Shown here one piece after another: positions 1 to 36,724 of a stretch of DNA of 36,724 bases. How positions within the stretch are numbered: the stretch's first letter is position 1; each line of letters begins with the position of its first letter. Both the position numbers and the translations under genes were made by a program. Origin of the DNA: an uncultured Ectothiorhodospiraceae bacterium (GTDB taxonomy: Bacteria > Pseudomonadota > Gammaproteobacteria > Nevskiales > Oceanococcaceae); NCBI GenBank assembly GCA_937141935.1, contig CAKZQS010000051.1, forward strand, positions 1-36,724, written 5' to 3'. The notes beneath the pieces were generated by a model, which was given only the letters and a program-made list of their open reading frames with translations, was not told the DNA's origin and did no database searches.

Positions 1-849
1 CAGCTCGTCCAGGTGCTGGATGGCCGTCCGGTGCTGCTGGTAGTTCCCGTCGGCCGCCTTGTAGAGGAGGTAGCCGTAGAGGAAGCGCATCGACGGCCCG
101 CTGTTGCGCCGGAGCGGGGCCGGGATGTTCTCCATCGCGATCAGGGCCGCCCCGTAGGCGCGCTCGTCGACCGAGTCCCGCACGGACTCGAAGCCCTCGA
201 GCAGCTGCTCGGCCGTGTCGCGGTCCATCTCGGGGCCGGGCATCGGGGGCGTGATGCGGATGGCCGGCTCGTTGTTCTCCGTCAGCAGGTGCGTCAGCAC
301 CTCGAGCGCCACCGCGGTCTCGCGCGCCCGGCCGGCGCGCTGGCTGCGCTCGATCAGGTCGCCGGCCCAGCCGTAGCGGCCGTGCGCGATCATGCTCATC
401 GCCAGCTCCGCGTAGTTGCGGGCGGCGTCGTCTCCCTCGCCGAAGCCGGCGAGCACGGGGACCTGCGCGTCGCCTTCACCGGTGCGGGCCGTGAGCGGGT
501 GCCCGTAGGGCCACTGCTCCGAGTAGACGGTCGAGAGGTACCGCTCGTAGCGCGAGAAGCCGATGAGGTCGCGGGGCGCGTTGAACTCGATGTGCGCGTT
601 GTCGTCGGTGTTCAGCACGGCCGGCCGGCGGCGGCACTCGGGCTCTTCGCAGCGGCTGGCGTTGTGCGAGGCGGGCACCGCCTCGTAGCCGCCCTCCCGC
701 CGGCGCTCCTCGATCATCGTGTACGCCATCACCTCGTCGCGCGTGGCGAGGAGGGTGCGCGCGAAGATGTCGAAGGGCGTGTAGACGTTGGCCCGCTCGA
801 GCTCGATCGCGATCTCGGACGGGCAGGTCGCGTTGAGCAGCTCGCCGCT
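1..849 (-). CDS. Spermidine-synthase-like multidomain protein, C-terminal fragment
   Basis: The minus-strand frame is open from the window edge and continues without a stop into the topoisomerase gene at about 850. The translation has the signature seen near the C-terminus of fused spermidine-synthase-like proteins: VLNTDDNAHIEFNAPRDLIGF, preceded by ELERANVYTPFDIFARTLLATRDEV. It ends in an alpha-helical, TPR-like stretch that runs off the window. The Rossmann-type aminopropyltransferase core that should precede this is absent; topoisomerase sequence stands in its place. Leucine codons are mixed CTC and CTG, whereas the adjoining topoisomerase part is almost all CTG. I read this as a fragment from another genome joined in frame by chance. 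Family assignment is moderate; the exact left limit of the fragment is uncertain by about 30 bases. Confidence 0.55.
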
Positions 850-872
850 GTCCGCCGCCTCGAGCACCTGCG
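840..872. other. Probable chimeric junction, block 1 / block 2
   Basis: The minus-strand reading frame passes from topoisomerase IB (NTPAVCRAHYVHPQVL) to spermidine-synthase-like sequence (CPSEIAIELERANVYTP) within about ten codons. Leucine codon choice changes at the same place: nearly exclusively CTG on the topoisomerase side, about half CTC on the other. No inverted repeat, target duplication or recombinase gene is present. Confidence 0.65.
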
Positions 873-1776
873 GGTGCACATAGTGGGCGCGGCACACGGC
901 CGGGGTGTTGTTCAGGCAGTCGGCGGCGTGGGCGATGGCCGCGCGCTGGCGCTCGGCGTCCAGCGGCGGCGGCTGCGTGGCCAGCCATTCGGCGCAACGC
1001 ACGGTGGCGCCCCAAGTGCGGAAGGTCTTGGCGGTGAAGTCGGCCCGCGTCGCGGCGCGCAGGTAGTCGTTGACGTCGCCCGAGTCCAGCTGGCGGATCG
1101 CCCCTTGCGCGTCCTGGTATTGAAACAGCGGCTCGCCGGGCAGCTCCTCGCAGCGCGCCATCAGCCGGGCAACCCGCGCATCGGCGATTTCGACCTCGAT
1201 GTCGTTGCCGGCCTTGCCGGTAAAGGCCAGGCGCACGCGCGAGCGCGCCAGGTCCACATGCTCGCGGCGCAGCGTGGTCAGGCCGTAGCTGCCGTTGTCG
1301 CGCGCGTAGGCGGCGTTGCCGACGCGGATCAGCGTCGTGTCCAGCAGGTGCACGGCCAGCGCCGCCACGCGGGCGCGGGGCAGTCCCGGCCGGCGCAAAT
1401 CGCGGTCCACCCGCGCCCGCAGCCGGCTCAGGCAGCGGCCGAATGCCAGCAGGCGGCCAAAGTTCTCGGCGCAGCGGGCGGCGTCCCAGTCGGGGTGGTA
1501 GCGGTATTGCTTGCGCCCGGCCGCGTCGCGCCCGGTGGCCAGCAGGTGGGCCTCCGGCCAGGGGCTGATCCAGACCTCGGTCCAGGCCGGGGGGATGGCC
1601 AGCGCCTGAATGCGCGCCTTCTCCGCCGCATCGCGCAGCAGACGGCCGTTGGCCTGGTAATAGGCAAAGCCGCGGCCGCAGCGCTGCCGGCGGATGCCGG
1701 GGCTGTCGGCGTGGATGTAGCGCAGGCCCAGGCTCTCGGCGCAGGCCTGCGCGGCGAGCGCGGGTGGCGTGTGCAT
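850..1776 (-). CDS. DNA topoisomerase IB, C-terminus replaced at a junction
   Basis: Bacterial poxvirus-type topoisomerase IB, which relaxes supercoils by nicking one strand through a 3'-phosphotyrosine. The start is ATG at 1776-1774 with only a weak purine stretch upstream. Visible features are the N-terminal GLRYIHADSPGIRR region, IPPAWTEVWISPWPEAHLLATGRD, RYHPDW, the LIRVGN..Y..NGSYGLTTLR core, FTGKAGN, RTWGATV, and NNTPAVCRAHYVHP, whose Tyr (about residue 299, codon 882-880) matches the catalytic tyrosine position. Essentially the whole catalytic domain is therefore present. Family members normally end a few dozen residues after this Tyr, but here the frame runs into unrelated sequence. 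The gene is divergent from the dipeptidase, with 107 bases between start codons. Identification is strong; the 3' end is not native. Confidence 0.85.
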
Positions 1777-1819
1777 GCGGGAATCTTCGGCGGGCGCGGG
1801 TCGGTGGCGCCAGCGCCGA

Positions 1820-1831
1820 TGGCCATGGTCA
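1820..1831. promoter_or_regulatory. TGAC-N4-GTCA-like site, one mismatch
   Basis: Twelve bases, TGGC-CATG-GTCA, lie in the 107-base gap between the divergent topoisomerase IB and dipeptidase genes. They match the perfect site at 15788 (TGAC-CATG-GTCA) in 11 of 12 positions. The element is part of a family of similar sites in this chromosome block; function is inferred only. Confidence 0.35.
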
Positions 1832-1883
1832 TCGCGGCGCGGGCTGGCTAAGCTGCGGCGGGTTTTTCCGGGCGCGAATCACG

Positions 1884-3140
1884 ATGCGCACATCCCCCTG
1901 GCCACGCCGGCTGCTGTGGCTGGCCCTGCTGTTGCTGCTTTTTCTCTTTGGCCTGGCGGCCGTGCTGCCACGGCTGGTCGAGCAGGGCCAGAACCGCGTG
2001 CTGGCGGTGGAGCCGGCAGCGGTGGATGCGGCCAGCCGCGAACTGCATGCCCGTCTGCGCATCGCCGACTGGCATGCCGATTCGCTGCTCTGGGATCGTG
2101 ACCTGCGCCAGCGCGCGGACTACGGGCATGTGGACCTGCCGCGCCTGCGCGAGGCCGGGGTGACGCTGCAGGTCTTCACCGCGGTGACGCAATCGCCGGC
2201 GGGGCAGAACTACGAGCGCAACACGCTCGAGGGCGACCGCATCCGCCTGCTGGCCCTGGCGCAGCGCTGGCCGCGCGCGACCTGGGACAGCCCGCTGGAG
2301 CGGGCGTTGCACCAGGCGCGCCGGTTGCAGGGCTGGATCGACGCGGGCGCCGCGGTGCGGCTGCTGCGCGATGCGCCGGCGCTGCGTGCGGCCCTGGCCG
2401 AGCGTGGCACACCCGGTGGCGAGCCGGGCGGCGAGGCGCCGGCCCCGCTGCTGGCGGTGCTGGGCATTGAGGGCATGCATGCGCTGGAGGGCGAGCTGGC
2501 GGCGCTGGATGCCTTGTGGGCGGCCGGCTACCGCATCTTTGGTTTGCAGCACTTTTTCGACAACCGCCTCGGCGGCTCGCTGCACGGGCAACAGCAGGGG
2601 GGGCTGAGCGACTTTGGCCGCGAGGTCGTGCAAGCCATCGAGGCCCGCGGCGGCATTGTCGACGTCGCGCACAGCTCGGCCGCCGTGGTCGAGGATGTGC
2701 TCGCGCTGGCGCGGCGGCCCGTGGTGGTCAGCCATACGGGTGTGGCCGGCGCCTGCGACTCCCCGCGCAACCTGCCCGATGCGCTAATGGCGCGCATTGC
2801 CGCCGCCGGCGGGCTGATCGCCATCGGCTACTGGGATGCCGCCGTCTGCGAGGCCAGCGCGGCCGGCATCGTGGCCAGCCTGCGCTATGCCATCGACACC
2901 TTCGGCCTGGAGCACGTCGCGCTGGGTTCGGACTTCGATGGCGCGGTGGCCACGCCTTTCGACGTCACCGGTCTACCGCAGCTGACGGCCACAATGCGGG
3001 CGCAGGGCTTCAGCGAGGCGGAGATCGCGGCGGTGATGGGCGAGAACACGCTGCGCTTCCTGCAGCGCTGGCTGCCGCAATCGCCCGCCGCCACGCCGGC
3101 GGCCACGGCGGACAATCAGCCCTTGGCCGCGCGCTTCTGA
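1884..3140 (+). CDS. Membrane dipeptidase (peptidase M19)
   Basis: Zinc dipeptidase of the renal dipeptidase family, 418 residues, hydrolysing dipeptides, probably on the periplasmic side of the inner membrane. Residues 9-29 form an N-terminal hydrophobic segment that looks like a signal anchor. The binuclear zinc ligands are all visible: H64 and D66 (DWHADSLLWD), bridging E196 (GIEGMHAL), H263 (DVAHSS) and H284 (VVSHT), with the conserved D350 in GSDFDG. ATG at 1884 is chosen because it places the hydrophobic segment directly after a basic start (MRTSPWPRR). Longer in-frame starts would add a non-hydrophobic extension overlapping the divergent promoter. The 3' end overlaps the convergent clsB gene by 25 bases. 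A role in peptidoglycan peptide recycling is possible but unproven. Confidence 0.9.
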   Translation: MRTSPWPRRLLWLALLLLLFLFGLAAVLPRLVEQGQNRVLAVEPAAVDAASRELHARLRIADWHADSLLWDRDLRQRADYGHVDLPRLREAGVTLQVFTAVTQSPAGQNYERNTLEGDRIRLLALAQRWPRATWDSPLERALHQARRLQGWIDAGAAVRLLRDAPALRAALAERGTPGGEPGGEAPAPLLAVLGIEGMHALEGELAALDALWAAGYRIFGLQHFFDNRLGGSLHGQQQGGLSDFGREVVQAIEARGGIVDVAHSSAAVVEDVLALARRPVVVSHTGVAGACDSPRNLPDALMARIAAAGGLIAIGYWDAAVCEASAAGIVASLRYAIDTFGLEHVALGSDFDGAVATPFDVTGLPQLTATMRAQGFSEAEIAAVMGENTLRFLQRWLPQSPAATPAATADNQPLAARF

Positions 3141-4390
3141 GAGGGCTGCGCTTCGCCTGCGGACTGGTCGGCTGGCGGCGGGTCCGCGGCCGCGGGCGCG
3201 GTTTCCGGGCGCAGTTCCTCCAGCGGCTGCTCGCGGGTGACCAGGCCCTGGCTCCAGCGCGGGAAGCGGCGCATCACGTGGAAGGCGATGATGCGCACCA
3301 GGTGGCGCCAGCCCCGCTGCCGCGGCACGCGCGCGCGGTCGACGCGCTGGCAGTGGTCGGCGATCAGCCGCTCCACCTTGCCCTGCAGCTCGCCGGCAAA
3401 TTCGGCATCGCGCAGGAAGAGGTTGGCCTCCAGGTTCAGCGCGAAGCTCAGCGGGTCGAGGTTGCTGGAGCCCACGGTGGCCCACTCGCCGTCGATGATG
3501 GCGACCTTGCCGTGGAAGGGGCGCTCCCAGTATTCATAGACCTCGAAGCCATCGTTGAGCATCGAGTCGTACAGCGTCTTGGCCGCCCAGCGCACATAGG
3601 CCTTGTCCGGGGTGCCCTGCAGCACCAGCCGGATGCGCACGCCCCGCCGCGCCGCGCGGCGCAGCTCGCGCATGAATGACCAGGCCGGGAAGAAGTAGGC
3701 GTTGGCAATGACGATCTCTTCGCGCGCCTCGCGAATCGCCAGCCGGTACATGCGTTCGATGTCCTGGGGGTGGCGATGGCGGTCGCGTACCGCGAAACAT
3801 ACGGCGACCTTGCGCGCCTTGGGGTTCAGCGCGGCCGCCAGGCGCGGGAGACGGGCCTTGGGGCGGCGGGGCAGGTCGGGCTCGACGCTGGCCAGCTCTT
3901 CCAGGCAATAGGCGCGAATGTCGTCCACCACATCGCCCTGGATGGTGATCGCGTAATCCTGCTTGGACTCCGGGCCGTAGCGGCGCAGGTGCTCCAGCGA
4001 GAAGTTGATGCCGCCAATGAAGGCCTGGGCGCCATCCACCACAACCACCTTGCGGTGCATGCGCCGGAAGATGTTGGCGCGGATGCCCAGCCAGGTGGGT
4101 TGCGGGTCAAAGCTGCGCAGGCGCACGCCGGCCTCGATCAGCGGCGCGATGAAGTCCGAGGACAGATCCGGCGAGCCAAAGCCGTCGACCAGCACATGCA
4201 CCTGGGCGCCGTTGCCGGCCGCCTCCAGCAGCGCCTCGCGCAGCTCGAAACCCACCTCATCCTCGAACCAGATGAAGGTCTCCAGCAGCACTTCCTTGCG
4301 CGCCTTGCGGATGGCCTTGAACACGCGCGGAAAATATTCCTCGCCGTTCTCCATCAATTCGAGGTGGTGTCCGGTCGTCCAGCTCAACAT
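3116..4390 (-). CDS. clsB: Cardiolipin synthase B
   Basis: Phospholipase-D-superfamily cardiolipin synthase of the ClsB type, 424 residues, close to the E. coli protein length (413). It would join phosphatidyl groups to make cardiolipin at the inner membrane. Two HxK(x)4D catalytic motifs are present: H112-K114-D119 (MHRKVVVVDG) and H293-K295-D300 (FHGKVAIID), the second followed by the diagnostic GSSNLDPLS. ClsB-specific stretches include LELMENGEEYFP, ETFIWFEDEVG, DGFGSPDLS and IANAYFFP. ATG at 4390 (MLSWTTGHHLEL) aligns with the E. coli start; an upstream in-frame ATG at 4543 would overlap ybhN. No N-terminal membrane segments, as expected for ClsB. It is divergent from ybhN, its partner gene in E. 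coli, and overlaps the dipeptidase 3' end. Confidence 0.92.
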   Translation of the reverse strand: MLSWTTGHHLELMENGEEYFPRVFKAIRKARKEVLLETFIWFEDEVGFELREALLEAAGNGAQVHVLVDGFGSPDLSSDFIAPLIEAGVRLRSFDPQPTWLGIRANIFRRMHRKVVVVDGAQAFIGGINFSLEHLRRYGPESKQDYAITIQGDVVDDIRAYCLEELASVEPDLPRRPKARLPRLAAALNPKARKVAVCFAVRDRHRHPQDIERMYRLAIREAREEIVIANAYFFPAWSFMRELRRAARRGVRIRLVLQGTPDKAYVRWAAKTLYDSMLNDGFEVYEYWERPFHGKVAIIDGEWATVGSSNLDPLSFALNLEANLFLRDAEFAGELQGKVERLIADHCQRVDRARVPRQRGWRHLVRIIAFHVMRRFPRWSQGLVTREQPLEELRPETAPAAADPPPADQSAGEAQPSQKRAAKG

Positions 4391-4497
4391 CGCCGTGTCT
4401 CCGCCGGTCGCTGGGGAAACCCCGCGCCGGCCGCTGCTGTCACAATACAAAGATATGCCATAGGGCCGCGCCGCCGGCGCCGCGATACAGGGAGGCC

Positions 4498-5475
4498 ATG
4501 AAGCAGCCGGTTCGGGAACAGCCGACTCGGGAGCAGCCGACACGACGACTCTGGCGCCTGCTGTCGCGCGCCTTTCTGACCGCGTTGCTGCTGCTGATCG
4601 GCTATCTGGTGATCACCCGCCTGGCCGCCATTGATTGGCGCGAGGTGGCCCGCAGCATTGCCGATTACGACCCGCTGCGGGTGCTGCTGGCGCTGCTGTG
4701 CGTGGCCGTGTCCTACGCCGCCTGTGCCAGCTATGACCTGATCAGCCGCCATGTGCTCGGGCTGAGCCTGCCGGCGCGCCAGGTGGCGGCCAAGTCCTTC
4801 GTCGGTTACGCCTTTTCGATGAACCTCGGCGCGATGCTTGGCGGCATGGGCGCGCGCTACCGCCTGTACAGCCGTGCGGGTGTGCCGCCCGGCGACATCG
4901 TGCGCCTGATGATGCTGGGCTCGATCAGCAACTGGGTCGGCTATGCGCTGTTGGCCGGCATCCTGCTCTGGCAGGTGCCCCCCGAACTGATCACCGCGCT
5001 GGACCTGCCGCCGGGGCTGCTGGGCGCCTGCGCCATCGCCCTGATGAGCATCACCGCGGCCTACCTGCTGCTGTGCACCCTGCGGCGCGGCGCCCAGTTG
5101 ACGCTGCGTGGGGTCAGCGTCCCGGTGCCGCGGCTGCGCGTGGCGCTGCTGCAGCTGACCCTGTCGCTGCTGTCCTGGAGCGCCATCATCAGCGCCTTGC
5201 AGGTGCTGATGCCGGCCGGCATTGTCTGGGTGGAGACAGCACGCGCCGTGGCCGTGGGCGCGGTCGCCGGCGCGGTGAGCCACGTGCCCGGCGGCATCGG
5301 CGTGCTCGAGTACGTCTTTGTCGAGATGCTCGAGGGCGAGGCCACCGCCGCGGCGGTGCTGGCGGCGGTCGTGGTCTACCGCGCGCTGTATTACGTGCTG
5401 CCCTTCCTGCTGGCGCTGGGCGTCTTTGGCTTGCTCGAATACCGCTTGCGCGGGCGCCGCACCCAGCCGGCCTGA
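4498..5475 (+). CDS. ybhN: YbhN/UPF0104 family inner-membrane protein
   Basis: Polytopic membrane protein of 325 residues with roughly eight hydrophobic segments, belonging to the lysylphosphatidylglycerol-synthetase-like flippase-domain family (YbhN). Characteristic patches are KSFVGYAFSMNLG, GGMGARYRLY, the SWSAIISALQ segment and SHVPGGIGVLEYVFV. ATG at 4498 has an excellent Shine-Dalgarno sequence (GGGAGG, 4490-4495). Residues 3-17 contain a short repeat QPVRE-QPTRE-QPTRR before the first membrane segment. In E. coli ybhN sits next to clsB; here the pair is divergent over a 107-base gap, which supports a phospholipid-related role. Family members that make lysyl-PG carry a synthase domain that is missing here, so a lipid translocation or trafficking function is more plausible than synthesis. 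The molecular activity is not established from sequence. Confidence 0.85.
   Translation: MKQPVREQPTREQPTRRLWRLLSRAFLTALLLLIGYLVITRLAAIDWREVARSIADYDPLRVLLALLCVAVSYAACASYDLISRHVLGLSLPARQVAAKSFVGYAFSMNLGAMLGGMGARYRLYSRAGVPPGDIVRLMMLGSISNWVGYALLAGILLWQVPPELITALDLPPGLLGACAIALMSITAAYLLLCTLRRGAQLTLRGVSVPVPRLRVALLQLTLSLLSWSAIISALQVLMPAGIVWVETARAVAVGAVAGAVSHVPGGIGVLEYVFVEMLEGEATAAAVLAAVVVYRALYYVLPFLLALGVFGLLEYRLRGRRTQPA
4504..4545 (+). repeat. 15-base tandem repeat in the ybhN N-terminus
   Basis: Three near-copies of a 15-base unit beginning CAGCCG, at 4504, 4519 and 4534 (the third diverges). They encode QPVRE/QPTRE/QPTRR in the cytoplasmic N-terminal tail of YbhN. The unit length is a multiple of three, so gain or loss would keep the frame. 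Confidence 0.7.
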
Positions 5476-5483
5476 GGCCCGGC

Positions 5484-6203
5484 TCATGAGGGCGCCGGTT
5501 CCGGGTCCGGCCGACCCAGCCAGTTCTCGGCCACCCGGCGCATCAGGAACAACACGCCCAGCGCCGCGGCGACGATGCCGACCAGGAAGACGATTTCGTG
5601 CGGGTCCGGGTCGGCAATCAGGCGCTCCAGCTGGTGGCCAAAGGCGGTCACCGCCAGCGAGCCCGGCAGCAGGCCGATGAGCGTGCCCAGGAAGAACACC
5701 CAGAAACGCAGGCCCGCCGCGCCACACATGACGTTGACCACGCCATAGGGCGCGATCGGCAAATTGCGCAGCAGCACCATGCCGGGCAAGCCGCTGCGAT
5801 CGAGCTTGTGCAGGATGGTGTCGAGCTGCTCGATATCCAGCGCCCGCAGGCGCTCCTGGCCGTAGCGCCGGCCCAGCAGAAAGTGCACGCTGCCCGCCGT
5901 CAGGCTGCCACCCAGGGCATAGGCGATGCCCCAGCCGGTGCCCAGCGCAAGAATGACCGCGGCATTGAGCAGCGTGTTCGGCAGCATCACCGAATTGCCC
6001 ACCAGGTAAATCAGCGCCACGAACAGCGGCATCCAGGGCGAGCGCGCCAGCGCGCGGATCCAGTCGGCGATGACCTTGGGCTCGGCGTAGGCGGCCAGGT
6101 CGGTAAAGCGCCACAGGCCGGCGGCCAGCGCCACCAGCAGCGCGGCGATGCCGCCGCCGATCAGGGCCTGGCGGCGCAGCTTGCGCTTGCGCTCGGGCTT
6201 CAT
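5484..6203 (-). CDS. TVP38/TMEM64 (VTT/DedA-superfamily) membrane protein
   Basis: Inner-membrane protein of 239 residues with the VTT domain. Diagnostic features are the NSVMLPNTLLNAA re-entrant-type segment, GTGWGIAYALGGSLTAGSVHFLLGR, and RNLPIAPYGVVNVMCGAAGLRFWVFFLGTLIG, with membrane helices before and after. ATG at 6203 overlaps the GH15 stop as ATGA, so it is translationally coupled and is the last gene of the otsAB operon. In many proteobacteria a VTT domain is fused to a phospholipase-D domain; here it stands alone but about 1.8 kb from clsB. DedA/VTT proteins are linked to lipid scrambling or undecaprenyl-phosphate recycling. A role in lipid homeostasis is inferred; the substrate is unknown. 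It converges on ybhN with 8 bases between stops. Confidence 0.85.
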   Translation of the reverse strand: MKPERKRKLRRQALIGGGIAALLVALAAGLWRFTDLAAYAEPKVIADWIRALARSPWMPLFVALIYLVGNSVMLPNTLLNAAVILALGTGWGIAYALGGSLTAGSVHFLLGRRYGQERLRALDIEQLDTILHKLDRSGLPGMVLLRNLPIAPYGVVNVMCGAAGLRFWVFFLGTLIGLLPGSLAVTAFGHQLERLIADPDPHEIVFLVGIVAAALGVLFLMRRVAENWLGRPDPEPAPS

Positions 6204-7978
6204 ACCACCGCGTCCCAGCCGCGCGACAGGCGCACGGCCGCGTTGATCAGCCCGACCATCGAATAGGTCTGCGGGAAATTGCCCCACAGCGCGCCGTCGC
6301 GCACGTCGATGTCCTCGGAGAGCAGGCCCACCGGGTTGCGGTTGCCCAGCAGGGCCTCAAAGCGCTCGCGCGCCTCGTCGCGGCGACCCACGCGGATCAG
6401 CGCGTCGATGTACCAGAAGGTGCAGATGGTGAAGGCGTTGTCCGGCTCGCCGAAGTCGTCGGCGGTGGCGTAGCGGAACACGTGGCCGTGGCGCAGCAGC
6501 TGCTTTTCGATCTGCGCCAGCGTGCCGAGAAAGCGCGGGTCCTTGGGCGCATGAAAGCCGACCTCGCCCATCAGCAACAGGCCCGCCTCGACGCCTTCGC
6601 CCTCGAAGACGTCGGTGTAGCTGTTCAGCGATTCGTTCCAGGCCCGCTCTTCGATCTCGGCGCGAATCGTGTCGGCGCGCTGCTGCCACTGGCCCTCGCT
6701 GGGCGCGTCGAAGCGCGCCGCGATGCGGGCCAGCCGGTCGCAGGCCGCCCAGCACATCAGCGCCGAGCTGGTGTGCACGTGGGCGCGCGAGCGCAGCTCC
6801 CACATGCCGGCATCCGGGGTGTTGTACACGGCCCAGGCGCGCTCGCCGATCTTCTCCAGCGTGTGGAAGTCGGACAGCGTGCCGGGGCGCAGCAGGCGCT
6901 GGTCGAAAAAGGCCTGCGCGGCGGCCAGCACGATGTTGCCGTAGACGTCGTGCTGGATGTGCTCATGCGCCTGATTGCCGATACGCACCGGGCCCATGCC
7001 GCGAAAGCCCGGCAGGGCCTCGGCGATACGCTCGGTCAGCGCCGTCTCCAGGCCGATGCCGAACACCGGCTGCACATGCCCGCCGGCGAACTCGGCCACG
7101 ACGTTGTCGATGAACCGCAGGTAACTCTCCAGCGCCTCCATGTCGGACAGCGAGTTCAGCGCGCGCACGACGAAAAAGGCATCGCGCAACCAGCAAAAGC
7201 GGTAGTCCCAGTTGCGCTGGGTGTTGGGCGCTTCGGGCACGCTGGTTGTCAGCGCGGCGACGATGGCGCCGGTGGGCTCGTAAAAGCACAGCTTCAACGT
7301 GATCGCGGCGCGGATCACCGCCTCCTGCCACTCCAGCGGCAGCGCCAGCCGGCGGCACCACAGCCGCCAGTGCTCGGCGGTGCGCGACTCGAACTCCGCC
7401 GCCTTGGTGGCCACCGAGTCCGGCAGCGGCTCGTCCGGGCCCAGCACGAAGTTGGCCTCGCCGTCGAGCACGAAGGGGGTCTCCTGCAGCACATAGTCCA
7501 CCGGCACGTCGGCCGTCAGGCGCAGGGTCTGGTTGGCGCCCACATAGCGCACGTGGTGGTTGCCATAGGTCAGCTGCGGCGCGCTGGCGCCGGCGTCGAA
7601 ACTGGGCCGCAGCCGCACGCGGATGCGCGGCCGGCCGGCCAGCCGGCGCACGCGGCGCACCAGCATTGCCGGCCGGTACATGCGGCCGCGGGCGGGGAAG
7701 CGCGGGGCGAAGTCGCAGATCTCGATGGCGTTGCCGGCGCTGTCCCACAGGCGGGTGATCAGGATGGCCGTGTTGTCCAGGTAGAACTGCTCGCTTTGCG
7801 CCACGTCGGGCAGCGCGATGTCCCAGCCGCCGCGGTCCTCGACCTCGCCCAGCAGGGCGTGGAAAACCGGGTCCCCATCGGGGCGCGGCATGCAGCACCA
7901 GCTGACCTGGCCGCGGTGGTGGATGATGGCGGCGATGCCGCAGTTGCCGACAACGCCGGCGCGCAGTTCGTCCGTCAT
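6200..7978 (-). CDS. GH15 family glycoside hydrolase (probable trehalase or glucoamylase)
   Basis: Cytoplasmic glycoside hydrolase family 15 enzyme of 592 residues, an inverting alpha-glucosidase. It shows the N-terminal GNCGIAAIIHHRGQVSWCCMPR beta-sandwich start typical of this bacterial subgroup. The (alpha/alpha)6 barrel markers are NWDYRFCWLRDA, the EHIQHDVYGNIVLAA substrate-loop motif, EIEERAWNESLNSYTD, and the final LLSEDIDVRDGALWGNFPQTYSMVGLINAAVRL, which should hold the catalytic Glu residues. No signal peptide is seen. It overlaps otsB by ATGA on one side and the VTT gene by ATGA on the other. Because both neighbours upstream make trehalose, trehalase is more likely than starch glucoamylase, but the family alone does not decide this. 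Confidence 0.88.
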   Translation of the reverse strand: MTDELRAGVVGNCGIAAIIHHRGQVSWCCMPRPDGDPVFHALLGEVEDRGGWDIALPDVAQSEQFYLDNTAILITRLWDSAGNAIEICDFAPRFPARGRMYRPAMLVRRVRRLAGRPRIRVRLRPSFDAGASAPQLTYGNHHVRYVGANQTLRLTADVPVDYVLQETPFVLDGEANFVLGPDEPLPDSVATKAAEFESRTAEHWRLWCRRLALPLEWQEAVIRAAITLKLCFYEPTGAIVAALTTSVPEAPNTQRNWDYRFCWLRDAFFVVRALNSLSDMEALESYLRFIDNVVAEFAGGHVQPVFGIGLETALTERIAEALPGFRGMGPVRIGNQAHEHIQHDVYGNIVLAAAQAFFDQRLLRPGTLSDFHTLEKIGERAWAVYNTPDAGMWELRSRAHVHTSSALMCWAACDRLARIAARFDAPSEGQWQQRADTIRAEIEERAWNESLNSYTDVFEGEGVEAGLLLMGEVGFHAPKDPRFLGTLAQIEKQLLRHGHVFRYATADDFGEPDNAFTICTFWYIDALIRVGRRDEARERFEALLGNRNPVGLLSEDIDVRDGALWGNFPQTYSMVGLINAAVRLSRGWDAVV

Positions 7979-8721
7979 GGGCTCTCTCCCGCATCGAGTT
8001 GCTCGGCCTGCGCCCGCAGCCAGGCGTGCACATCGGCCACGCTGGCGAGCCGGCAGCGCGCCTGGCTGGCGCCGCCGCCGACCTTGACGCCGCAGCCGCC
8101 CGCGTCCTGCGCGGCGACGAAGGCATCCTCGTCGGTGCGGTCGTCGCCCAGCATCAGCGGCCGGCGGCCCGCGTAGCGCGGGTGCTGCAGCAGCCGCTGC
8201 AGCGCGGCGCCCTTGTGGATGTCGGCGTGGCGCAGTTCCACGATGCACTTCCCGCATAGCCGTTCCAGCCCGTAATCCTGCGCCACCGTGGCGCAGGCTT
8301 GCAGGACGTCCTCTTCGGCGCCCGGGGACTCGCGGTAGTGCACGCCCAGCGCATAGCGCTTGGGCTCCAGCCACACGCCGGGGTGGCGCCGGCACAGCGG
8401 CTCCAGGGCCTCGCCCACCGCCGCGGGCAGCGGCGCGATTTCGCGCGCGCCCGGCAGCGGCAGATTGGCCTCGGCGCCGTGCACGCCGATCAGCGTCAGC
8501 TCCGCTCCGAGCCAGTGCTGCAGCTCGGCCAGCGGCCGGCCACTGATCACCGCCAGCGCGCCGCCCAGCTGCGCCGCCAGTGCGCCCAGCAGGCCCGGCA
8601 GCGCCGGGTCCACGGCAATGGCATCCGGCCGCGGCGCCAGCTCGACCAGCGTGCCGTCGAAGTCCAGCAGCAAGGCATCGCTGCCGCACAGCGGCGGCGG
8701 TGTGGGGTAGGTCTCGTCCAT
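7975..8721 (-). CDS. otsB: Trehalose-6-phosphate phosphatase
   Basis: HAD-superfamily phosphatase, 248 residues, converting trehalose-6-phosphate to trehalose. Motif I is LLLDFDGTLVEL with the nucleophile Asp first in DFD. Motif II lies in AVISGRPLAELQHWLG, followed by GVHGAE. The HKGAALQRLL stretch carries the conserved Lys, and LMLGDDRTDEDAF is motif III/IV. ATG at 8721 (MDETYPTPPPLCG) gives the usual family length; the longer open frame overlaps otsA. The start lies 20 bases after the otsA stop, and the stop overlaps the GH15 start (ATGA), so the three are one transcription unit. Length and motifs are normal. Confidence 0.93.
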   Translation of the reverse strand: MDETYPTPPPLCGSDALLLDFDGTLVELAPRPDAIAVDPALPGLLGALAAQLGGALAVISGRPLAELQHWLGAELTLIGVHGAEANLPLPGAREIAPLPAAVGEALEPLCRRHPGVWLEPKRYALGVHYRESPGAEEDVLQACATVAQDYGLERLCGKCIVELRHADIHKGAALQRLLQHPRYAGRRPLMLGDDRTDEDAFVAAQDAGGCGVKVGGGASQARCRLASVADVHAWLRAQAEQLDAGESP

Positions 8722-8741
8722 GGTGCGCCCGGTTGTGGCCC

Positions 8742-10157
8742 CTAGGCCATCGCGTAGTCCGCGTCGGGGGCCTCCACGGAGGCGTCCGCATCGCGGCTCT
8801 GGGCAATGCGCAGCAAGGCCTCTTCGAACTGGCGCGCCCACCAGTGCACGCCATAGCGGCACAGGTCACTGTAGAGCTCGCCGTGGCGCTCGCGACGTTC
8901 GTCACGCGACATCAGCAGCGCGCGCGACAGGCCCTCGGCGCAGTCCTCGGCGCGGAAGGGGTCCACGATCAGCGCGGCGTCCATCTGCTCGGCGGCGCCG
9001 GCATAGCGCGACAGCACGAGCACGCCGGGGTCCTCCGGGTCCTGCGCGGCGACGTATTCCTTGGCCACCAGGTTCATGCCGTCGCGCAGCGGGGTGATGA
9101 AGCCCACCGCGCTGCCGCGGTACAGGCCCGCCAGCGCCGAACGCGACAGCGTGCGATTCATGTAGCGCAGCGGCGTCCAGTCGATGTCGCCGTGCACGCC
9201 GTTGACGTGCGCGACCTGCTGCTCCAACTCTTCGCGCAGCTCCTGGTAGGCGCTGACGCCGCCGCGGCTGACCGGCGCCACCTGCAGCATTTCGATCTGC
9301 CGGCGCAGCTCCGGCCGCGCATCCAGCAGTGCGCCATAGGCGCGCACCCGGTGCAGCAGGCCCTTGGAGTAATCCAGCCGGTCCACGCCGATGATCTGCC
9401 GGCGCCCGCGCAGGGCCTCCTGCAGCCGGCTGGCGTGCTCATTGGCCTTGCGGCCGGTGGCCAGCCGGTGGAAGTTGTCGGCGTCGATGCCGATCGGGAT
9501 GTGCTCGAGCAGCACGCTGTGCTCGCCCCAGTCCAGGCGCGTGTCATGCCGGCGCACGCCCAGCTGCTCGCGCGCGCTGCGGGCGAAGTTGCGGCGGTCG
9601 CGGCGGGTCTGAAAGCCGATGACGTCATAGGCCAGCAACTGCTCCAGCAGCCGTTTCGCGCCGGGCAGCCGGGCATAGACCTCGGGCTCGGGGAAGGGCA
9701 CATGCAGGAACAGGCCGATGGGCCCGCGGTGGCCGCGCTCGCGCAGCGCATGGGCCAGGGGCAGGAAGTGGTAGTCGTGGACCCAGATGCGGTCCTGCGC
9801 GTCGGTGGCCTTGGCGATCAGCCCGGCAACGCGCGTGTTGACCGCGTCGTAGGTCTGCAGGTGCCCCTCCTGGCAGTCCAGCAGGTCGTCGCGGCCGTGC
9901 AGCGTGGGCCACAGGCAGCCGTTGGCAAAGCCGTTGTAGAACTCGGCGTGCTCCTGCTCGCTCAGGTCGTAGCGCAGCAGGGTGTAGTCGCCGGCGTCGT
10001 GCTCCTGCGCCTCGCGCTGGGGGCCGACCTCGCCGGACCAGCCCACCCACACGCCGCGGTTGCGTTGCACGACCTCGGCCAGGCCGGTGGCCACGCCACC
10101 CGCGGCCGTCTGGCCGGGCGCGACGGTGCGGTTGGAAACAACAATCAGGCGGGACAT
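8742..10157 (-). CDS. otsA: Alpha,alpha-trehalose-phosphate synthase (UDP-forming)
   Basis: GT20 glycosyltransferase, 471 residues, joining UDP-glucose and glucose-6-phosphate to trehalose-6-phosphate in the cytoplasm. Family blocks in order: MSRLIVVSNRTV at the N-terminus, VWVGWSGE, a glucose-6-phosphate-binding region with ANGCLWPTLH, DRIWVHDYHFLPL, IGLFLHVPFPEPEVY, DVIGFQTRRDRRNF, the GVDRLDYSKGL block, and TPLRDGMNLVAKEYVAAQ near the C-terminus. ATG at 10157 gives the canonical N-terminus. It lies 48 bases downstream of the ferritin-like gene and 20 bases upstream of otsB, in the same direction. Trehalose made here is a compatible solute and general stress protectant. Nothing unusual is seen in the motifs. 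Confidence 0.95.
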   Translation of the reverse strand: MSRLIVVSNRTVAPGQTAAGGVATGLAEVVQRNRGVWVGWSGEVGPQREAQEHDAGDYTLLRYDLSEQEHAEFYNGFANGCLWPTLHGRDDLLDCQEGHLQTYDAVNTRVAGLIAKATDAQDRIWVHDYHFLPLAHALRERGHRGPIGLFLHVPFPEPEVYARLPGAKRLLEQLLAYDVIGFQTRRDRRNFARSAREQLGVRRHDTRLDWGEHSVLLEHIPIGIDADNFHRLATGRKANEHASRLQEALRGRRQIIGVDRLDYSKGLLHRVRAYGALLDARPELRRQIEMLQVAPVSRGGVSAYQELREELEQQVAHVNGVHGDIDWTPLRYMNRTLSRSALAGLYRGSAVGFITPLRDGMNLVAKEYVAAQDPEDPGVLVLSRYAGAAEQMDAALIVDPFRAEDCAEGLSRALLMSRDERRERHGELYSDLCRYGVHWWARQFEEALLRIAQSRDADASVEAPDADYAMA

Positions 10158-10205
10158 GCGAACTCCGGGCGTCGGGTACGCGCCGTAGCCGGCACAGTGG
10201 GGCCT

Positions 10206-10748
10206 TTACTGGGCAATGGCAAGCGGGGCCGTGGTGTTGCGGGCCAGGCTGCGCAGGCGCCCCAGATGGGCGCGCATGCGGCCCAGCCGCTGCTGCAGAG
10301 CGCCGTAGTCGGCGTCGCGACGCAGCGTTTCGATCTCGCTTTCGATCTCGCCGAGCGTGGCGCTTTCCGCGGCCAGCAGCGCCTCGATCACGCGCGGGTG
10401 ATCCTGCGGGCGGCCCAGGGCGCGCAGCGCTTCGGCACGGCGAATCTGCATCTCGGTGTCGAAGACGCCCAGGTCGGCCTGCATGGCCTCCGCCAGGCTC
10501 AGGTCGCAGCGCTGGCCCAGGCCGCGCAGCAGGTGGCCGCGCTCGGTCGCCATCGCCAGCAGCAGCGTCTGCAGTGGCGCGGCCTCCAGGCGCTCGGCCG
10601 CGTGCAGGCAGAGCTGGCGGCTGTCGTAGGCCAGCGCCAGCAGGCGCTGGCAGGCGCGGCGTTGCGGGGCGTCGTCACGACGCAGGCCCGAGGGCAGCGG
10701 CGGGGGCGCGGCCGGGGTGGCCGGCCGGATCGGGGCGGTGGCAGGCAT
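10206..10748 (-). CDS. Ferritin-like DUF2383/PA2169-type four-helix protein
   Basis: Soluble, all-helical protein of 180 residues with a Pro/Ala-rich first 20 residues. The segment LLALAYDSRQLCLHAAERLEAAPLQTLLLAMATERGHLLRGL resembles the PA2169/DUF2383 domain, in which a helix bearing the CxxxAA-type pattern pairs with a second helix rich in Glu and Arg. The C-terminal half is heptad-like (LLAAESATLGEIESEIETLRRD) and may extend the bundle or form a coiled coil. Function is unknown; relatives are usually stress-induced genes. It is the first gene of the otsA-otsB-GH15-VTT operon. Upstream lie two palindromic elements (10813-10824 and 10878-10895) that may control the operon. Family assignment is by pattern only. 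Confidence 0.6.
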   Translation of the reverse strand: MPATAPIRPATPAAPPPLPSGLRRDDAPQRRACQRLLALAYDSRQLCLHAAERLEAAPLQTLLLAMATERGHLLRGLGQRCDLSLAEAMQADLGVFDTEMQIRRAEALRALGRPQDHPRVIEALLAAESATLGEIESEIETLRRDADYGALQQRLGRMRAHLGRLRSLARNTTAPLAIAQ

Positions 10749-10812
10749 CGGGGGGCTCGATCAAAGTCTGGGCACAGCTTGCCTGCGGCGGGCCGCCGCG
10801 CCGCATCATCTG

Positions 10813-10824
10813 TGACGAAAGCCA
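10813..10824. promoter_or_regulatory. TGAC-N4-GTCA-like site, one mismatch
   Basis: TGAC-GAAA-GCCA in the divergent gap between the trehalose operon and the aspartic protease. It shares TGAC-[CG]AAA-GCCA with the site at 17639. It lies 65 bases upstream of the first codon of the minus-strand operon. Confidence 0.4.
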
Positions 10825-10877
10825 TCCGCCGCCCGCCCCTTTCGGAGCGGCCCCGCGATCACATATCCTTGACGCGC

Positions 10878-10895
10878 CCGTCAGCATATTGACGG
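10878..10895. promoter_or_regulatory. Inverted repeat CCGTCA-N6-TGACGG
   Basis: Perfect 6-base arms around GCATAT, in the divergent gap between the trehalose operon (start 10748) and the aspartic protease (start 10931). A TTGACG hexamer just upstream (10869-10874) could be a -35 box for the plus-strand gene, in which case a bound protein would overlap the promoter. Operator function is inferred. Confidence 0.4.
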
Positions 10896-10930
10896 CAGGC
10901 TCGAACGGACCTTCGGGGTCGGGGATTGTA

Positions 10931-11521
10931 ATGATGAACAGAACACGGGCGGCAGGGATGGCCGCGCTGTGCTTCGCGCTGGCCGCGCCGCTCGCGCAGG
11001 CCGCCTCACTGACACAGCCGGGCGCCACCGCGCCGGGCGCGCAGGCCGCGACCGCCGCGGCCGTGCCGCAGCAGCAGATCGCCCTCACGCGCAAGAGCGT
11101 GGGCACCTATTACGTGCAGGCCGCCATTGGCAGCGGTGCCGCCCAGCCCTTGCTGGTCGATACCGGCTCCAGCCTGCTGGTCATCGACCAGACTCTGGCC
11201 GACCGGCTGGAAGCCGCCGGCGAGGCGCGCTACAGCCGGCCGCTGCGCGGGCGGCTGGCGGATGGCAGCGCGCGCATCGTGCCGATCTACGAGATCGATG
11301 GCCTGCGGCTGGGGGAGTCCTGCTGGATCCCCAAGGTCGAGGCCGCCGTGTTCCCGGCCGGCTCGCGACCGATCCTGGGCATGGGCGTGCTAGCGCGACT
11401 GGCGCCTTTCACCCTGTCCACCGAGCCGGCGCACCTGGCGCTGAGCCACTGCGCCACGCAGCGCGGGGGTGGCGGCGAGGCATTGGCCGCGGCGGCGCCG
11501 GGCCCCGGCACGCTGGACTGA
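10931..11521 (+). CDS. Exported retropepsin-like aspartic protease
   Basis: A 196-residue protein starting MMNRTRAAG, with a signal peptide ending near AAPLAQAA (residues 1-24) and then an Ala/Gln-rich linker. The protease fold is shown by LLVDTGSSLLVID, with the catalytic Asp in DTGSS, then LRGRLADGSARIVPIYEIDGLRLG and the second hydrophobic-Gly block RPILGMGVLARL. One catalytic Asp per chain means it would work as a dimer, like other bacterial TIGR02281/retropepsin-type proteins. The location is probably periplasmic. It is transcribed alone, divergent from the trehalose operon, and converges on the antiporter gene with 13 bases between stops. The substrate is unknown. A second ATG at 10934 is equally acceptable. 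Confidence 0.82.
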   Translation: MMNRTRAAGMAALCFALAAPLAQAASLTQPGATAPGAQAATAAAVPQQQIALTRKSVGTYYVQAAIGSGAAQPLLVDTGSSLLVIDQTLADRLEAAGEARYSRPLRGRLADGSARIVPIYEIDGLRLGESCWIPKVEAAVFPAGSRPILGMGVLARLAPFTLSTEPAHLALSHCATQRGGGGEALAAAAPGPGTLD

Positions 11522-11534
11522 CCCGCGCCGGGCG

Positions 11535-12860
11535 CTAATGCGCGACCTCCGCGCCGCGCTGCTCATAGTGGCGCAGCAAGGGGCGGATCGACAGGCCGTG
11601 CACCAGGATCGACAGCGTCACGGTAATCAGCACGGCGTTCAGCAGTTCCAGCGCCAGCGGCTCGGGCACGCCGTGGGTGATCGCGTACATCAGGTAGAAC
11701 AGCGAGCCGATGCCGCGCACACCGAACCAGCTGATCAGCAGGCGGCGATGCATCGGCACGCGCGTGGGCGCCAGCACCAGCAGCACGCTGAGCGGCCGGG
11801 CCACGAAGAACAGGAACAGCGCGACGGCCACGGCCTGCCAGGTCCAGGAGTTCAGGAACAGCGAACAGCCGACGAGCAGGATCAGAAAAACCTCGACCAG
11901 CCGCTCCAGCTGCTCCTTGAAGGCCAGCGAGACATCGCTGATGCGCGCGTCACTGTGGGCGATGAGGCCGGGCCAGTTGTCGGCGCGGGGTTCGCGCTCG
12001 GCCTCGGTTTCGCCCTCCTGCAACTCAACCGGTTCGGGCGCCCGCTCGGTGAGTTTGGCCTCGGTGTGGCGCAGGGCCACGGCGGCCGCGAACACGGCCA
12101 GAAAGCCCCAGGCATGGGCCAGTTCGGCCAGGCCATAGACCAGCCCGATCAGGCCCAGGCCGGCGAAATCCTTCAAGACGAATGCGGGGTGGTCGCGCTG
12201 TTGCAGCATCCACACCGTCCGCGCGAGCAGGGCGCCAAATACGGCGCCGATCAGCACGCCGCCGGCGGTGGCCCAAAGCACATCGGCCAGCAGCCAGTCG
12301 CGCCCCAGCGGCCCCAGGTCCTGCAGGCCCAATAGCCCCAGCCCAAGAATCACGAAGGGGAAGGCGCTGCCGTCGTTGATGCCGGCCTCGCAGGTCAGCG
12401 CCAGGCGCAGCCGGTCCTGGTCGCCGGGGTGGCGCACCTGCACATCGGTGGCCAGAACCGGGTCGGTGGGGGCGAGCACGGCGCCGAGCAGCACTGCGGC
12501 GCCCAGTGGCAGGCCGAGCACCTGGTAGCCGAACAGCGTCATCAGCGCCACGCAGAGCGCCATCGTGGCAAAGGCCAGCAGCAGCGGCGTGCGCCAATAG
12601 CGCATGCGCACGGGCACCGGCATCTTCATGCCGGCCGTGAACAGCGAGATGAGCACCGCGACTTCCGTCAGCGCCTCCAGCAGCCCCGCCTGCTTGAGCG
12701 GGTTGAAGTGGAAGGCGTTCAGCCCGGTGGGCCCGAGCAGCAAGCCGATGGCCAGGTAGATCATCGGCGTCGTCAGCGGCAGCCCCTGCAGCCGCGAACG
12801 CGTCAGGCCGACCAGCAGCAGCAGGCTGCCAATCAGCAGAAAAAAGCTCGGTGTCAGCAT
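11535..12860 (-). CDS. Monovalent cation:proton antiporter, CPA1 type
   Basis: Inner-membrane antiporter of 441 residues with about 12 hydrophobic segments. The ion-binding region is visible as GAVLAPTDPVLATDVQV, with the Asp of the TDP motif, followed by LTCEAGINDGSAFPFV, which corresponds to the ESGLNDG motif with Ala for Ser. ISWFGVRGIGSLFYLMY is the conserved late helix with its Arg. An acidic cytoplasmic loop (about residues 275-295) lies in the middle. It exchanges Na+ or K+ for H+ and would serve pH, salt or osmotic balance. ATG at 12860 has a GGGAGG ribosome site. It is preceded by a strong hairpin at 12873-12904 and lies 52 bases after the L,D-transpeptidase gene. Confidence 0.88.
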   Translation of the reverse strand: MLTPSFFLLIGSLLLLVGLTRSRLQGLPLTTPMIYLAIGLLLGPTGLNAFHFNPLKQAGLLEALTEVAVLISLFTAGMKMPVPVRMRYWRTPLLLAFATMALCVALMTLFGYQVLGLPLGAAVLLGAVLAPTDPVLATDVQVRHPGDQDRLRLALTCEAGINDGSAFPFVILGLGLLGLQDLGPLGRDWLLADVLWATAGGVLIGAVFGALLARTVWMLQQRDHPAFVLKDFAGLGLIGLVYGLAELAHAWGFLAVFAAAVALRHTEAKLTERAPEPVELQEGETEAEREPRADNWPGLIAHSDARISDVSLAFKEQLERLVEVFLILLVGCSLFLNSWTWQAVAVALFLFFVARPLSVLLVLAPTRVPMHRRLLISWFGVRGIGSLFYLMYAITHGVPEPLALELLNAVLITVTLSILVHGLSIRPLLRHYEQRGAEVAH

Positions 12861-12872
12861 GTCCCTCCCGCT

Positions 12873-12904
12873 CGCGCGGGCACCGCTTGCGAGGTGCCCG
12901 CGCG
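12873..12904 (-). terminator. Perfect 12-bp hairpin between ldtD-like gene and antiporter
   Basis: Arms at 12873-12884 and 12893-12904 are exact reverse complements (12 pairs, GC-rich), with an 8-base loop. The hairpin starts 8 bases after the transpeptidase stop and ends 12 bases before the antiporter start. There is no T-run on the minus strand, so it could be a factor-independent terminator of weak type, an mRNA 3' stabiliser, or a control hairpin close to the antiporter ribosome site. Confidence 0.6.
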
Positions 12905-12912
12905 CCGCGCCT

Positions 12913-14631
12913 CTACAGTGGGTCGCGCAGTTCGCGCTGGATCAGCACGTCGTCGCGGCCGTAGCGGTCGGGGCGGAAGTAGATCGTGCCGTCGGCATCG
13001 GCCCAGGCGGTGTTGTAATAGATGTACACCGGGATCTTGTCCGCGTCGGACAGCCCGATCTGCGTGTGCTGGGCGCTGCCGATCGTCTGCTTGACCCGCT
13101 GCGCATCCCAGTCCGGCGTGTCGTCGAAGACAAAGCCGGCGAACTCCACCGGGTACTCCAGGCGGATGCAGCCGTGGCTGAAGGTGCGGTCGACCTCGTC
13201 AAAGAGGTGGTCGGTCGGCGTGTCGTGCAGGTAGATCGCGAAGTCGTTGGGGAACATGAACTTGATCTGGCCCAGCGCGTTATCCGGCCCCGGACGCTGG
13301 CGCAGGATGTAGGGGAAGTCGGCGCCGGCGTGGGCATAGGCGGCCCAGTCGATATTGGCCGGGTCGATCTGCGCCGAGTCCAGCGGCCAGTCCTCCTGCA
13401 CCATCATGTTCTTGCGCGCCAGGTAGCCCGGGTCCTCGACCATCTTCGGCGCGATCTCGCCGACGATGATCGAGTTGGGCACCGTCCAGTAGGGGTTCAC
13501 CTCGACGTATTCCAGCGTGTCGGAGAAGGCGGGCGTCTGGTTTTGCTCCTCGCCCACGATCACCCGCATGCGCATGACGACCTGGTTGTCCTTGTAGCCA
13601 CGCAGGTGGAAGGCGGCCACGTTGACCATGATGCGGTCGGGGCCCAGGTCCTGCGGCAACCAGCGCAGGCGCTCCAGGTTGGCGTCGATCTGCGCCAGCC
13701 GGTGCTTGGCCGGGAAGTTCAGCATGTCGCGCGTGCCCGGGCCGATGATGCCGTCGTCCTCGATGCCGAAGCGGCGCTGGAATTTTTTCAGCGCCTCGAC
13801 GGTGTCCTCGTCGTAGACATTGGGGTTTTCGCTCGCCGCGCCGCGGGGCTCCGGCCAGGCCAGCTCGCCGCCCACGAAGAGTCGCTGGCGCAGGTCGGGA
13901 ATCTCCGGGCTCTCGTCGCCGGGTTCGATCAGGCCGTCGCCGCCGACGCTGGGGTAGCCGCCTTCGGCCACGATCTTGGCAAAGCGGCTGCGGGCCTCGC
14001 GCAGGCGCTGGTAGTCCAGCACCTGCGGCCAGAAGCTGCGCAGCGCCGCGGCGACGTCGCGCGTCTCCAGTTCGGCCAGCGCGGTTTTGGCCTCGAACTC
14101 CGCGTGCGGGATATACCAGTCGTGCACGTCCGGCTGCGGCGCCTCGCGGCCCTCGGCCAGGTGCCTGGCCAGCGTCAGGTAGGCCTGCATCAGGCGCGCC
14201 TCGCCATCGGCCAGCGCGGGCATTTCCTTGGGCGGCTGGTCGACCAGCTTGCGCAGCTCGTCCGCCTTGTATTCGCCCGGGTTCAGGCCGTGGCTGAGCG
14301 AGTCGTCCAGCTCGGTGAGCAGCGTGCGCGCCTCGGCACTGAAGCCGGGGTCGCGAAACATCGTGTCCTCGGTGCGGGCGAAATAGGGCGCCCAGTCGCG
14401 GGCCGCGTAGTAGTCGTGCAGCGCGCCGGAATCGCCAACCTGCGCCTGCAGGGCGCGGCGGAAGACGCCTTCCGGGCTCTTGTCGACTTTGGCGCCATCG
14501 CCTTGCGCGGAATCGGCCGCCGGCGGCGGTGCGGAGTTGCCGCTATCGGCGTCGTCTTCGCGGGCGCCACAGGCCATCAATGACAGCACCAGCAGGGCGG
14601 CAAGGGGCAGGGGCGCGGTGGGGGTTTTCAC
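12913..14631 (-). CDS. ldtD: L,D-transpeptidase, YcbB (LdtD) type lipoprotein
   Basis: Murein L,D-transpeptidase of 572 residues that would form 3-3 crosslinks between meso-diaminopimelate residues. The start is GTG at 14631, because it follows GAGGAA and begins a compact signal sequence (MKTPTAPLPLAALLVLSLMAC). The Cys after LMA is a plausible lipobox, suggesting an outer-membrane-anchored lipoprotein. A helical scaffold is followed by a peptidoglycan-binding-like stretch (DEDTVEALKKFQRRFGIEDDGIIGPGTRDML). The catalytic YkuD domain contains VEVNPYWTVPNSIIVGEI, FPNDFAIYLHDTPTDHLF and SHGCIRLEYP with catalytic Cys at about residue 488. E. coli YcbB has the same order but a membrane anchor rather than a lipobox. 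It follows the YcbK-like gene by 34 bases, as in E. coli but in the opposite order. Confidence 0.88.
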   Translation of the reverse strand: MKTPTAPLPLAALLVLSLMACGAREDDADSGNSAPPPAADSAQGDGAKVDKSPEGVFRRALQAQVGDSGALHDYYAARDWAPYFARTEDTMFRDPGFSAEARTLLTELDDSLSHGLNPGEYKADELRKLVDQPPKEMPALADGEARLMQAYLTLARHLAEGREAPQPDVHDWYIPHAEFEAKTALAELETRDVAAALRSFWPQVLDYQRLREARSRFAKIVAEGGYPSVGGDGLIEPGDESPEIPDLRQRLFVGGELAWPEPRGAASENPNVYDEDTVEALKKFQRRFGIEDDGIIGPGTRDMLNFPAKHRLAQIDANLERLRWLPQDLGPDRIMVNVAAFHLRGYKDNQVVMRMRVIVGEEQNQTPAFSDTLEYVEVNPYWTVPNSIIVGEIAPKMVEDPGYLARKNMMVQEDWPLDSAQIDPANIDWAAYAHAGADFPYILRQRPGPDNALGQIKFMFPNDFAIYLHDTPTDHLFDEVDRTFSHGCIRLEYPVEFAGFVFDDTPDWDAQRVKQTIGSAQHTQIGLSDADKIPVYIYYNTAWADADGTIYFRPDRYGRDDVLIQRELRDPL

Positions 14632-14665
14632 GGGTAGTTCCTCGGTGGGGTCGGGGCGGGGGCGC

Positions 14666-15742
14666 TCAATGCCCCCAACGCGCGCGGTAGCCGCGCACGT
14701 CGACATGAATAAAGGGGCCGCGCACGCCCGGCTTGGGGCCATACAACCCCAGCCCGCCGATGAAGGGCTTGTACCAGGGCTCGTCGGCCAGCTGATCGAT
14801 CAGCTGGTAGATCGCGGCGGCGTCGGCGCGGGTCACGCGGCCGTCGCCGTTGAGGTCGTCCATCACGCCGTTCTTGGGCCGCTCGTCGACGAAGACGTCG
14901 GCGGCGCCGCCCCAGACATGCCGGCTGTATTGCACGTTGCCGATGGCGCGGTTGTAGAAGGGCGTGCGGTAGCCGCTCATGATGTGCAGGCTGTTCGCGT
15001 GGTAGCCCGCCTCCTGCAGCTTGTCGATGATCATTTCCAACTTCAGGATCAGGCGCTCGCGCAGCACGACGAACTTGGGATAGCCGCCGGCCTGCTTGGC
15101 CACGAACTCGCCCACGCGGAAATGCGGCGCGATCTGCGTATTCCGGTTTTCGGCCGTGACCTCAATGAAGCCACGCGGCGGCAGGTAGATCGAACGGCCG
15201 CGCAGCGGCTTGGCGGGGTAGCTGCCAATGCGAAAGCCCTTCAGGCGCCCGTCCAGAATCTCGTCGGAGGGCGTCATGACAAAGGCGTTCAGCAGCACCT
15301 CGGCGCCATCGTCCAGGCGGGTCAGCGTGATCGGGTACACGCCCGGTTCGGCCGGGGCCGTCCACACCCAGCGCGTGCCTTCCTCGTCGCCGACCAGCAC
15401 CGTGTCCTCGGTCAGGGTGCCGCCGCTGATGGCGACGCTGTAGCGGGTGCCGGGTCGCTCGAACACCGGCTCGATCGCACGCTGCTCCTCGGGCATGACG
15501 AAGATGCCGAAGATCTCGTGCGGGATGACCTCGTTGCCGACCTTGACCGTTGGCGCCAGCACCGGCTCGGCCGCCGGCGGCGGCGGGGGCTCCACCGGGA
15601 CCAGCTCGGGCTCCGCCGGCGCGGCCGGCGGCTTGCCCTGGGCGAGGCCGGGCAGCAGGAGCAGGGCCAGTGTCAGAGCGGCCCAGAGGCCCCGCGAGCG
15701 CAGCCCACGGGGTGCATCGGTTGGGGAGGCAAAGGTGTTCAT
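14666..15742 (-). CDS. YcbK-like M15/DUF882 peptidase-fold protein with dockerin-like loop
   Basis: Exported protein of 358 residues with an N-terminal signal peptide (hydrophobic 18-34, ending GLAQGKPPA) and a Pro/Ala/Glu-rich linker. A beta-rich domain follows (residues 65-170, with VLAPTVKVGNEVIPHEIFGIFVMPEE). The C-terminal DUF882/M15 domain has HFRVGEFV, LHIMSGYRTPFYNRAIG, SRHVWGGAADVFVDE and FIHVDVRGYRARWG, giving the H-D-H zinc-ligand set of D,D-carboxypeptidase-fold enzymes. Inserted inside it is DDLNGDGRVTRADAAAIYQLID, which looks like a dockerin/EF-hand calcium loop. It is the first gene of a two-gene unit with the L,D-transpeptidase. By analogy with E. coli MepK (YcbK) it may cleave 3-3 crosslinks, opposing its partner. 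Confidence 0.8.
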   Translation of the reverse strand: MNTFASPTDAPRGLRSRGLWAALTLALLLLPGLAQGKPPAAPAEPELVPVEPPPPPAAEPVLAPTVKVGNEVIPHEIFGIFVMPEEQRAIEPVFERPGTRYSVAISGGTLTEDTVLVGDEEGTRWVWTAPAEPGVYPITLTRLDDGAEVLLNAFVMTPSDEILDGRLKGFRIGSYPAKPLRGRSIYLPPRGFIEVTAENRNTQIAPHFRVGEFVAKQAGGYPKFVVLRERLILKLEMIIDKLQEAGYHANSLHIMSGYRTPFYNRAIGNVQYSRHVWGGAADVFVDERPKNGVMDDLNGDGRVTRADAAAIYQLIDQLADEPWYKPFIGGLGLYGPKPGVRGPFIHVDVRGYRARWGH

Positions 15743-15787
15743 GGGGGCCGAGTCTAGGGCGAGCCCCGGTACAAACCCGCATGTCGC

Positions 15788-15799
15788 TGACCATGGTCA
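15788..15799. promoter_or_regulatory. Perfect TGAC-N4-GTCA palindrome
   Basis: TGAC-CATG-GTCA is a fully symmetric 12-base palindrome, 46 bases upstream of the YcbK-like gene start (minus strand). A second copy lies 55 bases away at 15843 in the same divergent gap. It is part of the recurring motif described in the findings. Confidence 0.5.
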
Positions 15800-15842
15800 C
15801 AAAGCCGCCATGACGGGACGCGGGGCCCGAGCATGGCCGCGA

Positions 15843-15854
15843 TGACAATGGTCA
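15843..15854. promoter_or_regulatory. TGAC-N4-GTCA site with perfect arms
   Basis: TGAC-AATG-GTCA in the divergent gap between the YcbK-like gene and the DUF1328 gene, 79 bases before the latter's start codon. Both four-base arms match the motif exactly. Confidence 0.5.
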
Positions 15855-15932
15855 CGCGCGCGTGTGGCGGCGGCCCGGAGGCGCCGAAAATAGGGCCGCG
15901 TCATCCGGCGCACCACCCTTCCGGAGCCCCCC

Positions 15933-16106
15933 ATGTTGAGCTGGTCTCTCGTCTTTTTCGCGCTGGCCCTGATTGCCGGCGTGCTCGGTTTTGCTGGCCT
16001 GGCCGGCAGCGCCGCGGGCGTGGCCAAGCTGCTGCTCGGCATCTTCGCGCTGCTGTTCGTGGCTTCGGTCCTGCTGGGGCGCCGAGCGCGCCCGCTGGGG
16101 CGGTGA
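15933..16106 (+). CDS. DUF1328 small membrane protein (YtjA type)
   Basis: A 57-residue protein, MLSWSLVFFALALIAG followed by VLGFAGLAGSAAGVAKLLLGIFALLFVASVLLG, with two hydrophobic segments and a basic tail (RRARPLGR). This is the typical length and pattern of the DUF1328/YtjA family, whose members sit in stress-responsive loci. The ATG has a GGAG ribosome site 10 bases upstream. The stop TGA overlaps the next gene's ATG by one base (TGATG), so the two are coupled. Function of the family is unknown. Two TGAC-N4-GTCA sites lie upstream. Confidence 0.85.
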   Translation: MLSWSLVFFALALIAGVLGFAGLAGSAAGVAKLLLGIFALLFVASVLLGRRARPLGR

Positions 16107-16534
16107 TGGCGGCCTTGCGCGCCTTGGAGCGGGTCATCGGCCTGCTGGACGGACTGAGCGCGCAGGCGCGCCAGGCCTACAGCAGTGGTTCCGCGCGGGT
16201 GCGCCTGCGCCGCTATGAGCGTCATCGCCGCCAACTGGCCGAAGTTGCCGCCGAAATGGGCCTGGATACGGCCGCCACGGTCGCCGACCGCCGTGCCGAC
16301 CCGCTGACGCTGTCGCACCTGGCCGACCAGCTGGCGCAGCAGGTCCGGCCCTTGTCGCCCAGCTTCTATGCCCTGCTGCTCGAGCTGCGGGAGGACGCGC
16401 GCGCTTTTGCCGCGGAAGACGCCCAGGAGCCCAGCCTGGACTGGCCGCGCACGGCACCTGCCGCATTACGCCCGGCGCTGCGCCCGGCGTTGCTGCCGCT
16501 GCGGGCCGGCATGCGCGGGCTCCGCCAGCGCTAG
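16106..16534 (+). CDS. Hypothetical helical protein coupled to DUF1328
   Basis: I do not recognise this 142-residue protein. It is Arg/Ala/Leu-rich and predicted helical, with no signal peptide or membrane segment. The central part RLRRYERHRRQLAEVAAEMGLD is strongly basic, and SHLADQLAQQVRPLSPSFYALLLELREDARAF looks amphipathic. The start ATG overlaps the DUF1328 stop (TGATG), which is the main evidence that it is real; codon use matches the block. The C-terminus repeats ALRPALRPALLPLRAG. It converges on the YqjE-like gene. Confidence 0.6.
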   Translation: MAALRALERVIGLLDGLSAQARQAYSSGSARVRLRRYERHRRQLAEVAAEMGLDTAATVADRRADPLTLSHLADQLAQQVRPLSPSFYALLLELREDARAFAAEDAQEPSLDWPRTAPAALRPALRPALLPLRAGMRGLRQR

Positions 16535-16625
16535 GCCGCCGACCCCGCCAGCACCAGAGCGCCGACCCGGTCGGGGCTATCAAGTCCCAAGCGTGGCCTT
16601 CGCCCGCAGCAGTGGAGCCGGTGAG

Positions 16626-16645
16626 CGCCGCCCGCGAGGGCGGCG
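16626..16645. terminator. 8-bp hairpin between convergent genes
   Basis: CGCCGCCC-GCGA-GGGCGGCG, a perfect 8-base-pair stem with a GCGA tetraloop, one base away from the YqjE-like stop codon (minus strand). There is only a TT after it on the plus strand. A weak bidirectional terminator is plausible. The 111-base gap that holds it contains no other visible feature. Confidence 0.5.
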
Positions 16646-16646
16646 T

Positions 16647-17087
16647 TCAGTCGTCGTCGCTGAGGTGTTTTTGCAGCAGCAGCAGCTCGGCCGTGCGCAG
16701 CAGCCGGTCGCGGGCCTCGGGCTGCGTGGCCAGCCACCAGCCCGCACCGGCGGCGATCAACGTCGCGGCCTTGGGATGGCGGCGCAGGACCTCCAGGGCC
16801 AGCGGCATCCAGGCGGCCGCGCCGCCGCTGTCCTGCGCATCGCGCTCGGCCCGGGCCTCAATGGCCTCACGCCGGCGGATCAGCAGATAGACGGTGAAGA
16901 CGGCCAGCAACAGCACGCCAACGCCGGCCAGCGTGGCGACGGCCGCACGGTCGGCGTCCATCACGGCGAACCACACGCAAATGCCCAGGCCGGCGATGGC
17001 CTGGGCCAGCAGGATCAGCAGCAGCAACCAGCCCGCGGCGAGTTGGCTGCCCTTGCTGGCCTGCGCCTTGAGGCGCTCGGGGATCAA
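16647..17087 (-). CDS. YqjE-like (holin-superfamily) membrane protein
   Basis: A 146-residue protein with two membrane segments near the N-terminus (LAAGWLLLLILLAQAIAGLGICVWFAV and AAVATLAGVGVLLLAVFTVYLLI), then a charged helix and a third weaker hydrophobic stretch (AATLIAAGAGWWLATQ). The arrangement directly after a DUF883 gene matches the yqjD-yqjE pair of E. coli. Its ATG overlaps the DUF883 stop (4 bases), so it is translationally coupled. Family assignment rests on topology and context more than on motifs. Role unknown. Confidence 0.6.
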   Translation of the reverse strand: MIPERLKAQASKGSQLAAGWLLLLILLAQAIAGLGICVWFAVMDADRAAVATLAGVGVLLLAVFTVYLLIRRREAIEARAERDAQDSGGAAAWMPLALEVLRRHPKAATLIAAGAGWWLATQPEARDRLLRTAELLLLQKHLSDDD

Positions 17088-17362
17088 CGGCGGTCGAGGA
17101 TGATGCCGAGCACGATGCCGATGCCGAAGGCGGTGGCCAGGCTACCCAGCGGGTTGTCCTGCACGCGGCCCTCGATGTCGTCACCGAGTGCACGCACCCG
17201 ATCACGCGCCTGGTCGACCTGAGCCTGGGCCTTGGCGCCCAGTTCCGACTTGCCGTCCAGCCCGGCCTGCTTGAGGCCCTGCGCCAGCGCGCTGACATCG
17301 TTTTGCAGGGCCGCGAAATCCTTGCGCAGCTGTTCGAAATCCTTGTCCAGCTTTTCGCTCAT
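17084..17362 (-). CDS. yqjD: DUF883 family protein (YqjD/ElaB type)
   Basis: A 92-residue protein with a charged helical N-terminal two-thirds (KLDKDFEQLRKDFAALQNDVSALAQGL) and a C-terminal single membrane anchor preceded by the family hallmark DNPLGSLATAFGIGIVLGIIL, ending DRR. YqjD, ElaB and YgaM in E. coli are tail-anchored proteins made in stationary phase that bind ribosomes at the membrane. ATG at 17362 has GAGGAG upstream. It follows the small acidic protein by 11 bases and overlaps the YqjE-like gene. In a stress-gene context it fits a stationary-phase role. Confidence 0.85.
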   Translation of the reverse strand: MSEKLDKDFEQLRKDFAALQNDVSALAQGLKQAGLDGKSELGAKAQAQVDQARDRVRALGDDIEGRVQDNPLGSLATAFGIGIVLGIILDRR

Positions 17363-17373
17363 GTTTGCTCCTC

Positions 17374-17526
17374 TTAGGTGGCGTCGTCGATCTCGTCGCC
17401 GAACTCTTCGGCGCCTTCCTCGATTTGCTCGCCGAGACCTTCGTTCTCTTCTTCAATCAGCGCCGAGATGCCGACAAAGCCGACGACCAGTACGGCGACG
17501 ATCACCAGAACTTGAGTCCATTTCAT
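17374..17526 (-). CDS. Small acidic single-pass membrane protein
   Basis: A 50-residue protein: an N-terminal membrane segment (MKWTQVLVIVAVLVVGFVGISAL) then a strongly acidic tail (IEEENEGLGEQIEEGAEEFGDEIDDAT) with no basic residue. ATG at 17526 is preceded by AAGGAG, a good ribosome site, and the next gene starts 11 bases after the stop, so it heads the YqjD-like operon. I know no named family with certainty. The opposite charge of its tail to the basic patches of its neighbours suggests an interaction, but that is speculation. Confidence 0.7.
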   Translation of the reverse strand: MKWTQVLVIVAVLVVGFVGISALIEEENEGLGEQIEEGAEEFGDEIDDAT

Positions 17527-17638
17527 TGCGTGCTCCTTGCGTTGGGGCCCGCGCGCTGTGGTCGCGGGTCCGCCCGTGCGACGGCGAGTGCCGTCATGTC
17601 CCAGCATCCTCCGCGGCGGGCGCGGGCCGAAGAGGGTG

Positions 17639-17650
17639 TGACCAAAGCCA
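17639..17650. promoter_or_regulatory. TGAC-N4-GTCA-like site, one mismatch
   Basis: TGAC-CAAA-GCCA, 112 bases upstream of the small acidic protein start (minus strand). It is nearly identical to the site at 10813 and close to the reverse complement of the site at 17799. Confidence 0.4.
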
Positions 17651-17754
17651 CCTGCGCGGTCGCGCGGGCCTCGCGCCGGGCAGGCCGCTGCGAAACCCGC
17701 CCGGCGTCATGCCGTCGCGAACGCGCTCGCTGCGCGGCGTGGGCTTGGAGCGCA

Positions 17755-17799
17755 GGTCATTGGCGCGGGGGTCATTGGCATGGGGGTCATTGGCGCGGT
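17755..17799 (+). repeat. Three tandem 15-base repeats
   Basis: Copies at 17755-17769, 17770-17784 and 17785-17799, each beginning GGTCATTGGC and differing at one or two positions. The array ends exactly where the TGAC-TTTG-GTCA palindrome begins. Each unit contains GTCATTG, a near half-site of that palindrome. Confidence 0.8.
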
Positions 17800-17810
17800 G
17801 ACTTTGGTCA
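17799..17810. promoter_or_regulatory. Perfect-arm TGAC-N4-GTCA site
   Basis: TGAC-TTTG-GTCA, 94 bases upstream of the secreted protein gene, adjoining the triple repeat. On the other strand it reads TGAC-CAAA-GTCA, matching the 17639 site at 11 of 12 positions. Confidence 0.5.
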
Positions 17811-17904
17811 GCCAATTTGGCGGCTGTCGCGCCGCCGGCCTAGCGTGAAACCCTCGATTCACAGCCGGGTGGCGCCGCCGCCGCCCCGCGACGCGGAGGT
17901 CGCC

Positions 17905-18240
17905 ATGGGCCGCAGTACCCCGCCAGGCACCGCGATGGTGCCCGCCCGCGGCAGCCGCGTCGCCGGCGCCTTGATGCTGGGCCTGTGGGCCGGCAGCGGC
18001 TGGGCGACCAGCCCGCCGGCACCGGCCGGTGCGGCCGCCGCATCCGCGTCCGCAGCCGCCGCGTCCGCAGCGGCCGGCACCGCGCAGGCCACCCAGCGCC
18101 AGCTGATATACGCCAGCGCGCTCTGGCAGCGCGCCGACTTCTGGCAGCGCAGTGATGCCTGCGCGCCGAGCCCGTGCACGCGTCCGCTGGATTCGGCACG
18201 CGTGCAGCGCGCCATGGATACCCCCCGACGACGACGATGA
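17905..18240 (+). CDS. Small secreted hypothetical protein
   Basis: A 111-residue protein with a probable signal peptide (basic MGRSTPPGTAMVPARGSR, then VAGALMLGLWAGSGWA) and a low-complexity Ala/Ser/Pro stretch. The short C-terminal region LIYASALWQRADFWQRSDACAPSPC has two Cys that could form a disulfide. ATG at 17905 has GGAGG seven bases upstream. The stop overlaps the start of the cardiolipin synthase (ATGA), so they are coupled. No family recognised. The fixed linkage to a lipid enzyme suggests an envelope role, but this is inference. Confidence 0.6.
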   Translation: MGRSTPPGTAMVPARGSRVAGALMLGLWAGSGWATSPPAPAGAAAASASAAAASAAAGTAQATQRQLIYASALWQRADFWQRSDACAPSPCTRPLDSARVQRAMDTPRRRR

Positions 18241-19571
18241 GCATGACCGGGCGACAACACGACAGCGAAAACACCCCCGCGCGGGGTGGAGATTCCATCG
18301 CGCAGGACAGCCAGCCGGCAGCCGCGTCCGCGGGATCCCAGTCCGGGTCGAATTCCGGGCTCACTTCCGGGCCGGCCTCCGCGCCCGGGCCGGGAAGCCG
18401 CGCCACGGGCTCCGGCCTTGAGGCCGAAGCGGCGCTATGGCGGCGCCGGCTTGCGGGCTGGATGGGCCAGCCCTTTCGCGGGGGCAACCGCATCGAGCCG
18501 CTGCGCAACGGCCGCGAGATTTTCCCGCCGATGCTGCAGGCCATCGAAGAGGCCGAGCGCAGCATCGAGTTTCTGACTTATGTGTACTGGACCGGCGAGA
18601 TCGCCGAGCGCTTTGCCACGGCGCTGGCCGAGGCCGCTGGCCGCGGCGTGCAGGTGCGCGTGTTGCTCGACGGCTTTGGTGCCAAGCCCATGCCGGAGGC
18701 CTGCCTGGACCAGTTGCGCGATGGCGGCGTGGAGGTGCGCTGGTTCCGGCCCCTGAAGCTGGCCAAGCTGTGGCGCCTGGATAACCGCACCCACCGCAAG
18801 GTGCTGGTGGTGGACGGCCGCATCGGTTTCACCGGCGGCGTAGGCATCGCGCAGGAATGGGAGGGCGATGCGCGCGACACCAGCGAGTGGCGCGACAACC
18901 ACTTCCGCCTGCAAGGCCCGGCCGTCGACGCGCTGCGCGCCGCCTTCGTCGGCAACTGGTGCGACGCCGGCGGCGCGCTGGACCCGCGGCTGGACTTTCC
19001 CGAAGCCGAAACGCCCGGCGAATCCGAAATCCTGCCGCTGCGGGCCACCGGCGGCCCGGGCTGGTCGGACATCGCCACCGTGGTGCGGGTGCTGGTGCAG
19101 GAGGCGCAGCAACGGCTGTGGCTGTCCTCGCCCTATTTTCTGCCCGACGCCCAGATCCGCGAGGGGCTGTGCGCCGCCGCCCGCCGCGGCGTCGACGTGC
19201 AGGTCATGGTGCCCGGCCACTATGGCGACATGCGCCTGGCCGGCATGGCCTATGTCAGCGAGTGCGAATGCCTGGTCGAGGCGGGCGTCAAGGTCTGGCT
19301 CTACCAACGCACGATGCTGCACATCAAGCAGCTGCTGGTCGACGACACGCTGTCGCTGCTGGGCTCGGCCAACATCAACCAGCGCTCGCTGAGCAAGGAC
19401 GACGAGATGGCGATGTGCGTCATCGACCCCACGCTGCAATCGCGGCTGGCCCGGGATTTCGAAGACGACCGCGGCCACTGCGAGGCCTTCGACCTGGAAC
19501 GCTGGCGCCGCCGCTCCTGGCTGCGCCGCCTGGTCGAGGCCATCGTCAAGCGCTTCCGGCCGCAGCTCTAG
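18237..19571 (+). CDS. cls: PLD-type cardiolipin synthase (second copy)
   Basis: A 444-residue phospholipase-D-superfamily synthase. The first 60 residues are a low-complexity Ser/Gly/Pro/Ala tail without membrane segments. Catalytic motifs are H186-K188-D193 (THRKVLVVDG, then GFTGGVGIA) and H362-K364-D369 (LHIKQLLVDD, then LLGSANINQRSL). Supporting stretches are EFLTYVYWTGEIAERF, VRVLLDGFGAK and WLSSPYFLPDAQI. The lack of the two N-terminal helices of ClsA and the LLGSANINQRS signature set it apart from the ClsB copy at 3116. ATG at 18237 overlaps the upstream stop. Two different cardiolipin synthases within 15 kb, near stress genes, suggest condition-dependent lipid remodelling. Confidence 0.85.
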   Translation: MSMTGRQHDSENTPARGGDSIAQDSQPAAASAGSQSGSNSGLTSGPASAPGPGSRATGSGLEAEAALWRRRLAGWMGQPFRGGNRIEPLRNGREIFPPMLQAIEEAERSIEFLTYVYWTGEIAERFATALAEAAGRGVQVRVLLDGFGAKPMPEACLDQLRDGGVEVRWFRPLKLAKLWRLDNRTHRKVLVVDGRIGFTGGVGIAQEWEGDARDTSEWRDNHFRLQGPAVDALRAAFVGNWCDAGGALDPRLDFPEAETPGESEILPLRATGGPGWSDIATVVRVLVQEAQQRLWLSSPYFLPDAQIREGLCAAARRGVDVQVMVPGHYGDMRLAGMAYVSECECLVEAGVKVWLYQRTMLHIKQLLVDDTLSLLGSANINQRSLSKDDEMAMCVIDPTLQSRLARDFEDDRGHCEAFDLERWRRRSWLRRLVEAIVKRFRPQL

Positions 19572-19640
19572 CAGCCCCGTTCGCCGCGCAGCCCCCCGCA
19601 AAGCCGGCGCAAGCCCCGGCAAAACCCCCACGGAGCCCTC

Positions 19641-20894
19641 ATGAGTCAGGACGATACGCCGCGCCAGTCGATCGGCACCTTTACCCACGACGCCTTCGAG
19701 CGTCTGCAACTGGATGACGAGATGCGGCGCCTGCTGGACCTGCCTTACCGCGAAACGCGTATCGAACTGCCGATGCGCATGGACGACGGCAGCCTGCGCG
19801 TATTCTTCGGTTACCGGGTGCAGCACAACCAGTCCCGCGGGCCCTTCAAGGGCGGCTTGCGCTACCACCCCGAGGTGGATACCGAGCATTTCGTCGCGCT
19901 GTCGAGCGTGATGACCTGGAAGACGGCCGTGCTCGACCTGCCCTTTGGCGGGGCCAAGGGCGGTATCGATTGCGACCCCGGCGAGCTGTCCGACAACGAG
20001 TTGGAGGTGCTGACCAAGCGCTTCGCCGAGCGGCTGCTGCCCATCATCGGGCCGGACCTCGACATTCCCGCACCCGACATGGGCACCGGTGCCCGCGAGA
20101 TGGCCTGGTTTCTGGAGGCGCATGCGCGCCACGCCGGCTATGACCCCGCGGTGGTGACCGGCAAGCCGGTCGAACTGGGCGGCTCGCATGGCCGCGAGCA
20201 GGCCACCGGGCGCGGCGCCGCCATCATCGCCAAGCAGGCGCTGCAGGCGGCCGACATCGACCTGGACGGCGCCAGCGTCGCGATCCAGGGCTTTGGCAAC
20301 GTCGGCCGGCACCTCGCGCACTTTCTGCACGAATCCGGCGCGCGCGTGGTGGCGGTCAGCGACCGTGACGGTGGCCTGCACGATGGCGAGGGCCTGGACG
20401 TGCCGGCGCTGTGCGCGGCCATGGGCGCCGACGATGCGCCGGATTCGGTCACCGAGGCCGGCGTCGACGGCGACACGCTGAGCAATGCCGAACTGCTGAC
20501 GCTGGACGTGGACCTGCTGGTGCCGGCGGCCATCGGCGGCGTCATCGACTGTGACAACGCCGACGAGGTGCAGGCCAAGGTGATCGTCGAAGCCGCCAAC
20601 ATGCCGCTGACCTGTGAGGCCGACGCGGCCCTGGCCGAGCGCGGCGTGCGTGTCGTGCCGGACATTCTGGCCAATGCCGGAGGGGTGGTTGTGTCCTACC
20701 TGGAGTGGGTGCAGAACCGCAGCCGCTACCGCTGGAGCGCCGAGCGCGTCGATGAGGAACTGTGCCGGCGCATGCGCTCGGCCTGGGAGGACGTGGCCGA
20801 GCGGGCGGATGAGGAGGACTGCAGTTGGCGGCAGGCCGCCTACCTGATTGCCGTGGAGCGCACCTGCAGCGCCATCCGCCTGCGCGGCTTCTAG
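19641..20894 (+). CDS. gdhA: Glutamate dehydrogenase (Glu/Leu/Phe/Val family)
   Basis: Amino-acid dehydrogenase of 417 residues, interconverting glutamate and 2-oxoglutarate plus ammonia. Substrate domain: RVQHNQSRGPFKGGLRYHP and MTWKTAVLDLPFGGAKGGI with the conserved lysines, then IPAPDMGTGAREMAWF. Nucleotide domain: the Rossmann motif VAIQGFGNVGRHLAHFL, DLLVPAAIGGVI, VEAANMPLT and PDILANAGGVVVSYLEWVQN. The AIQGFGNVG motif with a later Asp/Arg-containing VAVSDRDGG does not by itself settle NAD versus NADP use. ATG at 19641 with GGAG upstream. It lies 69 bases after cls in the same direction and may be read through from it. Glutamate can be an osmolyte, which would suit the surroundings. Confidence 0.92.
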   Translation: MSQDDTPRQSIGTFTHDAFERLQLDDEMRRLLDLPYRETRIELPMRMDDGSLRVFFGYRVQHNQSRGPFKGGLRYHPEVDTEHFVALSSVMTWKTAVLDLPFGGAKGGIDCDPGELSDNELEVLTKRFAERLLPIIGPDLDIPAPDMGTGAREMAWFLEAHARHAGYDPAVVTGKPVELGGSHGREQATGRGAAIIAKQALQAADIDLDGASVAIQGFGNVGRHLAHFLHESGARVVAVSDRDGGLHDGEGLDVPALCAAMGADDAPDSVTEAGVDGDTLSNAELLTLDVDLLVPAAIGGVIDCDNADEVQAKVIVEAANMPLTCEADAALAERGVRVVPDILANAGGVVVSYLEWVQNRSRYRWSAERVDEELCRRMRSAWEDVAERADEEDCSWRQAAYLIAVERTCSAIRLRGF

Positions 20895-20957
20895 CGCGGG
20901 CGTCTTCTTGGCGTATGGCTCGGTTTTCAGCCGGGCCGCTGGCGCCGCGCCACGCCC

Positions 20958-21986
<1,029 letters not shown>

Positions 21987-22110
21987 CGTTGTCCTATGGC
22001 GCGGCGGCCTGACGGCCCGAGCCCAGCAGGATACGCTGGGCGCCAGGACGGATCAGGGCAGGGCAGGCGGTGAACGAAGCAATGATCGCGACGGCCGGGC
22101 AGGGACGGCG

Positions 22111-22608
22111 ATGAGCGTGCTGGACGGCATGCAGTGGGATGTGGTGGCCAACCACCTGCTGCACCTGGCCATTGCCTATGTGCTGGCGCTGCCCATCGCC
22201 TGGGATCGCGAGGCGCACTCGCGCGGCGTGGGGCTGCGCACCTTCCCGCTGGTGGCCATCGGCTGTTGCGCCTTTTTGCTGATCGGTCGGGAGGTGCTGG
22301 AGGGTTCGGAATCGCACGCCCGGCTGCTGTACGGCCTGATGAGCGGCATCGGCTTCATCGGCGGCGGCGCGATCCTCAAGCAGGACAGCGAGGTCTCGGG
22401 TACGGCCACGGCCGCGGCGATCTGGGCCACCGGCGCCATCGGCGCCGCGGTGGCCTGGCAGCACTATGAGATCGCCCTGGTGCTGGGGCTGATGACCTTC
22501 GTGACCTTCCGCTTCGTCACGCCGCTGAAGGCGGTGGCGCAGGAACGCGGTGGGCGCAACAATGCCGAGCACGGCGCGCGCGACGGGGAGGACCGGGACG
22601 GCCATTGA
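22111..22608 (+). CDS. mgtC: MgtC/SapB family membrane protein
   Basis: A 165-residue inner-membrane protein. The family signature is clear: LPIAWDREAHSRGVGLRTFPLVAIGCCAFLL, LYGLMSGIGFIGGGAILKQ, GTATAAAIWATGAIGAAVAWQHYEIALVLGLMTFVTF. About four helices precede a hydrophilic, charged tail. Classical MgtC carries a C-terminal ACT-like cytoplasmic domain; this one stops short of it and belongs to the short class. ATG at 22111 has GGGA upstream. MgtC modulates the F-type ATPase and magnesium-starvation responses in pathogens; for short environmental forms the role is unclear. Divergent from the exchanger-like gene over 124 bases. Confidence 0.85.
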   Translation: MSVLDGMQWDVVANHLLHLAIAYVLALPIAWDREAHSRGVGLRTFPLVAIGCCAFLLIGREVLEGSESHARLLYGLMSGIGFIGGGAILKQDSEVSGTATAAAIWATGAIGAAVAWQHYEIALVLGLMTFVTFRFVTPLKAVAQERGGRNNAEHGARDGEDRDGH

Positions 22609-22654
22609 GCGCGCCATCCCCGCCGCATCCATCGCGCCCGCGCCCAGCCGCGGC

Positions 22655-23200
22655 TCAGTGCGGGTTGTAGGCGGCGGTGAGCTCGCGCCGACGCTGGCCA
22701 AAGCGCGAACGCAGCGCCTGCTGGTGCGCCGGGTCCAGCTGCATGTCGGCGGCGGGCATCAATTCGGCTTCCTCGCGGGCCATGGTCTTGCGCACGCAAT
22801 CCGCCAGCTTGGCGAAGCGGCGCGGCCAGTCCGGGTCGTCATAGGGGCGCATGTGCAGCTCCTGCAGCATCGTGTGGATCTGCTGCTGGGCGCGGGCGAT
22901 GTCGCTGCGTGTGGCCTCCAGCGCGGGCTGGTTCAGTGCCGGGTGCACAACCTCGGCCTCGGCGTTCATGTGCGCCCGCAGCGCGCTGCGGATCTTCGGA
23001 AAGTAATGCGCGCGCACGGCCTCATCCTCGGCCATCCATTGCAGGCGCTGCATCAGCGCGTCAATGGCCGCGTGATCGTGGCGCAGGGCCTCGCCCAGCG
23101 GGCCGCCTTCCGGCGCAACCGCGGTCAGCTCCTGGGTGGCGAAGGCCGCCGCGGCCGGCAGATCACCGGATTCGGGGCGGGTGGGGGCTGTGCTGCTCAT
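22655..23200 (-). CDS. Hemerythrin-domain protein
   Basis: A cytoplasmic 181-residue four-helix protein. The di-iron ligand pattern of HHE proteins is visible: LRHDHAAIDALM, HMNAEAEVVHPAL, IHTMLQELH and REEAELMPAAD. The N-terminal 30 residues are Ala/Pro-rich and probably disordered. ATG at 23200 has TTGGAG upstream. Proteins of this type sense or store oxygen, nitric oxide or iron; which applies here cannot be told. It converges on mgtC with 46 bases between stops and faces away from glrR. Confidence 0.82.
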   Translation of the reverse strand: MSSTAPTRPESGDLPAAAAFATQELTAVAPEGGPLGEALRHDHAAIDALMQRLQWMAEDEAVRAHYFPKIRSALRAHMNAEAEVVHPALNQPALEATRSDIARAQQQIHTMLQELHMRPYDDPDWPRRFAKLADCVRKTMAREEAELMPAADMQLDPAHQQALRSRFGQRRRELTAAYNPH

Positions 23201-23567
23201 CGTCAACTCCAATGTCGTTTGGGGCGGCCGCCGGAAAGGGGAATGGCGACCTAGGCTGCCCGGCCTTGGGGGCAAGTGCAGCACGCCGCCCCAGGCTTTC
23301 GAATCAACCATGACCAACGCCATCGCGACGCGATCGCAGGCGCCGGCGAAACCCGTGACCAAGGGCATGAAACGGTGTTCTGGCGGGGCTTGGCGGCCTA
23401 GTGTCGCCCTCGGAAGCCACCCACGGCGCTGCGCTCGCAGCCGCCGCGCAGACCGTCGCAACAGGCGGGTGGGGTGGCCAGCAGCAACGGAGCAAACGCC
23501 GCGATGCGAACGGGCCCACAATGCAAATTCACCGGTCTCGCCAGGCCGGTGGCGCGGAGCCGCGCCC
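23201..23567. other. 367-base divergent intergenic region
   Basis: No gene is supported between the hemerythrin and GlrR starts. Short open frames lack ribosome sites. A CACAATGC element at 23517-23524 could be a -10-type box for glrR, similar to the one before mscS. I searched by eye for the sigma-54 pattern TGGCAC-N5-TTGC and found no convincing match. Confidence 0.5.
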
Positions 23568-24917
23568 ATGGCTGAGGCCCGCGCTGCGCGTCTGCTATTC
23601 GTCGACGACGATGCCGAGTTGCGCACCGTCATGCGCATGCGCCTGGAGGCCGCCGGCTACGAGGTCGTGGACGCCGACAGTGCCGAGCAGGCCCTGGGGC
23701 TGATCGACAGCGCCCGGCCGCAGCTCGTCATCTGCGATCTGCGCATGCCCGGCATGGGCGGCATCGACATGCTGGAGCGGCTGCAGCACACCCGTCCCGG
23801 CCTGCCGGTGATCATCCTGACCGGCTTTGGCGACATCCCCGACGCGGTGCGCGCGACGAAATCCGGCGCCGTCGAATTCATGACCAAGCCGGTGGAGTCC
23901 AAGGACCTGCTGGCCTGCATTGAGCGCTACCTGGGCAGCGCCGGCGCCGAGCCGGGCGACGCGGCCTGGGAGGGCACCGTGGTGGCGCGCAGTCAGCAGA
24001 TGCGCAGCCTGCTGGACGATGCCAGCCGCATCGCACGCACCGATTCCAGCGTGCTGATCTCCGGCCCCAGCGGCGCCGGCAAGGAGGTCGTGGCCCGGGT
24101 GATTCACGACGCCAGCCCGCGCAGCGAACGCCCCTTCATCGCCATCAACTGCGGCGCCGTGCCGGCCGAGCTGCTCGAATCCGAACTCTTTGGCCACAAG
24201 AAGGGCGCCTTCACCGGCGCCCACAGCGACCACCTGGGTCTGTTCCGCTCGGCCGCCGGGGGCACCGTGTTCCTGGACGAGATCGGCGACATGCCGGCCG
24301 AGCTGCAGGTCAAGCTGCTGCGCGTGTTGCAGGAGCGCGAGGTGCGCCCGGTGGGCGAGACCCGCTCGGTGCCGGTGGATGTGCGCGTGCTCTCGGCGAC
24401 CCACCGCAACCTGCAGCAACTGGTGCAGTCGCAGGGCTTTCGCGAGGATCTGTATTACCGCCTGAACGTCGTGCAGCTCGAGCTGCCGCCGCTGGATGCC
24501 CGCCGCGAGGATATCCCCGCGCTGGTGGCGCACCAGTTGCGCAAGCTGGCCGAGCGCGGCGCGCCGCGGCGGGTCTATGCGCCGGAGGCCATGGAGCTGC
24601 TGGTGGCCGCCAACTGGCCGGGCAACGTGCGCCAGCTGTTCAACGTGGTCGAGCAGAACGTCGCGTTGGCCTCCTCGCGGGTCATCAGCGCCGCGCTGGT
24701 GCAAAAGGCCATCGGCGGTAACAGCAGCCGCACGATGCCCTCCTTCGACGAGGCCCGTGCCGAGTTCACCCGCAACTACCTCTGCCAGCTGCTGGAGCTG
24801 GCCGACGGCAACGTCAGCCATGCCGCGCGCCTGGCCGAGCGCAACCGCACCAACTTCTACAAGCTGCTCAGCCGCCACGGCATCGACCCGCAGAACTTCA
24901 AGTCCCAGGCCGCCTAG
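23568..24917 (+). CDS. glrR: Sigma-54-dependent response regulator GlrR
   Basis: NtrC-family response regulator of 449 residues. Receiver domain with phosphoacceptor D57 (VICDLRMP) and the conserved LTGFGDIPDAV and TKPV. AAA+ domain with Walker A GPSGAGKE (166-173), the sigma-54 contact loop GAFTGA (213-218), Walker B GGTVFLDEIGDM and the arginine-finger region FREDLYYRLNVV. The C-terminal helix-turn-helix NVSHAARLAERNRTNFYKLLSRHGI is the GlrR type, and the final DPQNFKSQAA aligns with E. coli GlrR. In enterobacteria GlrR acts with kinase GlrK and drives sRNA glmY and rpoE. Here neither glrK nor glnB is adjacent, so its kinase must lie elsewhere. Confidence 0.88.
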   Translation: MAEARAARLLFVDDDAELRTVMRMRLEAAGYEVVDADSAEQALGLIDSARPQLVICDLRMPGMGGIDMLERLQHTRPGLPVIILTGFGDIPDAVRATKSGAVEFMTKPVESKDLLACIERYLGSAGAEPGDAAWEGTVVARSQQMRSLLDDASRIARTDSSVLISGPSGAGKEVVARVIHDASPRSERPFIAINCGAVPAELLESELFGHKKGAFTGAHSDHLGLFRSAAGGTVFLDEIGDMPAELQVKLLRVLQEREVRPVGETRSVPVDVRVLSATHRNLQQLVQSQGFREDLYYRLNVVQLELPPLDARREDIPALVAHQLRKLAERGAPRRVYAPEAMELLVAANWPGNVRQLFNVVEQNVALASSRVISAALVQKAIGGNSSRTMPSFDEARAEFTRNYLCQLLELADGNVSHAARLAERNRTNFYKLLSRHGIDPQNFKSQAA

Positions 24918-25032
24918 GCCCGGCCGGCGCGGCGCAGTTCATCGCTGCGCGCCCTCCCGCCCACGCGGCGCCCCCGACTCCCGCGGCCCCGGTCGCGCTC
25001 CCTGGCAGCCCACCGCGGGCCGCTGCGGCATA

Positions 25033-25052
25033 CTCGATCGCGTCTAATCGAG
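25033..25052. promoter_or_regulatory. Inverted repeat CTCGAT-N8-ATCGAG
   Basis: Perfect 6-base arms immediately upstream of the start of the gluconate-dehydrogenase-like operon, overlapping its ribosome site (GAGGAG, 25050-25055) and just after a CATACT -10-like hexamer. It could be an operator or a leader hairpin that covers the ribosome site. Confidence 0.35.
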
Positions 25053-25062
25053 GAGACATGCG

Positions 25063-26031
25063 ATGAGCGGCAAGGATCGGCTGCGCGCGACGCGGCGCCT
25101 GCCCTTGAGCCGGCGCGAACTGCTGCGCCGCGGTGGCGCCATTGGCCTGGTGGCCTTCGGCCCGCTGGGCTGCGGCGAGGGCGGCCGCATCGGCGTGCCC
25201 ACCCGTGACGCCGGCAGCCCGCCGGATGGCGGCTTTCTGGATGCGCAGGAGCTGCGCACGCTCGGCGCGGCCTGCGACGTCTTCGTCCCCGCCGACACCG
25301 ATCCCGGCGCCGTGGCGGCGGGCTGTGCGGGCGCCATCAACGGCCTGCTCTCGGCCTTCGCCTTCGACCCGCCGCTGATTTACGCCGGCGGGCCATTCTC
25401 CGACCGCGGCGGCGCCGTGGAGAACGATTTTCTGGACTTCGTGCCGCTGGACCCCTACGAGGAGCTGGCCTGGCGGCTCAAGATCGAGGGCAGCCAGGGC
25501 CGCCCCGAGCGCGAGTTCAACGGCCCGCGCACCGGCTGGCAGCAGATCTACCGCGAGGGCCTGGCGGCGCTGGATGCCCGGGCCGGCGGCGACTTCGCCG
25601 CACTGCCGGCACCGGCGCGCGAGCTGATCCTGCGCGAGGGGCAGGGCGCCATTGGCGCGCTGGTCGATGTGGCCTTCTTGCAGACGCTGGATGCGATGTA
25701 TGGCGCGCCGGAATACGGCGGCAACCGCGACCTCGTCGGCTGGGGCTTCACCGGCTACGACGGCGACGTGCAGCCGCGCGGCTACAGCGACGAGCAGGTC
25801 GAAAACCCGGACAACCCCGGCGTGTTCGACCTGCTGCCGGGCGGCACGCTGCCCGCCGCGCCGCTGCTGCCGCTGCCCGATGCCGCGCAGCGCACGCAGA
25901 TCCATGCGGCCCTGCGCGAGATGGTGGGCATGGCCTCGGCCGAATTCGCGCTGGGCATCATGCTCGGCAGCAACGGTTCGCTGGCGCAGTTGCGCGCCGA
26001 CTGCGCGCGGCTGCGGCCGCGGGAGGCCTGA
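25063..26031 (+). CDS. Gluconate 2-dehydrogenase subunit 3 family protein, Tat-exported
   Basis: A 322-residue small subunit of the membrane-bound, periplasmic GMC dehydrogenase type. It starts with a twin-arginine signal (SRRELLRRGGAIGLVAFGPLGC). The Cys following could be lipidated. The mature part has LRTLGAACDVFVPADTDPGAVAAGCAGAINGLL, GWQQIYREGLAALDARA and MYGAPEYGGNRDLVGWGFTGYDGD, all typical of this family. ATG at 25063 has GAGGAG 7 bases upstream. The stop is separated by one base from the start of the GMC subunit. Known homologues act as the export chaperone and small subunit for a Tat-less GMC partner; the third, cytochrome c subunit is not next door. Confidence 0.88.
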   Translation: MSGKDRLRATRRLPLSRRELLRRGGAIGLVAFGPLGCGEGGRIGVPTRDAGSPPDGGFLDAQELRTLGAACDVFVPADTDPGAVAAGCAGAINGLLSAFAFDPPLIYAGGPFSDRGGAVENDFLDFVPLDPYEELAWRLKIEGSQGRPEREFNGPRTGWQQIYREGLAALDARAGGDFAALPAPARELILREGQGAIGALVDVAFLQTLDAMYGAPEYGGNRDLVGWGFTGYDGDVQPRGYSDEQVENPDNPGVFDLLPGGTLPAAPLLPLPDAAQRTQIHAALREMVGMASAEFALGIMLGSNGSLAQLRADCARLRPREA

Positions 26032-26032
26032 G

Positions 26033-27745
26033 ATGGCCGGCAGCGCGATTGTCATTGGGTCCGGCCCGGCCGGCAGCATCACCGCCTGGGCGCTGGCCCA
26101 GGCCGGCTGGGAGGTCATCGTGCTGGAGCGCGGCCGCAACCTGCGTCCCGGCTTTGGCGAGGTGCCCAGCAGCGAGCTGGGCACGCTGTATTCCAGCGAC
26201 GAGGTCAAAAGCACCCGGGCCTTTGGGTTTCCCGACCCCTTGCTGGAGCCGATGACCGGCCGCACCCAGAGCGAGGCCGAGGAGGGCCAGGCGCGCAGCG
26301 CGCAGGGCCAGGTGGTCAACATGGGCGCCGCCGTGGGCGGCACCGCGTTGCACTACAACGCCAAGTTTCCGCGCTTCTGGCGCCAGGATTTCACCCAGCT
26401 CTCGGACCTGGGCCCGGTGGCGGGTGCGCAGGTGGCCGACTGGCCGATCCGCTATGAGGATCTGGCGCCCTTTTACGACGAGGTCGAGGCGCAGATCGGC
26501 GTGCAGGGCGATGTGGCGCAAATGCCGGACTTCGTGCTGGCGCAGGCGCCGCGCAGCGGCGACTTCGTCATGCCGCCCAACCCCACCAACTACGCCGCCA
26601 AGCTGCTGGCCGAGGGCGCGCGGCGGTTGGGCTTCGCGCCCTTTCCCTACCCGGCGGCGGTCAATTCCACCGACTTCGATGGCCGCCCGCGCTGCAACTC
26701 CTGCGGGCTGTGCTCCGGGTTTGGCTGCCCGATCAACGCCCGTGGCGACGGGCTGGTGAGCTACCTGAACCCCGCGGTGCGCAGTGGCCGGGTGCGGGTG
26801 ATTCCACGCGCGCTGGCCTACCGCATCGAAACCGACGCCAGCGGCCGCCGGGCCCGCGCCGTGCATTACTACGACGCGCAGCACCGCTCGCACAGCCTGT
26901 CGGCGGACAAGATCCTGCTGGCCGGCAGCCCGATCCAGACCGCGCGCCTGCTGCTGCTGTCGGCCAGCGCCGCCCACCCCAACGGGTTGGGGAACCGCTC
27001 CGATCAGGTTGGCCGCAACCTGATGTTTCACAACTTCATCATCGGCGGTGCGCTGTTCGAGCGCGATGTGCAGTCGCTGCGCGGCCAGAGCACCACGCTG
27101 GAGTTCGATGACCTGGTCGGCCCCTTCACCGGCCCCGAGGTGCAGGCCCTGGGGCTGCCCTACCTGAAGGGCGCGCTGGTGCAGCTGGGCTCGGGCCTGC
27201 CCTTGCTCAGCGAGGCCTACACCTACGCCGGCTTCTCGGCGCAGAGCTTCGGCGCCGTGCACAAGAACCTGATGCGCCTGTCGCCGATGCGCCGCCGCGT
27301 GGCCGGCCTGCAGTTCGTTGGCGAGGATCTGCCGCAGGCGGCCAACCGCGTGGACCTGGACCCGGATGTGCGCGACTGGCACGGGCTGCCCTCGCCCCGC
27401 GTGACCTATGCGCCGCACGCGCACGAGAAGGCGGGCTCACTGTATTTCGGCCCGCAGCTCGAGGCCCTGTGCCTGGCCGCGCCGGGGGCCATCGGCGCCG
27501 CCATCCTGCCCAACCCGCTGTTGTCGGACGCCGCGCCCAGCACCTTCCACCAGGCCGGCACCGCGCGTATGGGCAACGACCCGGAGACCTCGGTCTGCAA
27601 CGCCGATGGTCGGCTGCACGAGGTCGACAACGTGCATGTGGTCGACGGCTCCACCTTCCCGACCTTCCCGGGCTTCAACCCCACGCTGACGATCCTGGCC
27701 AACGCGCTGCGCATCTCGCGCCGCATCGCCGCCGGCCAGGCCTGA
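26033..27745 (+). CDS. GMC-family FAD dehydrogenase, large subunit, with Cys cluster
   Basis: A 570-residue glucose-methanol-choline oxidoreductase acting on a sugar or polyol. FAD-binding Rossmann motif SAIVIGSGPAGSITAWALAQAGWEVIVLERG (4-34); VNMGAAVGGTALHYNAKFPRF (96-116). The catalytic His lies in HQAGTARMG (H506), with the C-terminal GFNPTLTILANALR giving the second active-site residue N549. Four cysteines, C221, C224, C227 and C232, lie in RCNSCGLCSGFGCP. They match the Cys-rich region that holds an iron-sulfur cluster in three-subunit FAD glucose/fructose dehydrogenases. It has no signal peptide, so it probably hitch-hikes on the upstream Tat subunit. ATG at 26033 follows GGGAGG. The substrate cannot be predicted. 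Confidence 0.88.
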   Translation: MAGSAIVIGSGPAGSITAWALAQAGWEVIVLERGRNLRPGFGEVPSSELGTLYSSDEVKSTRAFGFPDPLLEPMTGRTQSEAEEGQARSAQGQVVNMGAAVGGTALHYNAKFPRFWRQDFTQLSDLGPVAGAQVADWPIRYEDLAPFYDEVEAQIGVQGDVAQMPDFVLAQAPRSGDFVMPPNPTNYAAKLLAEGARRLGFAPFPYPAAVNSTDFDGRPRCNSCGLCSGFGCPINARGDGLVSYLNPAVRSGRVRVIPRALAYRIETDASGRRARAVHYYDAQHRSHSLSADKILLAGSPIQTARLLLLSASAAHPNGLGNRSDQVGRNLMFHNFIIGGALFERDVQSLRGQSTTLEFDDLVGPFTGPEVQALGLPYLKGALVQLGSGLPLLSEAYTYAGFSAQSFGAVHKNLMRLSPMRRRVAGLQFVGEDLPQAANRVDLDPDVRDWHGLPSPRVTYAPHAHEKAGSLYFGPQLEALCLAAPGAIGAAILPNPLLSDAAPSTFHQAGTARMGNDPETSVCNADGRLHEVDNVHVVDGSTFPTFPGFNPTLTILANALRISRRIAAGQA

Positions 27746-27938
27746 GGGCGGTCGCGGGCCTCCGGACAACTTCAGGTGGGGCCCAAGCGCCGGCCCCGGG
27801 GGCCTATACTGCCCGGCACCGGCGGCGCGCCGGGCCGGCTCCGCCAGATCCTGGTGCCGAGCCGGGGGGAAGGACACCTCGGGGACAGCGCGCGGCAGGC
27901 GCCGCGCCGGCAGGCCGCCATGCGCGATGGGAGCGTTG
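27746..27938. other. Intergenic leader before the degenerate GGDEF gene
   Basis: No gene. It contains a TATACT hexamer at 27805-27810 that could serve as a -10 box, giving a leader of about 120 bases before the ATG at 27939. The leader is rich in G/C hairpins. I do not see the conserved core of a c-di-GMP riboswitch. Confidence 0.4.
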
Positions 27939-29060
27939 ATGGAGCACAGTGACGACTGGGAAAAGATCGCCCGCCGCGACGTGACCGAGGGCCTGTGGCG
28001 GCAGCGCACGATGCTGCTGGCGGGGGGCTGGTTGTCGACGCTGACCGGCGTGGGGCTGTGCGCCATCGCCCTGTTCGTGCGCGACGTGCCGCCGCTGGTG
28101 GCGATCAGCCTGGTGGCCACCGCCTGCATGCTGATGCTGATGGCCGCAGGCATGCAGTTCGCGCCCAAGCGCTACACCTATCGCATCGTCGTCGCCTGGC
28201 TGCTGGCGGTGCAGTTCACGATCCTGTCGCAGCTGGCGCTGTTCTACTTTGGCCCCGAGCGCGAGATCTTCCTGTCCGGCCGGGTGCCGCTGCTGGTGAC
28301 GGTGCTGCCGGTGATGCTGGTGGCGGCGCGGGCCTACCTGAATGCGGCCGACGCGCGGCTGCTGAATATGGTCTTTCTGGTGGCCCTGGCGGCACTGAGC
28401 CTGGGCTTTCTGCTGCTGTACTGGAACGTCGCCGACTCGCGCTATGCGCTGCTGCTGATGGCGTCGGCCTCGCTGCTCGCCGCGCCGCTGACCGAGCTGC
28501 TGCTGGCCTTGCACGATCGCGCCCGCACGGTGGCGGCGCAGGCGCGGCGGGAGGCGCTGGAGCGGGCCGAGGGCCGCGCGCTGGCCGCCGAGAACGCGCT
28601 GCGCACCGATGAGCTGACCGGTCTGCGCAACCGGCGCGGCGTCAAGGATGCCGTGCGTCGGGCCTTCGAAACCCGGCGCCTGACCGGCGTGGCCCGGGTC
28701 GATCTGCGCGAGCGCGCGCGGCTGGAGGTGCGCCTGGGCGCCGAGCGCTGGCAGCAGCTGGTGCTGGCGATGAGCCGCGCGCTGAGCCAGTCCACGGCGG
28801 GCGACGAGCGCCTGGGCCGTTCGGCGGAGAGCCAGTTCACGCTGTGGACCGAAGGGCTGGCCGACGAGGAGGCCTGGGGGCCACGCGTCGAGGCCGTGCG
28901 CGCGCAGGTGCAGGCCGCGCTGCGTGCCGAGCACTACGAGGTCGACGTGGTCGCCGGTGGTGGCGTCTGGCCCGGCGGCTCGAATGCCGATCTGGCACTG
29001 GAGCAGGCCGACTTCGACTGCTACGTCGGCAACCCCCGGGAGACGCCGGCGGCGCGCTGA
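27939..29060 (+). CDS. Membrane protein with degenerate GGDEF domain
   Basis: A 373-residue protein: six hydrophobic segments (about residues 25-190) then a coiled-coil-like linker (RARTVAAQARREALERAEGRALAAENAL) and a GGDEF-fold domain. The domain entry motif DELTGLRNRRG (224-234) is intact. The signature loop that should read GGDEF or GGEEF is AESQF (296-300), and the metal and substrate residues of the RVDLRERARLEVRLG segment are also altered. The late ADLALEQAD.DCYVGN stretch corresponds to the usual ADxALYxAK end. It should therefore not make c-di-GMP; a receptor or purely structural role is possible. ATG at 27939 is chosen because GGGAG lies 8 bases upstream; an ATG at 27927 lacks one. 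Confidence 0.8.
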   Translation: MEHSDDWEKIARRDVTEGLWRQRTMLLAGGWLSTLTGVGLCAIALFVRDVPPLVAISLVATACMLMLMAAGMQFAPKRYTYRIVVAWLLAVQFTILSQLALFYFGPEREIFLSGRVPLLVTVLPVMLVAARAYLNAADARLLNMVFLVALAALSLGFLLLYWNVADSRYALLLMASASLLAAPLTELLLALHDRARTVAAQARREALERAEGRALAAENALRTDELTGLRNRRGVKDAVRRAFETRRLTGVARVDLRERARLEVRLGAERWQQLVLAMSRALSQSTAGDERLGRSAESQFTLWTEGLADEEAWGPRVEAVRAQVQAALRAEHYEVDVVAGGGVWPGGSNADLALEQADFDCYVGNPRETPAAR

Positions 29061-29152
29061 GCGGCCGGACGCGCCCGCGGCCAGCGCGGGCGGCCGCAAC
29101 GGGGGCGGTGGCCTGACGCGGCCGGCCCGCCCGTCGCCCCATGCGCGCCCGG

Positions 29153-29192
29153 CTGTCGCGCAATGCGTGGCGGCCTGTCGCACAATGCGTGC
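29153..29192 (+). repeat. Two 18-base direct repeats, 22-base offset, before mscS
   Basis: CTGTCGCGCAATGCGTGG at 29153 and CTGTCGCACAATGCGTGC at 29175 match at 16 of 18 positions. A 22-base offset puts them on the same face of the helix, two turns apart. The second includes CACAATGC, a possible -10 region, about 30 bases before the mscS start. They may be paired binding sites overlapping the promoter. Confidence 0.65.
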
Positions 29193-29220
29193 TTAGCTCC
29201 CCCAAGCGATAAGGAACGCC

Positions 29221-30375
29221 GTGGACTCGCTCGAGGATCTCAGGCAGGTCGTCCTGGGTAACACGCTGGTCGAATGGGCGCTGGCGCTGGGCATCGTGAC
29301 CGCCGCGATGCTGCTGCTGGCCGGCGTGCTGTGGCTGGTCATCCACCGCCTGGCGCCGCGCGCCGAGCGCTCGCAGACCCGCGTCGACGACGCCGTGGTG
29401 GCCATGCTGCGGCGGACCCGGCTGTGGCTGCTGTTCTTCCCGGCCCTGCTGCTCGGCACGCGGGTGCTGGAGCTGCCGGAGCGCGGTGTCGATGCCCTGG
29501 GCTTCGTGACGACCATCGCGCTGTGCCTGCAAATGGGCCTGTGGATCGACGCGCTGGTGGGCGGCTGGATCGCCGCCTCGCGCGAGCGCGCCGTGGCCAG
29601 CAACGCCGCCGCGGCCACCAGCCTGGGCGCGCTGAACCTGATTGCGCGCATCCTGCTGTGGTCGATCGTGCTGCTGGTGGCGCTGGACAACCTCGGCGTC
29701 GACGTCACCGCGCTGGTGGCCGGCCTCGGCGTGGGCGGCATCGCCGTGGCGCTGGCGGTGCAGAACATCCTGGGCGATCTCTTCGCCTCGCTGTCGATCA
29801 TTGTCGACAAGCCCTTCGTCGTGGGCGATTTCATCATCGTCGACAGCTATATGGGCACCGTCGAGCACGTCGGCCTGAAAACGACCCGGCTGCGCAGCCT
29901 GTCCGGCGAGCAACTGGTGTTTTCCAACAGCGACCTGCTCGCATCGCGGGTGCGCAACTACAAGCGCATGCACGAGCGCCGCGTGCTGTTCAAGTTCGGC
30001 GTGCTCTACCAAACGACGCCGGAGCAGCTCGAGGCGATCCCCGGCATCGTGCGCGAGGCGGTCGAAAGCTGCGCCAAGACCCGCTTCGAGCGCGCGCACT
30101 TCCACCTCTTTGGCGAGTCCTCCTACGACTTTGAGGTCGTCTACTGGATGCTCGAGCCCGAGTACGCGCTGTACATGGACGCCCAGCAGGCGATCAACCT
30201 GCACATGGTGCGGGCCTTCGCCGAGGCCGGCATCGACTTTGCCTACCCCACGCGCACGCTGTTCGTGGAAAACCCGCTGCGCATCGAGTCGGGCAGCTCG
30301 GGTGGCAGTGGCGGCGGTGGCGGCGGCGGCGGTGGCGGCGGCAACGCCGATGCCCGCGAGGGCCATGCGGCCTAA
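29221..30375 (+). CDS. mscS: Small-conductance mechanosensitive channel family protein (MscS)
   Basis: A 384-residue inner-membrane channel that would release solutes under hypo-osmotic shock. Three or four N-terminal helices precede the pore segment, LVALDNLGVDVTALVAGLGVGGIAVALAVQNILGDLFASLSI, with the expected small-residue packing. The beta domain follows: DKPFVVGDFIIVDSYMGTVEHVGLKTTRLRSLSGEQLVFSNSDL. Start is GTG at 29221 with AAGGAA upstream; no better ATG is in frame. The extreme C-terminus is a Gly-rich tail, GSSGG.S then eleven Gly, then NADAREGHAA. The stop lies inside the next gene, which starts at 30365. A solute-release channel complements the trehalose, cation and glutamate functions nearby. 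Confidence 0.88.
   Translation: MDSLEDLRQVVLGNTLVEWALALGIVTAAMLLLAGVLWLVIHRLAPRAERSQTRVDDAVVAMLRRTRLWLLFFPALLLGTRVLELPERGVDALGFVTTIALCLQMGLWIDALVGGWIAASRERAVASNAAAATSLGALNLIARILLWSIVLLVALDNLGVDVTALVAGLGVGGIAVALAVQNILGDLFASLSIIVDKPFVVGDFIIVDSYMGTVEHVGLKTTRLRSLSGEQLVFSNSDLLASRVRNYKRMHERRVLFKFGVLYQTTPEQLEAIPGIVREAVESCAKTRFERAHFHLFGESSYDFEVVYWMLEPEYALYMDAQQAINLHMVRAFAEAGIDFAYPTRTLFVENPLRIESGSSGGSGGGGGGGGGGGNADAREGHAA
30304..30344 (+). repeat. GGC/GGT simple repeat coding a poly-Gly tail
   Basis: A run of glycine codons (GGC, GGT) broken once by AGT near its start encodes GG-S followed by eleven Gly at the MscS C-terminus. Such tracts are prone to slippage in multiples of three. Confidence 0.75.
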
Positions 30376-30759
30376 GCCACGCGCCCACGCCAGAGCCGCC
30401 GGGCAGAACGCCGCCCAGGAACGCGGTAAGGGGCAGCGCGCCGACGGGCAGAAGGCCACCGGGCAGCAGGCCGCCGGGGCACAGGCGGGGGCGGACGCCC
30501 GTGGCGACAGCGGCGAGCCGGCCCGCGCCGCTCCCGCGACACCCGCAACGCCCGCGGCCGAGCACACGGCGGACCAGGCCGACGTGCTGGTCATCGGCGC
30601 CGGCCTGATCGGGCTGGCCAGCGCCTATTACCTGCAGCGCGCCGGGCTGCGCGTGCGGGTGCTGGAGCGCCACGCCGATGTGGCGCAGGAGACCAGCCAG
30701 GCCAACTCCGGCATGGCCACGCCGAGCATGTCCGAGCCCTGGAACACGCCGGAGGGCCC
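30365..30759 (+). CDS. DadA-like FAD-dependent amino-acid dehydrogenase, N-terminal fragment
   Basis: ATG at 30365 overlaps the mscS stop by 11 bases. The first 75 or so residues are low-complexity Ala/Gln/Gly. Then DVLVIGAGLIGLASAYYLQRAGLRVRVLERHADVAQETSQANSGM is the FAD-binding N-terminus of DadA-type D-amino-acid dehydrogenases, followed by TPSMSEPWN. Beyond about 30755 the frame is unrelated and ends at a stop at 30811. At least 300 residues of the enzyme are missing. Homology ends where a siderophore-receptor gene on the other strand begins, so the truncation is a junction rather than a biological stop. The long N-terminal extension is unusual; a start closer to DVLVIG is possible but no good codon is visible. 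Confidence 0.7.
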
Positions 30760-30760
30760 G
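30736..30760. other. Chimeric junction, block 2 / block 3
   Basis: About 20 bases read sensibly both ways. On the plus strand they continue DadA (EPWNTPEG); on the minus strand they complete the TonB receptor motif RVEVLSGPSGVFQG. Left of it the sequence is block-2 style; right of it GC and codon use change to the alphaproteobacterial type. A shared short word joining two unrelated genes in opposite orientation is the classic form of a graph misassembly. Confidence 0.8.
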
Positions 30761-31251
30761 GATAGCACCTCGACACGGTCAAAGAAGACGAGGTCAGGGG
30801 CTGTGCCGTAAAGGCTGAGGAACGGCCGTGGCGCACCGTCCACATTGTAGGTGAAGACCTCGTGACCGCGGGAGTAGAGCGAGCCGTCGAAGCCGTTGCC
30901 GGTTGCCGTGGTGACGTTCGGGAGCAGATAGCCGGCTTCTTCCAGTGTGCTTACGTTCTGATCGTCCAGCCGTTGCCGGGTCAGGACGTTGACGGTCTGC
31001 GGGATCTTGCGGATATCCGTTGGCTGCTTGTAGCCGACCGTCGCACGGTTGGTTGCGTAGGAGCCGGTTTCTTCCGTGACCACGCCCGGATCGCCTTCGA
31101 CCACGATGCTGTCGAGTACAACCGGCTCGTTGCCTGCTTGCTGGGCCTGTGCCGTGTCCGAAAGCGCAACAACGCTCGCCATGGCAGTGCCGAGCAGGAG
31201 CGCATGCATGACGTGCCGATTGCAATCTTCGCTTTTCCGAGCGTAAACCAT
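30737..31251 (-). CDS. TonB-dependent siderophore receptor, N-terminal fragment
   Basis: Outer-membrane iron-siderophore receptor of the FhuE/FoxA/FpvA type, only the first 170 or so residues. ATG at 31251 begins a signal peptide (MHALLLGTAMASVVALSDTAQAQQ). The plug domain follows, with VLDSIVVEG as TonB box region, TEETGSYATNRATVGYKQPTDIRKIPQTVNVLTRQRLDDQNVSTLEEAG and FDRVEVLSGPSGVFQG. Homology stops at FQG, where GAG(E/D)PGG should follow; the beta barrel (over 500 residues) is missing because of the junction. It is divergent from an AraC regulator, a usual arrangement for siderophore uptake. The gap contains a 20-base palindrome and an AT-rich Fur-like stretch. Confidence 0.85.
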
Positions 31252-31301
31252 GTTCTGAACTATCCCCCAAAGCTCTTGTAAATTATGACCTTTCGGTATC
31301 T

Positions 31302-31322
31302 GAAATTGACAATCATTCGCAA
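31302..31322. promoter_or_regulatory. Possible Fur-type iron box
   Basis: The stretch around TTGACAATCATTCGCAA resembles an iron-regulator box (alternating GATAAT/ATTATC-like half-sites) and sits in the divergent gap between a siderophore receptor and its regulator. The match is loose, so this is supported mostly by context. Confidence 0.3.
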
Positions 31323-31338
31323 TTGATCGATCATTTGC
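31319..31338. promoter_or_regulatory. 20-base near-perfect palindrome
   Basis: GCAAT-TGATCGATCA-TTTGC is symmetric at 18 of 20 positions, centred on TGATCGATCA. It lies 68 bases upstream of the receptor start and 66 upstream of the AraC start. A symmetric site suggests a dimeric repressor rather than the AraC protein, which usually binds direct repeats. Confidence 0.5.
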
Positions 31339-31404
31339 GTGATCGTCAATCCCGTTTGCCCGCTGGTCAGAGCCAATTGTCTCGTCACGGGTAGGTTGTC
31401 TCTA

Positions 31405-32373
31405 ATGCTTGATGCAGAGCTCAGTTTTGAAGACCTGTCCCGCCAGGTTGAAGCGGATGCAAGCTTTTACCGGATGCTTGGCAGCACGGGGGAAGAGGCG
31501 CCGGCCGTGTTGCGGGGCGGCTTTTTTATCGAGAGCTTCCGCTCCGGATTGCACATCCATGCAACGGATGCGGTGGAGCAGAGCGATACGGTAACGGAGC
31601 TCCGCCTCGACCCGCAGGTCTCGGTTTCCATTGTGTTCGCGGGAGCGCCCTTGGCGGCGATCGACGGGGTAGAGCTCGATCTGTCCGTTCCCGATGGTGC
31701 GCAGGCGGGCGGGCTCATCTGGTCCGTCGCCAGACCGGCACTGCTGAGGCGCACTATCCGGACCGGTCAGACGGTGAAGAAGGTCAACGTTTCGGTCAGT
31801 AAAAGTTGGATCGAGGAATTTCTCGGTCCGGATGTCGGGCAGGATCATGCTGTCCGGCAACTCGCAGAAAGTCATCTTGAGATACACTATTGGCACCCCT
31901 CGGCGGATACGGTGCATGGCGCCCGCAAACTGCTTGCATGCCTTGGCAGCGACGGTTTGCTGAACCGGCTTTCGCTTGAAATGCTTGCTCTCGGCGTTTT
32001 ACGGGATGCTTTCGCCAGTATCGGGCAGCCGGAAGGATCTTCCGAGGACGGTGACCGCGCGGTGCTGGTGCATCGCTATATATTGGACAATCTCGGCGGG
32101 ACGCTCACGCTGACGTCAATCGCGGCGGCCAACGGGATGAGCGTCAGCACCATGCAGAGGGTTTTCAAGGAAGCATACGGGGTTCCCGTTGTTGAGCATC
32201 TCAGACGCGCCCGCCTCGATCTGGCGCAGAAAGCCCTGATAGAAGAGCATTTGCCCATTCAGCAGGCCGCGCATATCGCCGGATATACCTCGGCCGCAAA
32301 TTTCGCCACGGCTTATCGCCGGTTTTATGGCCATGCGCCATCGGAAGCACGGCGGGGAGGGGAGCAACAGTAA
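31405..32373 (+). CDS. AraC-family transcriptional regulator (siderophore-receptor type)
   Basis: A 322-residue regulator. The N-terminal sensor domain (FIESFRSGLHIHATDAVEQSDT..) is of the PchR-like kind. The C-terminal double helix-turn-helix is clear: LTLTSIAAANGMSVSTMQRVFKEAYGVPVVEHLRRARLDLAQKAL and then PIQQAAHIAGYTSAANFATAYRRFYGHAPSE. ATG at 31405 is chosen; the longer frame starts at GTG 31339, directly abutting the palindrome, and its extra residues are not conserved-looking. It is divergent from the siderophore receptor, so it probably senses the ferric siderophore and activates the receptor. Low-GC codon use compared with block 2. Confidence 0.82.
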   Translation: MLDAELSFEDLSRQVEADASFYRMLGSTGEEAPAVLRGGFFIESFRSGLHIHATDAVEQSDTVTELRLDPQVSVSIVFAGAPLAAIDGVELDLSVPDGAQAGGLIWSVARPALLRRTIRTGQTVKKVNVSVSKSWIEEFLGPDVGQDHAVRQLAESHLEIHYWHPSADTVHGARKLLACLGSDGLLNRLSLEMLALGVLRDAFASIGQPEGSSEDGDRAVLVHRYILDNLGGTLTLTSIAAANGMSVSTMQRVFKEAYGVPVVEHLRRARLDLAQKALIEEHLPIQQAAHIAGYTSAANFATAYRRFYGHAPSEARRGGEQQ

Positions 32374-32610
32374 AAGCCCTTATTGTCCGAAGGACAGTCG
32401 ATTACCGGAACACCGTATGTGACGCTGGAATGTTGTCTTTGCAGACACGGGTAGAGAGTTCCGAGTGGGATCGCAATCGCGGTTGCAGCCAATTGGTCGC
32501 CGTATCCTGCAGGATTGGAAGGCTTATCTAGTTGAATTGGTTATTCACAATGCTTTTTCAGATTGTATTTTGTCGTAACAATTGAGTGTGTGTGACCCAT
32601 AATCGATTTT
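32374..32610. other. AT-rich gap before the SPINDLY gene
   Basis: Noticeably A/T-richer than the rest of the window. A short hairpin, TGTCC-GAA-GGACA (32384-32396), follows the AraC gene. The gap should contain the promoter of the transferase, but I cannot place -35 and -10 boxes with confidence. No gene seen. Confidence 0.4.
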
Positions 32611-35334
32611 GTGGATAATGTCCTCATGACTGGGCAGCCAGCAGTTCTCCAAGCTCTTCTTCAGCAAGCAGTCTCGGAGCATGGAGCAGGACGGGTCGCC
32701 AAGGCCGAGCCGCTTTACCGCGAAGTTCTGTCTCGCTCGCCCAAGCATCCAGTTGCATTATACCTGCTCGGAGTGCTTGCCCTTCAAGTCGGGCGCCCGG
32801 ATACGGCGGTCGAGCTGGTTTCTAGCTCACTGGCTGAACAGCCGAACAATGCCGAAGCGCATTATAACCTGGGAAACGCCTATCTCGTCCTCGGTCGCAG
32901 TGCTGATGCGGAACACAGCTTCAGGGAAGCAATCCGCTGCCAGCCGGACTATGCAGCGGCGCATTACAATCTTGGAAATCTGGAAATAGGAGCAGACAAG
33001 TTGGAGGCGGCTGAAAGCAGTTTTCGAGCCGCTGTTCGATATTCTCCAGATCTTGCCCAGGCTTGGTGCAATCTTGGTTTGGTTCTTGGTCAGCAGGATC
33101 GGAACGAGGAGGCTGTCGCGGCCTATCGTATGGGCCTGAGCAAGGCGCCAGGACTCGCCGAGGGACACAACAATCTGGGAAATGCGCTTGCCGGGCTTGA
33201 ACGCTATGACGAGGCGGTTACGAGCTATCGCGATGCACTTTCGGCAAACGCGGTGTATGGGACCGCGTACCGCAACCTTGGTACTGCGTTGCAGAAGCGG
33301 GGCGATGAAAGGGATGCAGACCGGGCGTTCCGGCAGGCCTTGCTTCTTGATCCCGGGAGCGTGGAAAATTGCGTTAATTTTGCCGCCGTGCAGAAAATGT
33401 CCGGGTTTTATGAGCAGGCGTTCCGATGGAGCCGTTTTGCTCTGAGTATCCATCCGGGCTATTCCGCGGCTCTGTTAGGGTGCGGGGCGGCTCAATTAGG
33501 GATGAAGGAATTTGGGGCAGCGGCCAATTCCTTCAGGTCCGTTATCCAAGCAGACCCTGGGAACGCTGCCGGATGGGGTAATTGGGGCATTTCTCATCAA
33601 GAGCTCCGAGACATGGATGCGGCATGGGATGCCTACCGCAAATCGCTCTGTCTGGAGCCCAGAAATATTGTGTTCATAGCGAACAGCGTTCTGGTTTTGC
33701 AAAGTTTTCTAGATCTCCCAAAGGCGCTCCAGTTGGGAGCGCGCGGGCTGGCCGTCGAACCGCTTTCGCCGGCGCTCCTTTCGGTCTGGTCCGGGGCATT
33801 ACGGGCGTCTGGTCATGTAATTGATGCAGAACGCTGGAAACGCGCGGTCATTTGCGTGGAGCCCGGGGACCCGGCGCACTATGTAGAGCTGAATGTGGTG
33901 CGGCGCGAGCTCAGTAAGTTGCACGATGCGGAACGAGACCTGCGCCGGGGGCTAATCATTAGGCCCGGTCATACAAGGGCTCTGACGCAACTGGGCGAAC
34001 TGCTCGCTGAGGTAGGGCGTCTTGATGAGGCCGTTGCACTCGGTCGACAGGCAGTGAAGGGGGCGCCGGACAGCGTTCTCGCTCACCATTCCTTGCTATT
34101 CTACCTGCACTATAAGCCGACTCTGTCGACAGCTGAAATGATGAAGTATTACAGATGTTTCGATGAAGCCATCGGCAAGCCGCTCCGTCGTCTCTGGCAG
34201 CCGCATCATAACCGGCGCGATCCGCAGAAGCGACTCAGGATAGGTTATGTTGGAGGAGTGTTTTATTGGCATTCCAGTGCAAGTTTTTTTCTCCCTTTAT
34301 TGAAGAATCATGATCACAGTCAACATGAGATCTTCTGCTATGCGTCCTACTTGCGTGGCGAAGATGATATCACTGAGGTAATGCGCTCACACGCAGATCA
34401 CTGGGTCCCCACTCTGGGAATGAGTAATGCCGCACTGGTTAAACGTATTCGCGATGACGGGATTGATATTCTCGTTGACCTCTCGGGACATACTAGAGGC
34501 AACAGGCTTCGGGTTTTCGCTGAAAAGCCGGCACCTGTTTCGTTCCACTGGCTGGATCATGGTGTGACGACAGGTCTCTCCGCGATAGACTATTTTTTGG
34601 GTGATCCAGTGTTTACTCCGGCGGCGGCGGATCTTTTCACCGAGAAAATCTGGAACCTTCCCAAGTCTGTCTTTCCCTTTGAGACCATCGGGTGGACGCA
34701 AACAGAAACACCGTCGCCGATAGAGCTGAACGGTTATGTTACCTTTGGCTCGGTTGCCCGTGCGATGAAGCTCAGTGATGATGTTCTCAAAGTCTGGGCG
34801 GACATTCTGCATCAAACACCAGGAGCCCGTTTCAGCCTGTTTAATCATGCCTGCCGGGAGCCATCGGTCCAGGACGCTATGGTTAGCCGGTTCGGCCGAA
34901 TGGGAATTGATCCGGCACGGTTAAATATTGGATTCTGTACGCAATCTCAGGAAGCGTATGCTCAAATCGACATCATGCTCGATAGCTTTCCACATAATAA
35001 TGGCGTGACAGGGTTCGAAAGTCTTTATATGGGGCTGCCTTCGGTGACTTTGCGGGGCAAGGCGGCCATTGGAACGCTTGGGAGTTCCATGCTGACGCAG
35101 ATCGGACGGACCGATTGGAGCGCTGAAACGACCGAGGATTACGTTCATATAGCCTGTAAACTTGCGTCTGATCCCCAGGCTTTGCCCGGGCTTCGGGCCA
35201 GTTTGCGTGAGGAAATGCGTTCTTCATATGTGATGGACGGTGCCTCTTTCGCGCGGGATTTTGAAGCTGCGTGTCGGGGGATGTGGAAGAAGTGGTGTGC
35301 CGAGAGCGAAGCTGTTCTTCAAGAGGGTGGCTAG
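32611..35334 (+). CDS. TPR / SPINDLY-type O-linked N-acetylglucosamine transferase
   Basis: A 907-residue cytoplasmic GT41-like protein. Residues 1-510 are about twelve tetratricopeptide repeats (for example AEAHYNLGNAYLVLGRSADAEHSFREAI and AAHYNLGNLEIGADKLEAAESSFRAAV). The catalytic half starts at RLRIGYVGGVFYWHSSASFFLPLL with the conserved His, followed by DDGIDILVDLSGHTRGNRLRVFAEKPAPVSFHWLDHGVTTGLSAIDYFLGD, FGSVARAMKLSDDVLKVWADIL and DIMLDSFPHNNGVTGFESLYMGLPSVTLRGKAAIGTLGSSML. Several positions depart from the family consensus, such as FGS-VAR for FGSFN. A donor UDP-GlcNAc is assumed, not shown. GTG at 32611 or ATG at 32626 could be the start; neither has a strong ribosome site. Monocistronic, after a 237-base AT-rich gap. 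Confidence 0.85.
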   Translation: MDNVLMTGQPAVLQALLQQAVSEHGAGRVAKAEPLYREVLSRSPKHPVALYLLGVLALQVGRPDTAVELVSSSLAEQPNNAEAHYNLGNAYLVLGRSADAEHSFREAIRCQPDYAAAHYNLGNLEIGADKLEAAESSFRAAVRYSPDLAQAWCNLGLVLGQQDRNEEAVAAYRMGLSKAPGLAEGHNNLGNALAGLERYDEAVTSYRDALSANAVYGTAYRNLGTALQKRGDERDADRAFRQALLLDPGSVENCVNFAAVQKMSGFYEQAFRWSRFALSIHPGYSAALLGCGAAQLGMKEFGAAANSFRSVIQADPGNAAGWGNWGISHQELRDMDAAWDAYRKSLCLEPRNIVFIANSVLVLQSFLDLPKALQLGARGLAVEPLSPALLSVWSGALRASGHVIDAERWKRAVICVEPGDPAHYVELNVVRRELSKLHDAERDLRRGLIIRPGHTRALTQLGELLAEVGRLDEAVALGRQAVKGAPDSVLAHHSLLFYLHYKPTLSTAEMMKYYRCFDEAIGKPLRRLWQPHHNRRDPQKRLRIGYVGGVFYWHSSASFFLPLLKNHDHSQHEIFCYASYLRGEDDITEVMRSHADHWVPTLGMSNAALVKRIRDDGIDILVDLSGHTRGNRLRVFAEKPAPVSFHWLDHGVTTGLSAIDYFLGDPVFTPAAADLFTEKIWNLPKSVFPFETIGWTQTETPSPIELNGYVTFGSVARAMKLSDDVLKVWADILHQTPGARFSLFNHACREPSVQDAMVSRFGRMGIDPARLNIGFCTQSQEAYAQIDIMLDSFPHNNGVTGFESLYMGLPSVTLRGKAAIGTLGSSMLTQIGRTDWSAETTEDYVHIACKLASDPQALPGLRASLREEMRSSYVMDGASFARDFEAACRGMWKKWCAESEAVLQEGG

Positions 35335-35622
35335 ACACGATGCCCAAGACGCAGCGTGGCGGCATGCGGAGTAACGCTGGCAGATCGATCTGGGCATTCT
35401 TCTGGCCGGACGCCGTTCGAATTATCCGCGCAGGCTGGTTTTCGTATAAGTAATTAAATAAATTTTGAAATAAATTGAGCGTCTTGTTTACGTTTTTTTA
35501 CAATCTTTGATGCTTTTCTCCCTGCATAGGCTGTTTCGCTGAGGTGGAAACTAAATGTTTTAGTTGAAATGCCTCTCGAAAGCCTTCTAGATCGAAAAAA
35601 TAAAGTCTACGGGGCGGGATAC
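35335..35622. other. Gap between SPINDLY transferase and chemoreceptor
   Basis: 288 bases, with an AT-rich core (35445-35510). No convincing gene is present. An in-frame ATG at 35569 would extend the chemoreceptor by 18 residues that do not resemble its N-terminus. Confidence 0.45.
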
Positions 35623-36310
35623 GTGAAGAACATCAATCTATCGACGAAGATTCCAGCGCTCGTTGGAATAGCAACCGCGCTTTCCATTCTGGTGGTCGCA
35701 TCCTTCAGCTATTTTCAGTCCGCGCATCAGCTTGAAAAGCGCGCGGTCGATCAGTTACAGGCCATGTCGGTGGCGCGTGTCGATGCTCTGAAGACCCTGC
35801 TTGATAGCATCCGCGACGATATGCTGATCGTGGCCGCCAACAGCGGTACGGACAAAGCGCTGAACGGCTTCAAGTTCGGCTTCCGGTTGTTTGCCCGGAA
35901 GGGCGATCCGACGGAGACGCTGCAGAAGCTCTATATCGTCGACAACCCCAATCCCGATGGCAGCAAGCAGCTTCTGGATCTGGCGGAGGACGGCTCCGGT
36001 TACTCCAAATATCACGGCGAAAACCATCCCTGGTTCCGCAGGCTGCAGGAAAGCCGCGGTTATGCGGATGTGATGCTGATCGATTCCGACGGCAATATTG
36101 TCTACAGCGTTCTGAAGGCTGCGGATTATGCAACCAGCCTGACTGAAGGCCCGGCGAAGGACACGGAACTGGCGACGGTATTCACCCGGCTGACCGAAAA
36201 TCCCGAGCCGGGGCAGGTCGTGATGAGTGATTTCCACGGCTATGCACCGCGCGGCGATGCGCCGACGGCCTTCATTGCGACGCCGCTTTTCGTCCGGGGT
36301 GAGTTCGCCG
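35623..36310 (+). CDS. Methyl-accepting chemotaxis protein, N-terminal fragment
   Basis: GTG at 35623, preceded by GGGGCGGG, begins MKNINLSTKIPALVGIATALSILVVASFSYF, one cytoplasmic start and a membrane helix typical of rhizobial-type chemoreceptors. A periplasmic sensor domain follows, with HQLEKRAVDQLQAMSVARVDALKTLLDSIRDDMLIVAANSGTDKALNGF, the PAS/Cache-like GYSKYHGENHPWFRRLQESRGYADVMLIDSDGNIVYSVLK, and ATPLFVRGEFAGG. The second membrane helix, HAMP and signalling domains are missing because the homology ends near 36310. The frame then stays open to the window edge, but only by chance through unrelated sequence. Ligand unknown. Confidence 0.82.
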
Positions 36311-36320
36311 GCGGTCTACG
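36300..36320. other. Chimeric junction, block 3 / block 4
   Basis: Around GAGTTCGCCGGCGGTCTAC the chemoreceptor reading (GEFAGG) hands over to a different frame (SSPAVYAANMQI) belonging to another gene. GC rises at the same point and a terminator plus new gene start follow. It has the same form as the junction at 30740. Confidence 0.7.
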
Positions 36321-36535
36321 CGGCCAACATGCAGATCCCCGAGCCGCAATACGTGGCACAGCCGCAGTCGACCCGGCAGGCACAGTCGAACCGGCAGCCG
36401 CAGGCGGTGCGTGTGTCTCAGCCCCAGGCGCAGGTGCGCGTGGTCAACCAGCCCTACTATCGCGCGCAATCCTCTCAGCCGCAGGCTCAGACGCGGTCGT
36501 CCGGGTCGTCGCAGCTCACGCGCCGCGACCGGTAA
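36306..36535 (+). CDS. C-terminal fragment of a Gln/Ser-rich protein
   Basis: The frame ends at TAA 36533-36535 and reads VYAANMQIPEPQYVAQPQSTRQAQSNRQPQ... then PQAQVRVVNQPYYRAQSSQPQAQTRSSGSSQLTRRDR. It is a low-complexity Gln/Pro/Arg/Ser tail of a probably exported or DNA-binding protein whose N-terminus lies beyond the junction. I do not recognise the family. A strong terminator 30 bases after the stop supports it as a real gene end. Confidence 0.5.
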
Positions 36536-36564
36536 GACCGGCGGGCATCCTGGCAAGGCATTGG

Positions 36565-36589
36565 GGCCCCCGCTTCGGCGGGGGCCTTT
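36565..36589 (+). terminator. Rho-independent terminator
   Basis: GGCCCCCGC-TTCG-GCGGGGGCC, a 9-base-pair perfect stem with the stable TTCG tetraloop, followed by TTT. It lies 29 bases after the stop of the Gln-rich fragment. Confidence 0.85.
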
Positions 36590-36713
36590 CACGTTGGCAC
36601 CACCGGGGCAGGGTGCCTGACGTCGCGGCGGGTTTTCGCATCGCGCATCGCCGGAGGGGTTTTCCTGATCCCGCAACGCGGCTAAGTCTGTCCGGCAGCA
36701 CGAGGGGAGTCTC

Positions 36714-36724
36714 ATGGGCTATAC
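36714..36724 (+). CDS. Start of an unidentified gene at the window edge
   Basis: ATGGGCTATAC (M-G-Y-T or similar) follows a good ribosome site, GAGGGGAG, at 36702-36709. Only three codons are visible. Aspartate-semialdehyde dehydrogenase genes in alphaproteobacteria often begin MGY, but three residues are not evidence enough to name it. Confidence 0.4.

Follow-up and report, generated by a model that had tools for sequence, protein, structure and literature searches.

A contig that fuses half of a dadA-like gene to half of a siderophore receptor gene is very probably an assembly chimera of two bacterial genomes

Sequence comparisons point with high confidence to contig C51 being an assembly chimera of two bacterial genomes, in which the half-genes at the join are an artefact and not biology. 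The window, that is, the whole stretch of DNA analysed here (36,724 bp), is the entire contig, one of 52 in draft genome G000 (3,565,674 bases, 98.29% complete, 2.14% contaminated). We favor a chimera because the two sides have different origins, the other half of dadA lies at the start of another contig (C2), the overlap at the join is short, another gene of C51 is truncated at a second switch, and contig ends elsewhere in the assembly overlap by 77 bases. Given mixed DNA, an assembler of the de Bruijn-graph type would have joined the end of a host contig, within dadA, to a piece of the genome of a Nisaea-like alphaproteobacterium, through a chance word of about 21 bases common to both genomes. 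The features concerned are as follows.

1–30,752: host segment, G+C about 0.70, ending within dadA (tetranucleotide composition)
29,221–30,375, plus strand: gene for an MscS-family mechanosensitive channel, the final host gene that is whole ahead of the junction (Pfam; DNA relatives in the same genus and order)
30,365–30,751, plus strand: dadA-like gene for an FAD-dependent D-amino acid dehydrogenase, 5′ part, with the rest at G000:C2:1–861 (Pfam DAO, NCBIfam NF001933)
30,732–30,752: junction, a 21-base overlap word that fits both identities (start of the Nisaea alignment; end of dadA likeness)
30,732–36,317: Nisaea-like segment, G+C about 0.57 (alignment to N. nitritireducens locus L035)
30,732–31,251, minus strand: TonB-dependent siderophore receptor gene, 5′ part, truncated in the plug domain (89–90% amino acid identity over 170 residues to two Nisaea species; Pfam Plug)
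31,339–32,373, plus strand: AraC-family regulator ORF, divergent from the receptor (Pfam HTH_18; Nisaea match at the same position)
32,611–35,334, plus strand: TPR plus family-41 glycosyltransferase-like protein (Pfam; 79% amino acid identity in N. nitritireducens)
35,569–36,318, plus strand: chemoreceptor-like gene, 5′ part, broken off at the second switch (Nisaea match; weak Cache-domain match)
36,318–36,724: third segment, 407 bases, G+C 0.688, the end of an ORF and, by eye, a terminator-like hairpin (no informative match)

Base composition separates the two sides of the junction. The change that the original prediction had described is a drop in G+C from about 0.70 to about 0.57, with values of 0.69–0.73 across eleven 3-kb chunks to the left (the last overlapping the tenth) and 0.56–0.57 across two to the right. 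Tetranucleotide distances were taken to the mean of ten stretches from other host contigs and to two Nisaea loci. Left chunks lie close to the host contigs and far from Nisaea (0.15–0.19 versus 0.45–0.58, n = 11), while right chunks show the reverse (0.53–0.57 versus 0.19–0.21, n = 2). The counterpart of this stretch is part of the Nisaea reference loci, and the contig's last 407 bases fall in the second right chunk. Among control chunks from host stretches, 2/46 are closer to Nisaea; two control chunks, at the starts of contigs C4 and C5, have a G+C below 0.62. Judged by their genes (DNA cytosine methyltransferase; integron integrase), both of these starts look like mobile DNA. The C4 start (L080 1–3000) is a low-G+C island with a DNA cytosine-5 methyltransferase (TIGR00675), and the adjoining ORF, which has no NCBIfam match, is at a guess a restriction enzyme. 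At the C5 start (L081 1–3099), an integron integrase gene matches TIGR02249 over positions 2–213 of 315 in that frame, its 246.9 bits falling short of the cut-off of 265; next to it, about 2 kb of DNA is low in G+C and has ORFs that resemble cassettes.

DNA matches put the left side within the lineage of the bin itself or close to it but are not decisive. A search with positions 29,221–30,740 matched 39 of 41 genomes (its own included), though the majority of the listed matches are GC-rich and short. G001, a genome of the same genus, shows a 78% match over part of mscS, and better mscS matches come from another family of the order. The host part matched 748 records of a plasmid collection, the 20 listed being, where annotated, a sigma-54 regulator (GlrR kind) or MscS, and these matches are too weak for naming the host. 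We assign the left side to the host because its composition fits the bin's contigs and its dadA resumes on C2; separate placement of the two sides thus came out as predicted, the right side being Nisaea-like. No 16S gene was found in the host genome by a search that recovered only 9/14 control genomes, and given the five controls missed this absence does not prove a metagenome bin.

The interrupted dadA gene gives strong evidence, at the level of sequence, that host DNA runs on from C51 into C2. On C51 the candidate start is the ATG at 30,365, which overlaps the mscS stop codon, and the piece covers positions 1–56 of 353 in Pfam DAO and 3–59 of 429 in NF001933; the C2 piece, beginning at base 1, covers DAO positions 100–352 and NF001933 positions 138–417. 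With the ATG at 30,365 as the true start, the Rossmann motif would be preceded by 72 extra residues (30,365–30,580) in which Ala, Gly, Gln, and Arg are abundant. We conclude continuity because the two pieces are complementary, with about 78 codons absent between them, and because they point to the same genes in seven relatives. When relatives were searched with each piece, both matched one gene (for example, G002:C3:168,090–168,257 and 168,498–169,340), and the best-scoring seven relatives were identical for both pieces (G002, G003, G004, G012, G024, G026, and G030). Spacing between the halves in those seven is about 240 bp, so that C2 starts about 234–240 bp past the break; an uninterrupted host dadA was not seen.

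A host dadA split at the join with its other half at a contig end would likewise result from a real insertion, in which about 5.6 kb of Nisaea-like marine alphaproteobacterial DNA entered the dadA of a distant proteobacterium by illegitimate microhomology recombination and disrupted it. We consider such an event improbable for reasons that lie in the foreign segment and its far end (below). Comparison with an empty site in a near relative was precluded by three results. ORFs from 20,001–30,760 and from C2:1–14,000 showed no synteny around dadA with G002 (19 kb) or G003 (an 8.7-kb contig) at a cut-off of E 1e-15, the sole match being the C2 half of dadA itself. At the mscS loci of G001, G022, G034, and G020, mscS matched and neither dadA piece did. 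Finally, the same-genus G001 has no clear dadA: the C51 piece finds no match there, and that of the C2 piece is weak (E 1.1e-4).

The right side is a stretch of Nisaea-like DNA. It is colinear with N. nitritireducens at 79.5% nucleotide identity in an alignment of 5,634 positions that runs from 30,732 to 36,317, and its four larger genes have the same order there. Scanning a species-genome collection with the 170-residue receptor fragment recovered six relatives, among which Nisaea denitrificans (89%) and N. nitritireducens (90%) are closest. The receptor gene is intact in 6/6 of them; the intact Nisaea protein has 715 residues and passes the TIGR01783 TonB-siderophore cut-off. Its missing 545 residues found no match in the host genome (a search run without a positive control). 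Residues 23–342 of the AraC ORF are 86–88% identical to Nisaea (88% for N. nitritireducens), and the gene may begin some codons downstream of the ORF start at 31,339. The TPR-glycosyltransferase gene is present in the N. nitritireducens locus, and nothing matches it in that of N. denitrificans (L034), where the aligned parts flanking the absent gene are about 170 bases apart. Chemoreceptor-like residues 15–250 are 90–92% identical to Nisaea (92% for N. nitritireducens); the Cache-domain match of this part is below Pfam's cut-off, and we call it chemoreceptor-like from a reading by eye of the intact Nisaea protein.

Other searches set this segment apart from the host lineage. A 3-kb query (30,770–33,770) had no match in 39/40 relatives and a 63-bp match in the remaining one, and the Nisaea-like part had no match in the plasmid collection. 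Against a real insertion, no integrase or transposase that would mark a mobile element was found among the segment's four larger genes, and both composition and gene order are those of Nisaea. A repeat search within 30,300–31,400 found no repeat bounding the junction. Elsewhere, the N. denitrificans locus matches host contigs C9, C27, and C52 at 64–85% over 66–710 bp, which are probably conserved genes.

At the junction itself, a word of 21 bases belongs to both identities. The original prediction had a word of about 20 bases at 30,736–30,760; its position is instead 30,732–30,752. Nisaea DNA aligns gap-free from base 30,732 rightward, and dadA likeness stops at the P of PWNTP, base 30,751, or at 30,752 if the next codon is GGN as in G002 and G003; this host-side boundary is set by protein conservation only and is uncertain by a base or two. 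Within the word, each of two Nisaea species differs from the window by one base. On the plus strand the dadA frame reads ...SMSEPWNTPEGP, including PWNTPEG, and on the minus strand the receptor frame reads ...VEVLSGPSGVF, with QGS as the next codons. Both genes cease to resemble their families here, each having lost its remainder as predicted, and the shared bases had been held to be correct for both families. For the receptor this stands, since GPSGVFQG occurs in 3/6 relatives and GPSGVYQG in the other 3/6; for dadA only PWNTP fits, since EG occurs at that place in 0/7 relatives shown and two same-family relatives read PWNSPG.

Both frames are open across the shared bases, as they would be in a functional antisense gene pair whose dadA and receptor fragments share coding bases. 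We give that idea almost no credence: the receptor is intact in every relative found, dadA is intact in same-family relatives, and neither half could make a whole protein. The dual coding (PWNTP/GPSGVFQG) almost certainly follows from the word being shared and does not reflect a functional overlap. When 221 bases spanning the junction were used as a query, no whole match was found in 84 other genomes of the order, so the junction, whose recurrence in an independent isolate would have counted against a misassembly, was seen in 0/84. The 21 listed short matches give an independent indication of the break: five of them touch the word, four approaching from the left and ending at 30,737, 30,750, 30,751, and 30,754, and a fifth that starts at 30,732 and runs right.

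A shared word of this length is expected by chance. About 21 bases of microhomology could support the recombination that a real insertion requires. About 33 exact 21-mers should be shared between two such genomes by chance under an independent-base model with these compositions and assumed sizes of 3.5 and 5 Mb. Shared k-mers counted among the compared sequences number 1261 (12-mers), 361 (13-mers), 101 (14-mers), 27 (15-mers), and 2 (16-mers), with no 17- or 18-mers, a fall-off in line with tens of 21-mers for whole genomes. Since tens are expected, the junction word is not significant per se and needs no biological reason.

De Bruijn-graph assemblers leave contig overlaps of fixed length k, and SPAdes and metaSPAdes are commonly run with k = 21, 33, 55, and 77, with 21 first and 77 last. 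Comparison of the 104 contig ends of the draft genome revealed six exact terminal overlaps of at least 15 bases. Five are 77 bases long and the sixth is 52, and no end of C51 or C2 takes part in any of them. The 77-base overlaps suggest the assembler's last k and likely contig adjacencies. A false join at the first assembly step (k = 21) would use a 21-base word. Across the same 104 ends, the first junction word is absent from other contig ends and the word at the second switch is located only in C51's own last 500 bases. We infer that the join was made by the assembler and not by recombination in a cell, that the sample was mixed, and that the k = 21 step was the origin. That an assembler had joined two genomes through a short shared word was the core of the original prediction, and the Nisaea-like right side and the resumption of dadA on C2 both support it.

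The far end of the segment also argues against a real insertion. At about 36,317 a second abrupt switch occurs, where Nisaea identity stops within the chemoreceptor-like gene at residue 250 and the sequence is unrelated thereafter. The foreign segment starts and stops inside genes, and the DNA past the second switch, instead of supplying what dadA lacks, holds the tail of a different ORF. These last 407 bases had no match in plasmids, either as DNA or as protein, and only 25-bp matches, in two genomes, among 397 other genomes of the phylum sample; their 78-residue ORF end belongs to no Pfam or NCBIfam family. A third genome and host DNA are both possible sources, and host DNA would lend some weight to a real insertion.

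With a chimera as the preferred explanation, the only significance of the junction is cautionary: the final 6 kb of C51 should not be assigned to the host genome. Left uncorrected, the siderophore receptor and AraC regulator, the glycosyltransferase-like protein, and the chemoreceptor would be misread as horizontal gene transfer, and the overall genome scores given above would not flag the contig.

Comparison with known systems leaves no biological novelty at the junction. The split gene resembles DadA-type D-amino acid dehydrogenases (NF001933, DAO) in having its N-terminal Rossmann part on C51 and positions 138–417 on C2, and differs from them in the missing stretch of about 78 codons and, should translation begin at the ATG at 30,365, in the low-complexity 72-residue extension. 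The right segment resembles the siderophore receptor-AraC locus of Nisaea nitritireducens DSM 19540 and N. denitrificans DSM 18348, being colinear with the former and sharing with the two strains 89–90% of amino acids in the receptor part, 86–88% in AraC, and 90–92% in the chemoreceptor part; unlike those loci, it has its receptor and chemoreceptor genes cut. Divergence at this level fits another Nisaea-like species rather than either strain. Chimeric contigs that mix organisms can arise from short overlap lengths, which a review gives among other causes (PMC7641418). From such interspecies chimeras of de Bruijn-graph assembly we found no feature that distinguishes C51, which shares with them two segments of different taxonomic origin, truncated genes to either side of the join, a natural continuation for one side elsewhere in the assembly, a short exact word of assembler k-mer length at the join, and 77-base terminal overlaps among the other contigs of the same draft genome.
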